Shown piece after piece: positions 1 through 64,000 of a stretch of 64,000 nucleotides of DNA (its first letter is position 1; each line of letters starts with the position of its first letter). The notes under the pieces were generated by a model that saw only the letters and a list, made by a program, of their open reading frames with translations, was not told where the DNA came from and searched no databases. Both the position numbers and the translations under genes were made by a program. The stretch spans positions 1 to 64,000 of the forward strand of contig NZ_CP044217.1 of the NCBI RefSeq assembly GCF_008727715.1, given 5' to 3'. The stretch is from Mesorhizobium terrae (GTDB lineage: Bacteria > Pseudomonadota > Alphaproteobacteria > Rhizobiales > Rhizobiaceae).

Positions 1-627
1 ATGGCAGGTAAGATTTCCGGCTTATTTGCAGCCGGCTTAGCGGTGATCGGCTATCGCGCCGGCGTCGAAGAGCCGCCTTATTCCATCGTAGCGCATAGCG
101 GCGAATTGGAAATTCGCCGATACGACCAAAGGCTTGCGGCCGAGACGACTTTATCAGGCAAGACGATGGAAGACACCCGCCGTGCCGCATTCCAAATTCT
201 GGCAGATTACATTTTCGGCAACAACAAGGCCAAAACGAAAATCGCGATGACGGCTCCAGTAGCTCAGTCATCGCAACAGGTCGAGATGACCGCGCCCGTC
301 GGCCAGCAGCGGACCGCCGAAGGCTGGACTATGAAGTTTTTTCTGCCTAGCGATTTGACCGTGGACACTGCGCCGGAGCCCCGAGATCGCAGGGTCAAGC
401 TCGTCATCGTTCCAGAACAGGATTACGCGGTACTGCGCTTTACCGGCCGCCGGGACGACGCAGCCGTGCAATCGCAGATCGCCAGGCTCAAGGCCGCGCT
501 TGCCGGCAGCGAGTGGCAGTCGGCGGGTGAGCCAGTCGCGTGGTTCTACGACCCACCTTGGACATTACCTTTCTTGCGTCGCAACGAAGTGGCCGTAAAG
601 GTCCACTGTGCCGATTTGAAAGACTGA
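1..627 (+). CDS. SOUL-family heme-binding protein
   Basis: This is a 208-residue SOUL/HBP-family protein; family members bind heme or tetrapyrroles. Visible landmarks are the N-terminal block PPYSIV..GELEIRRY (about residues 25-41) and the duplicated MTAPV motif (83-87 and 96-100), both typical of SOUL proteins. A short hydrophobic stretch near the N-terminus (residues 5-17) may be a membrane anchor. The ATG is the first base of the window, so its ribosome-binding site and any upstream start cannot be seen. A tetrapyrrole-binding protein fits the photooxidative-stress cluster that follows; that link is inferred from position. Confidence 0.85.
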   Translation: MAGKISGLFAAGLAVIGYRAGVEEPPYSIVAHSGELEIRRYDQRLAAETTLSGKTMEDTRRAAFQILADYIFGNNKAKTKIAMTAPVAQSSQQVEMTAPVGQQRTAEGWTMKFFLPSDLTVDTAPEPRDRRVKLVIVPEQDYAVLRFTGRRDDAAVQSQIARLKAALAGSEWQSAGEPVAWFYDPPWTLPFLRRNEVAVKVHCADLKD

Positions 628-631
628 GAGA

Positions 632-1456
632 ATGGTCAGGGGTTCATTTTCGCCGAGAAGTGAGCCGGGATTGAACCCACCTCTGTTAGTTGCACGCATC
701 GCCGATCGAGAGATGATAGAGCGAGATCGCAGCAAAGTTGATCGCCGGATCAAGGCGGCGACGTTCCCGGTCGTCAAAACCCGAATGCTTCGACTTCGCA
801 GCCACTCCGAGGCTCAACAAGATGCAGGCCCTGGAACTGGCACGCTGCGAATGGACCGAGCGGCACGAGAATGTTGCTGCATTCGGTTCCAGCGGCACAT
901 GCAAGAGCTATGTCGCCCTCGATCTCAGGTTGGCCGCGTGCCAGAAGGGACCGGCAGTCGGCTTCACAATCGCCGCCGCTCTCCTCAGCGAGATAATGTG
1001 GGCCCTCGACGAACGACGTCTGCTTCGGTTCCAGAAAAAGATGGCCGCCTACAGGCTCCTCATTATCGACTTTCTGGGCGTCGTGCCGCTGTCCAGGAAC
1101 GTGGCTGAACTGCTGTTTGAGCTGATCTCGCAACGTTGCGAGCACGCCGCGACCCTCACCACCACCAATCTCCGCTTTGACGAATGGGCCGAAACACTGA
1201 GATCGGAACGACTGAACTCGTACTGCTCGATCGCGTCACTCATCATGTAAACATCCTTGAGATGAAGGGCGAAAGCTATTATTGCGCTCAAAACGGCGCC
1301 CAAAAAGCGGCCTGAAAACGCTTACGAAAATCGCCAACGGCTCAAGCGTGACACTCTATTGGGGTTACGCGCTCCGACGTTCTCCGATTGAGGCGCCAAG
1401 TGACCTACTTTTACGCCGCCCAATGGCCTGGTTTTGCTCCACCATTGACATGGTCA
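632..1456 (+). pseudogene. Degenerate IS21-family remnant (istB fragment)
   Basis: This is a decayed IstB-type ATPase gene. The frame from about 738 to 1250 keeps a damaged Walker A (FGSSGTCKSYVAL, where an intact IstB reads GxxGTGKS), the LLIIDFLG Walker B region and a TTTNLRFDEW segment. Near 1205 the reading frame shifts: the IstB-like tail RVTHHVNILEMKGESY continues in another frame and ends at about 1314. Flanking strings around 640-660 and 1400-1456 look like worn IS21 termini. It is not expected to be functional and marks an old insertion at the edge of the stress cluster. Confidence 0.75.
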
Positions 1457-1490
1457 GTAGAAGCAGCGCGATGGCTTCTAAGCGCGCTTC

Positions 1491-2012
1491 TCACTTGGCT
1501 GGAGGAAATTCCAACTTGCTCACGTCATAGCCAAGCGACCGAGCCTTGCGAACCATGATTGATAGCTGATGGCTAGTCGGAGGGCGTCGCGCGTAAATCC
1601 AAAGATTTTTGAGCCGGGAATCTGCGCTGATGAACCAGCTCTTGTCTGGCGATGTGTATAAAACCCAATAATTGTAAGTAATGAAGAGCGGGTATCGCAC
1701 GCGAAGCTTGGCGCGATTGGTGTCGGCGTCCAGGAGATGACCTTTGCCGTTCACCGTCTTGAGTCTGCCGGAAGGCGTACCTTCGTGGCATCCGTCGAGG
1801 ACCTCGACCTCTTTGGGGCTATTGCCTGTGCGATAGGTTGTAAATCCGGCAACGCAGCCGTCGGTAATCCACATCGGTCTTCGAGCAATCTCCAGCCATG
1901 TGCCGCTATAGTGGCCTAACGGGACCTTTGCGACATTTGGCTCGGCGGCGAGCGATACGGTTACGAGCATGCCGAATATCGAAATCAGGAACATCGCCAA
2001 ACGCATTTTCAT
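1491..2012 (-). CDS. Lipocalin family protein (Blc-like)
   Basis: This is a 173-residue exported lipocalin. It has an N-terminal signal peptide (MKMRLAMFLISIFGMLV..SLAAEP), then the lipocalin GxW motif in YSGTWLEIARRP (about residues 36-47) and a late YNYWVLYTSPDKSWFISA segment typical of bacterial Blc proteins, which bind lipids at the cell envelope. The ATG at 2012 is preferred over an in-frame codon 36 bases upstream because an AGAGGC ribosome-binding site precedes it and the signal peptide begins there. It follows the DUF2147 gene on the same strand after about 230 bases, so read-through from that promoter is possible. Confidence 0.82.
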   Translation of the reverse strand: MKMRLAMFLISIFGMLVTVSLAAEPNVAKVPLGHYSGTWLEIARRPMWITDGCVAGFTTYRTGNSPKEVEVLDGCHEGTPSGRLKTVNGKGHLLDADTNRAKLRVRYPLFITYNYWVLYTSPDKSWFISADSRLKNLWIYARRPPTSHQLSIMVRKARSLGYDVSKLEFPPAK

Positions 2013-2240
2013 CGTAGCCTCTGGTTCTATAGCTCTCAATATAGGCAATACGCTGCGATATACCTTTTGGATTGTTCAGCGCTAGGCCAATTTGGCGAGA
2101 GTGAATTTCGTTCATCGATGCCGTGTTGGTCTCACCGAGAGTGTGGCCTGCTGCCGGTACTGGGGCCAAGGGATGAACTGCACAGAGGGGCACCGTTTTA
2201 TATTTCGGATTTCACGATGGGGAAAGGCAATCAACAACCT

Positions 2241-2624
2241 TCAACCTCCGCCTGCCGGTGCCCAATTCACATCCCGACAAAGCAGTCCACCTAGGATGCA
2301 TCCGCGTGTGGTTAAGCTGTCGCGACCGACAATCACCGTTATAGCATAGCTCCTGTCTCGTTTCGGGTCATAGGCGGTTCCTGCAAGCTTCGTATCCGAC
2401 TTACGATTGAGTGTCATCACCAGTCGGTCGCCGACCTCCTCGCCCTTACTCGTGTCCCTGATCCAGAGATTAGTTGCGCAAATTTTCGAGCCACACGGCG
2501 CTATCCTGACCCGGGCATTGCCGTCATCGCGCAACCAAACCCCATCAGGATTACGCTCCTGGGCGGCGAGCGCGGTGCAACCTATAAATGACACAACCGA
2601 CAATGCTGCGACACGCAATATCAC
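2241..2624 (-). CDS. DUF2147 secreted protein
   Basis: This is a 127-residue exported DUF2147 protein. The signal peptide (ILRVAALSVVSFIGCTALAAQ) is followed by the domain opening NPDGVWLRDDG and two cysteine pairs, C..SKIC near the start and C..LLC near the end. The GTG at 2624 is chosen because a GGGAG lies eight bases upstream. A TTG at 2654 would sit on the predicted transcription start of the TGATCC-N18-TAACCA promoter at 2690-2661. The molecular role of DUF2147 is unknown; the promoter places it in the RpoE-ChrR-type regulon. Confidence 0.8.
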   Translation of the reverse strand: MILRVAALSVVSFIGCTALAAQERNPDGVWLRDDGNARVRIAPCGSKICATNLWIRDTSKGEEVGDRLVMTLNRKSDTKLAGTAYDPKRDRSYAITVIVGRDSLTTRGCILGGLLCRDVNWAPAGGG

Positions 2625-2660
2625 GGCACAGGCTCCCAAAAATTCTAACTTCAATTACGA

Positions 2661-2690
2661 TGGTTACGCAGGAGTCTCGTGTTTGGATCA
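2661..2690 (-). promoter_or_regulatory. ECF (RpoE-ChrR type) promoter for DUF2147 gene
   Basis: On the minus strand a TGATCC -35 (2690-2685) is followed by exactly 18 bases and TAACCA (2666-2661). This matches the promoter form known for the singlet-oxygen sigma factor RpoE of Rhodobacter (TGATC-N18-TA). The predicted start of transcription is near 2654, just upstream of the chosen GTG. Confidence 0.75.
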
Positions 2691-2747
2691 CATCCCATGC
2701 ATGGAGCCGGCTTTCGGAGCCTGGCCGCCATAACGAGCAGCACTTTG

Positions 2748-2777
2748 TGATCCGACGATCACTCAAGGGCGTAACAG
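2748..2777 (+). promoter_or_regulatory. ECF (RpoE-ChrR type) promoter for DUF2177 gene
   Basis: TGATCC (2748-2753), an 18-base spacer and TAACAG (2772-2777) lie 31 bases before the DUF2177 start. Together with the minus-strand copy at 2690-2661 it forms a divergent promoter pair for two envelope-protein genes. Confidence 0.75.
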
Positions 2778-2807
2778 GAGTAATCTCGGTCAAAGAAAGG
2801 CCAACCC

Positions 2808-3218
2808 TTGAAAACATATGGAATTGCCTACATCGCGACCGGCTTGGTGTTTCTGGCCATTGATGCAATCTGGCTGAGCTTAGCTGCGCAACGGCTCTAC
2901 CGTCCGCTAATGGGTGACATGTTGGTCGACGGTTTCAGGCTGGCGCCAGCGGCGCTGTTTTATCTCATCTATATTGCCGGCATCGTCGTTTTCGCGATCG
3001 CTCCAGCACTTACCAGCGATCGATGGATGACAGCCTCATCATATGGCGCGTTTCTTGGCCTTTTCGCCTACGCGACCTATGACCTGACCAACCAGGCCAC
3101 ACTGAAGAATTGGCCTATCATCGTGACGATCGCTGATCTCTGCTGGGGAACATTTGTGACCGCGGTTGCCGCAACGGCCGGCTTCCTCATCACGCGCGCC
3201 ATCAGGTCCGCGTTTTGA
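2808..3218 (+). CDS. DUF2177 integral membrane protein
   Basis: This 136-residue protein has about four transmembrane helices and is recognisable as DUF2177 by its opening TGLVFLAIDAIWLS and the YATYDLTNQATLKNWP segment. The start is a TTG at 2808, placed by an AGAAAGG ribosome-binding site seven bases upstream and by the ECF-type promoter at 2748-2777. The biochemical role is unknown. DUF2177 genes recur next to Cfa-type methyltransferase and ECF sigma genes, so a lipid or photooxidative-stress role is plausible but inferred. Its 3' end converges on the next gene with a 17-base overlap. Confidence 0.82.
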   Translation: MKTYGIAYIATGLVFLAIDAIWLSLAAQRLYRPLMGDMLVDGFRLAPAALFYLIYIAGIVVFAIAPALTSDRWMTASSYGAFLGLFAYATYDLTNQATLKNWPIIVTIADLCWGTFVTAVAATAGFLITRAIRSAF

Positions 3219-3786
3219 TTTCGCTTATCAAGCCTGACGCAATAAGCCCAACGAAAACAGTAAGCGTGCCAGCGCTCATGGAATTCAACCGAAAAAACGC
3301 CTGATATTCGGAAGTGGTATAGGTGTGCATTGGTACGCCGTACCTCCCTTCCAGCCCGAGGTAGGCAAGCAAGGCCGCGCCGATCAAAACAAATGCGATA
3401 ACCCTCTCCGAGGCTTTGAAAAACGTCGCCGCAATCAAGGCGCACGGGATCAGAAAAATCTCCACGCCCGACGCGGGGCCAAATACCTGTGCGCTCAAGA
3501 TCGTGTTGCCTATGCCGGCAAGGGGAAGAAGCGCTCGGCCTGTCTTGGAATATCGTCGGGCAACGGCTGGCACTGCCAGGAAAAACGGTGTCGATAGGAA
3601 GGTCAAGAAGGTCGGCCAGACATGGTCGCTGACAGCCCAATAAACATAGAGAGGATAAAATGGTTGGTTGGACGCCACCACCAAAGCAACCAGATTGCAG
3701 GCCGCGACCATAGGATCGTCGTGCGCGGCATAGGCGGCAACGCGATCCCAAATGTGGCGAACAAATCTCATGAACACGCCCGTCAT
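3202..3786 (-). CDS. Hypothetical multi-pass membrane protein
   Basis: This 194-residue protein has about six hydrophobic helices and no catalytic motif I can recognise. It resembles the membrane sensor half of some adenylate cyclases (MASE-like), but no cyclase domain follows. The ATG at 3786 overlaps the stop of the upstream methyltransferase gene, which makes translational coupling likely and favours this start over an in-frame codon 33 bases earlier. It is the last gene of a four-gene minus-strand run (esterase, DUF1295, methyltransferase, this gene) downstream of sigma/anti-sigma. Function unknown. Confidence 0.7.
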   Translation of the reverse strand: MTGVFMRFVRHIWDRVAAYAAHDDPMVAACNLVALVVASNQPFYPLYVYWAVSDHVWPTFLTFLSTPFFLAVPAVARRYSKTGRALLPLAGIGNTILSAQVFGPASGVEIFLIPCALIAATFFKASERVIAFVLIGAALLAYLGLEGRYGVPMHTYTTSEYQAFFRLNSMSAGTLTVFVGLIASGLISEIKTRT

Positions 3787-4811
3787 GCTGGACGCAGGAG
3801 GTAGTGGCTCACGCCCCATTCCTCACCGCTGGCGTGCCCGAACAGGCCTGCCGTCGCCAGATAAAAGAGACGCCAGCGCTGGCGCCAGAGCGCGGCGTCG
3901 GCACCGTAAACATCGCCGAGGATGCGATCTATCTGCTGACGGTTCGCATCGAAGCACTCCAGCCAGTCTATCGCCGTCTTCTGATAGTGAATCCCGCTCC
4001 AGCGCCAATCCCGTTCAACCATGAAGCAGTCCGGAAAATGCCTGATAAGGCCGTGGCTCGGCATGATACCGCCGGTAAAGAAATGCTGGGCGATCCAGTC
4101 CGACTCGTTCTTATGATCGAACCGATACGGGCTGTGCTTGTGGCTGAAAACGTGAATGAAAAGCCGCCCCGTATTGGGCGCAAGCCACGTCTTGATACGT
4201 TCGAGCAGAACCCGCCAGTTCGACATGTGCTCGAACATTTCGACGGAAACGATTCTATCATAGCCGCCATTGGCTTCGAAGGCGTTCATGTCTGCGGTGA
4301 GGACACGGAGGTTGGTAAGGCCGCGCGCCGCCGCCTGCCTTTCGATATGAAGCCGCTGCGGGCTGGAGTTGGAGACGGCGGTAATGGTCGAATGCGGAAA
4401 CCGCTCCGCCATGAAAAGCGTGAGCGAGCCCCAGCCGCAGCCGAGTTCAAGGATCGACTGCCCATCGGCTAAACCGGCGTGCGCGACCGTCTCCTCCAGC
4501 GCCAGACGTTCAGCCTCCGCAAGCGTTTCCTGACCCGTCGGATAAAGGCAGCAAGAATATTTGCGATGCGGGCCGAGCGTGAGCGCGAAGAATTCGGGCG
4601 GCAATTCGTAGTGCTGCTCGTTGGCAGCGTCCGCATGTTCGGCGATTTGGTGTTCGCTCATGGCGCGCGCGAAATCGCATTCCTCCCGTTGCGATGCTAA
4701 GGTGAGCTTTCGTCTCGTACGCCCGACCAGGAACTCAATGCCGATTCGCGCCAACGGGTCGGGAAGCGGGGAGCGTTCAGCGGCGCGGATCACTGAGGCA
4801 ATCAAGCTCAT
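3783..4811 (-). CDS. Cfa-type SAM-dependent methyltransferase
   Basis: This is a 342-residue class I methyltransferase of the cyclopropane-fatty-acid-synthase superfamily (COG2230). The SAM-binding loop ELGCGWGSLTLF lies near residue 120, and the later segments VSVEMFEHMSNW and HFFTGGIMPSHGL are Cfa signatures. Cfa enzymes methylate double bonds of acyl chains in membrane phospholipids. Start: the ATG at 4811 overlaps the DUF1295 stop (ATGA). It is the second such enzyme in the cluster (see 10139) and has a different neighbourhood, so the two may act on different lipid substrates. The frame is open 134 codons upstream, but that stretch overlaps DUF1295. Confidence 0.87.
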   Translation of the reverse strand: MSLIASVIRAAERSPLPDPLARIGIEFLVGRTRRKLTLASQREECDFARAMSEHQIAEHADAANEQHYELPPEFFALTLGPHRKYSCCLYPTGQETLAEAERLALEETVAHAGLADGQSILELGCGWGSLTLFMAERFPHSTITAVSNSSPQRLHIERQAAARGLTNLRVLTADMNAFEANGGYDRIVSVEMFEHMSNWRVLLERIKTWLAPNTGRLFIHVFSHKHSPYRFDHKNESDWIAQHFFTGGIMPSHGLIRHFPDCFMVERDWRWSGIHYQKTAIDWLECFDANRQQIDRILGDVYGADAALWRQRWRLFYLATAGLFGHASGEEWGVSHYLLRPA

Positions 4812-5638
4812 CGAATGTCTCCATCGGGTTTCGCGTCTGCGGCGCGTTGCGGGCCCGGCCAGAACGCGTTGACGCGGTGCTGATAGTCGCGAAATGCCTC
4901 GCCTCGCGAGCGCAGCATATGAGCTTCGAGCGGGGGAATGCCGGACGCGTGAACGAGGAGCCAGTACATCAATAATGGCCCGGCGAGCGCCAGCCAGCCC
5001 CAGGGGTAGGCACCTGAAAGATCGATTGCGATGATTGCGTAGGCGGACCAGCCCAACCATTCGAAAAAATAGTTCGGATGTCGCGAGACCCCCCAGAGCC
5101 CGACGTCGCAGACCTTGCCCTTGTTCGCAGGATCCGAGCGAAAATCCGAGAGCTGTCGGTCGGCAAGCGCCTCGCCGGCGACTGCCACGATCAGGACGGC
5201 GACGCCGAGCCAATCGAAAAATCTGAGACCGGGCGCCGAATTATGGGCTGCGAGCATGATCGACAGCGCGAGCACCAGGGCGGCCAGCGCCTGTATCTGC
5301 AGAAACCAGAACAGGCGTGTGTTGAAGGCTTTCCCCCACTCTTCACGCAATTGGCTGTAACGGGGGTCATCGCCGCCACGAGCGGTGCGTGCCGCGATGT
5401 GAATGCCAAGTCGCAGTGACCAGAGGAGCGCCAGCAATGCAACAAGCACCTGACGGACTGTGATCTCGGCATCAGCAAACGGGACAAGGGCCGCTGCCGC
5501 GCCAAACGCGCCGGTGGCGAAAGACCAGATCGCATCGATCCAGCCCGACCGGCCAGTACGAAGCGCAATAAGCCAGGCGCCGATCATCGTCGCCGAGACG
5601 CAAGCTGCCAATGCGAGAACGAAGATCGCTGCGGTCAT
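4808..5638 (-). CDS. DUF1295 membrane protein (steroid 5-alpha-reductase-like)
   Basis: This 276-residue protein has about seven hydrophobic helices. It belongs to DUF1295, related to steroid 5-alpha reductases and isoprenylcysteine methyltransferases; the family mark is LWGVSRHPNYFFEWLGW near residue 183. A membrane reductase or methyl-transfer step on lipids is suggested by the family but not shown. It overlaps the esterase gene upstream and the methyltransferase downstream by four bases each, so the three should be one transcript, probably continued from the sigma/anti-sigma operon. Confidence 0.87.
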   Translation of the reverse strand: MTAAIFVLALAACVSATMIGAWLIALRTGRSGWIDAIWSFATGAFGAAAALVPFADAEITVRQVLVALLALLWSLRLGIHIAARTARGGDDPRYSQLREEWGKAFNTRLFWFLQIQALAALVLALSIMLAAHNSAPGLRFFDWLGVAVLIVAVAGEALADRQLSDFRSDPANKGKVCDVGLWGVSRHPNYFFEWLGWSAYAIIAIDLSGAYPWGWLALAGPLLMYWLLVHASGIPPLEAHMLRSRGEAFRDYQHRVNAFWPGPQRAADAKPDGDIR

Positions 5639-6492
5639 GCGCTCCTTTCCTGCGCCGCCGGCCTGCCGGGAGGCAGTTGTTGATCGGTATGCTTCAGCGC
5701 AAAACCCGCGACATCGTCGAGAACCGGCGCCAGGAACCGCAACGGAGGAGCAAACGCGCCGATCAGCGTGCGGTGGTTTACACGGTCGTAGAGCTTCGTT
5801 TCCGCTTCGCCGCCGACGCTTCTCATTCGTTCGGCGAGCCGAATTGTGTTCCCGGGATCGACGGACGGATCATTGTTTCCTGTCGCCAAGAATGCCGGCG
5901 GAGCAAAAGCATCCACGAAGTTGATCGGCTGTGTGTCGGCGAGGCCGTTTTCCGGCCCAAAGATCTGTTTCAGCGTCCGGCTATGAAGGGGGAGAAAGTC
6001 ATAGGGACCGGCAAGGCCGATAATGGCGCGAAGGTCGACGCTTGCATCGAGATCAAGCTCAAGAAGCCATTGGCGATCGAAGGCCAGCATGGCGGCGATA
6101 TGGGCTCCGGCGGAATGGCCCATGGCGATGACGCGACGAGGATCACCACCGAACTCCGCAATATGATCGACCGTCCAGCGCATTGCCTCAGCCGCATCCT
6201 GGAGGAAGCCGGGGAAGCGAACCTCGGGAAAGACACGGTAATCGGGAATCACGGTGGTGATGCCGCGCTCGGCCAGGGCATGTCCAACGAAGAGGTAGTC
6301 GCTTCGCTCGCCATCCTCCCAGCCGCCGCCATAGAAGAAGACGATGACTGGCGACGGCCCGTCCTTCGCGGCCGGATAGATGTCAAGGACATGGCGCGGG
6401 TGGCGTCCGTAGCGGACAACGCTAAGGGGTCGCGTCGCACCGATCCTGGCAATCACGTTCAGCAAATCGACCGGAGACGGAAATGCTTTCAT
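5635..6492 (-). CDS. Alpha/beta hydrolase (esterase/lipase, HSL/BD-FAE type)
   Basis: This 285-residue alpha/beta hydrolase carries an oxyanion motif YGGGW (about residues 54-58) and a nucleophile elbow GHSAG with serine about 127. A late aspartate (NNDPSVDP) and histidine (RVNHRTL) can complete the triad. It probably hydrolyses an ester substrate; the substrate is unknown. It sits 53 bases after the anti-sigma gene on the same strand, with no ECF-type promoter between, so it is likely cotranscribed with sigma and anti-sigma. It overlaps DUF1295 by four bases. Confidence 0.85.
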   Translation of the reverse strand: MKAFPSPVDLLNVIARIGATRPLSVVRYGRHPRHVLDIYPAAKDGPSPVIVFFYGGGWEDGERSDYLFVGHALAERGITTVIPDYRVFPEVRFPGFLQDAAEAMRWTVDHIAEFGGDPRRVIAMGHSAGAHIAAMLAFDRQWLLELDLDASVDLRAIIGLAGPYDFLPLHSRTLKQIFGPENGLADTQPINFVDAFAPPAFLATGNNDPSVDPGNTIRLAERMRSVGGEAETKLYDRVNHRTLIGAFAPPLRFLAPVLDDVAGFALKHTDQQLPPGRPAAQERSA

Positions 6493-6545
6493 GTACCGGC
6501 CACTTCTGGCGGCGCTGTGCTGAACGCGTTCCCCGCAGTCATCGA

Positions 6546-7196
6546 TCAGAAACCCACGATCGGACGCAGAAGGCGACCGAGCAATCCGTGAAGTCGCGTA
6601 TCGCCTTCAAGCGCGGCAAGACACACGCAATCCGATTCCTGCCCAACCACAGGCCGATGATCCACATCGTCGCCGGCCTCATCGAGGTCCCCTGGAAAAT
6701 ACTGGCCGCGCTCGTCAGCCAGCGATCCAGACAGAATCTGCATGAATTCGAGGCCGGTATGTCCATGAGCCGGAAGATGGAGCCCTGCTCTGCCTTTCAG
6801 CAGCATGACTTTTTCGTCAGGGCTACCGGGAATCTTGACCTTGCTCCATTTGAACCCCGGCCCAAGCCACTTCCACGGACCGATCTCGCAGTGCTGCATC
6901 GCCCGCGGAAGTTCTATTCCCAGTTCCGGATGTTTGATCGTGGCTCGGCCTTCGGTCTGCAAGGATTGAGCAACCTCGAGCCGCTCCATAGTGCGTCCGA
7001 AAAAATCCGCAGCGAGCGGAGCGGGTGACATTTCATCCAGGATCGCGCCGCCAACGGCCTCGAAGTGCGCTATACGGTTGCGGCAGACCGCACATCCTTC
7101 GAGATGGACGGAGACGACAAGCGCAGGACCTGCGCCCAATGCGCCGGCCGCCATACGCATCAGCGTCTCGTCGCTGGGGTGATGGTTAATCGTCAT
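6546..7196 (-). CDS. chrR: ChrR-type zinc/cupin anti-sigma factor
   Basis: This is a 216-residue ChrR-family anti-sigma factor. The N-terminal zinc site is His6, His31, Cys35 and Cys38 (HLEGCAVC), the arrangement I recall for Rhodobacter ChrR. The C-terminal cupin-like domain carries HGHTGLE (His144, His146, Glu150) and a later His180, which match the ligands needed for the singlet-oxygen response in Rhodobacter. By family knowledge it holds the ECF sigma factor inactive until singlet oxygen or organic peroxide releases it. It overlaps the sigma gene stop by four bases, the usual order for this pair. Confidence 0.92.
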   Translation of the reverse strand: MTINHHPSDETLMRMAAGALGAGPALVVSVHLEGCAVCRNRIAHFEAVGGAILDEMSPAPLAADFFGRTMERLEVAQSLQTEGRATIKHPELGIELPRAMQHCEIGPWKWLGPGFKWSKVKIPGSPDEKVMLLKGRAGLHLPAHGHTGLEFMQILSGSLADERGQYFPGDLDEAGDDVDHRPVVGQESDCVCLAALEGDTRLHGLLGRLLRPIVGF

Positions 7197-7774
7197 ATAT
7201 CGCTGTCCAAAAGGGTCCGAAGCCGATTCAATGCGAGCCGAACACGGGATTTTACGGTGCCGAGAGGAATGCCCAGCTCTCTTGCAATCTCCGCATGCGG
7301 TTTCTCGGCAAAGAACGACAGCCGCACAATGGTTGACTGATCGATCGGCAGGCTTTCCAACGCCTTGCGCACCCCTTCCTCCCGTTCGGCAACGATGGCG
7401 ATATCTTCACCCGAAGGCGGCATATCGGGTTCATCAGTCGGATCCAGAAGATGATCGGCAGTCCGAGATCGCGTGCGGCGCAGACGGTCGATCCTTTGAT
7501 TGCGGGCAATCGTAAACACCCAAGTTGAGGCGCCGGCTTTACCGGGATCGAAATAGGACGCTTTTCGCCATACCGCTATCATGACCTCCTGGGCCACTTC
7601 CTCCGCAGCGGCATCTTCAAGGCCCGATCGCATGAGGAAGCTTTTGACGCGAGGTGCGAAATACCCGAAAAGTCGCGCGAAGGCATTCCGGTCCTGCGTC
7701 CGCGCAACCGCGTCGATGAGACGGATCAATTCCTCGGGAGACGGCAGCACCTCTTTTTGCCTTGCCTCGTTCAA
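7193..7774 (-). CDS. rpoE: ECF sigma factor, RpoE-ChrR (ECF11) type
   Basis: This is a group IV sigma factor. Region 2 contains the AEEVAQEVMIAVWRKA helix and WVFTIARNQRIDRLRR; region 4 contains the HTH ..HAEIARELGIPLGTVKSRVR. It overlaps the ChrR-type gene. The open frame reaches 7846, but the predicted transcription start of its own promoter (7882-7853) falls on that ATG. The TTG at 7774, with a GAGG upstream and about 193 residues, is therefore preferred; 7846 stays possible as a leaderless start. It probably transcribes all TGATC-N18-TA promoters in this window, including its own. Confidence 0.92.
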   Translation of the reverse strand: MNEARQKEVLPSPEELIRLIDAVARTQDRNAFARLFGYFAPRVKSFLMRSGLEDAAAEEVAQEVMIAVWRKASYFDPGKAGASTWVFTIARNQRIDRLRRTRSRTADHLLDPTDEPDMPPSGEDIAIVAEREEGVRKALESLPIDQSTIVRLSFFAEKPHAEIARELGIPLGTVKSRVRLALNRLRTLLDSDI

Positions 7775-7852
7775 AACAACCAGCCTCGCTGCCGGCCGGA
7801 CCTGCCGCGTATTCCTGGTTCCAATATATAAGCTCGCTGCATCCATTTGCCC

Positions 7853-7882
7853 TTCATACGCCCGCGCCCTGCGAGTGGATCA
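7853..7882 (-). promoter_or_regulatory. rpoE: ECF-type autoregulatory promoter of sigma/anti-sigma operon
   Basis: On the minus strand TGATCC (7882-7877) and TATGAA (7858-7853) are separated by 18 bases. It lies immediately before the sigma gene, implying positive autoregulation. Its -35 is only nine bases from the -35 of the divergent promoter at 7892. Confidence 0.7.
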
Positions 7883-7891
7883 CGCTTCAAG

Positions 7892-7921
7892 TGATCTATC
7901 GCGCGCCGGCTTCCGTAAATA
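7892..7921 (+). promoter_or_regulatory. ECF-type promoter of amine-oxidase/DUF1365/methyltransferase operon
   Basis: TGATCT (7892-7897), an 18-base spacer and TAAATA (7916-7921). The predicted start near 7928 rules out a translation start at 7922 and supports the TTG at 7952 for the first gene. Confidence 0.78.
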
Positions 7922-7951
7922 TTGGCAGTTTGGCGCGCGGAGGGAAATCCT

Positions 7952-9331
7952 TTGACCGGAAAGATTGCAGCAACCGACGGACGTAACGGGTGGGAACCTA
8001 GCCCGGCCGCCGATCAAGGCCTCGACATCGCTGTCGTTGGCAGCGGCATTTCCGGGCTGTCTGCCGCATGGTTGCTCTCGAAAAGGCATCGCGTCTCTCT
8101 TTTCGAAGCTGATAACCGGCTTGGGGGTCACAGCCATACGGTCGATGCCGCAGGCTTGTCAGTCGATACCGGTTTCATCGTGTTCAATGAGAACACTTAC
8201 CCGAATCTCATCGCGCTTTTCGACCATATTGGCGTTGCCACGAAGCGTTCCGATATGTCGTTTGCCGTTTCACTCGACGACGGCCGCCTTGAATACTCCG
8301 GCACCGGATTGCTGGGCCTTTTCGCGCAGGGCCGGAACGCCATCAGTCCACGATTCTGGATGATGTTGCGCGACCTCGTCCGTTTCTACCGCGAAGCGCC
8401 GCGGAATGTTGCAGCGTTAGGAATGATAACCCTCGACGAATATCTCGATGCGGCCGGCTACGGCGACGGCTTCCGCAATGACCATCTCTATCCCATGGCG
8501 GCTGCGGTCTGGTCGACGCCGGCAGCAAAAATCGGCGCCTATCCCGCGGCTTCGTTCATCCGATTTTGCCAGACGCACGGTCTTCTGAAGCTTGCTGGCC
8601 GACCGATCTGGCGAACCGTCGCCGGCGGCAGTCGGTCCTATGTGCAGGTACTCTCCAAAACCATACCCGAAGTCGTCTCGAACTATCCCGTCAACGCGAT
8701 TGTTCGCGCAAAAGATGGCGTCGAGATCGTTGGACACGATGGCCACGGTCGCCGTTTCGATCGCGTTGTCATCGCAGCACACGCGGACCAAGCTCTGAAA
8801 ATGCTGGCCGATGCGAGTATCGAAGAGCGACGTCTGCTTGGCGCGTTCGACTATATCGTCAATGACGCGGTCCTTCACACCGATACGCGCCTGATGCCGG
8901 AGCGGCGCCGTGTATGGTCGAGCTGGAACTACATGACGAGAGATGACAATGATGGCCGCAAGCTCGCCGTGACCTACTGGATGAACCGTCTGCAGGGGAT
9001 CGAAAGCAAGCGGCCGCTGTTCGTAACGCTCAACCCTCACCGCGAGATCGCACCCGAGACGGTCCTCAAGCGAATGAGTTATAGCCATCCTCGTTTCGAT
9101 GCCCGGGCGATGCAGGCGCAAAAGGAGCTTTGGTCGCTGCAAGGGCGCGGCAACACCTGGTTCTGCGGCGCCTATTTCGGCGCAGGGTTTCACGAGGATG
9201 GGCTGCAAGCCGGGCTTGCGGTCGCCGAGGCGATCGGCGGCGTGCGGCGGCCGTGGACAGTTCCGGGCGAATCCGGCCGCATCCATATTCATCACAGCGT
9301 GCCCGATCTGCCGGAGACGGAGGCAGCCTGA
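7952..9331 (+). CDS. FAD/NAD-binding amine-oxidase-like protein (COG2907)
   Basis: This is a 459-residue flavoprotein. It has an N-terminal dinucleotide-binding motif VVGSGISGLSAAWLL (about residues 28-42) with the following FEADNRLGGHSHTV typical of COG2907 predicted NAD/FAD-binding proteins. A terminal FAD-contacting segment CGAYFGAGFHEDGLQAG lies near residues 405-421. Start: TTG at 7952 after GGAGGGA. The next gene begins inside its stop codon (TGATG). This trio (COG2907, DUF1365, Cfa-type enzyme) accompanies RpoE-ChrR loci; in Rhodobacter related proteins take part in making methylated furan fatty acids. A desaturase-like oxidation of methylated acyl chains is therefore a reasonable inference. 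Confidence 0.88.
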   Translation: MTGKIAATDGRNGWEPSPAADQGLDIAVVGSGISGLSAAWLLSKRHRVSLFEADNRLGGHSHTVDAAGLSVDTGFIVFNENTYPNLIALFDHIGVATKRSDMSFAVSLDDGRLEYSGTGLLGLFAQGRNAISPRFWMMLRDLVRFYREAPRNVAALGMITLDEYLDAAGYGDGFRNDHLYPMAAAVWSTPAAKIGAYPAASFIRFCQTHGLLKLAGRPIWRTVAGGSRSYVQVLSKTIPEVVSNYPVNAIVRAKDGVEIVGHDGHGRRFDRVVIAAHADQALKMLADASIEERRLLGAFDYIVNDAVLHTDTRLMPERRRVWSSWNYMTRDDNDGRKLAVTYWMNRLQGIESKRPLFVTLNPHREIAPETVLKRMSYSHPRFDARAMQAQKELWSLQGRGNTWFCGAYFGAGFHEDGLQAGLAVAEAIGGVRRPWTVPGESGRIHIHHSVPDLPETEAA

Positions 9332-10149
9332 TGCCGGAACTCCGATTAGGGCTGTATGCTGGTTCCGTGATGCATCACAGGCTGCGGCCGACACAGCATC
9401 GCCTGCGCTACAGTATTTTCTACCTGCTGCTCGATCTCGACGAAATAGACGTGCTGGCGAAGAAACTTCGCTTTTTCTCGCATAACCGCTTCAACCTCTT
9501 CAGCTTCCATGATCGCGACCATGGCGAGGGATCGACATCATCGCCGCGCGACAGGATCGAGCAGCAATTAGAGGAAGCCGGCATCGAATCCGGTGGTCCG
9601 ATCCGGCTGCTCACCATGCCACGCATCCTGGGATACGCGTTCAATCCGCTGAGTATTTATTTCTGTCACAGGCGGGATCAGTCGCTTTCCGCGATTCTCT
9701 ACGAGGTCAACAATACCTTTGGACAGCGCCATAATTATCTCATTCCCGTGCCCTCCGGGACTGAGGCGCCAATCCGCCAGGAAAGCCCAAAATCCTTTTA
9801 TGTATCGCCATTCATGACCACCGGCATGATCTATTCCTTTTCTATCGTGCCTCCCGGAAACGATTTATCAGTTTCGGTTATCGGCCGTGATGACGAAGGA
9901 CCGCTCATTATCGCCAAGCTGACCGCTGTCAGGCAGGATTTGTCAGACGCCTCTCTAGCCCGCGTGTTCTTCGTCTATCCGCTGCTGACATTCAAAGTCA
10001 TCGCAGGCATTTACTGGGAAGCACTGCTTATTTGGCTGAAGGGAATCCGTCTCTATCCGCGGCCTTCCCCACCGGATCGGCCCGTCACCATCGGGCGCGG
10101 AGCAAACCCTGAAAGCGGTCAAGAGAAGAGCAGCGTGCATGACGTTTGA
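9331..10149 (+). CDS. DUF1365 family protein
   Basis: This 272-residue DUF1365 (COG3496) protein is marked by YAGSVMHHRLRPTQHRLRY at the N-terminus, LLTMPRILGYAFNPLSIYFC in the middle and SPFMTTGMIYSF later. No enzyme activity has been settled for the family to my knowledge. It is translationally coupled to both neighbours: its ATG lies in the stop of the flavoprotein gene, and its 3' end overlaps the methyltransferase by 11 bases. Such tight packing points to a shared pathway, most likely modification of unsaturated fatty acyl chains in the membrane. Confidence 0.88.
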   Translation: MPELRLGLYAGSVMHHRLRPTQHRLRYSIFYLLLDLDEIDVLAKKLRFFSHNRFNLFSFHDRDHGEGSTSSPRDRIEQQLEEAGIESGGPIRLLTMPRILGYAFNPLSIYFCHRRDQSLSAILYEVNNTFGQRHNYLIPVPSGTEAPIRQESPKSFYVSPFMTTGMIYSFSIVPPGNDLSVSVIGRDDEGPLIIAKLTAVRQDLSDASLARVFFVYPLLTFKVIAGIYWEALLIWLKGIRLYPRPSPPDRPVTIGRGANPESGQEKSSVHDV

Positions 10150-11359
10150 CATCAAGACGAGAACCTTGAGCGGCTTTAAAAGGCACAGAGAAAGCGTGAT
10201 CGCGCATTTGCTTGGCCGAATGATCGCGCGGATCGATTGCGGCCACATCACCGTCGTGCTGCCATCCGGTGATCGGGTCGAGCATTCTGCCGCGCGGTCC
10301 GGACCGTCCGCGACGCTTATCATCCATGACTGGCGAGCAATCCGGCGGCTCCTCAGCCACGGGGATTTGGGCTTTGCGGAAGCCTACATCGACGGTGATT
10401 GGTCAAGCCCGGATCTTGCCGCACTACTGGAGTTGGCGGCACGAAACATCGCTGTCCTCGATCGCAGCATTTCCGGTTTCTGGCCTGCTCGCATCTATAA
10501 TCGCATACGTCATTTTCTGCGCGCTAACAGCAAAACTGGAAGCCGTAGAAACATTTCCTTCCACTATGATCTCGGCAACGCATTTTACGAGCGCTGGCTC
10601 GACCCGACGATGACCTATTCATCGGCGCTTTATACACATCCAAACCTGACGCTTGAAGAGGCCCAGGAAGCCAAGCTGTCACAAATCGAAGAACTCCTGG
10701 ATCTTCAGGGCGGCGAGAATGTCCTCGAAATCGGCTGCGGCTGGGGAGCCCTGGCCATGAGGTTGGCTCGCGCAGGTGCTCACGTTACCGGCATTACCCT
10801 ATCGACCGAGCAACTGGCTTTCGCTCGAAAGCGCCTGGAGCAGGAAAAGCTGGTCGACAGTGCTGCTTTGGAATTGACGGACTACCGCGACGTCGAGGGT
10901 TCCTATGACAGGATCGTATCGATAGAAATGCTGGAGGCGGTCGGCGAAGCCTACTGGCCGGCTTACTTTGAAACTCTGCATGATCGCCTGAACGTCGGCG
11001 GCATAGCCGTTCTGCAGGTGATCACGATCGATGAGGCGCGCTTCGAGGCTTACCGTGGCTCTCCCGATTTTATTCAGCGTCACATCTTCCCAGGCGGGAT
11101 GCTTCCGACCAAAGCAATCATTGCCGACCAAGGCGCACAGGCCGGCCTGGAGCTGGTTTCGACGCAAAGTTTCGGGCCGAGCTATGCGGCCACACTTTCC
11201 GACTGGCGCAAACGCTTCCTGGCGTCCTGGCCCGACATCGCGGCACTGGGGTTCCCGGAGCGCTTCCGCAGGCTCTGGAACTATTATCTCTGCTACTGCG
11301 AGGCTGGATTCAGAACCGCAACCATCGATGTTGGCTTTTTTGTCTTCGCCAAAAGCTGA
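10139..11359 (+). CDS. Cfa-type methyltransferase (fatty-acyl phospholipid)
   Basis: This is a 406-residue cyclopropane-fatty-acyl-phospholipid-synthase family methyltransferase. The SAM loop VLEIGCGWGALAMRLA begins near residue 195, and the signatures VSIEMLEAVGEAYW, FIQRHIFPGGMLP and the N-terminal GDLGFAEAYIDGDWSSPDL follow the long Cfa form. It may make methyl-branched rather than cyclopropane chains, as the UfaM branch does. That reading rests on the operon partners and not on residues I can diagnose. It is the last gene of the three-gene operon. Confidence 0.9.
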   Translation: MTFDIKTRTLSGFKRHRESVIAHLLGRMIARIDCGHITVVLPSGDRVEHSAARSGPSATLIIHDWRAIRRLLSHGDLGFAEAYIDGDWSSPDLAALLELAARNIAVLDRSISGFWPARIYNRIRHFLRANSKTGSRRNISFHYDLGNAFYERWLDPTMTYSSALYTHPNLTLEEAQEAKLSQIEELLDLQGGENVLEIGCGWGALAMRLARAGAHVTGITLSTEQLAFARKRLEQEKLVDSAALELTDYRDVEGSYDRIVSIEMLEAVGEAYWPAYFETLHDRLNVGGIAVLQVITIDEARFEAYRGSPDFIQRHIFPGGMLPTKAIIADQGAQAGLELVSTQSFGPSYAATLSDWRKRFLASWPDIAALGFPERFRRLWNYYLCYCEAGFRTATIDVGFFVFAKS

Positions 11360-11649
11360 CGTTTCAGCTGGAGAATGACAATTTCTTAGGGACCTGACAG
11401 TCTACTCTCACGCCGCCGCAAAGGGCTACATCGGATTACCTGGGCGGTCACCAGCAACAAACTTTCCATCAGCATCGGGCGCCTACCGGTTTCGCGCGAC
11501 GCGTTCCTGCCGCTGACAAGAGCAACGATAGCGAGTCTCGATGCCGATGATCGGCACGCGGTAACTCAAATCTACTTTACCGGGAAATCCATAACGCAGG
11601 GGCCTTCGTACAAAGCTTTGTCAGATGACAGTGAAACAAGGAGGACTCT
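11360..11649. other. Intergenic region before fasciclin gene
   Basis: There is no gene in these 290 bases. A TGATCG at about 11549 is not followed by a convincing -10 at 18 bases, so the promoter of the fasciclin gene was not assigned. A strong AAGGAGG ribosome-binding site stands just before 11650. Confidence 0.5.
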
Positions 11650-12201
11650 ATGACTATGAAGTTGTTGAAAGCCGCTATGTTTTCCGTGGCACTTGCGATG
11701 TCCGGAACCGCTTATGCGGCCAATCCAACGGTAGGCGGCGCGCCGATGTACGCCAGCAAGAACATTGTCGAGAACGCCGTCAACTCGAAGGATCACACGA
11801 CCCTTGTAGCTGCCGTCAAAGCAGCAGGCCTCGTGAAGACGCTCGAAGGACCGGGACCATTTACCGTGTTCGCACCGACCAACAAGGCGTTCGCAAAGCT
11901 TCCTAAGGGGACTGTCGATACGCTTCTCAAACCGGAAAACAAGGACAAGCTGGTAAAAATCCTCACCGCTCATGTTGTGGCCGGAAAGGTCACTGCCGAG
12001 GATCTTATTCGCGACATCAAGAAGAACGGCGGCAAGTATAACATGACGACAGTCAGCGGAGATTCGCTGACAGCCGAACTGAAAGGCAAACATGTCTACA
12101 TCATCGATGAATCTGGTGGCGCCGCAGAGGTGACCATTCCGGATGTGATGCAATCAAATGGCGTGATCCACGTCGTCAACGCCGTTCTTTTGCCAAAATA
12201 A
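11650..12201 (+). CDS. Secreted fasciclin-domain protein
   Basis: This is a 183-residue exported single-domain fasciclin (FAS1) protein. It has a signal peptide MTMKLLKAAMFSVALAMSG..AYA (about 24 residues), the H1 motif FTVFAPTNKAFAKLP and the C-terminal GVIHVVNAVLLPK. The start is fixed by AAGGAGGACTCT just upstream. FAS1 proteins act in adhesion or at the cell surface. In proteobacteria they often appear in oxidative or ECF-sigma stress regulons, which fits the neighbourhood. A terminator hairpin follows it. Confidence 0.9.
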   Translation: MTMKLLKAAMFSVALAMSGTAYAANPTVGGAPMYASKNIVENAVNSKDHTTLVAAVKAAGLVKTLEGPGPFTVFAPTNKAFAKLPKGTVDTLLKPENKDKLVKILTAHVVAGKVTAEDLIRDIKKNGGKYNMTTVSGDSLTAELKGKHVYIIDESGGAAEVTIPDVMQSNGVIHVVNAVLLPK

Positions 12202-12213
12202 GCGGCATCAGAC

Positions 12214-12252
12214 ATGGGCGGTGCTCTGATTGACGGCGTACCGCCCATTTTG
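12214..12252 (+). terminator. Rho-independent terminator after fasciclin gene
   Basis: A 9-bp stem ATGGGCGGT / ACCGCCCAT (12214-12222 with 12240-12248) is followed by a TTTT run. It separates the fasciclin gene from msrP. Confidence 0.65.
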
Positions 12253-12401
12253 ACTCGATATCGGCGTATGATTGTGGCGTGGCAAGAACATTGAGCTCGA
12301 TGCTCATGATTGCCCATTTGGAACGTCGCCCGCGATACTTATTCGCTTCTGTGACGATGTTCGCCCCCATGCCCGTAGCCTAAAATTTCCCGGAGATGTC
12401 G

Positions 12402-13346
12402 ATGATCTATCGCCCGCCCAAAATTCCGGCATCATGTATCACCGCCAAGGATGCATGGCTCTCTCGAAGGTCGTTTATTTCCTATGGCGCTGGAGCCGCT
12501 GTTGCTTCGATTGTACCCTCGGTGGCGGCCTCAGCTCCTATATCGGCCGCGAAAACGGATTACACCGTTGCCGAAAAGCTGACGCCCAGAAACGACGTGA
12601 CCACCTACAATAATTTCTACGAGTTCGGTTTGGATAAATCAGACCCTTCACGTAACTCCGCGTCCTTCAAGCCGCTGCCGTGGACCATCAAGGTCGATGG
12701 CATGGTTGCCCGACCGACGACCTTCGGTTTTGACGACATTATGAAGATGTTTCCACCGCAGGAACGGGTCTATCGAATGCGCTGCGTTGAGGCTTGGTCG
12801 ATGGTGATCCCATGGGATGGCTTTCCGCTGGCGGCGCTTCTCGACAAGGTTGAGCCGCTGGGCAGCGCCAAATACGTTGCATTCGAGACAGTAGTCCGGC
12901 CAGACGAAATGCCAGGCCAAAAAGGGCTGTTCCAATCGTTGGCGTGGCCGTATATTGAAGGGTTGAGGCTCGACGAGGCGCGTCACCTACTCACAATTCT
13001 GGCAGTGGGCATTTATGGCGAAACACTGCCCAATCAGAATGGAGCTCCCATCCGTCTCGTCGTGCCTTGGAAGTACGGCTTCAAAGGCATCAAGTCGATC
13101 GTCCGCATCAGCCTGACCGAAAAGCAGCCGTCGAATACCTGGAACACGACGGCGCCCAATGAATATGGATTCTATGCGAACGTAAACCCGAACGTACCCC
13201 ATCCGCGATGGAGCCAGGCGACTGAAAGGCGCATCGGGAGTAGCGGTTTTTTCAGTTCAAATCGAATTCCGACAGAGATTTTCAACGGCTATGGCGACGA
13301 GGTGGCCAGCCTTTACAACGGCATGGACCTCAAGGCGAATTTCTGA
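12402..13346 (+). CDS. msrP: Periplasmic methionine sulfoxide reductase, molybdopterin subunit
   Basis: This is the MsrP (YedY) catalytic subunit of about 314 residues. A Tat signal ([11 protein letters not shown]) directs folded export. The molybdenum-ligating cysteine is in [14 protein letters not shown] (about residue 128), and the sulfite-oxidase-fold end reads [14 protein letters not shown]. It repairs oxidised methionines in periplasmic proteins, receiving electrons through MsrQ. ATG 12402 is preferred because CGGAG lies six bases before it; an ATG at 12396 directly abuts that site. The stop overlaps the msrQ start. Repair of photo-oxidised protein fits the cluster. Confidence 0.93.
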
Positions 13347-14005
13347 TGAGTCCAACTTCCACCTTGAGGCGTGGCTGGCACGACGAGGCCATCTGGCTGC
13401 TCTATCTGGCCGGGCTCCTGCCAGCCGCATGGCAATTCTATCTTGGCGCCACGGGGAATCTTGGAGCCGATCCAGTAAAGACGTTCGAGCTGTTCCTCGG
13501 TTTTTGGGCGGTGCGGTTTCTGGTTCTTACCCTTGCTATCTCGCCGTTGCGCGAGATTTTCGGATTGAATCTCATACGTTATCGGAGAGCGCTTGGCTTA
13601 TTGTGCTTCTACTATGTGCTATTTCATTTCACGGTCTATCTTGTATTAGACCAGGAAATGGCACTGCACGCCGTAATAGCGGATGTCATGAAGCGACCCT
13701 TCATTATGCTCGGAATGGCAGGATTCGCTCTTCTGGTGCCCCTCGCGGTCACATCCAACAGCCTATCCATTCGCAGGCTGGGGAAGAACTGGCTCCGACT
13801 TCACCGGCTCATCTACCTTGTCGCTCTATGCGGAGGGTTACATTTTTATCTTGCGACGAAAGTTTTATCACCGCAGCAGTATATCTATTTGACATTACTT
13901 TCGCTGCTGCTGGTATACCGCATTGCCCGGCCCACTCTGAAACGCAGAAAAAAGTCGGGCATAAGAAAGCAGAGGCAACACGTTCCTTCGGCTGCTGTAA
14001 ACTAA
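13346..14005 (+). CDS. msrQ: MsrQ heme-binding membrane subunit
   Basis: This 219-residue protein with six predicted membrane helices is the MsrQ (YedZ) partner of MsrP, of the ferric-reductase transmembrane type. Histidines are placed as expected for b-type heme: FYYVLFHFTVYL, LRLHRLIYLV and GGLHFYLA. It passes quinol or flavin-derived electrons to MsrP in the periplasm. It overlaps msrP by one base. The C-terminal tail is basic, as expected for a cytoplasmic end. Confidence 0.92.
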   Translation: MSPTSTLRRGWHDEAIWLLYLAGLLPAAWQFYLGATGNLGADPVKTFELFLGFWAVRFLVLTLAISPLREIFGLNLIRYRRALGLLCFYYVLFHFTVYLVLDQEMALHAVIADVMKRPFIMLGMAGFALLVPLAVTSNSLSIRRLGKNWLRLHRLIYLVALCGGLHFYLATKVLSPQQYIYLTLLSLLLVYRIARPTLKRRKKSGIRKQRQHVPSAAVN

Positions 14006-14113
14006 ATTGGCCACGATCGCCCCACTCCTGCCGATGGTACGGAGGCATTTATCTCTACGCCTGCGATCTTGCGGCAACAGAGAAGCGTCCAGCCCCGTGG
14101 CGTACGGAGCATG

Positions 14114-14143
14114 AGATCCAAAGTGCTCGATTTGACGTAAAAG
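14114..14143 (+). promoter_or_regulatory. Probable ECF-type promoter (one mismatch in -35)
   Basis: AGATCC (14114-14119) instead of TGATCC, then 18 bases and TAAAAG (14138-14143). It lies 41 bases before the gene at 14185. The exact 18-base spacing makes it credible, though weaker than the other copies. Confidence 0.5.
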
Positions 14144-14184
14144 GCAGCAGTTAGGAAAAAATTGTTCAAGCAGCGCCCGGTTCA

Positions 14185-14994
14185 ATGGAAACGATAGAGC
14201 AAAAGCCGAATGTCGTTCTTGTACTCGGCAGCGCACCTGATGCTTTGGAAGTTCGTGCCTGGGATCGTTCCGCGATTGCGTCGATAGTAGCCATAAACAA
14301 TGCGTGGGCTATCCGCGACGATTGGGATTATTTGATATATCCTGACGACTTCCCAAGTGATCGGTTACCCGCCATGCAGTCAACATCTGCTTCGAGGGTC
14401 ACGTCAGACGAATTTGTTCCTGCACAGAACGAATTCGGCGGTTTCGTTTATGCAGGCGGAACCATGGCATTTACTTCTGCGTATTGGGCGCTTCATGCGT
14501 TGAAGCCAGACGTTCTCGTCTTTCTTGGCTGTGACATGATTTACTCCGGGGTTGGAGGCACGCATTTTTACGGCAATGGAACGGCTGATCCGCTTCGGCA
14601 AGACGTCACGCTGCGTTCTCTTGAAGCGAAATCAAGTCGCCTGTTCGTGACGGCCCTGCGAGCAGGGACACTCTGCCTCAACCTTTCCAGCCGTCCACAG
14701 AGCAGGCTTACTCTTCCGCGCACGACACTGGCAACTCTTTCGCGTTTGACCACGCGCCGGGTCAGTGCCTTGAAGCAGATATTTTCAGGACTGGTCGTTC
14801 GGGAGGCCGAAGCCGCAGCAAAGTCACTTGAGGCCAAGCTAGGCTATTTCGTCGAAGACGGCCGGTACTGGAGAAAAATCACTGAATTCAGTGAATCCTG
14901 CATCGACCGGATCGACGCTTTATGGACCGACGCGATCGTGCGCATTCCGAGATCGTGCAGTTCGCGAGACGTCTGCCAATGCAGGAACGTATAG
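14185..14994 (+). CDS. Hypothetical protein, possible sialyltransferase-like fold
   Basis: This is a 269-residue protein of unknown function. The opening VVLVLGSAPDALEV followed by IVAINNAWAI resembles the N-terminal nucleotide-sugar-binding strand-loop of bacterial Cst/DUF115-type glycosyltransferases (GxGPS..NN). VFLGCDMIYSG..GGTHFYGNG in the middle recalls the same group. No membrane helix was seen. A near-consensus ECF promoter precedes it, so it may belong to the photooxidative regulon. Both the fold and the activity are weak inferences. Confidence 0.6.
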   Translation: METIEQKPNVVLVLGSAPDALEVRAWDRSAIASIVAINNAWAIRDDWDYLIYPDDFPSDRLPAMQSTSASRVTSDEFVPAQNEFGGFVYAGGTMAFTSAYWALHALKPDVLVFLGCDMIYSGVGGTHFYGNGTADPLRQDVTLRSLEAKSSRLFVTALRAGTLCLNLSSRPQSRLTLPRTTLATLSRLTTRRVSALKQIFSGLVVREAEAAAKSLEAKLGYFVEDGRYWRKITEFSESCIDRIDALWTDAIVRIPRSCSSRDVCQCRNV

Positions 14995-15065
14995 CCAAGG
15001 ACTGAGGGAGGGCGAAGGGTTCGTCTGGTCGTGAAATCACTCCAGGCACAAGAAAGAAAAGTCAA

Positions 15066-15788
15066 ATGGCAACAACAGTTATCTACGGCGGTTCGGGCGG
15101 CATCGGTACGGCCATTCTCGGCCGCATTACCGAACGGGGTGAGAGTGTCCATCTCGTTGGGCGCGATACCGACCGGCTTCAAAAACTCGCGGTGGAAACT
15201 GGAGCAACCTTTACGGCTGTTGACGTGCTGACCCCAGGCAGTTTCGAGCGAGTCGCTTCGGAAGTTCACGGGCCCATCAATGGTCTCGTTTACGCGGTAG
15301 GGTCGATCAACCTGAAGCCGATCGGCCGCCTGACCGAAGATGACTTCGTGCGCGACTTCCGGCTCAATGCCGTAGGTGCGGCGCTCGCGATGAAGGCTCA
15401 TCTTCCAAGCCTCAAACAGAGCCGCGCGGCTTCAGTGGTTCTGATCTCCTCGGTCGCAGCCTCGCAGGGATTCGCCGCTCATGCGTCCGTCTCTATGGCG
15501 AAAGCAGCCCTGGAAGGCTTGACGTTCGCGATGGCGGCGGAACTCGCGCCAGCAATTCGCGTCAACTGCGTAGCCCCCTCGTTAACCAGGACGCCGCTTT
15601 CGCAGTCGCTGACCAATTCGCCTCAGGTGGCAGACGCCATTGCACAATTGCATGCGATGCGCCGTCTTGGTGAGCCCGACGATATCGCCGCATTTGTCGA
15701 TTTCCTTCTGTCACCCGAAGCCGGCTGGATAACGGGGCAAGTGATTGGAGTGGATGGTGGACGCTCTCGTCTGCGAACCAAAGGTTAA
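15066..15788 (+). CDS. Atypical short-chain dehydrogenase/reductase
   Basis: This is a 240-residue SDR-fold protein. It has an N-terminal VIYGGSGGIGTAI cofactor loop, NAVGAALAMKAH (family Asn), VVLISSVAAS (Ser) and C-terminal GWITGQVIGVDGG. The catalytic YxxxK is altered: the matching stretch reads HASVSMAKAALEG, with valine where the tyrosine should be. It may be a divergent SDR that lacks classical dehydrogenase chemistry. It is followed 29 bases later by the CIA30-like gene. No ECF-type promoter was found directly upstream; it may be read from the 14114 promoter. Confidence 0.85.
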   Translation: MATTVIYGGSGGIGTAILGRITERGESVHLVGRDTDRLQKLAVETGATFTAVDVLTPGSFERVASEVHGPINGLVYAVGSINLKPIGRLTEDDFVRDFRLNAVGAALAMKAHLPSLKQSRAASVVLISSVAASQGFAAHASVSMAKAALEGLTFAMAAELAPAIRVNCVAPSLTRTPLSQSLTNSPQVADAIAQLHAMRRLGEPDDIAAFVDFLLSPEAGWITGQVIGVDGGRSRLRTKG

Positions 15789-15817
15789 GTTGGCCATCAC
15801 GCGATAGGGACGGAAAT

Positions 15818-16408
15818 ATGTTGCCTGCCACTGCTATGATAGATGACCTCAGCAGGGAACCACCAGTCGCTGCGATTGGTAGCGAATGGAAATTTGTTAC
15901 AGACACAGTAATGGGTGGAGTTTCCCAAGGAGTGATGACTCGCGAGGAAGTTGCAGGCCGGTCCGCCATCCGTATGCGCGGAGACGTCAACCTGGAAAAC
16001 AACGGAGGATTTCTTCAAGCCTCCCTCGATCTCTCGCCGACGGCCCATGTTGTGGATGCAAGTGGCTGGGACGGGATCGCGATAGACGTGTTTGGCAACG
16101 GCGAGGTCTACAACGTTCATCTGAGAACAGATTATCTGGAAAGATCCTGGCAGTCGTACCGCCACGATTTTACGGCATATCCAGATTGGCGGACGGTAGT
16201 TCTGTGGTTTAGCGACTTTGTACCCTATCGCACCGCTATTCCACTTGATACGCATCGGTTGAAACGTGTCGGGTTAGTCGCAATAGGCCGGGCATTTCAT
16301 TGCGATCTGGCGATCGGTGGTCTGAGATATATTCGCGACGATCCTCCGGGCCGCAATCACGGAGAAGATAGCAATGGAACAGAAGCGGTTTTGAGATCGG
16401 CCATTTGA
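15818..16408 (+). CDS. CIA30-family (NDUFAF1-like) protein
   Basis: This 196-residue protein matches the complex I intermediate-associated protein 30 family: WKFVTDTVMGGVSQG near residues 24-38, ENNGGFLQASLDLS, WDGIAIDVFGNG and YNVHLRT. In mitochondria the family assists complex I assembly; in bacteria its role is not settled, and the fold is a galactose-binding-like jelly roll. It probably shares a transcript with the SDR gene. No signal peptide was seen. Confidence 0.82.
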   Translation: MLPATAMIDDLSREPPVAAIGSEWKFVTDTVMGGVSQGVMTREEVAGRSAIRMRGDVNLENNGGFLQASLDLSPTAHVVDASGWDGIAIDVFGNGEVYNVHLRTDYLERSWQSYRHDFTAYPDWRTVVLWFSDFVPYRTAIPLDTHRLKRVGLVAIGRAFHCDLAIGGLRYIRDDPPGRNHGEDSNGTEAVLRSAI

Positions 16409-16575
16409 TAGTGGCAAGGGACCAGCCGACGAATAACAGTATAATCACAAGAGAGCCACCAAGGCGGCCTGTAAGTGATAAGGGCCGCCAAACCGAAAGG
16501 CAATCAATGCGTCTATGTAGCCGCTCGGTCGACCTGGAAATGCCGTCGCGGAGATCTCTCTATCTGCTCAGCCGT

Positions 16576-16611
16576 TGTGCCCGTATTGTCGCTGGCGAGA
16601 CAACGGGCACA
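16576..16611. repeat. Inverted repeat upstream of the FeS photolyase gene
   Basis: TGTGCCCGT (16576-16584) and ACGGGCACA (16603-16611) form a perfect 9-bp stem extended by weaker pairing inward. It has no T-run and lies 19 bases before the ATG at 16630, so an RNA structure or operator affecting the photolyase gene is possible. Confidence 0.5.
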
Positions 16612-16629
16612 GCAGACTGATCGATCGCG

Positions 16630-18165
16630 ATGAAAGCAGCAAAGGCCAGGACGATCGCTCTTATCCTCGGCGATCAACTTAGCCATGACATTTCTTCGCT
16701 GCAGGGTTTTGACCCTCGGGAAGATGTGGTGCTCATGGTCGAGGTCGCGGACGAGGCGACATACGTTCGACATCACAAACAGAAGATCGCTTTCATCTTG
16801 TCCGCTATGCGGCATTTTGCAGACGAATTGCGTGAACACGGCTTCAGGGTCGACTATGTCCGCCTAGACGATGAGGCGAACACGGGCTCTTTCACCGGTG
16901 AACTGATACGGGCGATTGCCCGTCTCAAACCAGATTGCGTCGTCATTACTGAACCCGGCGAATGGCGGGTCAGAAAAATGGTGGACGGGTGGCCCGAACA
17001 GCTCCGACTGCATGTCAATGTTCGAGAAGATGATCGCTTTTTTTGCTCGGTGGGTCAGTTTCAAGCATGGGCGGACGGGCGTAAAACCTATCGGATGGAG
17101 CATTTTTATCGAGAAATGCGCCGGCGAAACGGCATACTGATGGACGGTGAGAGCCCTTGCGGCGGTCACTGGAATTTTGATGCTGATAACCGCAAAAAAT
17201 TGCCGCACACTCTTAAAGTGCCCGAACGCTTCGGCTCAGAGCCGGACGCGATCACTCGCGAGATTATGTCGATGGTTGCGGTGCGTTTCGCGGACCATTT
17301 TGGCGATCTCGAGGGCTTCGCATGGGCGGTCACCAGAAAACAAGCTCTCGCGACGCTAGATTTTTTTATCTCTGAAGCGCTTCCCTTTTTCGGCGACTAC
17401 CAGGACGCAATGGCGGTACATGAGCCATTTCTTTTTCATTCATTGCTTTCGCCCTACTTGAACATCGGCTTGTTGAGCCCTCGCGAAGTCTGTGAAGCGG
17501 CTGAGAACGCCTTTCGCCGTGGTGAGGCGCCGATCAATTCAGTCGAAGGGTTCATCCGACAAATTCTCGGCTGGCGCGAATATGTTCGCGGAATCTACTG
17601 GCTAAAGATGCCACATTATGCCGAAACGAACGCTCTTGGCGCAGTCCGATCGCTGCCGTGGTTCTACTGGTCCGGCGAAACGGACATGAACTGTCTCGCC
17701 ACAGCGATAGCCGATACCAGGCGAAACGCCTATGCTCATCATATCCAGCGTCTGATGATCACCGGCAACTTTGCGCTGCTCGTAGGGGTTAGTCCGGCCG
17801 AGCTTGAGGAGTGGTATCTGGCGGTGTACGCGGACGCTTTCGACTGGGTTGAATTGCCCAACACACATGGGATGGTTCTGTTCGCCGATGGCGGCTTGAT
17901 GGCATCAAAACCCTACGCTGCATCCGGCGCTTATATCGACCGAATGTCCGATTATTGTGGGACCTGCGCATATAGTCCCAAGATTAAGAACGGCCCTGGC
18001 GCATGCCCGTTCAATTTTCTCTACTGGAGTTTTTTAATCGAGAACCGCTCTTATCTCGAGCAAAATCCCCGCATGGGCATGCCGTATCGAACGCTTGACC
18101 GGATGCCAAAAGATCGCGTGAAGGCCATCACGCAAGATGCGCATACATTTATCGAAGGCTTATGA
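16630..18165 (+). CDS. FeS-type (6-4) photolyase/cryptochrome
   Basis: This 511-residue protein is a cryptochrome/photolyase of the iron-sulfur bacterial class (FeS-BCP; PhrB of Agrobacterium, a (6-4) photolyase). The N-terminal LILGDQLSHDISSL is the DPRP-type opening. The middle has FIRQILGWREYVRGIYW and AYAHHIQRLMITGNFAL, and the C-terminal end carries the cluster cysteines in YCGTCAYSP and GACPFNFLYW (from about residue 442). It repairs UV (6-4) photoproducts using FAD and a lumazine antenna. With the class I photolyase at 20171 it gives two separate light-repair activities. Confidence 0.92.
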   Translation: MKAAKARTIALILGDQLSHDISSLQGFDPREDVVLMVEVADEATYVRHHKQKIAFILSAMRHFADELREHGFRVDYVRLDDEANTGSFTGELIRAIARLKPDCVVITEPGEWRVRKMVDGWPEQLRLHVNVREDDRFFCSVGQFQAWADGRKTYRMEHFYREMRRRNGILMDGESPCGGHWNFDADNRKKLPHTLKVPERFGSEPDAITREIMSMVAVRFADHFGDLEGFAWAVTRKQALATLDFFISEALPFFGDYQDAMAVHEPFLFHSLLSPYLNIGLLSPREVCEAAENAFRRGEAPINSVEGFIRQILGWREYVRGIYWLKMPHYAETNALGAVRSLPWFYWSGETDMNCLATAIADTRRNAYAHHIQRLMITGNFALLVGVSPAELEEWYLAVYADAFDWVELPNTHGMVLFADGGLMASKPYAASGAYIDRMSDYCGTCAYSPKIKNGPGACPFNFLYWSFLIENRSYLEQNPRMGMPYRTLDRMPKDRVKAITQDAHTFIEGL

Positions 18166-18229
18166 CGAAAAGGCCCTGTGATTGATCTGGCGCGTCGACC
18201 GTCACGATTTCGTTGTGTTTTAAAACGCA

Positions 18230-19270
18230 TTAAACCCAGCCTGCCAATTCATTTCGGACAATATGCTCTATGACTTTCATACCGTCCGCACCGTCATTGA
18301 GGCACGGCACGTGGGTGAACCGCTCACCGCCACTGTGAAGAAACGTTTCCTTCGCCTCCACTGCAATCTCTTCGAGCGTTTCCAGGCAGTCGGAAACAAA
18401 GCCCGGATTGATTACCGCAATTCTTTTTGTTCCTTCTTGTGCCAGTTTCTCAACGGTTTTGTCGGTGTATGGCTGGAGCCATTCTTCCGGACCGAACCTC
18501 GATTGAAACGTCACCATTATCCGGTCTTTGCTCCAGCCGAGACGCTCCCTGAGCAGTCTCGTCGTTTTGTGGCACTGGCAGTGATAGGGATCACCCTTCG
18601 CAAAATAAGACGCCGGGATGCCGTGGTAGGAGGTCAGCAATATCTCCGGCTCCCAATCGAGAGTGGCGAAATGGCTTTCGATCGAATGGGCGACAGCATC
18701 GATATAGACGAGATCGTCATGATATCGCGGCACCGTGCGGATTGCCGGCTGCCATCTAAGGTCTATCAGCGCCCTGAAACTTTCGTCATTCACCGTCGCG
18801 GTCGTCGCGGCCGCATATTGAGGATAAAGTGGGTAGAGAAGTATCCTTTCGCAGCCGGATTTCTGAAGCTCTTCGATCTTGCTCCGGATAGACGGTTGGC
18901 CGTAGCGCATCGCCCATTCAACCTGTACCGTCGGAAGATCCGAGAGTCTCTTGGTAAGTTGCAAAGCCTGGCTATGCGTAAAAGTCCTCAGGTAGCTTTC
19001 GTCCTTTTCCTTGTTCCAAATCGTCTCGTATGCTTTCCCGACTTTTCTCGGTCGCGTATTCAGCACAATGCCGTAGAGTATGGGATACCAGAGCCAGCGA
19101 GACCGTTCGATGACACGATGATCCGTCAGGAATTCTGCGAGATACCGGCGTATCGAAGCGGGATCGGTAGCATCCGGCGTGCCCAAATTTATCAGTAGGA
19201 CACCGATTTTTCCGAATTTCACCGTCGGATGGTTGGAGGGTAAGTTCTCAGCCAAGGTTAGATGATCCAT
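18230..19270 (-). CDS. hemH: Ferrochelatase
   Basis: This 346-residue ferrochelatase inserts Fe2+ into protoporphyrin IX, the last step of heme synthesis. Landmarks are IGVLLINLGTPDA at the N-terminus, LLTSYHGIPASYFAKGDPY with the catalytic histidine, WLQPYTDKTV and PGFVSDCLETLEEI. Removal of protoporphyrin, a strong photosensitiser, would lower singlet-oxygen formation. It lies 60 bases after a small ORF that has a canonical ECF promoter, so hemH may be induced as part of the regulon. The ATG at 19270 has only a weak ribosome-binding site. Confidence 0.94.
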   Translation of the reverse strand: MDHLTLAENLPSNHPTVKFGKIGVLLINLGTPDATDPASIRRYLAEFLTDHRVIERSRWLWYPILYGIVLNTRPRKVGKAYETIWNKEKDESYLRTFTHSQALQLTKRLSDLPTVQVEWAMRYGQPSIRSKIEELQKSGCERILLYPLYPQYAAATTATVNDESFRALIDLRWQPAIRTVPRYHDDLVYIDAVAHSIESHFATLDWEPEILLTSYHGIPASYFAKGDPYHCQCHKTTRLLRERLGWSKDRIMVTFQSRFGPEEWLQPYTDKTVEKLAQEGTKRIAVINPGFVSDCLETLEEIAVEAKETFLHSGGERFTHVPCLNDGADGMKVIEHIVRNELAGWV

Positions 19271-19330
19271 TACGAGAATTAGCTTGCATGCGCATGGGCA
19301 AGCGAGAGTGCCTTACGCTTACGTTTTTCT

Positions 19331-19474
19331 CTAAATAATTCCGTTTGCCTTCAGGCGCTTCACTTCCTCTATCGCCACCGAAAGCAGTGTATCGAGCTCG
19401 AATAGAAGCTCACGCTTAGGATGATCGTGAAGCGACTTGCGGATTTTCTCGATTTCCTTCTGAATGTCGTTCAA
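19331..19474 (-). CDS. Small 47-residue charged protein under ECF promoter
   Basis: This is a short frame of 47 codons starting at TTG 19474 behind a strong AGGAGG (19485-19480), five bases away. It begins MNDIQKEIEKIRKSL and ends RLKANGII; it looks fully helical and highly charged, with no membrane segment or cysteine. A TGATCC-N18-TAAACG promoter on the same strand (19528-19499) predicts transcription to start about 18 bases before the start codon. hemH follows after 60 bases. I know no family for it; a small regulatory or coupling peptide is only a guess. Confidence 0.65.
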   Translation of the reverse strand: MNDIQKEIEKIRKSLHDHPKRELLFELDTLLSVAIEEVKRLKANGII

Positions 19475-19498
19475 TCTGACCTCCTAGATTCCCAACTA

Positions 19499-19528
19499 CG
19501 TTTACGGGCGGGAGGGCCAAGCGGATCA
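19499..19528 (-). promoter_or_regulatory. ECF-type promoter of small ORF-hemH
   Basis: On the minus strand TGATCC (19528-19523), 18 bases, TAAACG (19504-19499). The predicted start near 19492 leaves a short leader holding the AGGAGG of the 47-codon ORF. Confidence 0.72.
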
Positions 19529-19628
19529 CCGCCGCGAGAGATTAGCCGGTCTGGACTGGATCCACGCCGTGACTTATTACGGCAAGAAGAAAGGGTGAGA
19601 CGAAGAGAACGACGCGTAGAGAAAGTAT

Positions 19629-20075
19629 ATGATGTCCAATTTGCCGGTCACACCGAAGCTGCGAGTTTACGACAACACGCCGACAACCGTCTTTGTGCTC
19701 GCCCACAATGCCACAAGGGAATTGCTCGTAATCCGCCGCGCCAAGCAACCTGGCTACGGATTGCTGGGACTGCCAGGCGGCTATCAGATGCGTGGCGAGA
19801 CTTGGCAGGAAGCTGGCGCGAGAGAGTTGCTGGAGGAGACGGGCTGTTATCTCCAACCGTCATTTTTAGAGTTTGTTTCGATTAGAACCGACGAGTATCA
19901 AAACAACTTGGTCATCGCCCGTTCGCAACGTCCCGTCAGCGTTGAATCTGAGAGAGACAATGAAGCTTTAGCCGTATTTTTTTCAAACGATATCGGGAGC
20001 AGGAACGACTGGGCTCACGGCGACCTCTACGAAGCCGCTGCCGCTTTTCTCTCGGAAATGAGCGAATGCAGCTGA
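19629..20075 (+). CDS. Nudix hydrolase
   Basis: This is a 148-residue Nudix hydrolase. The full box G-x5-E-x7-RELLEETG is present (GYQMRGETWQEAGARELLEETG region, about residues 57-78). It should cleave a nucleoside diphosphate linked to another group, with Mg2+ held by the box glutamates. The substrate cannot be read from sequence; oxidised nucleotides would suit the context. Two adjacent ATG codons (19629, 19632) could start it. It is divergent from the small ORF-hemH unit. Confidence 0.9.
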   Translation: MMSNLPVTPKLRVYDNTPTTVFVLAHNATRELLVIRRAKQPGYGLLGLPGGYQMRGETWQEAGARELLEETGCYLQPSFLEFVSIRTDEYQNNLVIARSQRPVSVESERDNEALAVFFSNDIGSRNDWAHGDLYEAAAAFLSEMSECS

Positions 20076-20170
20076 TATCGGATTCGTCCGGTTCGTCTTG
20101 AGACGGCCTGACTTCAAGCGTGCGGCCAATAAACATCCTGTCACGCGGATGAGCGGCATGGTGGTTGTAG

Positions 20171-21628
20171 TCAACCCAGGCCCTTGAACGCGTCGAGAGC
20201 GCGTTGACGGGCGAAGTCGTGCTCGACGATTCTTTCGGGATAGACTTCGACCTTGCTGCCACGTTGCCAAGGTCGATGGACGACGGATGAGGAAACACCG
20301 TCAAGTTCCGGCAGCCATCGTTTGACATAACGGCCGTCGGGATCGAATTTCTCACCTTGCAGAACCGGATTGAAAACGCGGAAGTAGGGTGCGGCGTCCG
20401 CGCCGGAACCGGCGACCCATTGCCAGCTCGCCGCGTTGTTGGCCGGATCGGCGTCCACAAGCGTATCCCAGAACCAAGCCTCGCCCTGTCGCCAGTCGAT
20501 CAGCAAATGCTTGACCAGGAACGAGGCGACCACCATGCGCACCCGGTTGTGCATCCACCCCGTCGTCCAAAGTTCGCGCATGCCGGCATCGACAATGGGA
20601 TAGCCCGTCTTGCCGAGCTGCCACGCTCGAATTGCGTCGGCATCTGTCCGCCAAGGCATGCCGTCGAACCTAGTTTGCAGGTTTTGGCTCGATATCTCGG
20701 GATTGTAATAAAGAAGGTGGTACGAAAACTCGCGCCACCCCAATTCGGATCGGAATTTTTCGAGGTTTCGATGCACCCCTGGATTGGTGGCCGCATTGGC
20801 GGCGGCCTCTGCGGCGTGCCACAGCTGCCGGGGCGAGATGTTGCCAAAGCGGAGATAGGGCGAAAGCCGGGATGTGGCCAAACGGCCGGGAAAATCCCTG
20901 AGGTCGGCATACTCGTTCAAATGCTCTTCGAGGAAGAATTCGAGCTGGGCCAGGGCGCCGGCTTCTCCGGGTCGCCAGTTCGAGCGCAGTCCGCCCGCCC
21001 AATCAGGCGATGAGGGCTCCAGCGCCAGATCGGCAAGTTCGACGCGCGGTGTTGACGCCTGCCTGCACGGGCCATGGAACAGGTTCAGCCGCGAAGGTAC
21101 GTCAAGCGGCTGGCTGGCCTCGCCGGCCTCATGTGCGGCGCGCCAGAAAGCGGAGAAAACACGGAACGGGGTGCCGGACTTTGTCTTGATCGACCACGGC
21201 TCGTAAAGCAGGTGGCCGTTGAAGCTTTTTGCCTCGATCCCCTGTGTTTTAAGGGCGGTTTTCACGGCCTCGTCGACGCGGCGCTCCCCCGCTCCATAGC
21301 GGCGGTTCCAGTAGACCGCCGCCGCCTTGCTGTCAGCCGCAAGCTGAGGCATGACCGCCGATGCAACCCCTCTGTAGACGCAAAGACGACCGCCACGGGC
21401 GCGCAAGGCATTGTCCACCTCCTGTAAGGCGCCATGGAGCCACCATCGCGCCGCGCCACCGAGCGGGCGTAGCCCCTCGGATTCCTCGTCATGCACGAAG
21501 ACACAGATGATCCTGCGGCCACAATTCGCGGCAGCGGTGAGAGCCGGGTTGTCGGACAATCGGAGATCGTCGCGTAACCAGACGATAACAGGACGTTCGG
21601 ACCCGGGAAAAGGCGTTTCGGCGGCCAT
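20171..21628 (-). CDS. phrB: Class I deoxyribodipyrimidine photolyase
   Basis: This 485-residue protein is a class I CPD photolyase. The antenna-domain opening VIVWLRDDLRLSDNPAL is followed by an FAD domain with ELGWREFSYHLLY, GYPIVDAGMRELW, WMHNRVRMVVASFLVK and DPANNAASWQWVAGSG. It splits cyclobutane pyrimidine dimers with blue light. It starts 12 bases after tspO on the same strand, so both should use the ECF promoter at 22249-22220. Photolyase is a core member of known RpoE-ChrR regulons. Confidence 0.95.
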   Translation of the reverse strand: MAAETPFPGSERPVIVWLRDDLRLSDNPALTAAANCGRRIICVFVHDEESEGLRPLGGAARWWLHGALQEVDNALRARGGRLCVYRGVASAVMPQLAADSKAAAVYWNRRYGAGERRVDEAVKTALKTQGIEAKSFNGHLLYEPWSIKTKSGTPFRVFSAFWRAAHEAGEASQPLDVPSRLNLFHGPCRQASTPRVELADLALEPSSPDWAGGLRSNWRPGEAGALAQLEFFLEEHLNEYADLRDFPGRLATSRLSPYLRFGNISPRQLWHAAEAAANAATNPGVHRNLEKFRSELGWREFSYHLLYYNPEISSQNLQTRFDGMPWRTDADAIRAWQLGKTGYPIVDAGMRELWTTGWMHNRVRMVVASFLVKHLLIDWRQGEAWFWDTLVDADPANNAASWQWVAGSGADAAPYFRVFNPVLQGEKFDPDGRYVKRWLPELDGVSSSVVHRPWQRGSKVEVYPERIVEHDFARQRALDAFKGLG

Positions 21629-21640
21629 TGTCTGCTGCCG

Positions 21641-22141
21641 CTAGCCGTTCAGGCGCCAGATTTCAAAATTCAGCAGCGATGCGAACGCGACCCACGCCGC
21701 GAGCGGCACCAGGCACGCAGCGGCAACGGGATCGAGCCTGCGGAACCGCTCTATCGTTACCAAAATGATCAGGAGCTGCGGTACAATGTTCAGCAGGCCT
21801 GCCAGCGGATTGTTCAGGCCGAAAAAAAGCCACGACCACAAGGCGTTGAGTGCGAGCTGAACGAAGAAAAAAGCCAGCGCGATACGGCGCTCGGTGGCCC
21901 TGTCAGCAACTTTCAGAATGCGCCAGACCGCATACGCCATCAATCCGTAGAGGGTGGTCCAGACGGGGGCAAAAATCCAGTTCGGCGGGTTGAATGACGG
22001 CTTAACGAGCCCCGCATACCATGAGGCAAGATTGGGGTATGTCGCCAACTGACCCAAAAGCGATGCGGCGATTACCGGCAGGACGGCTATCGACGCTCTG
22101 AGCCATGCCACTGATCGATTTACGTTTTGTTGAGTGTCCAT
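21641..22141 (-). CDS. tspO: TspO/MBR family tryptophan-rich sensory protein
   Basis: This 166-residue protein with five membrane helices is TspO. Family marks are KPSFNPPNWIFAPVWTTLYGLMAYA and LALNALWSWLFFGLNNP. TspO binds and helps degrade porphyrins in the outer or inner membrane and is linked to stress and tetrapyrrole control in Rhodobacter. The ATG at 22141 gives the usual family length; a codon 42 bases upstream is less likely. It heads a tspO-phrB operon with an ECF promoter 79 bases upstream. Confidence 0.92.
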   Translation of the reverse strand: MDTQQNVNRSVAWLRASIAVLPVIAASLLGQLATYPNLASWYAGLVKPSFNPPNWIFAPVWTTLYGLMAYAVWRILKVADRATERRIALAFFFVQLALNALWSWLFFGLNNPLAGLLNIVPQLLIILVTIERFRRLDPVAAACLVPLAAWVAFASLLNFEIWRLNG

Positions 22142-22219
22142 GAACGTGCCCGACCAAAGTGTTTTTACCCAAACCAAGTGCAATCTGCATTTAGTCCGGG
22201 CACGCCTACTTCACGAAGA

Positions 22220-22249
22220 TATTTACGTGTTAAAGGCAGGCTTGGATCA
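22220..22249 (-). promoter_or_regulatory. ECF-type promoter of tspO-phrB operon
   Basis: On the minus strand TGATCC (22249-22244), 18 bases, TAAATA (22225-22220). Both elements match those of the 7892 promoter. The transcript would carry a leader of about 70 bases before the tspO ATG. Confidence 0.75.
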
Positions 22250-22603
22250 GAAAAGCTTGCCGTTGATTTGTGAACGCGGTGAAGAAAAGTATCGCCCCTT
22301 CGAAATCCCATGCCATTCAGCCCGGCCTCAAGCCGCACTCGCAGCGCTCGGAAACCGCTTCAACCATGTAGCCACCGCATCACTATGCCTGATCTGAAAT
22401 TCGCAAAGCCGACTCCAGCCTTACACTGATCCGATCGGATCACCAGAGGCCGTTTCGTAGGGGGTTGAAGAGCCGAGGTTCACATGATTCCACGGAGTTG
22501 CGAGATTCGGCATGAGCATCACGGTGAAGTAAACGCTTAACGGTTTGCCCAAAAACGAAGCTTCAGCGGAACAAGTAAAGCCTGACGGAGTTGGAGGAGC
22601 GCG
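22250..22603. other. Intergenic region with a 16-bp perfect palindrome
   Basis: No gene is seen here. TGATCCGATCGGATCA at 22428-22443 is a perfect palindrome made of two opposed TGATCC boxes. Neither half has a TA-rich -10 at 18 bases, so it is not an ordinary pair of ECF promoters. It marks the right edge of the stress cluster. Confidence 0.6.
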
Positions 22604-22903
22604 ATGAGCAGTTTGCATTCCTTCGATTGCGTGCGGGTGTTGTCGCCACCTACTCAGATCGTTTATGAGGTCGCCTCTGTCGAGGACGCGATGCTCTTCC
22701 TGTACGAGTGGCCGGTCAGTCGACGGGGGGACGATTATCGAACCGCAATGAATTGCTGCTCGGCTGCGATCGCTGAGCAAGTGTCGATAGAAGAGGCTCG
22801 CCTCGCATTTGTCGGTTTTGCGCGTATTTCAGGGAGCCTGGTTACAGATTCTGCGAACGGCGATGAGCAAACTGTGAATCGGCATGCAAAATTGACCCCC
22901 TAA
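22604..22903 (+). CDS. DUF982 protein, C-terminus altered by IS21 insertion
   Basis: This 99-residue frame matches the rhizobial DUF982 family: VYEVASVEDAMLFLYEWP, then RRGDDYRTAMNCCSAAI and EARLAFVGFARISGSL. The last several codons and the stop lie in the left end of the IS21 element (from 22885), so the native C-terminus has been replaced by a few IS-encoded residues. The core domain is intact, so a product may still be made. Function unknown; three more DUF982 genes occur at 28.6-33.2 kb. Confidence 0.75.
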   Translation: MSSLHSFDCVRVLSPPTQIVYEVASVEDAMLFLYEWPVSRRGDDYRTAMNCCSAAIAEQVSIEEARLAFVGFARISGSLVTDSANGDEQTVNRHAKLTP

Positions 22904-22983
22904 GCCGGGGAATCGGCGTCCAATTTTGACCCCCCCTGATGCTTTGATTTGAGACCATCAGCTCGTCGTGGCGAGCGGATGGT

Positions 22984-26308
<3,325 letters not shown>

Positions 26309-26367
26309 ATCATTGCGAGATCATCGAGACCGGAAACGAATCCTGGCGCTTCAAGAACCGCGCCTGA
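26309..26367 (+). pseudogene. istB: IstB 3' fragment
   Basis: This is the tail of the interrupted istB gene, beginning with the duplicated ATCATT and coding CEIIETGNESWRFKNRA before TGA. It has no start of its own. Confidence 0.85.
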
Positions 26368-26507
26368 TCACCTCATCAAGCTGCCAGGCGCCATCCGCGT
26401 TCGCCCGGGCTGCGCAACCCTGACCAGCTCCGCCCGGGCGAACCCTGACCGCCGCGCACTACATAAGGGGGTCAAAATTGGGCGCCGATCGAGGGTCAGT
26501 TTTGGAA

Positions 26508-26906
26508 GCCGTTTGACAGGCGAAATCCGCTGCGGTGACGGGCGGCCTGCGCGATCTTCGCCGCCTTGGCGGTCTCCGTCGGATCGTTGACCAGGACCGC
26601 GCCGGGAAAGCCCTCGCGGATATGCGAGGTGCAGCCGAAGTGTTGCGACTGGTGATCGACGATTCGGCAGATATTGCCGAGGATCGCGGTCTTCTTGCGT
26701 GGTGGAAGCCCATCGAAAAGCGCAGGATCGCATTGCCGGCAAGGAACGCGCCAATGGTAACCACGGCGCGGTTCGCCGGCGCGAGTTGCGCGATACGATC
26801 GTCTGGATCCCCGTCACGGTGGAGGAGCCGGCCACCAATTCTCTGAGATTTTGAGAAGTTGATAGCCTGGGAAGCGACGGCGGCCGCTTCCCAGGCTATC
26901 TAGGCG
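26508..26906. other. Stretch between IS21 and the Hsp20 operon, no assignable gene
   Basis: Frames on both strands are open for about 100 codons, and one minus-strand frame reads plausibly (HIREGFPGAVLVNDPTETAK). It has no start codon with a ribosome-binding site and no family I recognise. It may be a gene fragment left of the IS21 insertion. Confidence 0.4.
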
Positions 26907-27413
26907 TCAGCTTTTGATTGCAATACGTTTCGCCTGCGACTGGGCTTTCGCCGTTTTCGGCAAGGTCACGGACAGGACGCCGTTCTTGAAGCGGGCGTCG
27001 ACACTGTCTTCCTCGATCTCGTAGCCGAGGGGGATACGACGCTCGAAGCGGCCGTAGGTGCGTTCCGAGAACTGCCGGTCCTTGTCCTCAGTCTCCGAGC
27101 GCTTCTCGCCCCGCAGCGTCAGCACACCGTTATCGAGCATGATCTCGATGTCCTTCTCGTCCATGCCGGGCACTTCAGCCGTCACCTTGATCTCTTTGTC
27201 ATTGTCGGAGATCTCGACGCTCGGCCAGTTCCCGCCGAAGGCGGATGCCCTGCCGACGGACGGCAGGGCGCCGTCGAAGCCGCGGAAAACGTCGTCGAAC
27301 AGCCGGTTCACTTCGCGGTGCAGCGACAGGAACGGATCACGCTCGCTGTCGCGGAACAGGCTCGGGACGCGACTCTCCTCGCGTCCCCAAGGAATAAGAT
27401 CGCGTACGCTCAT
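26907..27413 (-). CDS. Hsp20 small heat-shock protein
   Basis: This is a 168-residue alpha-crystallin-domain chaperone of the plant-like class A found in rhizobia. The N-terminal arm is MSVRDLIPWGREE..REVNRLFDDVFRGF. The crystallin domain spans about 60-155 (WPSVEISDNDKEIKVTAEVPG, GVLTLRGEKRSE, FKNGVLSVTLPKT). The ATG at 27413 follows AAGGAG by eight bases; an ATG two codons earlier is too close to it. It is downstream of a second Hsp20 gene on the same strand and holds unfolded protein for refolding by the GroEL encoded nearby. Confidence 0.93.
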   Translation of the reverse strand: MSVRDLIPWGREESRVPSLFRDSERDPFLSLHREVNRLFDDVFRGFDGALPSVGRASAFGGNWPSVEISDNDKEIKVTAEVPGMDEKDIEIMLDNGVLTLRGEKRSETEDKDRQFSERTYGRFERRIPLGYEIEEDSVDARFKNGVLSVTLPKTAKAQSQAKRIAIKS

Positions 27414-27501
27414 CGTCATTCTCCTTTCGTCAGTCTCGCTATCATCTTTGACAAATCCGTCCGCCGCCGGACGTCCGGCGCCAGACTTCATCCGCATTGC
27501 C

Positions 27502-28002
27502 TCAGGCGGCTTGCTTGTCAGCGATCTGCTTGCCCACGGCCTTGGCAGTCCCAGCCTCGATACGGGACCCGGCTTTGCCGCTGCTGCTGCCGATCTCGAT
27601 CTTGCGCGGCTTCATCTCCTCGGGAATCTGGCGCTGGAGATTGATCGTCAGCAGGCCGTTGACGAGACCAGCTCCGGTCACCTTCACATGATCGGCAAGC
27701 TCGAAGCGGCGCTCGAACGGCCGCCCGGCAATGCCGCGATGCAGATAGTCGCCGTTGTCTTCCGTCGTTCTCTCGCCGGAGACGACAAGCATGTTGGGCT
27801 CGTGTACGATGCTTAGCTCTTCCTGGCCGAAGCCAGCCACCGCCATGGTGATGCGGTAGGCGTCTTCGCCTGTCCTGGCGATGTCGTAGGGCGGCCAGTT
27901 GTCGACGCTCGGCGTCCGGCTCGCGTTCTCCAGCAGGTCGAAAACACGATCGAAGCCGATGCTCGACCGATAAAGCGGGGAAAAATCGAATGCGGTTCTC
28001 AT
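27502..28002 (-). CDS. Hsp20 small heat-shock protein (IbpA-like, class B)
   Basis: This is a 166-residue IbpA-like small heat-shock protein opening MRTAFDFSPLYRSSIGFDRVFDLLE. Its crystallin domain has YRITMAVAGFGQEELS and HRGIAGRPFERRFELADHV. ATG 28002 lies eight bases after GGAGG. The leader RNA shows ROSE-like thermometer features. It is the first gene of a two-gene Hsp20 operon; class A and class B small Hsps often form mixed assemblies. Confidence 0.93.
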   Translation of the reverse strand: MRTAFDFSPLYRSSIGFDRVFDLLENASRTPSVDNWPPYDIARTGEDAYRITMAVAGFGQEELSIVHEPNMLVVSGERTTEDNGDYLHRGIAGRPFERRFELADHVKVTGAGLVNGLLTINLQRQIPEEMKPRKIEIGSSSGKAGSRIEAGTAKAVGKQIADKQAA

Positions 28003-28100
28003 AGCCATATCCTCCATTGCTGAGCAACATGGGTACGAGGAGCGCCAAGGATGAGCGCTCCTTGACCTTGCCGACCCTAAAAGGGCGCCGGCGGATTCGA
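28003..28100 (-). promoter_or_regulatory. ROSE-like RNA thermometer in Hsp20 leader
   Basis: The leader of the Hsp20 operon contains TTGCT about ten bases before the GGAGGA ribosome-binding site. This matches the UYGCU box that pairs with AGGA around a bulged G in rhizobial ROSE elements. A perfect 8-bp hairpin AGGAGCGC / GCGCTCCT lies further upstream (about 28060-28038), as expected for the multi-hairpin ROSE layout. At low temperature the site would be masked. Confidence 0.55.
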
Positions 28101-28230
28101 TCTGGGAATTCGCTTTCCGCGCGTCAAGAGGTCGATCGCGGAACGTCCTTCGCCGACGCGCATTGTCTTGCCGTCGCCGGCGTGAATCTTCCGGTCAGCA
28201 CCTTCCACATCAATGCGCAGGAGAGCGACC

Positions 28231-28446
28231 ATGTCCATGACGCGGGAAGAGATCGTATCGGTCCTTGGGCCGACGGACGAAACGCTCGTCGCCGACATCC
28301 TGTCCACCGGCGCTTCCTTCGAGGAGCTGCGGGAAGCCTGGGCCTGGCTCAACGGCGACGAGGCGCTGATGGGCGAGGGGCGGCCGCTGCCTGGAACGCG
28401 CGTCGCAGAACTGATCGATCTGCTGGATGCCGACGAGGACGATTGA
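28231..28446 (+). CDS. Small conserved acidic protein
   Basis: This 71-residue protein begins MSMTREEIVSVLGP and continues with ADILSTGASFEELREAWAWLNGDEAL and an acidic end LLDADEDD. The ATG at 28231 has GGAGA six bases upstream. Similar short proteins accompany heat-shock genes in rhizobia as far as I recall, but no function is known. It is divergent from the Hsp20 operon. Confidence 0.65.
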   Translation: MSMTREEIVSVLGPTDETLVADILSTGASFEELREAWAWLNGDEALMGEGRPLPGTRVAELIDLLDADEDD

Positions 28447-28571
28447 GCGTTCCGGTGCCAGCGTAGACGGTCTTGATGTTCCGCGCTGCGTCCCCATCTC
28501 AACCATAGATGCGCGTAGACGACGCCATCCGATTGCTTGCTCGCAAAAGACGTCCAAAAAAGGAGGAAGTG

Positions 28572-28892
28572 ATGAACGACGTTCGGTTTCCCGAACCTGT
28601 TACCCTCAAGTTTCCCAACGCTTCACGCAATGTCGCCAGCAGCTTTGAGGCGCTGGAGTGTCTGGACCAGCAGTGGCCCGAATGGGCGCGCGGGCGGAGC
28701 TGGCGCGTGGCGGAACGCGCCTGCCGGGATGCGCTAGACGGATGGCGCAGCGCACGCGACGCCCACAAAGCCTTCCTCAAGGCGGCCAAACGGGCTGGAT
28801 TGGTCCCGGCAGTGCGCGCTTCCCGTAAATCGCGTCCGGCACCGATGATCGACGGCCTGCGACCCGAGATGAGCTTCAGTGGATGGCGATGA
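28572..28892 (+). CDS. DUF982 family protein
   Basis: This 106-residue DUF982 protein has FPEPVTLKFPNASRNVASSFEALECLDQQWPE and RVAERACRDALDGWRSARDAHKAFLKAAKRAGL, the usual two blocks. The start at 28572 follows AAAGGAGGAAG. Its 3' end overlaps the convergent usg-like gene by 17 bases. Function unknown; it is one of four DUF982 genes in the window. Confidence 0.82.
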   Translation: MNDVRFPEPVTLKFPNASRNVASSFEALECLDQQWPEWARGRSWRVAERACRDALDGWRSARDAHKAFLKAAKRAGLVPAVRASRKSRPAPMIDGLRPEMSFSGWR

Positions 28893-29154
28893 CGCCGTCG
28901 ACGGCCCGCCACTCCGACGGCTCAATGAGGCGATGGTGGGCGACGCGCACGGAGTGCAGCGCGCCCTCCAGTTCACGCTCCCAGTAGCCGAGGAAGCCTT
29001 TCAGTTCCGGAAAGTGGGGCGCCAGATCGTATTCCTGCCAGACATAGAGCTGAAGCAGGCTCGGATGGTCGGGAAGATGGTAGTGGATCTCGGCCGTGGT
29101 GAGGCCGTAGCCTTCCATCTGCAGGCGGAATCCCCTGCTGACCGCAGTGACCAT
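28876..29154 (-). CDS. usg: Usg family protein
   Basis: This 92-residue Usg protein has GYGLTTAEIHYHLPDHPSLLQLYVWQEYDLAPHFPEL and FLGYWERELEGALHSVRVAH (both longer runs are given only as their key parts). Usg was named from its place upstream of a trp gene in other bacteria; its function is unknown. It is followed on the same strand side by another small rhizobial gene starting at 29520. Confidence 0.85.
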   Translation of the reverse strand: MVTAVSRGFRLQMEGYGLTTAEIHYHLPDHPSLLQLYVWQEYDLAPHFPELKGFLGYWERELEGALHSVRVAHHRLIEPSEWRAVDGVIAIH

Positions 29155-29178
29155 TTGCGTCTCCTCTGCCTCAGGCCT

Positions 29179-29520
29179 TCATGCATCCAGATGATCGGAA
29201 GTGTGCCGTCGATCACCTGTCGAACGTGGTGGCGCAGCCGCCCTGTCGAGCCGGCATAGCGCGTCCATGATCTGGTCGAAGGAGACCGGCTGCTCGGCCC
29301 CCGGCGGCCGACGCAGCGCCGGGACGGATTCGACGGCGCAGGCATCGGAGGCCCAGGACGACAGGATCGCCCGCTTCTCCTGAATGTCGAGCGCATCGTC
29401 GTTCAGGACGTCGTCGGGATGCCTGAAATGCCTGGCCGGCGACAGCAGCCGGTCAAGCGCAAGGTCGGATGTTTCGGGAACGAGAGAGGGAATAATCGGT
29501 GTGGGATTCTGTCGGTCCAT
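29179..29520 (-). CDS. Conserved rhizobial hypothetical protein
   Basis: This 113-residue protein contains LDIQEKRAILSSWASDACAVE and the tail VSFDQIMDALCRLDR, a pattern I have met in small rhizobial proteins near DUF982 and heat-shock genes. The ATG at 29520 follows GGAGGATCAAG, so the 17 codons upstream in the same frame are excluded. It lies 24 bases upstream of usg and probably shares its transcript. Confidence 0.7.
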   Translation of the reverse strand: MDRQNPTPIIPSLVPETSDLALDRLLSPARHFRHPDDVLNDDALDIQEKRAILSSWASDACAVESVPALRRPPGAEQPVSFDQIMDALCRLDRAAAPPRSTGDRRHTSDHLDA

Positions 29521-29675
29521 CTTGATCCTCCGTCTTTCCAAAAAGCTCCTTTGCACAGGTTTCGACTTCACAGCCTCACCTATGGCGAAGCTTGCGATAA
29601 TTTTGTTCGACCGGCCGGAAAATTCAAGCGGGAAACGCGCTGCCGCACTCCGATTAGCCGCGTGTTTTCATGGCA

Positions 29676-29702
29676 CTAGCACTTGATCGGTGCGAGTGAC
29701 AA
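29676..29702. promoter_or_regulatory. Degenerate CIRCE (HrcA operator) upstream of groESL
   Basis: CTAGCACTT, nine bases, then GAGTGACAA resembles CIRCE (TTAGCACTC-N9-GAGTGCTAA) with two mismatches in each arm and the exact 9-base spacer. It lies 155 bases before groES, near where its promoter would be. HrcA repression is therefore likely but perhaps weak. Confidence 0.6.
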
Positions 29703-29856
29703 AAATTTTTGCGAAGCCTCTTGAAACCGGAAATTCGTAAAACTAGCTCGATATGCGCGCGATGCCGAAAGGGTCGCGCGAGCCCCGCACCGGTCCAATA
29801 TTGCTGGTCCGGTGTGGAGGAACTTCAACAATCTGTTTGTCCTGAAGGAGAACGAT

Positions 29857-31858
<2,002 letters not shown>

Positions 31859-31873
31859 GGCACTGATCACATG

Positions 31874-31899
31874 GCCCGCTCCCGTCACCGGGGGCGGGC
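31874..31899 (+). terminator. Hairpin after groEL
   Basis: GCCCGC (31874-31879) and GCGGGC (31894-31899) close a strong stem with extra CCCG/CGGG pairs inside, followed by ATTTC. It is a likely terminator or 3' stability structure of the groESL mRNA; the T-run is short. Confidence 0.5.
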
Positions 31900-31926
31900 A
31901 TTTCGCAGATAACTCCGGGGGATGCT

Positions 31927-32151
31927 ATGAACAAGATGACCGACATCGGATCCGTTCCAACGCCGACCCGTTCGCCGAGCGAGTTCCTCGCCTATGAAAC
32001 GGAGTGCCGCAGCGCATTGAAGCCGCTGCTGACGGGCCTGCTGGACATGGCCGTGTCCGCCGGCTGGAACCGGCGCACCGCCGCGTCGGCGCTGATGTAT
32101 CTGGCGGCGCAGCAGGTGTCGGCGGCATCGGAAACGTCCATGATCGGGTGA
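31927..32151 (+). CDS. Small conserved protein downstream of groEL
   Basis: This 74-residue protein reads ..SEFLAYETECRSALKPLLTGLLDMAVSAGWNRRTAASALMYLAAQ as one helical block (key parts SEFLAYETECRSA and GWNRRTAASALMYLA). It resembles small rhizobial proteins found behind groEL copies. A GGGGGATG before the ATG may serve as ribosome-binding site. Function unknown. Confidence 0.62.
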   Translation: MNKMTDIGSVPTPTRSPSEFLAYETECRSALKPLLTGLLDMAVSAGWNRRTAASALMYLAAQQVSAASETSMIG

Positions 32152-32287
32152 AGCTGAAGGCCAGTTCTCGCCGACTACCGGTGGAACCGCAGTCCCCGGC
32201 GGGCGGGCGTAAACACCCTTTTGGTTTTCAACAGGGCATTGACGCGATATAGTCCCGGCGAGTGGGGGCCAATCGAGGGCCGGACCG

Positions 32288-32503
32288 ATGCAGGAATACC
32301 TGGATCATAAACTCGAATGCCCCTATTGCGGGACGATCCGGCTGCGCATTCCCGCCGACGCCACCGAGTCCACCGAAATCAGATGTGATGACTGTGGCAA
32401 ACCTCTGGGCACCTGGGGCGAGTTGCAGGACGATTTTGTAAAGCAAGGCGGCCACGACGGCGTTTTCCGGCTGTCGAGAGGCAGGATCAAACGGATCGAG
32501 TGA
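32288..32503 (+). CDS. Small zinc-ribbon protein
   Basis: This 71-residue protein has two CxxC pairs, LECPYCGTIRL and IRCDDCGKPLG, spaced as in a zinc ribbon. It may bind nucleic acid or protein. No partner can be named from its neighbours. The start at 32288 gives a compact domain with no spare N-terminus. Confidence 0.6.
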   Translation: MQEYLDHKLECPYCGTIRLRIPADATESTEIRCDDCGKPLGTWGELQDDFVKQGGHDGVFRLSRGRIKRIE

Positions 32504-32608
32504 AAAGGCCGCGCGTTCCAATATCACGCTGCGCATCTTTACGCATGCTCGTTCCGAGAAACGGAGAGCGGCGACACCATGGTCGCCGCCCCGAAATTGC
32601 GCTGCGGA

Positions 32609-32893
32609 TCAGGCGTGCAACCATTGTCCGGAGTCCATCACCGGCGGCATCGTCCCGTCCTCGGCCAGGATGTCCTTCTTCCTGGCGAACCGGACCAGGA
32701 TCCCGCGCGCTGTCTCGGCGTCGATTTCGCCAGCCAATGCGGCTTTGCAGGCGCGGATCGCCGCCCTTTGCTCCGGACTGTTTCCACACCAGTCCACGAC
32801 GAACTGGTAAGCGTCCACGACCGAGTTCAGTTGGCGCGGAAAGCCGAGCCCGACCCACACGCGGACAGGCTTTTCGAAGGGTTGAGAAAGCAT
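32609..32893 (-). CDS. DUF982 family protein
   Basis: This 94-residue DUF982 protein starts MLSQPFEKPVRVWVGLG after a GGGAGG ribosome-binding site. It contains VVDAYQFVVDWCGNSPEQRAAIRACKAAL. It lies 20 bases after another DUF982 gene on the same strand, forming a tandem pair. Function unknown. Confidence 0.8.
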   Translation of the reverse strand: MLSQPFEKPVRVWVGLGFPRQLNSVVDAYQFVVDWCGNSPEQRAAIRACKAALAGEIDAETARGILVRFARKKDILAEDGTMPPVMDSGQWLHA

Positions 32894-32913
32894 CGTATCC
32901 TCCCTTCGTCGCG

Positions 32914-33219
32914 TCAGGCGGCAACGCCGCCGGTCTCGCCGGCTTTCGGCCCGGTCATCCAGGGCATCGCCACGGATACATCCTCGAGGATTTTCGCCGA
33001 ACGGGCGAAGCCGGCGAACGCGTCGCGCGCCGCCCTCAGCGGCACAAGGCCGTCGAACGCGCGGTGGCACGCCCGCGTCGCCGTCTCGTAGATCACGCCA
33101 CGGCGGTGCCTGGGCCATTCGTGGAGAAAGTCGCAGGCATCCTCGAGACAGGCGATCTCCTGGACGAGACCTTCCGCGGCTCTCACGAATACGGGACTTT
33201 CGAATGTTCTCTCGCTCAT
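32914..33219 (-). CDS. DUF982 family protein
   Basis: This 101-residue DUF982 protein starts MSERTFESPVFVRAAEGL after TTGGAGG. It has CLEDACDFLHEWPRHRRGVIYETATRACHRAF (key parts EDACDFLHEWP and YETATRACHRAF) and the family end ARDAFAGFARSAKIL. It is the first gene of a tandem DUF982 pair. Confidence 0.82.
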   Translation of the reverse strand: MSERTFESPVFVRAAEGLVQEIACLEDACDFLHEWPRHRRGVIYETATRACHRAFDGLVPLRAARDAFAGFARSAKILEDVSVAMPWMTGPKAGETGGVAA

Positions 33220-33615
33220 TGAAACCTCCAATGGTTGAACGATTTCAGCTGTTTGAGGATGGCCGCCCCGCAATCGGCAGCGGCCATGAGAAATATGTGA
33301 AGGCCGACTTCCAGCGTCAAGGCTCATGAAGTTGCGAATATACTGAGACGCCAAACCGAACGGCCGGTGTCCCTCCGCCGCCTTGAAAACTGCTAGTTTG
33401 CTCTCCACCCCATTGCGGACGCCGGCTTCGCATACCTCCAACTTGTGAGCGGGCCGCACAGTGAACGAAAATTGAAATCGTTAGATGAAAATCACGCCCT
33501 TGTTGGCGCGCAAACACTTGCGAAAGCAGGCTTTCTTCCGATTGAAATCGGGAAGTGAAAGCGACACGAGGGCAAGCTCGTCCACCTCGAGGACCTCGTC
33601 TTTCGCGACGCCGAG
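33220..33615. other. Gap with a readable relic of the DUF1612 N-terminal region
   Basis: Most of this gap shows no gene. From about 33568 the sequence can be read in the frame of the next gene as EGKLVHLEDLVFRDAE, a block usual in DUF1612 proteins, but an in-frame TGA stands three codons before it. The rest of the domain (about 100 residues in relatives) is missing. Confidence 0.6.
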
Positions 33616-34521
33616 ATGGATCAGCGGACGCCCACCCACGAACTGACCCGCGCCCACGCCATCGTGCGCAACCGGCGACGGATATTGTCTCGGGGCCGCG
33701 ACTGGGCTCTGGGCAGCGAGGGGCTGCGCGAGCTGTCCGGCCGAAACGGCGCGTCGGCGACGGCTCCGGAAGGCGAGTGGGAAGGGGAGGGGGAGGCGAC
33801 GACCGATCCTGCGGATCCATGGGATGAGCCTGAGGCGGATCGATTGGCCGAGGAGTTCGCTGAGATTGACGCGGTCTTGGCGCGATCGACCCGGCTGCTC
33901 GCCGGCGAAGCCATTTCACCGAAGGCGGCGCCGCAAGGAGACGCGCGCCTTGCCGTCCTCTACGATCTTGACTGGGACGAGGATGCCCGCCTCTCAGAAT
34001 GGCGACAGACCCTCGATCGCACGTTGGCGTTTCCCACAGTGCTGCGCGCGGCTATTGCGCTCGACGCCTGGGCCGACATCGAGGTGTTGCAGCGCGGCGA
34101 CTGGATCGGCGGATTGCTGGTCGCAGCCCTTCTGCGGCAGGAGGGCGTCACCGCCAACCATCTCGCCTGCCTGCATCTGGGCGCCCAGAAGATTCCGCGC
34201 GAGCGCCGGCGGTCCCGCGCCCGCATGGAGCGGGTTGTCGCCCATATCGACACCATCCGCGAGACGGCCGTCGCCGGACTGAAGGAGCACGATCGCCTGG
34301 TGCTCGCCAGCGAGCGGATGGAGCGTCACCTTCGCGGTCGTCGCGCCAACTCGAAGCTACCCGCGCTGATGGATCTTGTGCTGTCCCGACCGATTGTTTC
34401 CACCAACATGGTCCAGGCGGCGTTGAAAGTATCGAGACAGGGCGCACTCGATCTGATCAGCGTGCTCGGTTTGCGCGAGTTGACGGGCAGGGGAAGTTAC
34501 CGCGCATGGGGGATCGTTTAG
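33616..34521 (+). CDS. DUF1612 / RHE_PE00001-family protein, N-terminally truncated
   Basis: This 301-residue frame matches rhizobial plasmid proteins of the RHE_PE00001/DUF1612 type with a C-terminal helix-turn-helix. Key parts are RTPTHELTRAHAI, a Glu/Asp-rich linker, TRLLAGE, DWIGGLLVAALLRQEG and the HTH-like VSTNMVQAALKVSRQGALDLI, ending YRAWGIV. Full members begin about 100 residues earlier; here the upstream part is lost, so it is probably inactive or a stable C-terminal product. Its last 25 bases recur at 44564-44588. Confidence 0.7.
   Translation: MDQRTPTHELTRAHAIVRNRRRILSRGRDWALGSEGLRELSGRNGASATAPEGEWEGEGEATTDPADPWDEPEADRLAEEFAEIDAVLARSTRLLAGEAISPKAAPQGDARLAVLYDLDWDEDARLSEWRQTLDRTLAFPTVLRAAIALDAWADIEVLQRGDWIGGLLVAALLRQEGVTANHLACLHLGAQKIPRERRRSRARMERVVAHIDTIRETAVAGLKEHDRLVLASERMERHLRGRRANSKLPALMDLVLSRPIVSTNMVQAALKVSRQGALDLISVLGLRELTGRGSYRAWGIV
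34497..34521. repeat. 25-bp direct repeat, left copy (3' end of DUF1612 gene)
   Basis: The last 25 bases of the DUF1612 gene, coding the YRAWGIV end and its stop, recur with two mismatches at 44564-44588 in the same orientation. This is the pattern left when an element integrates at the 3' end of a gene and rebuilds it. Confidence 0.7.
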
Positions 34522-34791
34522 CTGGGAAGGCCCTTTGGCCGTGTCGATTCCGGCGTGCCCTTCGGCGCACGTGGCTTCATGAAACTTCCTGCATGCGCCG
34601 CCAGATTCCACTCGGTCCCCAATTGTGGTGCCGAAGGCGTAGCTCGACGTGCAGTTGGAGGTGTTCGTTTGAACTCGCCAAGCTTTCTTGCGCTAGCGGC
34701 TCCAATTAGCCCATGCTTCCAGCGACAAGGGCTGGCTCTGAACGTCTATATCCGCTTCGACGCCGGATCAGCGCCGCAATCGACCCTCGAT

Positions 34792-37700
34792 TTAACCGCT
34801 GGCGTTCGCTGCGTCCGCGGGCCGGACCCAGACGATCTCATCGTTCGTCAGATAGACAATTGCTCCGCGTTTGGCGCCCGTCGCAGAGAGATAATCGTGC
34901 AACTGCTGCACGTGTGCCTCGCGATCCGCAGGCGTGGGATTCACGTCGGATTTCCAATCGATCGCAGCATCGACTTGGTTTTCTATGATCGCCAACGCGT
35001 CGGCGCGCCCGGCGATGAGACCGCTCTCGTCGTGTCCCCAGATTGCGATCTCGGGCACGAGGTAGGACCGGAGATCGGCAATCTGTGGCAAGGCAAGCCC
35101 GCGAAGCGCGGTTGCGCCCATCTCACGGGGATCCGGGCGCGGTTCGTTGTCGTCGCCACCTGAAATCAGTTGATCGAGTAGTTCACCAGCGCGGGAAACG
35201 CTCGCGTCGAGTGCTGCTGCAAGCTCGCCGGTCAGAAACTCTTCCATCAACTTGTGAAGGATGACGCCGCGGCGTGCTCCGGCGCCGACCACCTCGAGAT
35301 GTTCGATGTGACTCTCCAAGGCCACGGCGCCCTCGATAGGATCGCCAAGCCGGTCGGCGTCATGCTCGCTGGGCCGGCGCCAGGCAATCGGCGGCGCGCT
35401 CTCCACGACGGATCGTTGCTCGGCGGCAAAAATGTCCGAAGACTGTCCGTTTGGCTGAGACGCCGGTCCCGCCATTTCGCGCGGAGCAAAGGACGTAAGA
35501 TCCAACTCGGGAATGTCGTGCTGACGCAGGTCTATGGAGCTGAACCAGGAATCTTTGGACGCCTGGGGAATATGAGGGAGGACCAGGAGGTCCCGTGCCC
35601 GTGTGCAGGCGACGTACCAGATCCGCTCGCGTTGATTGCCGTCTTCCAGGTTTTCAACGGCGCGCGCTGCAGCCAATTCCGGCGGCGCGACGCCACCGAG
35701 CATCCAGTGCAGGCTGTTGTCGGATTGCCGGTGCACGAACTGGTCCGGCCGGTAGAGTTCGGTCGTGGAATTGACCGGAATGACGACCGGCCACTCCAGA
35801 CCCTTGGCGCTGTGGATGGTGACGATGTCGATAGCGTCCGCCGCGGCGTCGATGCGTCCTTCCTGCGCCCGGGCCTTACGCTCCCAATCCGACTGGAGAT
35901 CGCGAATGAATGCGCGTAGGCCAGTGACCGAATAGCTGCGTGCTCGTTCGATCAGAGCGTCCAGGTTGGCGAGAGCGCGGGCATTACGATTGCCATGTCG
36001 CGCGGCCATGATCACGCGGATGTTCAGACGTTCGATGGCCTCCGCCAGGATCTGACTCGGCGTCACGATCGAGGCCCGTCGACGAAGTTGTTGCAGCTCG
36101 ACGAGAATTTGTCTTGCCACTTGATGCTGAATCAGTTCCGGGTCCGTCCGGACGGTGAAAAAACTCTCGCCATCGTCCTTAGCGGCAACAGCCGCAGTGA
36201 TGTCGAGCAGCTCTTGTTCGCTGAGGCCCACCAGCGGTCCTCGCATCAGCGCGCCAAAGGCCAGCGTGTCGGAGGAATCCGCCAGGACCCGCAAGAGCGC
36301 CAGGATATCCTGCGTTTCCTGCCGCCGCATCAGCGTCTGGCCGGCCTGCGAGGATACCGCGAGGCCGCGCTGCTCGAGCGCCCGCTCGTAGCGCCACAGT
36401 TCGGTATGACCTGGCGAAAGCAGCGCGATGTCGCCGGCCCGAAGCGGCGTGCATGTCTTGTCCGCGCGTTTTATCGACACGTTGCCGATCAAGGCGACGC
36501 AGATGTCGGCAACGCGCTCCGCTTCGGCCTCCCGAAACATCTCCGCGTAGATGCGCCCCTCGGTCGCCACTTCGACCGTGAAGCGGGCCACGCAGGGAAG
36601 CGGGTGTGACGCTTCGAACAGCGTGGGTGCTAGCGCGACATATCGGGGCTGCGAGGGCTTGGCAAAGACTGGCTCGAAGCAGGCGTTCACATGCTCGATG
36701 ATCGGGCTCAGCGATCGGAAGTTGGCGGTGATCTCGAGTACCGCGCCATGATCCTGGCCATCTATCAGGCGGCGACAGAGTTCGTAAGCTTCGATGTCGG
36801 CGCCGCGGAAACGGTAGATCGCCTGTTTCGGATCGCCGACAAGGAAGAGCGCTCCGGGCCGCACCTCTGACTCCTCCCATTTTGCGTGCTGAGCTTCGAT
36901 TGCGGCGATCGAAAACAAGATCTCGTTCTGGATGCCGTCCGTGTCCTGGAATTCGTCAACCAGGATGTAGCGATAGCGCTGACCGATGGCCTGGCGCACC
37001 TCCTCGTGGTCCCGTACCAGCGAACGGACGTGTATCAGCAGGTCGTCGAAATCCAGGACGGCGGCCGCGCGCTTGCGTGCCTTGTAGCTTTCGAGCAACT
37101 GGTCGAGCGACGTTGACAAGGAGCAGACGAGCGTGCTGGCGATATGACCTATGAGTTCGTTCCAGGCGATGACGACTGTCTCGTATATCGTTTGGCCGTC
37201 TCCTGAGCCGACGTCGTTGCGGTGAGCGCCGAAGCCTCGGACCGCATTTTCGTAGGCTTTGAGTTGGAGGCCTTTGCGCTCGAAGAGTCGACTGGTTCCC
37301 GGATCGCAAAGCCGCCACAGGGTTCCGAACTCCGCCTTGCTTGCGAGGCAATTCTGATAGCGCTCGGCGAGTCGGCGCAATTCGTGCGCGATGTCGGAAA
37401 GCCATTTGTCTGGCTCGATGCTCGCCTGCCACCGGTCGAAATCATCCACCGCCTGGACGAAATCGATGTCAGGCCTCGCCTCGAGCGACGGCGGGATTGG
37501 TTGGGCATCGGGGTGCTTGCGCCGAAGGCTCGCGAGTTCCCGAATGAGATCGACGACCTGAAGGGGGATTTCCTCGGCCAGCACCACGATCGGGTCGCCT
37601 TCTACTGCGTCTATCGCGAGCCGTCGCGAGAACCAGGCCGACAGCTCGGCCGTGAACAGATTGTCGGCGACCGTCGCATCGACCACACGGGCGCCGGGGT

Positions 37701-38097
37701 CGAGGCCTGCCTGCACGCCATGGCTGCGGATGATCGCCTGGCAAAATCCATGAATCGTCGTCGCCGTTAGCTCATCCAGGCGAGGAGAGGCAGCGACAAG
37801 CGCATCGCGCTGCTGCTCCGAAAGGCCCTGCGGCAGAACGGACTTCAGAAAAGCAGGAACATTGCCCGCCAGCAGCGTGTCGATCGTCTCCCTGATCCGG
37901 CGCGCGAGCTCGCTCGCCGCGAGTTCGGTGAAGGTGATTGCCGCGATGTCATCCGGTTGATGGCCGGCAGCGAGCATCATTGCCACGCGACCGGCCATCA
38001 GCGAGGTCTTGCCGGTTCCGGCGGCCGCCTCCACCAGCAGGATCGACAAGAAATCGGTCATGGCCCTGCAACGGGCCTGCTGGTCGACAAGCATCAT
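34792..38097 (-). CDS. AddA-like UvrD-family helicase with C-terminal PD-(D/E)XK nuclease
   Basis: This is a 1101-residue superfamily 1 helicase-nuclease. Walker A VEAAAGTGKTSLMAG (near residue 25), Walker B VDEFQDTDGIQ, VGDPKQAIYRFRGAD, TIHSAKGLEWPVVIPVN and WYVACTRARDLLVLP give all helicase motifs. The C-terminal part (last 160 residues) has GVILHKLMEEFLTG, AGRADALAI and AAIDWKSD, a RecB/AddA-type nuclease site. The ATG at 38097 overlaps the stop of the AddB-like gene; a GTG five codons earlier also fits. It likely works with the AddB-like protein to degrade or process DNA ends. Overlap and placement beside OLD-UvrD suggest defence more than housekeeping recombination. Confidence 0.88.
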   Translation of the reverse strand: MMLVDQQARCRAMTDFLSILLVEAAAGTGKTSLMAGRVAMMLAAGHQPDDIAAITFTELAASELARRIRETIDTLLAGNVPAFLKSVLPQGLSEQQRDALVAASPRLDELTATTIHGFCQAIIRSHGVQAGLDPGARVVDATVADNLFTAELSAWFSRRLAIDAVEGDPIVVLAEEIPLQVVDLIRELASLRRKHPDAQPIPPSLEARPDIDFVQAVDDFDRWQASIEPDKWLSDIAHELRRLAERYQNCLASKAEFGTLWRLCDPGTSRLFERKGLQLKAYENAVRGFGAHRNDVGSGDGQTIYETVVIAWNELIGHIASTLVCSLSTSLDQLLESYKARKRAAAVLDFDDLLIHVRSLVRDHEEVRQAIGQRYRYILVDEFQDTDGIQNEILFSIAAIEAQHAKWEESEVRPGALFLVGDPKQAIYRFRGADIEAYELCRRLIDGQDHGAVLEITANFRSLSPIIEHVNACFEPVFAKPSQPRYVALAPTLFEASHPLPCVARFTVEVATEGRIYAEMFREAEAERVADICVALIGNVSIKRADKTCTPLRAGDIALLSPGHTELWRYERALEQRGLAVSSQAGQTLMRRQETQDILALLRVLADSSDTLAFGALMRGPLVGLSEQELLDITAAVAAKDDGESFFTVRTDPELIQHQVARQILVELQQLRRRASIVTPSQILAEAIERLNIRVIMAARHGNRNARALANLDALIERARSYSVTGLRAFIRDLQSDWERKARAQEGRIDAAADAIDIVTIHSAKGLEWPVVIPVNSTTELYRPDQFVHRQSDNSLHWMLGGVAPPELAAARAVENLEDGNQRERIWYVACTRARDLLVLPHIPQASKDSWFSSIDLRQHDIPELDLTSFAPREMAGPASQPNGQSSDIFAAEQRSVVESAPPIAWRRPSEHDADRLGDPIEGAVALESHIEHLEVVGAGARRGVILHKLMEEFLTGELAAALDASVSRAGELLDQLISGGDDNEPRPDPREMGATALRGLALPQIADLRSYLVPEIAIWGHDESGLIAGRADALAIIENQVDAAIDWKSDVNPTPADREAHVQQLHDYLSATGAKRGAIVYLTNDEIVWVRPADAANASG

Positions 38098-40745
38098 GTC
38101 GAGGCGCTCCACAGCCGGTTGAGGGGTTGGTTCGCCACCCGGAACTCGGAGGCCTTGCGGCGCAGATAACTTTCACGATCGGTGGGAAGGGCAAGGCGCA
38201 TATCGTCATATTCGATGTCCTGCTCCCAACGCGGTGCGATCCGGCCGCTGCGCAGGATCGTCATAGCCGCCGACAGATAGCCCACCGCCTCGCCCACCGC
38301 GCCATCGAGCTCGTCACCCTTCAGTTCGAAAGTTATGGGATCGTCGGCGAGATAGACGAGGCGCGCCATGACCGTCCTGACTTCCGGCAGCAGCGCACGT
38401 GCCGCGATCGCGTACAGCACGCGCTGCAGTTCCCGTCCCTGGCCCAATGCGATGCGCTGATGCTTTGGCGGCGGCTTGGCGCTCTTGTAATCGGTGATGC
38501 GCGCGCCGTCGCCCGTGGCGCGAATATCGAGCCGGTCCATGCGGCCGCCGAACACCAGCCCGGTTTGTCCGATCGGCACAACAACCGCCGTGTCCCACGG
38601 TGCCTCTTCCTCCGTGGCATGCAGCTGGCCGAACGGCACCTCCGTCCAGCTGCGCGTATCAGGTCTGACCTGATCGTCGGCGGCAAGGCCGCGGGCGGTG
38701 CGACGCGCGGCCTCTCTCACCGTATGGCGCCACAGGATTGGTGGCGGAACGGAACGCTGCAGTGGCCAGGCGTGCAGGATCGCCCTCGAGGCGTCCATGA
38801 TCGCAGCTTCGATCTCGTCGGCGCTGGCGCGCGCGAACCCCGGCGTCGGCTCGAGCGCGGCGATGGCGCCGCCGATCAGCTCATGCACCAGCTCGCCGAA
38901 TGAGGCTGCACCAAGCTGCAGCGGGTCGGATTGGAACCGGATAGAGCGCCAGCCCAAGGCGTAACGCCAGACAAATCCAAGCGGATCGCGCAGGAGGCGC
39001 TGCAGCGACGTCGTCGACTGGACTCGCGCCAAAGCCCTCTCGATCGCCGGATGATCGGCGCCGGAGAGACCGTCGTGCGGCGTCAATGTCGAAGGCCTTT
39101 GCCAGTTGCGCCAGCAAAGCTGGCTCTGGCGAACATGCGCGAGCTGGCCGGCATCGCGCGGCCGCGCCAAGAGCCTGTCCGCTTCGCTGAAAGCATGTCC
39201 CGGGATGCGATCGCGCTTATGCACGATCTCGTCCGATGGCCAGAGCGAACTTGGCGACAGGACGCCGCCCTTGGCGTTGCGAAGCGAGCGCGACAGAACG
39301 AGTTGTTGACGAGTGTGCGCCTTGATGATCTTGAAATGCTGTCGGTCGCGGTCGGCGACCCCTACGGGATGCAGTCTTCGGCGGTCGAGCAGATGGTGCG
39401 GCAGCAGCGGATCGTCGTTTTCCGAACGCGGCCAGGACCGGCTGGTGAGGCCGAGCAGGCGGGTATACGGTCGCGGACATGCAGCCAGTTGCAAGGCGGG
39501 GCACCAGACGACGCTATTGGCCGGGTCACGCTGATCGGCGACGCGCAACGCCTGCAAGGACAGGCCGATGGCTTGTGCCGGCGCGCTTCGCAGTGCCTCT
39601 TCCCACATTGCCAGGCTGGCCCCGCTCAGCAATCGCTTGCCGGCCTCTCCCGCTATGTCGGCTCCGCGCGCGAGAAGTTCGAGAACGGGAAGCAGGATCT
39701 GCTCGCCAAGCTCGCCGCCCCTACGCTGCGGCCTCGCCGCAGCCAGCACTTCGCGCCACTGGTCGAGGCTGCGCAAGCCGGCACCGCGGGGGATCGCAAC
39801 GAACCAGTCCGAGGGAATCTGGCCCGCGAACGGGTGCACGGGCAAGCGCCGAACCAAGCGCCACACCCGCTCCTGGTTGAGCCCGTTTGCGAGAATGTCG
39901 GCCAGTGCGGCACAGGCCTGGCCCTCCGGCGTGCTCAAGGCGGGCACGCCGTGAGAGAAATGTAACGGCAATCCGGCGCTTCGCGCATAGGCCAGGAAAT
40001 GATCGTCCCAGTCCTGCGTCGACGTCGCGGCAATGGCGATGTCCTTTGCATGTACCTCGCCTGAGGCGAGCAACTGGCGTGTCCAGCGCAACGCCTCGAT
40101 GACCTCCGACTTGGGGTCCGCGCTCGCTTCGACGGTTGTTCGGGCCGGAGTAGTCGCGGGCTTCTTCCGGATCGACCCTCTGAACCATGTTTGCTCGACC
40201 GGGGTCGGCAACTCCCAGGTGAAATCGGTGACGCGTGCGAGCTCGTTGACAAGCGGTTGCCAAAGAGGATCGACGTCCCCCAGACCCGACAGCGTCACTG
40301 AACCCAGCAGTCGGTGCGCGAGATCAATGCGCTTGCCGGCGGAGTCCCGTAGATCGCGTGGCAACATGTGCGCGGGTGGAATGTGATCACGGATGTAGTT
40401 CTCGATGCGATGAAGATCACCGAACCGCGGCGCCTCGTCCGCCAATGAGGATAGATCGAGATCTGCCCGCCAGGCGCAATCCAATGCATGGAGAACGGCG
40501 CGTGGCATCCCCGGCAAGCCGGCTACGGGTCCAATGTCGCCAAAACTCTGGGACGCGAGCGCGGCCTGGATCGCCGGGTAGAGCACGTCGGTGCCAGCCG
40601 GCGTGGCGAAACCTCCGACCAAGCGTGCCGCCAGCAGGGGCAGGGTGACGATCTCTCGACCGATCGCTCCTTCCCGCGCCGCAGCGGCGCGGGCGCTACG
40701 CAACGCCAGCATGCCGTCGACGACGTGGGTAGAGCGAATGGGCAT
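38094..40745 (-). CDS. AddB-like PD-(D/E)XK nuclease subunit
   Basis: This 883-residue protein is organised like AddB/RexB: a long inactivated-helicase N-terminal part without a Walker A and a C-terminal RecB-like nuclease with FGGRMDRLDI (near residue 735), ITDYKSAK and RELQRVLYAIAARAL. The nuclease residues look intact. The four cysteines that hold the iron-sulfur cluster in classical AddB are not visible. The ATG at 40745 follows CGGAAG; an upstream GTG at 40793 is possible. It precedes and overlaps the AddA-like gene and is divergent from the OLD gene. Confidence 0.82.
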   Translation of the reverse strand: MPIRSTHVVDGMLALRSARAAAAREGAIGREIVTLPLLAARLVGGFATPAGTDVLYPAIQAALASQSFGDIGPVAGLPGMPRAVLHALDCAWRADLDLSSLADEAPRFGDLHRIENYIRDHIPPAHMLPRDLRDSAGKRIDLAHRLLGSVTLSGLGDVDPLWQPLVNELARVTDFTWELPTPVEQTWFRGSIRKKPATTPARTTVEASADPKSEVIEALRWTRQLLASGEVHAKDIAIAATSTQDWDDHFLAYARSAGLPLHFSHGVPALSTPEGQACAALADILANGLNQERVWRLVRRLPVHPFAGQIPSDWFVAIPRGAGLRSLDQWREVLAAARPQRRGGELGEQILLPVLELLARGADIAGEAGKRLLSGASLAMWEEALRSAPAQAIGLSLQALRVADQRDPANSVVWCPALQLAACPRPYTRLLGLTSRSWPRSENDDPLLPHHLLDRRRLHPVGVADRDRQHFKIIKAHTRQQLVLSRSLRNAKGGVLSPSSLWPSDEIVHKRDRIPGHAFSEADRLLARPRDAGQLAHVRQSQLCWRNWQRPSTLTPHDGLSGADHPAIERALARVQSTTSLQRLLRDPLGFVWRYALGWRSIRFQSDPLQLGAASFGELVHELIGGAIAALEPTPGFARASADEIEAAIMDASRAILHAWPLQRSVPPPILWRHTVREAARRTARGLAADDQVRPDTRSWTEVPFGQLHATEEEAPWDTAVVVPIGQTGLVFGGRMDRLDIRATGDGARITDYKSAKPPPKHQRIALGQGRELQRVLYAIAARALLPEVRTVMARLVYLADDPITFELKGDELDGAVGEAVGYLSAAMTILRSGRIAPRWEQDIEYDDMRLALPTDRESYLRRKASEFRVANQPLNRLWSAST

Positions 40746-40842
40746 CGGGCTTCCGTGTGTTCTTTCAGCGGGCACTTGATCGCCTAAAATCACCGGCTAT
40801 TGAAGATCAGGGCAAAGAAAAACTTGGGCTTTGGGGATGGAA
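40746..40842. promoter_or_regulatory. Divergent promoter region between the two nuclease-helicase pairs
   Basis: Fewer than 100 bases separate the start codons of the AddB-like and OLD genes. The region must hold both promoters and so offers one point of common control. No confident -35/-10 pair or operator was assigned. Confidence 0.45.
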
Positions 40843-42630
40843 ATGCAGCTAACCAAGCTGAGCATCAGGAATTTCAGGAACTTTCAGTCGATCGACGTCA
40901 CGCTGGCCGGCAATGTCGTGCTGCTCGGCGAGAACCGGGTTGGCAAGAGCAATCTCCTCTTCGCTATCCAGCTCATCCTCGATCCGACCCTGCCCGATTC
41001 GGTACGACAGCTGAAGCTCACCGATTTCTGGGATGGCGGGCCGGCCGACCATAGCGCGGCGATCGAGGTGCATCTGGAAATTTCCGATTTCGCTTCCGAC
41101 ATGGCCTTGACGGCGCTCCTGACCGATTTTCGGGCACCGCATGATCCAAACATCGCACAGCTTAGCTATGTCTTCCGCAAGAAGTCGGACGTTGCCGGCC
41201 CGCCCCAATCGGGCGCTGATTGCGAATTCCTGGTCTTCGGTGGTGGCGACGAAACGCGTTCGCTGCCGAGCAAGGTGCGGCGCCGTATTGCGATCGATCT
41301 GCTCGACGCCTTGCGGGACGCCGAAGGTCAGCTCGGCAGCTGGCGGGCCTCCCCGCTGCGCCATCTTCTCGAAGAAGCCGTCTCGGGCGTCAGCCGTCCG
41401 GATCTCGATGCTGTAGCGGCCGAACTCGACAAGGCGAGCAAGGCCCTCGAAGCTTTTCCGACCATCAAGACACTTGAAGATGAACTGCGCGCCGGAATCG
41501 CCCACCTGTCCGGAAAGGCGCACGACATCGACGCCCGTTTGCGATTTGCGCCCGCCGACCCGCTGCGTCTCTTCCGGGCGATTGCGATGTTCATCGACGG
41601 CGGCAAACGTGGCATCGCAGAGGCCAGCCTCGGATCGGCGAACGTTGCGCTACTGGCGCTGAAGCTCGCCGAATTCGCGTGGCGCCGCAAGAAAAACGAG
41701 CGCAATTTCTCGCTCCTCTGCATCGAGGAACCGGAGGCGCATCTTCACCCGCACCTCCAGCGATCGGTTTTTTCCAAGCTGCTTGGCAAGGCCGAAGCTT
41801 CCCAGGCCGTGATCGTCACAAGCCATTCGCCAACCGTGGCTGCGGTCGCGCCGTTGCGATCGATCGTTCAGCTGAAGAGGAGAGGGGGCGCGACGCAGGC
41901 GTTCTCATTGGCGCATCTTCCGGTGACGCCTGACGAGCTCGACGATCTGGAAAACTATCTTGATGCGACGCGTGCCGAACTGTTGTTCGCGCGCGGCGCC
42001 ATCTTCGTCGAAGGCGATGCGGAGGAAGCGCTCATGCCCGTCTTCGCCACGTCGCTCGGTCACCCGCTCGACGATCTCGGTATCACCGTCTGCAACGTGG
42101 CCGGCACGAACTTCCGTCCTTACGTCAAGCTCGCCGAGGCGCTGGCGCTGCCCTATTGCGTCATCACCGACTGGGATCCGCTCGACGGGAGCAAGCCACC
42201 TCTGGGCAAGAAGCGTACCTTTGACCTGTGGCAGGACATGCTCACCGTTCGTGGCAAGCCCCTTCTCACCGCGGCTGAGCTGGCGAAATGGGAAGCAGCA
42301 GATTATGCGGCGTTCAGCGCCGATGCGGCCAAGTCGGGGATATTCCTCAACGAGCAGACATTCGAAGTTTCCGTCGCCAATACGCCTACCTTATTGAGCC
42401 CGCTTCTCGATATTCTGAGCGAGCAGGATTTCGGTTCTGTCAGGACTAGGCGCATTGCTGCCTGGCGTGCGGGTACGCCGGTCGTTCCTGAGCAGCTGCT
42501 GGCCATGGTCGCGAGCGTCGGCAAGGGACGCTTGGGCGCTCGGTTGGCGAAGAAATCGGCTGGGCTCAAGCCCCCAACCTACATTGAGAGCGCCATCAAC
42601 AACGTCGTCGGCTTGGTTGCTCATGCTTAG
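40843..42630 (+). CDS. OLD-family ATPase with TOPRIM nuclease domain (GajA-like)
   Basis: This 595-residue OLD protein has an N-terminal ABC-type ATPase with Walker A LLGENRVGKSNLL (about residues 26-38), Walker B LLCIEEPEAHLHPHLQ (about 291) and H-loop IVTSHSPTVAAV. A TOPRIM domain with IFVEGDAEEAL (Glu, about 389) and VITDWDPLDG (Asp pair, about 442) follows. OLD proteins of class 2 sit beside a UvrD helicase; the pair GajA-GajB is the Gabija phage-defence system. Start: ATG 40843 after GGGGA, with 40837 and TTG 40831 as alternatives. Its stop overlaps the helicase start. Confidence 0.9.
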   Translation: MQLTKLSIRNFRNFQSIDVTLAGNVVLLGENRVGKSNLLFAIQLILDPTLPDSVRQLKLTDFWDGGPADHSAAIEVHLEISDFASDMALTALLTDFRAPHDPNIAQLSYVFRKKSDVAGPPQSGADCEFLVFGGGDETRSLPSKVRRRIAIDLLDALRDAEGQLGSWRASPLRHLLEEAVSGVSRPDLDAVAAELDKASKALEAFPTIKTLEDELRAGIAHLSGKAHDIDARLRFAPADPLRLFRAIAMFIDGGKRGIAEASLGSANVALLALKLAEFAWRRKKNERNFSLLCIEEPEAHLHPHLQRSVFSKLLGKAEASQAVIVTSHSPTVAAVAPLRSIVQLKRRGGATQAFSLAHLPVTPDELDDLENYLDATRAELLFARGAIFVEGDAEEALMPVFATSLGHPLDDLGITVCNVAGTNFRPYVKLAEALALPYCVITDWDPLDGSKPPLGKKRTFDLWQDMLTVRGKPLLTAAELAKWEAADYAAFSADAAKSGIFLNEQTFEVSVANTPTLLSPLLDILSEQDFGSVRTRRIAAWRAGTPVVPEQLLAMVASVGKGRLGARLAKKSAGLKPPTYIESAINNVVGLVAHA

Positions 42631-44404
42631 CGACCGGGCCCTACTTCAAGCCTTGGCTGAACTCAAGGGCAACCCGGAGCAGGCGGCCGCGGTCGTGGAG
42701 AAGGGTCATTGCGTGGTGCTCGCCGGCCCGGGAAGCGGCAAGACCAAGACGCTGACGACGGCGATGGCGCGCGCGCTGATCGAGGATATTCCTGATCCGC
42801 GCGGGGTCGCCTGCATTACCTACAACAACGACTGCGCGATTGAACTGGAAACCAGGCTCGCGCGCTTGGGGATCACCCCGGGCGACCGCGCCTTCATCGG
42901 CACCGTGCACAGTTTCGCGCTGAGCCAGGTTATCGGTCCCTACGCGCGTTGCGTGCCCATTGGGCTTCCGCCAGACTTCAAGGTCGCAAGCAAATCTCAG
43001 ATGAAAGCTGCGGTCGAAACGGCCTACCAGAACTCGATCGGCAGTTACGGCAACCCGCACGACCGATGGAAGTTCGCTTCGGAAAAGCGCCTTCGCGATG
43101 TCGACCGCACGCGGCCCGAATGGCGGGGACACAATCCGGAGCTGGCGGATTTCATCGAAGCCTACGAGGTTGAGCTGCGCCGGCAAGGCTTGATCGACTT
43201 CGACGACATGCCCCTGATCGCCTATCGCATGATCAAGGCGAATGGCTGGATCCGCAACGCGCTTTGCGCTCGCTTTCCTGTGTTGTTTGTCGACGAATAC
43301 CAGGATCTCGGTCACGCGCTGCATGAGCTCGTCCTGCTGCTCTGCTTCGGAGGAGGGATACGGCTCTTCGCGGTCGGCGACACCGACCAATCGATCTATG
43401 CCTTCGCCGGCGCCAATCCCGAACTGCTGGAAAGCCTGACACGCCGGCCCGATGTGCGGATTATCAGGCTTCGCTTCAATTACCGGTCGGGCGCGAAGAT
43501 CATTCGGGCTTCGCTCGGCGCGCTTGGTGAGGAACGCGACTATCGCGGCATCGACGGCGCGCCCGACGGCGATCTGAGCTTCTGGCCGGTTCCCTATGGA
43601 CACGACAACCAGGCTGACACGATTGCCGGCACAATCATTCCCAAGCTTGTGGAACAAGGATTCGAGCTTGGAACAATCGCGGTTCTTTATCGGGCCGCCT
43701 GGCTCGGCGACAAGGTGGCGGCCGCCCTGAAAGAGGCGGGGATCCCTTTTGTCCGGACCGACACGAATGCGCTGGTCAAGAGAAGCTCCCGGCTGGCGCG
43801 CTTCGTCGAGGAATGCGCTCGCTGGATCACCGGCGGCTGGCGCAATGCCGAACCGCCATACGCGCGGATGCTCTCGCAAGCGCTGACGCTGGTCTACGGG
43901 CGCCACGCCAGCGAACGCGAAGAGCAGGAGCTGTCCGCGCAACTCATGGGGTTCCTCAACGCCTCGCTCGCAACCGTCGAGACGACCCACGTCTGGCTCC
44001 AGCGCTTTTCTCGTGAACTTGTTACGCCGTGGCGCAAGATTGCGCGCAACTCCGAACAGGAATGGGACGTCTGTGCGGAAATGATCGCCAATACCGATCC
44101 GGCCCGAGACCTCGATCTTCCCTTGGCGCACTTCGCCGGGCGGGTCGAGGGATCGGGTCGCGTCAACCTTAGCACCCTGCATAGTGCCAAAGGCAGGGAG
44201 TTCGACGCAGTCATCATGTACGGCGTAAACGCTTCCGACTTTCCGAGCGCGCGTGATCAACAGACTCCCGCGAGCCTTCGTGAGGCCAGGCGCTTGTTCT
44301 ATGTTGGGGTGACGCGTCCGAAAAAACACCTCAGCCTGGTTTTTCAGGAGCACCACCACTCACCATGGGTCTTCGAGCTGTACCAGCGAAGTCAGCAGAA
44401 CTGA
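42623..44404 (+). CDS. UvrD-family helicase paired with OLD nuclease (GajB-like)
   Basis: This is a 593-residue superfamily 1A helicase. Walker A VVLAGPGSGKTKTLT (near residue 34), VDEYQDLGHALHEL, FAVGDTDQSIYAFAGANP, RFNYRSGAKII, LSTLHSAKGREFDAVI and RRLFYVGVTRPKKHLSLVF are all present, so it should be an active motor. It begins eight bases inside the OLD gene, which implies coupled translation and a stable partnership. It is about 100 residues longer than typical GajB. It is the last gene before the right 25-bp repeat. Confidence 0.9.
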   Translation: MLSDRALLQALAELKGNPEQAAAVVEKGHCVVLAGPGSGKTKTLTTAMARALIEDIPDPRGVACITYNNDCAIELETRLARLGITPGDRAFIGTVHSFALSQVIGPYARCVPIGLPPDFKVASKSQMKAAVETAYQNSIGSYGNPHDRWKFASEKRLRDVDRTRPEWRGHNPELADFIEAYEVELRRQGLIDFDDMPLIAYRMIKANGWIRNALCARFPVLFVDEYQDLGHALHELVLLLCFGGGIRLFAVGDTDQSIYAFAGANPELLESLTRRPDVRIIRLRFNYRSGAKIIRASLGALGEERDYRGIDGAPDGDLSFWPVPYGHDNQADTIAGTIIPKLVEQGFELGTIAVLYRAAWLGDKVAAALKEAGIPFVRTDTNALVKRSSRLARFVEECARWITGGWRNAEPPYARMLSQALTLVYGRHASEREEQELSAQLMGFLNASLATVETTHVWLQRFSRELVTPWRKIARNSEQEWDVCAEMIANTDPARDLDLPLAHFAGRVEGSGRVNLSTLHSAKGREFDAVIMYGVNASDFPSARDQQTPASLREARRLFYVGVTRPKKHLSLVFQEHHHSPWVFELYQRSQQN

Positions 44405-44563
44405 CCTTCCTTTAACGAGCACGAACGTCTTGTCGTCGTTCTCGTCAATGTGGTGTTCGAACCGATATCCTACGTGATTTTACTGGCGCTGCTGCCTTCA
44501 GCACACAACTCGTGAGTTCGTCTCGAATAGCGCGGATCTATCGGCACTCGCAGGACGAATAAC

Positions 44564-44588
44564 TTACCGCGCGTGGGGGATCGCTTAG
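44564..44588. repeat. 25-bp direct repeat, right copy
   Basis: This copy of the DUF1612 3' end (TTACCGCGCGTGGGGGATCG and a following stop-like TTAG) differs from 34497-34521 at two positions. The bases upstream of it show no similarity to the DUF1612 gene, so it is an isolated repeat and not a second gene end. Confidence 0.7.
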
Positions 44589-44663
44589 GCAGGCGGCCCG
44601 CCTTAGGCTATACAAAGGTGCCGCCTATCTGTGCATTCCGATTCTCACCAGCGAATATCCAAA

Positions 44664-45503
44664 ATGGCCGCAGCCGAAATCCACCTCTACATCGATGACA
44701 CTGGTAGCCGCGACCCGGACAGGGAGCCACCGGTGAGGCGTCGTGACGAGATGGATTGCTTCGCGTTCGGTGGAATCCTCATCAGTGAGGAAGATATCGA
44801 CGAGCTTTTCGCGAGCCACAAGGCGTTCTGCGACAGCCACAATATCAGCTATCCGCTGCATTCCTGGGCAATCCGGGGCGGGCGAGGAGATTTCGGGTGG
44901 TTGAAACACCCCGAAGCCGCATTCGCATTTCTCTCCGATCTCGAGCAGTTCCTGGTGAACTTGCCGATCGTCGGCATTGCCGCCGTCATCGACCGGCCCG
45001 GCTATGTCGCCCGGTACAAGGAAAAATTCCAGGACAGGCTCTGGTTGATGAGCAAGACGGCCTACAGCATCCTGATCGAGCGCGCGGCCAAGTTCGCGCG
45101 AAGCCGTGGCCGTAAGCTGCGCGTATTCTTCGAGCGCGCCGGCAAGGTCGAGGACAACGAACTGATCGGCTTTGCCCGCTCGCTGAAAAGGGACGGGATG
45201 CCATTCGACGAGAACAACTCCGCTGCCTACCAGTCCCTGACCGGCGCCGAGTTCAGGGAGATTGTCATGGGCGAGCCGCGCGGCCGGACCAAGGCCACGC
45301 CAATGATTCAGATCGCCGATCTTGTTCTCTATCCCATGGCGAAGGGCGGGTACGAACCAACTTATCGGCCTTACGTGGCCCTGATGGAGAACAAGCGGCT
45401 GATCGACGCCTTGCTCGAACCCGGCCAGCGCGCGAGCTTGGGGATCAAGTATAGCTGCTTCGAGCGTATAAATGACAAAGGCCCGGACGAACCGAGCCTT
45501 TGA
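44664..45503 (+). CDS. DUF3800 domain protein
   Basis: This 279-residue DUF3800 protein has the opening IHLYIDDTGSRDP (about residues 5-17), FAFGGILISEEDI, RKLRVFFERAG and the late TPMIQIADLVLYPMAKGG. These acidic positions follow an RNase H-like arrangement. DUF3800 genes are common in mobile and defence islands, but no activity is established to my knowledge. It starts 75 bases right of the 25-bp repeat, so it is probably older resident DNA or a separate insertion. A hairpin overlaps its end. Confidence 0.85.
   Translation: MAAAEIHLYIDDTGSRDPDREPPVRRRDEMDCFAFGGILISEEDIDELFASHKAFCDSHNISYPLHSWAIRGGRGDFGWLKHPEAAFAFLSDLEQFLVNLPIVGIAAVIDRPGYVARYKEKFQDRLWLMSKTAYSILIERAAKFARSRGRKLRVFFERAGKVEDNELIGFARSLKRDGMPFDENNSAAYQSLTGAEFREIVMGEPRGRTKATPMIQIADLVLYPMAKGGYEPTYRPYVALMENKRLIDALLEPGQRASLGIKYSCFERINDKGPDEPSL
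45477..45501 (+). terminator. Hairpin at the 3' end of the DUF3800 gene
   Basis: AAAGGCCCGG (45477-45486) pairs with CCGAGCCTTT (45492-45501) apart from one mismatch. The T-rich right arm sits in the last codons; there is no long T-run after it, so termination is only possible. Confidence 0.4.
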
Positions 45504-45650
45504 AAAAGTGTCGGCTGGCGCCGAGCGCCAACCCCGGAGCGTTGCTCACGACGGTATTATGGTGTGGATTGGGTCGGTTTTCAAGGCTGGCCGTTGAGCT
45601 ACTTGCTTCGCGTTCACGCTAGTCGATGATGACGGCGCGCCCCTCGGCCT

Positions 45651-46089
45651 TCAGGCGGGCAAGGCCATCTCGCGTAGCCGCTCCGGCGGGTGCCCTTGCC
45701 AGTTCGTCACCTCGGCGATGACGCGCAGAGGGTCAAGGGAGCGATAGGGCAGCGTCGGGTTGCCGGGGAATTTGTTGTCCGTCAGGTTGGGATCGTCCTC
45801 GACCGGCCCGGTTGGTTCCACGACATAAATCCGTCCTCGCCCACTGCCGGTAGCCAGCTCGGCGCCTCAGATCGCAGCATCCAGCGTGGCGGCGAAATAG
45901 ACCCACGACAGCGACTTACCTTCGAGGAAATTGGACTGGCAGCCGACGACGATCAGACCTCCGGGTTTCAGATCGGCCGTGGTTCCATGGAAGAAGGATT
46001 GGGAAAACACGCCGCACTCGCTGACATAAACTCGCGCTTCCTTCCTCAGTTTCGTGAATTGCTCCGCCGGGCGGACGGTGTAGCTCCCA
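45651..46089 (-). pseudogene. arr: Rifampin ADP-ribosyltransferase (arr), nonsense mutation
   Basis: The minus strand reads as an Arr-type NAD+-rifampin ADP-ribosyltransferase: FSQSFFHGTTADLKPGGLI, WVYFAATLDAAI, then a TGA at 45869-45867 where the family has tryptophan, then in the same frame GAELATGSGRGRIYVVEPTG and PNLTDNKFPGNPTLPYRSL to a stop at 45651. The reading frame is otherwise open, so a single TGG to TGA change has broken the gene. No good start codon remains at the 5' end either. The product would inactivate rifamycins if intact. Confidence 0.8.
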
Positions 46090-46095
46090 CCGCCT

Positions 46096-46875
46096 TTATT
46101 CCAGGAGGCCGATGACGGGTCCGAATCCGCCGTGCCATGAGATGTCACTGCGGCCCAGGTTGGGATCGTAGAGCCCCACGCCGTTCCCGCCATCCAGGAA
46201 CAGCGCATTGGGACAATTGAGGTGGTCGCGGAACAGGCGCGCGAAATCATGGAAATTGACAGCATCCTCGCTTATCGCGAAACGGACTGATCCGTCTTTG
46301 CAGACTCCGACGCCGCTTCGGTGGGTCCGATCCGTCGATCCGGCAATGAAGATGGGGTTCAGCTTGTTTTCGATGACGAGCATCGGGCCAGACTGGGTGG
46401 CGAACCGCGCCTTCAGTCGACGCTTCAGATAGTCGGCCGTCGGCAGGATGCCGGCACCGTCGTCATTCAGAAAGAACACCCCGTTCGGCTCCTTGAAGAA
46501 GTTGGGCACCTTTCCAGGAGGGCCATCCATCGTCTTCGTGCTGGCGGGTCGCAGTTCCTTGCCGTTTTCGACGTAGAGTCCGATCGGCGAGAAGTCGGTC
46601 CGATACATGCCGGCGTTCATGGCGAATAGCAGCATGCGGCCCTCGTCGGCGACCGCCTTGGCGATGGCCGGGAAGCGGCGATAGGGCTCGCCATGGGCGT
46701 CTTTCCAAAACAGCCGAAGGTCATCATGCCCCGGTGTCGCGGTGCAGATAATGAATTTTGCGTCTTCGAACGTTTGCTCCTCGCACGGACGTGCGGGACC
46801 AGGTTGCGCGGCTGCGAGGGATGCAGCGAGGAGAAGCGGGATAAGAGCCAGATTCCTTGAACGCAAAATCATCAT
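46096..46875 (-). CDS. Secreted phosphodiester glycosidase family protein
   Basis: This 259-residue exported protein has signal peptide MMILRSRNLALIPLLLAASLAAAQ. A domain of the phosphodiester glycosidase (NAGPA-like, DUF2233) type follows: LLFAMNAGMYRTDFSPIGLYVENG, PNGVFFLNDDGAGI, RFATQSGPMLVIENKLNP, FAISEDAVNFHDFA and ALFLDGGNG. The family cleaves phosphodiester-linked sugars; the bacterial substrate is unknown. The frame stays open far upstream, but the signal peptide fixes the start at 46875. It is divergent from the nuclease gene at 47093. Confidence 0.83.
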   Translation of the reverse strand: MMILRSRNLALIPLLLAASLAAAQPGPARPCEEQTFEDAKFIICTATPGHDDLRLFWKDAHGEPYRRFPAIAKAVADEGRMLLFAMNAGMYRTDFSPIGLYVENGKELRPASTKTMDGPPGKVPNFFKEPNGVFFLNDDGAGILPTADYLKRRLKARFATQSGPMLVIENKLNPIFIAGSTDRTHRSGVGVCKDGSVRFAISEDAVNFHDFARLFRDHLNCPNALFLDGGNGVGLYDPNLGRSDISWHGGFGPVIGLLE

Positions 46876-47092
46876 CAAGAAGACCCGAGGCCAACGGCAC
46901 AGACTGAAGGTGGCATGATCTCCGCCAGAAATGATCGGCGAATCCTTCGATGGCAACGGGTTTACCCTCAACTGTGTGGATATCATGCTCCTGACCCATG
47001 GTTTGACGGTCATTTGAATCGACGCGGAAAGGGCATGTTCAGCTATTTCTACTAGGTTACCCGTCGGGGGAATCAGGGGTATCGATCGGCCG

Positions 47093-47923
47093 ATGGGCAA
47101 CGTCGTCAGTTTCCAACGGCAGAAGCCAGACAGGGCAGGGGGCATTCCCACGATCCTCGCGGCCATGGGCGTCGCCAGCGCGGCTGGGTATTTCGGTCCG
47201 GGCCTGGTTGAGAAATTGCAGCCTCCTACCAGCATGCACCTTGTGGCCTCGAGCAGCATGGATACCATCGCCGGCCGGGCGTCGGTGATCGACGGTGACA
47301 CCATCGAAATCCACGGCGAGCGGATCAGGTTCAATGGGATAGATGCCCCGGAATCGGCGCAGCTCTGCACGGACGCCGGCGGCCGGACATATCGCTGCGG
47401 CGCCAGATCGGCGGAGGCCCTTGCCGAATGGCTGGCGTCGTCGTCGCCAACGGCCTGCAAATTCGTCGAGCGCGACCAGTACGGCCGTTTCGTTGGCGAC
47501 TGCACCCGGGCGGATGGTGCAAGCGTTCAGCGATGGCTCGTGCGCAACGGGCACGCAATGGACTGGCCGCGCTACTCGAACGGCATGTTTTCCAGGGAGC
47601 AATCCACCGCCAAAGCGGACAAAATCGGTATCTGGCAGGGACCTTTCCAGCCGCCATGGGAGTGGCGTGCCACGCAGCGCGAACGGTCCGACAGCTCGTC
47701 GACCATTTCTCTCGTGCCGTCGGCCGCGTCTTCTGCCGCCGCATCCGAGCAGTCGGGCGCGTGCAGCATCAAGGGCAACATCACTCGGAAGGGGGAGCGC
47801 ATCTACCACGTCCCCGGCCAGAAATATTACACGCAGACGCGAATCTCGCCCGGCAAAGGCGAGCGATGGTTCTGTTCCGAACAGGAAGCCAGAGCAGCGG
47901 GCTGGCGCCGATCTCAGCAGTAA
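47093..47923 (+). CDS. Thermonuclease (SNase) family protein with C-terminal extension
   Basis: This 276-residue protein has an N-terminal hydrophobic stretch (IPTILAAMGVASAAGYFGPG) that may anchor or export it. A staphylococcal-nuclease domain (about residues 60-190) carries DGDTIEI, GIDAPE and the arginine/glutamate region YGRFVGDC. A serine-rich linker leads to a short C-terminal module CSIKGNITRKGERIYHVPGQ..WFCSEQEARAAGWR, often found at the end of rhizobial SNase-like proteins. It probably acts outside the cytoplasm. Confidence 0.85.
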   Translation: MGNVVSFQRQKPDRAGGIPTILAAMGVASAAGYFGPGLVEKLQPPTSMHLVASSSMDTIAGRASVIDGDTIEIHGERIRFNGIDAPESAQLCTDAGGRTYRCGARSAEALAEWLASSSPTACKFVERDQYGRFVGDCTRADGASVQRWLVRNGHAMDWPRYSNGMFSREQSTAKADKIGIWQGPFQPPWEWRATQRERSDSSSTISLVPSAASSAAASEQSGACSIKGNITRKGERIYHVPGQKYYTQTRISPGKGERWFCSEQEARAAGWRRSQQ

Positions 47924-47965
47924 AGAAGCCAGGGGCCCCTTCGGCAAGCTGCGCATAACGTCCGG

Positions 47966-48084
47966 GCTAGAAGCACAACGCCCGCCGCGGGAGGAGGTGC
48001 GGCGGGCGTCATATAGATGGTCGACGATCGGGAGGAGGTGAAAGTCGACCGTATCCGTCAGTCTCTGGGAGGAGGTAGATCCCG
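47966..48084 (-). ncRNA. Candidate alpha-r14 (NfeR1-like) sRNA with three anti-SD loops
   Basis: Three copies of ACCTCCTCCC on the minus strand (complement of 47989-47998, 48030-48039, 48066-48075) each lie in the loop of a hairpin. The stem is perfect CGCCCGCCGC/GCGGCGGGCG for one copy, GGTCGAC/GTCGACC for the second and imperfect for the third. Repeated CCUCCUCCC anti-Shine-Dalgarno loops are the hallmark of the alpha-r14 family (Sinorhizobium NfeR1), which represses mRNAs by pairing at ribosome-binding sites. The last stem, followed by a T-rich stretch, can act as terminator. Start and end are estimates. Confidence 0.72.
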
Positions 48085-48090
48085 ACGAAA

Positions 48091-48118
48091 TCGATAGATG
48101 TAAATCTAGCCGGTCGAA
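48091..48118 (-). promoter_or_regulatory. Probable sigma-70 promoter of the sRNA
   Basis: On the minus strand CTTCGA and, after about 16 bases, CTATCG (48096-48091) approximate the alphaproteobacterial CTTGAC/CTATAT pattern. They would start transcription near 48084, just before the first anti-SD hairpin. Confidence 0.45.
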
Positions 48119-48509
48119 GCCGTCGCTCCAGCGCTGATTTCGCATGGCAGCGATGCGCATTGTGCATTGCAACATAGTCCGCTGACGCTCCTTTGGTTGA
48201 GATCTGGGGACGGGCCCGGCTCGGCTCTGGCGGCAAGACGCACATTGGGCCTATACGCAGACCGCGCAAATCGTATCGATTCAGGAAGAAGTCATGAGAC
48301 GACAAACGCGTCCCTTCATTGTGGAGATGAAGCACAGGCGCGCTCCAACGAAGAAGCAATCGATCTAGGGCAATCTGAGTATTGCTGCGGTCGATACTGA
48401 AACAATGCGCGGTCTAGAAGGGGATACCCCGACTTCCGCGCCCCTGATTGACTCCAGCGCTGCGCCGATTGATGTTGCGGGCAACGATGACCAGGAAGTG
48501 GAGCACACT
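48119..48509. other. Intergenic stretch before the SyrB-like gene
   Basis: No gene is recognised. The frame of the SyrB-like gene is open back to an ATG at 48405, but that codon lacks a ribosome-binding site. Nothing structured was noticed apart from this. Confidence 0.4.
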
Positions 48510-48986
48510 ATGCCCGATCTGCCGGAAGCTGAAACCGTCGAGGCCGTTACTGAGGCTCCTGCAGCGGTAGAGGCCCCGGAACCGAAGAAAAAGGCTCCAC
48601 GGCCAAAAAAGGCGAAGGCGACCTCCAAACCGCGGGTTACAAAGGAAGCCACAAAGCCTGCACTCAAGGCGGCGGAGGCTCCGCCTGCTCCGGCCCGCGC
48701 CAAGCGCAAGACCTATTCCGAGAAAGAGCGCGCACAAAAAGTTGGACAGATCAAGAAGGCGATCGGCAGCGGCGACAGCGTGAAAGTCGCCGTGGGCAAG
48801 GCGGAAATATCGGAACAGACGTATTATCAGTGGCTCAGGGCTTCACAGCCCGCGACGAAGGGTGGCGACTTCGATCTGGAGCGTTTGGCCGCCCTTGAGA
48901 AAGAAAACAAAGACTTGATGAAGCAGCTGGAAGAGCGGCTCCTTAAGCAGAATGCCGAACTGAAGCGTAAGCTTGGGATCAAATAG
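48510..48986 (+). CDS. SyrB-like regulator
   Basis: This is a 158-residue protein (193 if started at 48405) of the rhizobial SyrB type. An Ala/Pro/Lys/Glu-rich N-terminal half (EAPEPKKKAPRPKKAKA) is followed by a C-terminal transposase-like helix-turn-helix KRKTYSEKERAQKVGQIKKAI..SVKVAVGKAEISEQTYYQW and a coiled-coil ALEKENKDLMKQLEERLL. SyrB was described as a modulator of syrM-controlled symbiosis genes. The start at 48510 follows GGAG by seven bases. DNA binding is inferred from the HTH. Confidence 0.72.
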   Translation: MPDLPEAETVEAVTEAPAAVEAPEPKKKAPRPKKAKATSKPRVTKEATKPALKAAEAPPAPARAKRKTYSEKERAQKVGQIKKAIGSGDSVKVAVGKAEISEQTYYQWLRASQPATKGGDFDLERLAALEKENKDLMKQLEERLLKQNAELKRKLGIK

Positions 48987-49060
48987 CCGGGCTGCTCCAG
49001 ATCAAATTTTGAGAGCTTTGGATAGCCGGGTTACCTGCGTCGCCCGTCTCGCCTAGAGCG

Positions 49061-50197
49061 TTAATCTGCAAATAGCAGAAGCTGCCGATCGTCGTCGCTG
49101 CCGTTCCCATCAAGCGACGACAGCGTCACACCGATCAATCTGATGCCTTTTTCGGTGGGGAAGAGCGGCGCCATCAGGGCGGCCGCCACTCCCTCCAGGT
49201 CGATGACGCTCGCGATGAGACCACTCGCAGTCCGGCTGCGTGTGATCTGGTGGAAATCAGCGTACTTGACCTTCAGCGTCACCGTCCGGCCGCGAATCCC
49301 CTTGGCTTCGCAATAGCCCCAGACCTTTGAGGCAAGCGTCGAGAGTTCGGTTCGCGCCGTCCCAATGTCGAATATGTCGGTCGGGAACGTGTCTTCCGCC
49401 CCGACCGACTTGCGCGGCCGGTTCGGTTCGACCGGACGATCATCGATGCCGCGGGCAATCCTGTAGTACCACGTGCCCGACTTCCCAAAATGCTCCTGAA
49501 GGAATGACAGCGGCTTGTCACGGAGATCCACGCCGGTCGCGATCCCCAGACGCTCCATCTTGGCCGCCGTCGCCGGACCTACGCCATGGAACTTCTTGAC
49601 GGGCAGGCTCGCCACGAAGTCCGGCCCCATCTTCGGCGTTATCACGGCCTGGCCGTTGGGCTTATTGAGATCGCTGGCCAGTTTCGCCAGGAACTTGCAG
49701 TACGAAATGCCAGCCGATGCGTTGAGGCCGGTCACTTCCTTGATGCGCGCGCGAATGATGGTAGCGATCTCCGTCGCGACGGCGATGTTCTGCTTGTTGA
49801 TCGTAACGTCGAGATACGCCTCGTCCAGCGATAGCGGCTCGATCAAATCGGTATGCTCGGCAAAGATCTCGCGGATCTGCGCCGACACCGCCCGGTAGAC
49901 GTCGAACCTCGGCTTGACGAAGATCAGTTCCGGACAGAGGCGCTTCGCGGTTGCTGAGGGCAGTGCCGATCGCACTCCGAAGGCGCGTGCCTCATAGCTT
50001 GCGGCCGCAACGACGCCGCGGGCGGCCGAGCCACCGACCGCGACCGGCTTTCCGCGCAGCTCCGGATTGTCCCGCTGTTCGACCGACGCGTAGAAGGCGT
50101 CCATGTCCACGTGCAAGACGCGGCGATGCAGGGGAGACGGGCCGTCCTGTCCCAGGGCTCCGCTGACGCCGATGCGGTGGTCCGTGTCTTCTATCAT
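49061..50197 (-). CDS. dinB: DNA polymerase IV (Y family)
   Basis: This is a translesion polymerase of about 378 residues. Catalytic blocks are VLHVDMDAFYASVEQRDNP (first Asp) and EPLSLDEAYLDVT (SLDEAY Asp-Glu), then NASAGISYCKFLAKLASDLNKP and the HhH region VKKFHGVGPATAAKMERLG. The C-terminal LLLFAD could serve as a beta-clamp binding peptide. Start: ATG 50197 before IEDTDHR; the frame continues to 50266 but without a clear site. It is divergent from the helicase gene. No LexA box was seen here. Confidence 0.93.
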   Translation of the reverse strand: MIEDTDHRIGVSGALGQDGPSPLHRRVLHVDMDAFYASVEQRDNPELRGKPVAVGGSAARGVVAAASYEARAFGVRSALPSATAKRLCPELIFVKPRFDVYRAVSAQIREIFAEHTDLIEPLSLDEAYLDVTINKQNIAVATEIATIIRARIKEVTGLNASAGISYCKFLAKLASDLNKPNGQAVITPKMGPDFVASLPVKKFHGVGPATAAKMERLGIATGVDLRDKPLSFLQEHFGKSGTWYYRIARGIDDRPVEPNRPRKSVGAEDTFPTDIFDIGTARTELSTLASKVWGYCEAKGIRGRTVTLKVKYADFHQITRSRTASGLIASVIDLEGVAAALMAPLFPTEKGIRLIGVTLSSLDGNGSDDDRQLLLFAD

Positions 50198-50355
50198 GGC
50201 GTCTTCATCGTCGCTGCATTGACCTTCTCGAGAAGATGGGCGGGAGCCGGTGGTATTCCAAATCACCGGCCCCGCCGGGGCTGGGGAATATTATTGCAGC
50301 TGTCCCCTACCGCAAATGTCAGGAGGCTTTCCCTTGGGCGGGACATCGCGGCAGG

Positions 50356-52500
50356 ATGACCGGGCCGATCCTTGTTGCGAACGAAACGGAAACACGATTC
50401 ATTCGCGCAATGAACCTCGCTGTCCTTGATTCGACCGTGGCCGCCGCGGCGCCAGACGACTACCTTGCCGGCCTCAACACCGAGCAACGATCGGCGGTGG
50501 TCCACGGCGAAGGCTCGGCCGCGGAGCCCCTGCTGATTATCGCAGGAGCCGGGTCGGGCAAGACCAATACCTTGGCGCACAGGGTCGCGCACCTGATCGT
50601 GAACGGTGCCGATCCTCGACGAATCCTTCTCATGACTTTTTCGCGCCGGGCCGCGGCGGAGATGACGCGCCGTGTCGAGCGCATCGCAGCCATGGTGCTC
50701 GGCGACAAGGCGTCGATCATGACCGAGGGACTCACCTGGGCAGGCACGTTCCATGCGATCGGAGCCCGGCTGCTGCGCGATCATGCGCTCGAAATCGGTC
50801 TCGACCCGGCCTTTACGATCCACGACCGGGAAGATTCGGCCGACCTGATGAACCTGGTACGGCACGAACTCGGCCTGTCCAAGACCGAGAGCAGATTTCC
50901 CGCCAAAGGCACCTGCCTTGCGATCTACTCGCGGGCGGTCAACGCGCAGGCCGAACTGGAAGCCGTGCTCGCCAAATCCTTCCCTTGGTGCATAGGCTGG
51001 GCCGAGGAGCTGAAAACCCTGTTCGGCGCCTATGTCGAAGCCAAGCAGGCGCAGAACGTCCTCGACTACGATGACCTTCTGTTGTGGTGGGCGCAGATGT
51101 GCGCGGAGCCGGCAATCGTGGAACAGCTCCGCTCGCGCTTCGACCACATCCTTGTCGACGAATACCAGGACACCAACCGGCTGCAGGCGACCATCCTGAC
51201 GGCGCTCAAGCCTGACGGCCGGGGGCTGACTGTCGTCGGCGACGACGCGCAGTCGATCTATTCCTTCCGCGCCGCCGAGGTTCGCAATATCCTGGATTTT
51301 CCAGGGCTGTTTCCGGAGCCTGCCCGTATCGTCACGCTTGACCGCAACTACCGGTCCACGAACACCGTGCTGGACGCGGCGAACGCGGTCATCGGCGAGG
51401 CGGCCGACCGCTTCATCAAGAACCTCTGGACCGAGCGGCGTTCCGCGGAAAAGCCGTTGCTGGTGACCGTGCGCGACGACGCGGAACAGGCGAACTATGT
51501 GTGCGACAAGGTGCTGGAGGAGCGGGAGAGCGGGACGAGGCTCCGGGCGCAGGCGGTTCTCTTCCGCGCCTCGCATCATTCCGGCCCTCTGGAAGTCGAG
51601 CTGACGCGCCGCAACATCCCGTTCGTCAAATTCGGCGGGTTGAAATTTCTCGATTCCGCGCATGTGAAAGACGTGCTGGCGCTTCTGCGCTTCGCGGAAA
51701 ACCCGCGTGATCGCGTGGCCGGCTTTCGCGTGCTTCAGCTCTTGCCCGGCATCGGCCCATCCGCCGCGGGTGCTGCGATCGAGGCGATGGAGCGCGCGCT
51801 CGATCCGGTCCTCGGGCTTCAGTTCTTCAAGGTGCCGGCAAGGGCGGACGAGGATTGGCCCCCCTTCGTCGACCTGTTCTCGGCGCTGCGCACACGGTCG
51901 ACCTGGCCGGCGGATCTCGAACGTGTGCGGCTGTGGTACGAGCCGCACCTCGAGCGTGTCCACGAGGACGCCGCCGCGCGCCGCGCAGACCTTCTCCAAC
52001 TCGAACAGATTGCGGCCGGCTATCCCTCGCGCGAGCGCTTTTTGACCGACCTGACGCTGGACCCGCCTGACGCCACGAGCGGAGATGCAGGCCCGCCGCA
52101 CCTCGACGAGGACTATCTCATCCTGTCCACGATCCATTCTGCCAAGGGCCAGGAGTGGACGAAGGTGTTCCTGCTCAACACCGTCGACGGCTGTATTCCG
52201 ATCGACCTGGCGGTCGGCGAGCGCGACGATCTCGAAGAGGAACGCCGGCTGCTCTATGTCGCCATGACGCGGGCAAAGGATTCGCTGCATCTGGTCACCC
52301 CGCAGCGCTTCTATGTCAGCGGGCAGTCGGCATGGGGAGACCGGCATGTCTACGCATCGCGCACGCGGTTTATTCCAGACCACATCCTCGACCGCTTCGA
52401 ACAGATTTCCTGGCCGCCGCCATCGGCCGCGCCCGGCAGGGCACCGCAGCCCGAGGTCCGGATAGATCTCAAGACGAAGATGCGCGGGATGTGGCGATAG
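50356..52500 (+). CDS. UvrD/PcrA-type ATP-dependent helicase
   Basis: This 714-residue superfamily 1A helicase carries Walker A IIAGAGSGKTNTLAHRV, DYDDLLLWW, VDEYQDTNRLQATIL, VVGDDAQSIYSFRAAEV, LDRNYRSTNTVLD, LSTIHSAKGQEWTKVFLLN and RRLLYVAMTRAKDSLHLV. No nuclease domain follows. It differs from the helicase at 42623 in lacking an OLD partner; its neighbours are dinB and the mutagenesis operon, so a repair role is likely. ATG 50356 or 50410 could be the start. Confidence 0.9.
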   Translation: MTGPILVANETETRFIRAMNLAVLDSTVAAAAPDDYLAGLNTEQRSAVVHGEGSAAEPLLIIAGAGSGKTNTLAHRVAHLIVNGADPRRILLMTFSRRAAAEMTRRVERIAAMVLGDKASIMTEGLTWAGTFHAIGARLLRDHALEIGLDPAFTIHDREDSADLMNLVRHELGLSKTESRFPAKGTCLAIYSRAVNAQAELEAVLAKSFPWCIGWAEELKTLFGAYVEAKQAQNVLDYDDLLLWWAQMCAEPAIVEQLRSRFDHILVDEYQDTNRLQATILTALKPDGRGLTVVGDDAQSIYSFRAAEVRNILDFPGLFPEPARIVTLDRNYRSTNTVLDAANAVIGEAADRFIKNLWTERRSAEKPLLVTVRDDAEQANYVCDKVLEERESGTRLRAQAVLFRASHHSGPLEVELTRRNIPFVKFGGLKFLDSAHVKDVLALLRFAENPRDRVAGFRVLQLLPGIGPSAAGAAIEAMERALDPVLGLQFFKVPARADEDWPPFVDLFSALRTRSTWPADLERVRLWYEPHLERVHEDAAARRADLLQLEQIAAGYPSRERFLTDLTLDPPDATSGDAGPPHLDEDYLILSTIHSAKGQEWTKVFLLNTVDGCIPIDLAVGERDDLEEERRLLYVAMTRAKDSLHLVTPQRFYVSGQSAWGDRHVYASRTRFIPDHILDRFEQISWPPPSAAPGRAPQPEVRIDLKTKMRGMWR

Positions 52501-52521
52501 CGCTGTCCCGGTATTCGGCCG

Positions 52522-52893
52522 TCATGCGGCCATGCGCCCGGCGTGACAGTCGATCTCGACGCAGCCGGCGGTGCTGCGCGCATTGATCGCCTTGCTGTCG
52601 GCGAAACCATGAAGGGCGATCGCCGCCAGATCGTCGCCGGCGCGGATCGGCCGGGACCACCAGCCGTCGCGATATCGCCATCCCGCCCGGATCACAGCTT
52701 CAGCGTCCTTGCTGTCGGGACGCAGATTGGCGGCCGCGTGAACGATGCGCGCCTCTGGCGACCTTTTCCTGAGCAGCGCGCGGCCTTCCGCTAGCGCAGC
52801 CTGCCGGTCGTCTGCCAGTACGAGCTGATGGAAATAGTGCCGCGATCGCTTCAGCGGCGTGAGATACGCGATCCTGACCTGAAAAGCCGCCAT
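52522..52893 (-). CDS. Hypothetical protein upstream of imuA
   Basis: This 123-residue protein opens MAAFQVRIAYLTPLKRSRHYFHQLVLADDRQ-like (key part YLTPLKRSRHYFHQLV) and is otherwise unremarkable: AEGRALLRKRSPEARIVHAA, GWRYRDGWWSRPIRAGDD. No family recognised. It is transcribed away from imuA; the LexA box at 53051-53065 lies about 160 bases from its start and might affect it. Confidence 0.55.
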   Translation of the reverse strand: MAAFQVRIAYLTPLKRSRHYFHQLVLADDRQAALAEGRALLRKRSPEARIVHAAANLRPDSKDAEAVIRAGWRYRDGWWSRPIRAGDDLAAIALHGFADSKAINARSTAGCVEIDCHAGRMAA

Positions 52894-53050
52894 ACCCGTT
52901 CTCGTTTTCTGTCTCTTATTGAGATTGGAATCGGACGCAAAATTACAAGACCGGACGGTTCCGGCCGTTTCTCTCGACGCGCACGACGCCGCGGTTCCGC
53001 TGCGGCATCCATCCCGATCCAACGAGTCCGTTGACTCTTTGTCAGGATGA

Positions 53051-53065
53051 GAACAAACATAGAAC
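53051..53065. promoter_or_regulatory. LexA (SOS) box of the imuA-imuB-dnaE2 operon
   Basis: GAACAAACATAGAAC is the reverse complement of GTTC-N7-GTTC, the alphaproteobacterial LexA operator, with both tetramers perfect. It ends 33 bases before the imuA start, the expected place for SOS repression of this operon. Confidence 0.88.
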
Positions 53066-53097
53066 ATATCACGGACAGAACAGCTTTCAAGGGATAG

Positions 53098-53865
53098 ATG
53101 CGTGCCTCGGCGCCCCATTCTTCAGCGATTGTCGAACTTCGAGAGCGGATTGCCCGCCTCGAAGGACGGTCCAGGCGCGCCAAATCGGTGCTTCCGTTCG
53201 GAATTCGCGAAATCGATTCGCGGCTTCCGGGGGGCGGACTGGCACGCGGGGCGCTGCATGAAGTCGCCGGCGGCGGCAACGGCGCGATCGACGGCGCGGC
53301 GGCAGCGCTGTTCGCGGCCGGGATCGCCGGGCGCACGACCGGAAAGACCCTCTGGTGCATCGCCAAGCCGGACCTGTTCGCTCCGGCGCTGGCGCATGCC
53401 GGCCTTGCGCCGGATCGCGTCGTCTATGTCGAGGCCGGCGACGACAAGGCCATTCTGGCCTGCATGGAGGAAGGCCTTCGCCATGGCGGGCTCGGCGCTG
53501 TCGTCGGCGAGGTCGCCCGATTGCCGATGACCGCCTCGCGCCGGCTTCAGCTTGCGGCCGAAGGCACCGGATCGATCGGCATCGCGCTGCGCCGCTGGCG
53601 CCGGCACAGCGATGCGTCCGACTTCGGCGCGCCGACCGCCGCCATGACGCGTTGGCGCGTCTCCGTCCTTCCGTCCGAGGTGCTGCCGGTTCCGGGCGTC
53701 GGCCGCCACAGATGGCTTGTTGAGTTGATCCACGCCAAGGGCGGCGTGGATAGTGCTGATATCGAGTTGGAGGCTTGCGATGAGACGGGTCGTCTCGCTC
53801 TTCCTGCCGGACTGGTCCACGGATCGGCTGCGGCGGATGGCTGGCGACGCGGCGCCTCCGGCTGA
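53098..53865 (+). CDS. imuA: ImuA, mutasome protein
   Basis: This 255-residue ImuA has RecA-like organisation: VLPFGIREIDSRLPGGGLARGALHEVAG (key part IDSRLPGGGLARGALHEV), TLWCIAKPDLFAPALAHAG, VVGEVARLPMTASRRLQLAAE. It is part of the damage-induced mutagenesis cassette with ImuB and DnaE2. The start at 53098 lies after a LexA box. Its 3' end overlaps imuB by about 86 bases. Confidence 0.92.
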   Translation: MRASAPHSSAIVELRERIARLEGRSRRAKSVLPFGIREIDSRLPGGGLARGALHEVAGGGNGAIDGAAAALFAAGIAGRTTGKTLWCIAKPDLFAPALAHAGLAPDRVVYVEAGDDKAILACMEEGLRHGGLGAVVGEVARLPMTASRRLQLAAEGTGSIGIALRRWRRHSDASDFGAPTAAMTRWRVSVLPSEVLPVPGVGRHRWLVELIHAKGGVDSADIELEACDETGRLALPAGLVHGSAAADGWRRGASG

Positions 53866-55303
53866 GGCGCCGCTCGTGATGATCGGCCGGGACGGCAACA
53901 GGCGGGTGGTCACGGCAGCGGACGCCGTCGCCCGAGCGGTCGGGCTGCGCCCCGGCATGCCCGCGACCGAGGCCCAGATCCTGATCCCCGGCCTGATCAC
54001 AGTGGATGCCGATCCGGTCGCGGATGCCGAGGCGCTGGAACGGCTGGCATTGTGGGTGCTCCAGCGCATCTCGCCGATCGTCGCGGCCGATCCGCCGGAT
54101 GGCATCGTGATCGACTCGACCGGCGCCGACCATCTCCATGACGGCGAAGCGACCATGATCGAAACCCTGATCGGCCGGCTCGCCATGTCGGGCGTCACCG
54201 CACGCGCCGCGGTGGCGGACACCTGGGGCGCGGCCCATGCGCTCGCCCGGTTCGCCGCCGAGCCCTCTATCATCGCGCCGCCGGGACATGGTGCTGTCGT
54301 GCTCGATCCCCTGCCGCTCGCGGCTCTGCGCCTGCCGCCTGGAATGGCGGCCGATCTCCGGGTTCTCGGCTTCGAACGCGTGCGTGATCTTCTGGCCCAG
54401 CCGCGCGCGCCATTGACGCTGCGCTTCGGCCCCGAGTTCGCGCGCCGGCTCAATCAGGCGCTTGGCGACGTGGCCGAACCGATCGAGCCGATCCGACCGC
54501 CCGACCTGATCGAGGTGCGGCGGGCTTTCGCGGAACCCATCGGCGCTGCCGAGACGATCGCCCGTTACATCGGCAAGCTCACCGACCAGCTCTGCGCCGC
54601 GCTGGAGGCAAAGGGTCTCGGCGCGCGCCGTCTCGATCTTCTCTGCCATCGCGTCGACGCACGCGTCGAAGCCGTCCGCGTCGGTATGGCGCAGCCGGTG
54701 CGCGATGCCCGGCGCCTGTCCCGTCTTCTGTGCGACCAGATTGAGAAGATCGATCCGGGCTTCGGCATCGAGCTCATGGCGCTGGCCGCCACCACAGCCG
54801 AGCCGTTGCAACGCCGGCAGATGGCGAGCGACCTCATAGAGATCGCAATACCGGATATCTCCGACCTCGTGGACACGCTGGCCAACCGCGTCGGCGAGCG
54901 GGCGATCTACCGGGTGGCCCCTGTCGCCAGCGACGTGCCCGAGCGATCGGTCTGCCGTATCCCGGCGCTGTCGCCCGACACCGGCACGGCCTGGCCAAGC
55001 CATTGGCCGCGGCCGGCGCGTCTATTTGCCCATCCGGAGCGCATCGAGGCGATCGCCCTCTTGCCGGATCATCCGCCGGCGAGCTTCACCTGGCGGGGCG
55101 TGCGCCGCCGCGTGAAGCGGGCGGACGGTCCCGAGCGCGTCCATGCGGAGTGGTGGAAGCGCGATGCCGAGCTTGCCGCCATCCGCGATTATTTCCGGGT
55201 CGAGGACCAGGCCGGCGAACGCTACTGGATTTACCGCGCCGGCAATGGCGAGGACCCTGAGACCGGTTCGCATCTCTGGTTTCTGCATGGGGTGTTCGGA
55301 TGA
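53780..55303 (+). CDS. imuB: ImuB, Y-family polymerase-like protein
   Basis: This 507-residue ImuB is a Y-family-like protein that lacks polymerase activity in characterised relatives and bridges DnaE2 to the beta clamp. It has [49 protein letters not shown] and a DUF6504-like C-terminal end YWIYRAG. The ATG at 53780 gives the family's usual start; the frame is open nine codons earlier. Its stop overlaps dnaE2. Confidence 0.93.
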
Positions 55304-58300
55304 GCGAGCCCCGCTACGCCGAGCTTCAGGTCACCACGCATTTCAGCTTCCTGCGTGGCGCGTCCTCCTGCGAGGAGCTGTTCGCGCGCGCAGCCGAACT
55401 CGGCATCGAGGCGCTGGCCGTGGTCGACCGCAATTCGCTCGCCGGCATCGTGCGTGCCCATGAAGCCGCGAAGGCGACCGGCGTACGGCTTGTCGTCGGA
55501 TGCCGGCTCGATCTCGCCGATGCGCCGCCGATCCTCGTCTATCCCACCGATCGCCCGGCCTATTCTCGGCTTTGCCGTCTACTATCACTCGGAAAGCAGC
55601 GCGCCGGAAAGGCAAAGTGCGATCTGCGCTGGGCCGATCTCGTCGCCTATGGCGAAGGCCTGATCGCCGTGCTCGTACCCGACATGGCGGACGAGGATTG
55701 CGGATTCCATCTGCGCCGGCTGCGCGACGCCTTCGGTGACCGTGCCTACATGGCGCTGACGTTGCGGCGTCGGCCGAACGACCAGCTCCGACTCCACGAA
55801 TTGTCCAACCTCGCGGCGCACATGCGCGTGGCGACCGTCATCACCAACGACATCCTTTTCCACGAGCCCAGCCAGCGCGTCCTGCAGGACGTGGTGACCT
55901 GTATCCACCATGGCGTCACCATCGACGACCTCGGCGAGCGGCGCGAGCGCCATGCCGATCGCTATCTGAAACCGCCGGCCGAGATGCACCGCCTGTTCGC
56001 GCGCTATCCCGAAGCGCTCGCCCGCGCGCTGGAGATCGTGCGGCGCTGCGCCTTCTCCATGGACGAGCTACGCTACCAATATCCGGAGGAGCGCGACGAT
56101 CCCTCGCTCACCCCGCAGCAGACGCTTGAAAAACTGACCTGGGAAGGTGCTGAGCGGCGTTACCCGGAGGGTGTGCCGGACAATGTCGTCGCCTCGCTCA
56201 AGCACGAGCTGGCGCTGATCGCCAAGCTCGACTACGCGCCATACTTCCTGACGGTCAATTCCATCGTGCGCTTCGCCCGCTCGCGCGACATTCTCTGCCA
56301 GGGGCGCGGCTCGGCCGCCAATTCGGCGGTCTGCTACGTGCTCGGCATCACCAGCATCGACCCCGGACGAAACGATCTCTTGTTCGAGCGGTTCATTTCG
56401 GAAGAACGGCGCGAGCCGCCGGACATCGACGTGGATTTCGAGCATGAGCGGCGCGAGATCGTCATGCAGTGGGTGTTCGACACTTACGGCCGCGACCGCG
56501 CAGCACTCTGTTCGACCGTCATCCGTTACCGCACCAAGGGGGCGCTACGGGATGTCGGCAAAGCGCTTGGGTTGCCAGAGGATTTGATCTCGACACTCTC
56601 CGGCCAGGTCTGGGGCTGGTCGGAAGAGGGCGTGTCGAAAGGCCAGGTCGAGCAGCTCAATCTCAACACGGCCGACCGGCGCTTGCGCCTGACCCTCGAC
56701 CTTGCCCGGCAGCTCATGGGCGCGCCCCGGCATCTCAGCCAGCATCCGGGCGGCTTCGTCCTCACCCACGACCGGCTGGATGACCTCGTGCCGATCGAGC
56801 CGGCGGCGATGGAAAACCGCCAGGTGGTGGAATGGGACAAGGACGATATCGACGCGCTGCGCTTCATGAAGGTCGACATTTTGGCATTGGGGATGTTGAC
56901 CTGCATGAAGAAGGGCCTCGACCTTCTGGCCGAGCACAAGGGCGCCAATCTCGACCTTGCGACGATCCCGCCGGAGGACCCGCGCACCTACGCGATGATC
57001 CGAAAGGCGGACACGCTCGGCACATTCCAGATCGAAAGTCGAGCGCAGATGTCGATGCTGCCGCGCCTCAAACCTCGAACCTACTACGACCTCGTCGTAC
57101 AGGTCGCGATCGTGCGGCCCGGCCCTATCCAGGGAGACATGGTGCACCCGTATCTGCGCCGCCGCGAAGGGTTGGAACCGGTCCACTATCCCAAGCCGGA
57201 ACTCGAAAGGGTGTTGGGCAAAACGCTGGGGGTGCCCTTATTCCAGGAGCAGGCCATGCAGGTCGCGATCAGCTGCGCGGGCTTCACGCCCGGAGAAGCG
57301 GACATGCTGCGCAAGTCGATGGCCACGTTTAAACACAGCGGCGGCGTCAGCGCCTTCAAGGCCAAGCTTATCGACGGCATGGTCGCCAACGGCTACGAGC
57401 GCGATTTCGCGGAAGCCACCTTCCGGCAGTTGGAGGGGTTCGGCAGCTACGGATTTCCGGAAAGCCACGCAGCCTCCTTTGCCTTGATCGCCTACGCTTC
57501 CGCCTGGCTCAAATGTTGGCACCCCGACGCATTCGCCGCAGCACTTCTCAACTCCCAGCCGATGGGTTTCTACGCGCCCGCCCAGATCGTCCGCGACGCC
57601 CGCGATCACGGCGTCGAGATACGGCCCGTCTGCGCCAACGCCTCCCGATGGGATTGTACGCTCGAACCCCCCGACGACGAAGACCGCTTCGCCGTTCGCC
57701 TGGGCTTTCGCATGGTCAAGGGCCTTGCCAATCAGCATGCTGCATCGATCGTCGGCGCGCGCGCCGATCTGCCCTTCGCGTCGGTCGACGATCTCTGGCG
57801 CCGCGCCGGCGTACCGCAGGCAGCGCTCGTCCAGCTCGCCGAGGCCGACGCCTTCCGGCCGGCTTTCGGCCTGGCACGGCGCGAAGCGCTCTGGGCCATA
57901 CGCGGCCTGCGTGACGCCCCGCTGCCACTGTTCGCGGCCGCGACGGCGCGCGAGGAAGCAATCGTGCCGGAGATCGCCGAGCCGGCCGTCTCGCTGCGCC
58001 CGATGACGGCCGGTAGCGAGGTGGTGGAGGATTACGGCCATGTCGGGCTGTCGCTTCGATCGCATCCGGTTTCGTTCCTGCGCGAGGACCTGCGCCGCCG
58101 TCGCATCGTCTCTTGCGCCGAGGCCATGGACGCCCGTGACGGCCGCTGGCTGGAAGCCGCCGGCATCGTGCTTGTCCGCCAGCGGCCGGGTAGTGCGAAA
58201 GGCGTCCTGTTTGTGACGCTCGAGGATGAGACGGGCATCGCCAACCTTGTCGTCTGGCCGAAGGTGTTCGATGCCAATCGCCGCACGCTGCTGTCGGCAG

Positions 58301-58572
58301 GTATGCTCGGCGTGCGCGGCCGTATCCAGCGCGAGGGTGCCGTCGTGCATCTGGTCGCGCAGAAGATCACCGACCTGTCGGCCGAGCTCGCGAGCGTCGG
58401 CAGTCGCGACGCCGCCTTTCCGTTGCCGCATGGTCGCGGCGACGAATTCCATCATGGATCGCCGTCGCCCGATCCGCGCGGCCTGCCGCCAAGATCGTTC
58501 CAAAGCCGCAATTTGACGGACGGATACGGCCACATCCGTCAGATAGCCGTGAAGGGCAGGAATTTCAGATGA
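55300..58572 (+). CDS. dnaE2: Error-prone DNA polymerase DnaE2
   Basis: This 1090-residue C-family polymerase has an N-terminal PHP domain ([21 protein letters not shown], key part [11 protein letters not shown]). The catalytic aspartates are in [16 protein letters not shown] (near residue 374), [14 protein letters not shown] lies later, the third acidic site is near [21 protein letters not shown], and there is a C-terminal OB fold ([23 protein letters not shown] region). It extends over damaged DNA and causes induced mutation. It overlaps imuB by four bases. Length and motifs are complete. Confidence 0.95.
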
Positions 58573-58862
58573 AACGATAGCGCTGGTATGAGATGGAGCG
58601 ACCGCTTCCGACCCTCATTGCGGACATTCCACAATCTATAACAGCTTCCAGGAAGCTGCCGCTCGTGGCGCGATCAAATTCCGGCATAATCAGGGGAGGG
58701 GCTGCTCCAGCTCGACTTCGTTGGTGAAGTGGCGGCGCTCCTTCTTTTGAATGTATGCGTAGCGGCTTGTCGTTGAACTATGTGTCAAAGGCCTCGGTGA
58801 AGACACTCTTGGACAGCACCGTTTAGCTCGATACAACTGAACCGCGCTGGGCGAGGGGGAAT
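58573..58862. other. Intergenic region after dnaE2
   Basis: These 290 bases have no gene. A perfect 8-bp inverted repeat CAGCTTCC-A-GGAAGCTG lies at about 58641-58657 and could be part of a dnaE2 3' structure. No promoter for the following HEPN operon was assigned. Confidence 0.4.
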
Positions 58863-59396
58863 ATGGTCGATCTAAACCTTACTTACGTCGACGAGCTAAT
58901 CAACGTTCGCCATGTTTTACACGGTGGTGCTCGCGGCGCCCCCAAGAAGGTCGAGGACGGATCGCGTGAGGGAGCTTCGATAAACCGGAGTTGCGTCGTT
59001 ATGATGAGCGCTCTGCTGCAGGCTTACGTTCAAGACGTCTTTAAGATATGCGCCATACAGGCGCTACCGACGTTGAACACCGACGCCGTCTGGGCTGCGT
59101 ACTGGAAGCAGATGAAGGGATGGGGAAACCCTAGTGCCGATAATATCAAGACTCTCTTTCTGAAGATCGGCGTAAGCGACGTATTCGACGGTCTCAGTTG
59201 GCGGAACTGCCCCAACACCACCGTTCGCAGTCGACTAAACCAGCTCAACCATGTCCGCAATAGTATAGCCCATGGTGCCACCGTCCTCAGGGTGAACGAT
59301 GCCGACTACGCGTTGACGCTGGTAAAAATCAAGACCTTCCGGAACTATGCCGAACAGTTCGCCGACAGGTTCGAGCAGCATGCTCTCGGGATCTGA
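58863..59396 (+). CDS. HEPN-domain protein (RiboL-PSP-HEPN/MAE-like)
   Basis: This 177-residue helical protein carries the HEPN signature R-x4-6-H as VRNSIAHGATV (about residues 130-140), preceded by ALLQAYVQDVFKICAIQAL and RSRLNQLNHVRNS, the usual two long helices. HEPN proteins are frequent RNA-cutting effectors in toxin-antitoxin and abortive defence systems. It is first in a three-gene operon; its stop overlaps the start of the next gene (TGATG). An assignment to RiboL-PSP- or MAE_28990-type HEPN is from memory of pattern only. Confidence 0.72.
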   Translation: MVDLNLTYVDELINVRHVLHGGARGAPKKVEDGSREGASINRSCVVMMSALLQAYVQDVFKICAIQALPTLNTDAVWAAYWKQMKGWGNPSADNIKTLFLKIGVSDVFDGLSWRNCPNTTVRSRLNQLNHVRNSIAHGATVLRVNDADYALTLVKIKTFRNYAEQFADRFEQHALGI

Positions 59397-60007
59397 TGGA
59401 TTTTGACGACCTGGTCGAACAAGTTGCCGCTCCCGAAAAGAGAGCCGGCAAGGTCGCCGACGGCATCGAGCACAAGATGCACGAGGGTGCCGTGATGGTG
59501 GCCTATGCCATGCACCTCCTGCGCACAACGGAAGCCAAACACGTCCGCATTCATCCTGATGGGGAGCACGGCAAGAGGTTTGATTTCACCGGCTGGTTGG
59601 CCCGGCGCGGCTTCGATAAGGCAACGTCTACCGGTACGACGACGTACGGCGGCGAGTATTGGCACAAGAACGGATGGAGGATCACCATCCATCCCAGTTC
59701 TGGAAAAGGCGATGTTGTAGCCGAGGTCGGCAACCACATCGTCACGGCCGAGTGCACGGGCGGCATCATAAATACTCGGCACGCCGGCCAGGTGTCTCGG
59801 CTTTACAAAGGCCTATGCGAGACTGTTGGTCTACTGATGGCGAGCGAAAGTCCCGGTCGGCAGGTCGCGGTTATCCCCTATACGGAAAGCACTTTAAGAC
59901 TTGCGACCAGGATGGCACCGCGGTGTGCGCTGGCAGGCATTGAGATCGCGCTGGTCGGCAGCCGTGGCGAGGTCACGGACGTGGTGGCCGCCGATGGCAG
60001 GCAATAA
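59396..60007 (+). CDS. Unknown protein, possible restriction-endonuclease-like fold
   Basis: This 203-residue protein has a middle segment RRGFDKATSTGTTTYGGEYWHKNGW and then GDVVAEVGNHIVTAECTGG..INTRHAGQVSRLYKGLCE. The spacing of E..AECTGG after GDVVAE recalls a D/E-x(n)-E-x-C/K nuclease core, with cysteine-threonine where lysine is usual. The N-terminal helix EHKMHEGAVMVAYAMHLLR may contact the HEPN partner. It overlaps both neighbours (by 1 and 14 bases). No family recognised; nuclease activity is a hypothesis. Confidence 0.6.
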   Translation: MDFDDLVEQVAAPEKRAGKVADGIEHKMHEGAVMVAYAMHLLRTTEAKHVRIHPDGEHGKRFDFTGWLARRGFDKATSTGTTTYGGEYWHKNGWRITIHPSSGKGDVVAEVGNHIVTAECTGGIINTRHAGQVSRLYKGLCETVGLLMASESPGRQVAVIPYTESTLRLATRMAPRCALAGIEIALVGSRGEVTDVVAADGRQ

Positions 60008-60785
60008 GATTCCTGAAAATCTTGGCTTCCTGCACTCTGGCGAGGAAGTCGCGCGAGGTAAGTCCATCGATTTCATCGAGGGACACGAAGACCTTCTGCA
60101 GCATGTCGGCATGATCGAGATGATCATGGACCTCCTGCAGTTCTACCGCATGGACTATGCCGAGAAGGATGAGAACCAACTCATCATAAAGCTTCTGGGT
60201 GCCCGGATTTTCAATGCCCAGGGAGCTGCCCTCAAGCTCATCCTCGGCGGCTACTATCAGGCCGCCGGTCTCCAAATCCGGGACATCTTGGAGACCGCAT
60301 TTCTCCTGGATTACTTCAGCACTGATGACGCTTTGATCCAGCGCTGGAAGTTAGTGTCAGAGCAGGAGCGGACGAAAGAGTTTGGCCAAGCCAAAATCCG
60401 GCAAGCGCTGGACGATCGTGACGGCTTCACCGAAAAAAAGCGCATGGAGCACTACAAGCTCCTCTCATCGATCGCTGCGCACCCAACATTTGCCGGTTTC
60501 ACGATGCTCCGACCGACACCTGGAGCTGACGCACACATGGGGCCTTTCTATGTGCCCGAGCTTTTGACGGCGACCATCCAGGAATTGGTCAAAGTGTCTG
60601 TGGCAGCGTGGGAGAGCTTCAAATGGTTTTTCAAGCCCGAAACGATCCCGCAGTACCGCGCCACGCTTCGATACCTAGAAACCAGTGTCGAGTGGGTTGA
60701 GAAGACCTATGAAAAGAAGATGGATCGCCGCGACATAGAAGCAGTGCGGTCCATTTTGAAAGAACTAGAGCGTCCGGGGAAATAG
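59994..60785 (+). CDS. Unknown helical protein (DUF5677-like)
   Basis: This 263-residue, largely helical protein has IEMIMDLLQFYRMDYAEKDE, ILGGYYQAAGLQIRDILETAFLLDYF and HYKLLSSIAAHPTFAGF. The RDILETAFLLDYF helix pair resembles DUF5677-type proteins, themselves HEPN-like. The ATG at 59994 overlaps the previous gene by 14 bases, so it completes a coupled three-gene operon. It could be an antitoxin, a sensor or a second HEPN subunit; no motif decides. Confidence 0.6.
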   Translation: MAGNKIPENLGFLHSGEEVARGKSIDFIEGHEDLLQHVGMIEMIMDLLQFYRMDYAEKDENQLIIKLLGARIFNAQGAALKLILGGYYQAAGLQIRDILETAFLLDYFSTDDALIQRWKLVSEQERTKEFGQAKIRQALDDRDGFTEKKRMEHYKLLSSIAAHPTFAGFTMLRPTPGADAHMGPFYVPELLTATIQELVKVSVAAWESFKWFFKPETIPQYRATLRYLETSVEWVEKTYEKKMDRRDIEAVRSILKELERPGK

Positions 60786-61301
60786 CTCAGATTTTGAGTG
60801 ACTCGCGGGGAGCATCGGCTTCGACGCCCACAAGGTAGATTTCAAGAAGCACGTTCATGCTCTCGCGCAGCTACGGGACGGTCTGGGTGGCAAAGCCAAT
60901 GTTGTCGACGCCGACATTGATGCACTAGCAAAACCCGGGCAAAGCGCAGAAATCGACCGCCCCGACGGCATTGCCACGTCACCCTTCGGGGGAAGTTTTC
61001 CAAAAGCCGACTGTCCGCTTCCCAGCTCATGGTGGACGTCGCGGCGCGGGATTCTCTTTGAATGCAGCCGGGAGCGACTACGTTTCGACTGGTTGGTGAC
61101 CGCTCACGCGTTTATTCTCCTAAACGTCTTGTTTTGAACACCGTTTGCGTCTACGTTCTAAACATCGATCTTGCTTGTCGAACTTTGTTTCTGGCGCGAA
61201 CCGCGCCGTCGGCGATCTTCTCCTCTCAGCATCGATCTAACCGTTTGTCGCGCATTCCGCCCGGCAGGCAATCCTCTATGCGCGATTGAAAGGAAATCGT
61301 C
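60786..61301. other. Gap holding the long cold-shock leader and a possible gene relic
   Basis: The first 250 bases contain an open stretch without start codon (parts such as IGFDAHKVDFKKHVHALAQL) that I cannot assign. The last 170 bases look like the long untranslated leader of the cold-shock gene: a TTGAAC near 61134 with CTAAAC about 20 bases on is a possible promoter, and no frame is open. Confidence 0.4.
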
Positions 61302-61511
61302 ATGAATACTGGAACTGTGAAGTTCTTCAATTCCACCAAGGGCTTCGGCTTCATCGAGCAGGGCAACGGCCAGCCGGACGTCTTCGTCCACATCTCTGCC
61401 GTCGAGCGCGCCGGCATGCGCACCATCGTCGAGGGTCAGAAGCTGAGCTTCGACATCGTCAAGGACAACCGGAACGGCAAGAACTCGGCCGAAAACCTCC
61501 TGGCGGCGTAA
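61302..61511 (+). CDS. Cold-shock protein (CspA family)
   Basis: This 69-residue cold-shock domain has both RNA-binding motifs KGFGFIEQ (RNP1) and VFVHISAV (RNP2). It opens [17 protein letters not shown]. It should act as an RNA chaperone. The start follows GAAAGGAAATC. A long leader upstream suggests post-transcriptional thermal control, as in other csp genes. A strong terminator follows at 61577. Confidence 0.95.
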
Positions 61512-61576
61512 ACGGGATTGCGCTTCTGGTCTTTGACCACGGATGTACTGGCACTGATCATCGAGGCGCATAGGAG

Positions 61577-61604
61577 AGGCCGGGTTCGCCCGGCCTTTTT
61601 GTTT
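61577..61604 (+). terminator. Rho-independent terminator after the cold-shock gene
   Basis: AGGCCGGG-TTCG-CCCGGCCT followed by TTTTTGTTTTT is a textbook terminator with an 8-bp stem and tetraloop. Confidence 0.9.
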
Positions 61605-61627
61605 TTCATACCCGAGGGAATGACAGC

Positions 61628-61870
61628 ATGAGCGGCACCATCACCGAGCATAACCTTTTCAAGCCCAGGCCCTCCAAAGCCGAAAGCAAGGCCGACATTA
61701 CGAACCATACGGCGCGAGCTATCATCGGCGCCGAGGCCGAGCGTCGGGAAGCCAAGACGGCGAGGTTGCGAGAGGCCCGCCTGGAAAAGGAAGCGACACG
61801 AGCCGCTGAACCGTCGTCGCCCAAGCGGCGCCTTGCCGTGGCGCGCCGGCGCCCAGGACCTTCGACATAG
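61628..61870 (+). CDS. Small basic protein next to the cold-shock gene
   Basis: This 80-residue Arg/Lys/Ala-rich protein has MSGTITEHNLFKPRPSKAES and a helix AEAERREAKTARLREARLEKEATRAAE, ending in a basic patch. Similar short proteins lie beside csp genes in rhizobia as I recall. It might bind RNA. The csp terminator lies only 23 bases upstream, so it needs read-through or its own promoter. Confidence 0.6.
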   Translation: MSGTITEHNLFKPRPSKAESKADITNHTARAIIGAEAERREAKTARLREARLEKEATRAAEPSSPKRRLAVARRRPGPST

Positions 61871-62156
61871 CACAGGATGACGCGAAAGACCTGCGTTCGT
61901 CGATCTCGACCGAAGCGCAGAGAAGCGCGTTGGAGCTTTCCGGGAGGCGTATCCGGGCAAGCGACCGGACTACATTTTCGCAGTCACAGGGTTGAAGTCA
62001 CGCTGCCAGAGAAGATTGTTCGCTTCGTTTCACGCTGCTGTCATCCCTATGTAGTTTTGGGAGCCAATTTTTCTCATCACAGCGATCAATTCCGTCGTAT
62101 CTAATGAACCCGTCTTGGCGCCGCAGGCGCGACTTTCGACGTGCAAGGATTCTGGG
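61871..62156. other. Intergenic region before HWE kinase
   Basis: No start-bearing gene was found. One frame reads DRSAEKRVGAFREAYPGKRPDYIF, which may be a gene fragment, but it lacks a start and a known family. Confidence 0.35.
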
Positions 62157-63224
62157 GTGGCCGTATCGCATTTTCGTTTTCTCAATGCCGGAGGCGAGGC
62201 TTCCCATGAAATCATGGATTTCAACTGGGCGTCGACGTCGCTTGGCCCGATCGAGGAGTGGCCGCCGATCCTGAAGACCACCCTCGCATTGATGCTGCGT
62301 TCAACGTTCCCGAAGGCGTTGGTATGGGGTGCGGAGTTCATCACTTTTCACAATGACGCCTTCCGGCCGATCCTGGGAGAAAAACCGCCTGCGATCGGCA
62401 GGCCTTTCAACGAAATTTGGGTGGAAGCGTGGGATGAGATCGGCCCGATCGCGCTTGACGCGCTGGGGGGCAAGTCGACTTTCATCGAGAATTTTCCGCT
62501 GGTCGTGGATCGTGACGGCGCGGGAGAACAGGCTTACTTCACCTTCTGCTACAGTCCGGTGCTCGACGCCGACGGGACGATCGTCGGTTTCATGGACACG
62601 GTCATCGAAACGACCCAGACGGTGTTGGCGCAACGGCAGGCGGACGTACTCAATGCCGAACTCGGCCATCGCATCCGAAACATCCTCGCGATGGTCGGCT
62701 CGATCGCCTCGCAGACGCTCCGGTCGAGTGCCGATCTGGCCGAGGCGGAGAGCAGCTTGGGGCATCGTCTGAGAGCGCTGGCGGGTGTGCAAGACGCCCT
62801 GCGCACCGGAGGTGTGACCGAGGCCGAGGTCCACGGCATTGTCGCGACCGCGCTTGCGCCGCACGGCCTCGAGGATGGGCGGGTGACTGCGGAAGGACCG
62901 AACGTCCGCCTGCCAGAGGAGAAGGCGCTGGCTCTGACTCTTGCACTGAACGAACTTGTGACGAACGCAATCAAATACGGAGCGCTTTCCAACCGATCGG
63001 GGACGGTGGATATCTCTTGGGAGCTCGCTGGAACGGAAGATCAAGACTTCCGCCTGTTTTGGCGGGAACGCGGGGGTCCTCGCGTCACTGCTCCTCACAA
63101 GGCCGGATTCGGTTCGCGTCTTATCCAACGTCATGTTGCGGAGGCTTTTGGAGGGAAGGCCCAAATCACCTTCGCGGCTGAAGGAATCACCTATGAGATT
63201 GGTCCTCGGAACAACGAATCCTGA
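62157..63224 (+). CDS. HWE-family sensor histidine kinase with PAS-like domain
   Basis: This kinase of about 355 residues has an N-terminal PAS-like domain (IMDFNWASTSLGPIEEWPPIL, GKSTFIENFPLVVDRDGAGEQAYFTF) and a C-terminal HWE kinase: phosphoacceptor NAELGHRIRNILAMV (His about 171), and N-box ALNELVTNAIKYGAL. HWE kinases are a mainly rhizobial class, often in light or general-stress signalling. GTG 62157 with AAGGA upstream is preferred over TTG 62115. No response regulator is adjacent. No transmembrane segment, so it senses a cytoplasmic cue. Confidence 0.85.
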   Translation: MAVSHFRFLNAGGEASHEIMDFNWASTSLGPIEEWPPILKTTLALMLRSTFPKALVWGAEFITFHNDAFRPILGEKPPAIGRPFNEIWVEAWDEIGPIALDALGGKSTFIENFPLVVDRDGAGEQAYFTFCYSPVLDADGTIVGFMDTVIETTQTVLAQRQADVLNAELGHRIRNILAMVGSIASQTLRSSADLAEAESSLGHRLRALAGVQDALRTGGVTEAEVHGIVATALAPHGLEDGRVTAEGPNVRLPEEKALALTLALNELVTNAIKYGALSNRSGTVDISWELAGTEDQDFRLFWRERGGPRVTAPHKAGFGSRLIQRHVAEAFGGKAQITFAAEGITYEIGPRNNES

Positions 63225-63281
63225 TGCTTGAAGCGTCGCCGGCGACAGCCCGCATTTGGCCGATCTGACGCGATCGCCAAA

Positions 63282-63914
63282 TCAGCGCAGAAACCCGTCG
63301 GCTTCGAAGTCTTCCCAACCCTGCAATTTCCGGCGCGAGTCATCATCGGTGTCGCCAATTGCCAGCGCTGCCTTCCGGCCTTTCTTCTGCAACCGTGTCA
63401 GGGCCGCCTTTCCGGCGGCTCTGCGTCGGTTTTCCGCTGCGGTCAGCGTGTCTTGTTCGCGCCACAGTGTAACGAGGTCGCGGTCCAGGACGTCCTCGAC
63501 GTGACGAGGGTCAAAAACGTGAAACGTAATCTTCCTGGCGCGCCCGCGAAGTTTCACGGTGCGCGTTCCCGCACTCTGTAGGCGGCCGTCGTTGAGCCAT
63601 CGATGCCGCTCGGTCGCAGAGATGGCGAGGATGTCCTCGATCTCGCGAGGAATGACAGGCAAGACTTCGATATCCTGCAGGGCTTTTGCCACGATCATCG
63701 ACGCCGTCCGGAAATCGCCCTCGGAGCCTTCCGGCATTTGCAGAGCGAGCGTCCGCGCCTCGACATGCAGGAACTTCTTCGCCGTGGACGGAAGGCGGGC
63801 ACGCACTTCCAGAAAAATGCCTCTTGTGCGGACCGACGATCCCAACGTGGCGGCCGACGAGAGCTTCCATTCTTCGACCCGTTCGGCGGCCGTATTCGTC
63901 TCGCGCGTGGGCAT
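63282..63914 (-). CDS. Hypothetical protein at window edge
   Basis: This 210-residue protein begins MPTRETNTAAERVEEWKLSS. The middle has FLHVEARTLALQMPEGSEGDFRTASMIVAKALQD and SATERHRWLNDGRLQSAGTRTVKLRGRARKI, and it ends KLQGWEDFEADGFLR. No domain recognised; the central RHRWLNDGRL region could be a winged or HTH-like DNA contact as seen in excisionase-like proteins. It converges on the HWE kinase gene. The frame reaches 63962, but the start at 63914 fits the upstream sequence better. Confidence 0.6.
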   Translation of the reverse strand: MPTRETNTAAERVEEWKLSSAATLGSSVRTRGIFLEVRARLPSTAKKFLHVEARTLALQMPEGSEGDFRTASMIVAKALQDIEVLPVIPREIEDILAISATERHRWLNDGRLQSAGTRTVKLRGRARKITFHVFDPRHVEDVLDRDLVTLWREQDTLTAAENRRRAAGKAALTRLQKKGRKAALAIGDTDDDSRRKLQGWEDFEADGFLR

Positions 63915-64000
63915 GCCCCTAAATAAGTATCCTTTCCACCGGGGTGCAACACGCTGGATCACGAAGCGTCATACCGCAGGCCAGCGCCGCCGTTCCGTCC

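Follow-up and report, generated by a model that had tools for sequence, protein, structure and literature searches.

Four genes in a divergent block

The window, i.e. the whole stretch of 64,000 nucleotides of Mesorhizobium terrae contig NZ_CP044217.1 that was analysed, contains a divergent four-gene block on a rhizobial plasmid, in which a Gabija pair lies back-to-back with an AddAB-like pair (AddBA). All four open reading frames are present where a first-pass annotation of the sequence had placed them. On the forward strand gajA (40843..42630, refined start ATG at 40843) codes for a 595 aa OLD-family ABC ATPase with a TOPRIM nuclease and is followed, with an overlap of 8 nt, by gajB (42623..44404, ATG at 42623), coding for a UvrD-like helicase of 593 aa. 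On the reverse strand the AddB-like gene (38094..40745, refined start ATG at 40745; 883 aa) codes for a helicase-like scaffold and an intact PD-(D/E)XK nuclease domain. It overlaps by 4 nt (ATGA) with the AddA-like gene (34792..38097, ATG at 38097, alternative start GTG at 38112), whose 1101 aa product combines a UvrD/RecB-type SF1 helicase and, at its C-terminus, PD-(D/E)XK nuclease motifs. The two pairs share a divergent region of 97 bp (40746..40842), below 100 bases as annotated at first pass, which presumably contains their promoters. With starts projected from the window, this gap measures 97–105 bp in 12 of 12 aligned divergent loci, so that the arrangement is not a matter of chance.

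GajA matches the PADLOC model PDLC00070 over positions 1–595 of 596 (773 bits) and GajB matches PDLC00117 over positions 3–602 of 604 (797 bits). GajA is also matched by the Pfam models AAA_15 (PF13175) and OLD-like_TOPRIM (PF20469), and its structural relatives are the OLD nuclease 6nk8 and the GajA structures; GajB matches UvrD-helicase with 148 bits. Direct reading gave GENRVGKS, EEPEAHLH, VTSHSP and the TOPRIM motifs FVEGDAEE and TDWDPLD in GajA, and GPGSGKT, VDEYQD and the final helicase motif in GajB. Given two full-length model matches and adjacent genes on one strand, the pair previously described as Gabija-like is, by gene content and motifs, a bona fide Gabija.

The AddA-like protein matches PF00580 (177 bits) and UvrD_C, and its closest solved chain is AddA (3u44_A). 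Its nuclease is matched only weakly by Pfam (PDDEXK_1, 18.7 bits, cut-off 22), and the motifs were read by eye: AAAGTGKT as P-loop, VDEFQD, and H, D, DWK and QxxxY in the C-terminal nuclease. The NCBI models recB and addA score 259 and 203 bits, far under the equivalog cut-offs (for AddA 202.6 versus 707.65 and 199.6 versus 860.75). The AddB-like protein is not matched by any AddB model among the NCBI models, and only TIGR03623 is detected (28.7, cut-off 299.6). Because of these scores we use the name AddAB-like rather than AddAB. The predicted fold of the AddB-like protein, a helicase-like scaffold plus nuclease, is nevertheless that of AddB (structure comparison with VIA-align 2); an early model built from 18 close sequences (pLDDT 54) was set aside. 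Its nuclease motifs are GELVHEL, GRMDRLD, DYK and QRVLY. On the strength of the helicase-nuclease profiles, the similarity to 3u44_A and the AddB fold, the proposed AddAB-like identity of this pair holds.

The AddB nuclease of AddAB carries iron-sulphur cluster cysteines. In the AddB-like protein such a cysteine set is not visible, and an alignment of 54 sequences contains no invariant cysteine, C544 being the one nearly invariant residue; nor was a P-loop found on reading the helicase-like half. For these reasons this half is probably structural. The claim that all motifs are intact in the four proteins therefore stands for the catalytic motifs seen, but not for the P-loop and the iron-sulphur cysteines of the AddB-like protein.

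Inheritance and linkage of the two pairs

All trees were calculated with FastTree. The divergent block forms a single clade in both the AddB tree (12 of 13 intact clade tips, SH 98) and the GajA tree (12 of 12, SH 100). The AddB tree omitted 32 pieces with fewer than 700 profile positions (among them L049, L050/L064, L107, L109, L110, L117, L120, L124 and L127), and the GajA tree omitted split or stub GajA (L045, L027/L170); several long branches were flagged, including the one joining L070 and L072, and the placement of L070 is unsure. Gabija is found in 12 of the 13 clade copies with intact AddB, and the thirteenth, L045, retains a GajA stub beside an intact AddBA. Pairwise distances of AddB and GajA are correlated (r = 0.917; none of 2000 permutations was as high), and the genes beyond the four largely differ from locus to locus. 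The four genes have thus long been co-inherited, across several bacterial genera. As for the conservation that the first-pass annotation had asked for, the trees and the constant gap reveal a conserved unit within one clade. Three copies closest to this clade (L049, L050, which is identical with L064, and L124) have a broken AddB and no Gabija, showing that the unit has been lost as well as kept.

Among relatives of at least 67%, an intact AddBA is present at 11 of the 12 loci with Gabija and at 4 of the 8 without (Fisher p = 0.11). A significant asymmetry (12/12 versus 4/8, p = 0.014) was rejected on account of an AddA frameshift in the Gabija-bearing locus L058. When restricted to the clade, the comparison gives 11/12 versus 1/4 (L045 intact; L049, L050 and L124 broken) with p = 0.027, a post hoc value calculated by hand to which we give no weight. 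Decay of AddBA where Gabija is absent is only suggestive.

Outside this clade different Gabija types adjoin different AddBA lineages in varied orientations: in tandem (L070; L095 and L126), convergent (L096, L097 and L184; L167, L173 and L175), or convergent at a distance of about 3 kb (L052). Gabija and AddBA have therefore been joined repeatedly, in separate events. When plasmids were searched starting from GajA, AddBA was found beside 4 of 4 full-length GajA of the window type (at least 80%), 7 of 8 pTi-type records (at least 66%) and the single GajA of the L126 type (78%). The majority of plasmid-borne Gabija records are without AddBA, and related Gabija (64–75%) occur without AddBA nearby.

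Starting from AddBA, Gabija was detected at 14 of 76 loci (GTDB). This count excludes nine loci with a UvrD-like ORF at which GajA was not detected nearby (L075, L077, L085, L087, L090, L091, L106, L108 and L121). At the order level (397 genomes) AddB occurred in 13 genomes, GajA in 18 and both in 2; this test is insensitive, as the GajA query from the window missed other Gabija types. At the family level GajA was found in 11 and AddB in 22 of 394 genomes and both in four (G000, G396, G517 and G521); with the queries used, the two lay side by side in G000 and G521 alone, but in G396 a pTi-type Gabija lies about 15 bp from AddBA. The first-pass annotation had held that pairs occurring mostly apart would speak against a joint system. 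They do occur mostly apart, both across the whole AddBA family and for Gabija overall, and the tie is confined to particular sub-clades.

AddBA, being mostly without Gabija and beside many other defence genes, is not Gabija-specific: its neighbours include Shango, Bil, AbiE, DRT5, pPIWI or RES genes. GajB models match 4–6 of the 101 nearest neighbours; five are true GajB, and one of the 101 (from L110) is a piece of AddA. RES domains match seven, and the family listing extends to the first 25 of 102 families. These counts do not establish that Gabija is more frequent there than other neighbours. Of the 59 plasmid records with AddB, 39 were typed as conjugative and 11 as mobilizable. One scan gave no sign of a phage-borne origin: of 31 pattern-matching stretches in viral_contigs, none coded for a relative. 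On the host chromosome an AddB that exceeds its equivalog cut-off has a RecB/AddA-type helicase as its neighbour, and we therefore reject the idea that the AddBA of the block is the housekeeping AddAB of the host.

Possible roles of AddBA beside Gabija

We read the block as a Gabija variant bearing an accessory, AddBA. As a tentative reading, with a probability of roughly 0.4, we consider AddBA a dedicated, plasmid-borne and fixed partner of a bona fide Gabija, acting as portable guard and licence. From the linkage and the published work on RecBCD we infer the following mechanism. AddBA would load on double-stranded DNA ends and process them as RecBCD or AddAB does, and ends so processed would be poor substrates for Gabija. 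Ends blocked by an end-binding or anti-recombination protein of a phage would be out of reach of AddBA and would be engaged by GajA–GajB. AddBA could thereby guard the DNA of host and plasmid, serve as the licence by which Gabija calls an end foreign, and, as a second barrier, destroy ends left unblocked. In a published study of Pseudomonas aeruginosa RecBCD shields DNA from Gabija, recB-deficient cells with highly expressed Gabija are not viable, and RecBCD protects escape phages, while blocked RecBCD loading licenses Gabija (PMC12407980). OLD, a relative of GajA, is likewise described as responding to loss or inhibition of RecBCD (PMC12407980, PMC12904381). The enzyme in that work is the host RecBCD, unlike the Gabija-linked AddBA found here. 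Against a dedicated partner it can be said that the chromosomal AddB and RecB/AddA-type helicase might guard self, that AddBA mostly occurs without Gabija, and that related Gabija were found without AddBA nearby.

The first-pass annotation had proposed nicking by OLD followed by degradation, a scheme in which GajA would nick or cut the invader and AddBA would then load on the ends and destroy the DNA. The intact nuclease and helicase motifs, the resemblance of AddBA to the end-loading AddAB and the reported nicking activity of GajA (PMC8136825) agree with this order of events. We nevertheless favour guard and licence, since in one in vivo study RecBCD activity is reported to protect DNA from Gabija rather than to complete its destruction; as Gabija of P. 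aeruginosa is also described as functioning with two genes alone (PMC12407980), nicking followed by degradation appears distinctly unlikely. That the pairs are independent modules, AddBA being a stand-alone end-degrading defence or recombination enzyme of defence islands and Gabija a frequent, co-selected neighbour inherited with it without biochemical interplay, would suit the diverse neighbours of AddBA, the 14 of 76 loci, the many plasmid Gabija without AddBA and the intact AddBA of L045. It is made doubtful by a linkage that 12 of the 13 intact tips of the clade retain although the outer flanks have largely turned over, by the separate joinings and by the near-total linkage in three sub-clades.

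AddBA could also serve plasmid maintenance or recombination as a host-like repair enzyme, and would then be linked to Gabija because both insert at one hotspot of repABC plasmids. The conjugative and mobilizable plasmids and the ScpB-DUF1403 or repABC genes near some AddBA fit this explanation, which is very unlikely in view of at least one chromosomal AddBA (L056), the constant four-gene core amid varying neighbours and the enzymes already encoded by the host chromosome. A broader form of the licence, which we regard as unlikely, makes AddBA a general mobile equivalent of RecBCD that would define self ends for any DNA-targeting defence system adjoining it, such as several Gabija types, Shango, Bil, DRT5 or pPIWI, as a shared licence for end-sensing immunity carried from host to host by plasmids.

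According to a proposal in a 2025 preprint, Gabija recognises self by the action of RecBCD on DNA ends. A natural Gabija with its own RecBCD-type enzyme, together with the repeated pairings, offers a compact test of this idea. The pairings also suggest that defence systems can take DNA-repair enzymes along as exchangeable components, which finders of two-gene systems overlook.

Comparison with known systems

Our literature search found no published description of Gabija with a divergent AddBA, in agreement with the first-pass annotation, to which the four-gene form was not known as a described system. The block shares with Gabija the OLD ATPase-TOPRIM protein and the UvrD helicase in the same order, strand and overlap, and differs by the added divergent AddBA operon, the two-gene form being otherwise usual. 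With AddAB, RecBCD and AdnAB it has in common an AddA-type helicase-nuclease, the AddB fold and intact nuclease motifs. Unlike these enzymes, the pair scores far under the AddA and TIGR03623 cut-offs without an AddB model match, its AddB-like protein lacks P-loop and iron-sulphur cysteines, and it is plasmid-borne and sporadic in a host that keeps separate chromosomal genes. OLD of phage P2 is a single gene that depends on the host RecBCD, whereas the block encodes a RecBCD-like enzyme alongside GajA. Another known defence system, Shango (SngABC), is directly followed in Methylobacterium/Methylorubrum by members of this AddBA family, as verified by profiles for L115; it differs from the block in its core system and in being codirectional with AddBA.

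The replicon and its extra AddAB-like pair

The genome of M. terrae consists of two contigs (6.02 Mb in total), and the window lies at the start of the smaller one, C1 (293,638 bp). With a RepC replication gene at 255437, C1 looks like a repABC-type plasmid, and the four-gene block is apparently plasmid-borne. The chromosome (5,731,152 bp) encodes a separate AddB at 1535324-1538398 (TIGR02786, 1329.7 bits, cut-off 486.5), adjoined by an open frame of 1223 aa (1532250-1535231); this frame matches the AddA of the plasmid and presumably encodes the chromosomal AddA. The plasmid pair, AddBA, is extra to this chromosomal set. The closest named relatives of the block genes are found in Mesorhizobium and Tianweitania.

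Judging by its photolyases and polymerases, the plasmid seems to hold many genes for DNA-damage functions. Two photolyase-family genes (window 16630-18165 and 20171-21628) lie close to ferrochelatase and TspO genes, and genes for a DinB/Pol IV-type polymerase, a UvrD-like helicase, and ImuB-like and DnaE2-like polymerases at 49061-58572 form what we take to be an SOS-mutagenesis-like cassette. The window also contains a heat-shock block of two HSP20 genes, GroES and GroEL (26907-31858) and a DDE transposase with IS21-like istA/istB (22984-26183).

Linkage of Gabija and AddBA

A scan of GTDB contigs yielded 76 AddB loci, nine of which have Gabija divergent next to AddBA (L053-L059, L062, L063). 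The divergent set also takes in the window and three plasmid records, pAtCFBP6623a, pRgalIE4872a and pMspAR07b (the record of L055). The 96-row AddB tree includes 12 distinct divergent loci (L047 and L057 are near-copies), all within a single clade of 13 tips (SH 98). The 13th tip, Mesorhizobium B2-1-8, retains an 87-residue GajA stub (92% identical, L045 11693-11953) next to an intact AddBA, a natural loss of Gabija. Three copies with a broken AddB (L049, L050=L064, L124) were left off the tree because of their short length; their pieces are nearest to this clade, and Gabija is absent from all three. With them counted, the fuller figure for linkage is therefore 12 of 16.

The 12 divergent GajA copies likewise form one clade (SH 100, 37-row GajA tree), which sits within a group of same-subfamily Gabija that lack AddBA, from Rhizobium tropici, Komagataeibacter, Sphingomonas, Azospirillum and Enterobacter. 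Over the 12 loci the pairwise divergences are correlated (AddB-GajA r=0.917, AddA-AddB 0.987), and 0 of 2000 permutations were as high for every protein pair except GajA-GajB (1/2000). The divergent gap measures 97-105 bp in all 12. The genes flanking the block mostly change between loci, some being common to close relatives, and the hosts include Mesorhizobium, Tianweitania, Bradyrhizobium (chromosome), Rhizobium, Agrobacterium and Ensifer.

The first-pass annotation had expected the four genes to co-occur. They are indeed kept together in this one clade (12/13 tips), but overall Gabija is found at just 14 of the 76 AddBA loci, a lower bound since some flanks are incomplete and other Gabija types may have been missed. 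AddB was found in 13 and GajA in 18 of 397 genomes sampled from the order (window GajA as query), and in 22 and 11, respectively, of 394 from the family.

Plasmids were also searched starting from GajA, which avoids selection by AddB. Among the matches listed, all four full-length window-type GajA at ≥80% identity are linked to AddBA, two being A. tumefaciens near-copies; a further record, at 90-95% identity, presumably corresponds to the B2-1-8 stub. For the pTi-type GajA (≥66%) AddBA is linked by position in 7/8 records, a set with two near-copies from R. phaseoli and several gajA or addB matches in pieces; the annotation was inspected for R. etli CIAT 652. The exception is an AR07 plasmid with its AddB about 214 kb away. 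The L126-type GajA is linked in 1/1 record at 78% and 0/6 at about 64%; three of the latter records were inspected, and the 59 AddB plasmid records include none of the six.

Two further loci were observed. In L170 (G366) gajA is broken by a frame break, with the N-terminal two thirds 82% and the C-terminal third 71% identical to that of the window, which suggests a mosaic sequence; no AddBA lies next to it. In Bradyrhizobium sp. 192 (L051 7829-11815) Gabija's divergent place is occupied by an nSTAND3 NTPase protein of 1328 aa, for which PADLOC gave no match at E 1e-5.

Other Gabija types and other partners of AddBA

Other Gabija types are joined to AddBA in different arrangements. The tandem order gajA-gajB-addB-addA occurs in L070 (GajA PDLC00100, 998 bits) and in L095/L126 (PDLC00097, 884 bits for L126). 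Convergent pairs are seen in L096 and L097, in Bradyrhizobium japonicum p1S06B (L184), where an IS66 element separates gajA from gajB, and in L167, L173 and L175, where a pTi-type Gabija (PDLC04168, 739 bits) lies about 10-15 bp from AddA; in L052 the pairing is looser, at about 3 kb. One Gabija type is common to L095/L126 and L096/L097 (GajA 81-87% identical to L126), whereas the AddB lineages of these loci are far apart on the AddB tree; this type therefore joined AddBA at least twice. On the whole tree, with 21 rows Gabija-linked, 53 unlinked and 22 short-flank rows left unlabelled, eight changes are needed.

Outside the window's clade, the nearest neighbours of AddBA, 101 proteins from loci L065-L128, were compared (at most one per side, 150-1500 aa, within 3 kb). 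GajB is the top PADLOC family (five true GajB), followed by Shango SngC, BilD, AbiEi and AbiEii (three each) and PprPIWI and Mokosh MkoA (two each); a DRT5 reverse transcriptase neighbours AddBA in L065. With Pfam, RES-domain proteins (seven) are at least as common as GajB, and Ku occurs twice. AddBA is therefore a module of defence islands that has more than one kind of partner; of those that PADLOC recognises, Gabija is the most frequent.

In eight Methylobacterium/Methylorubrum loci (L107, L113-L115, L118, L119, L122, L123; several near-copies, profiles run on L115), matches to SngB, SngC and a TerB-domain protein precede addBA in the same orientation, a possible Shango-AddBA unit. BilD and further clustered genes stand immediately upstream of AddBA in L077, L085 and L106, as does a Xre-RES toxin-antitoxin-like pair in nine loci by clustering (L060, L061, L082-L084, L093, L109, L110, L116; domains checked in L082).

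A possible role of AddBA beside Gabija

A preprint on P. aeruginosa reports that recB- cells are not viable at high Gabija expression, that RecBCD shields host DNA and escape phages from Gabija, and that phage end-binding proteins keeping RecBCD off DNA license Gabija (PMC12407980); a review restates this result, with self-targeting upon Gabija over-expression or RecBCD loss (PMC12904381). Because RecBCD protects DNA from Gabija there, the simplest role that we infer for the linked RecBCD-type enzyme is that of a dedicated guard and licence. AddBA would process accessible DNA ends, which would become poor Gabija substrates, and blocked ends, untouched by AddBA, would fall to Gabija. If so, AddBA on a mobile plasmid would make Gabija depend less on the resident AddAB.

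It is also possible that GajA nicks the DNA and AddBA then degrades it, as the first-pass annotation had proposed, or that Gabija and AddBA are simply co-resident. Of 12 Gabija-bearing loci, 11 have an intact AddBA, versus 4 of 8 related loci without Gabija, a difference that leans toward AddBA as guard and licence and is not significant (p=0.11); the Gabija-bearing L058, with an AddA frameshift, is a counter-example, and joint decay of all four genes would give the same pattern.

The first-pass annotation knew of no described system of this four-gene form. No description of a fixed Gabija-AddBA unit was found in open-licence PubMed Central full text, and the AddB-like protein has no matching PADLOC 2023 model at E 0.01. 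The component families are already known; what looks new is a Gabija that carries AddBA as an accessory.
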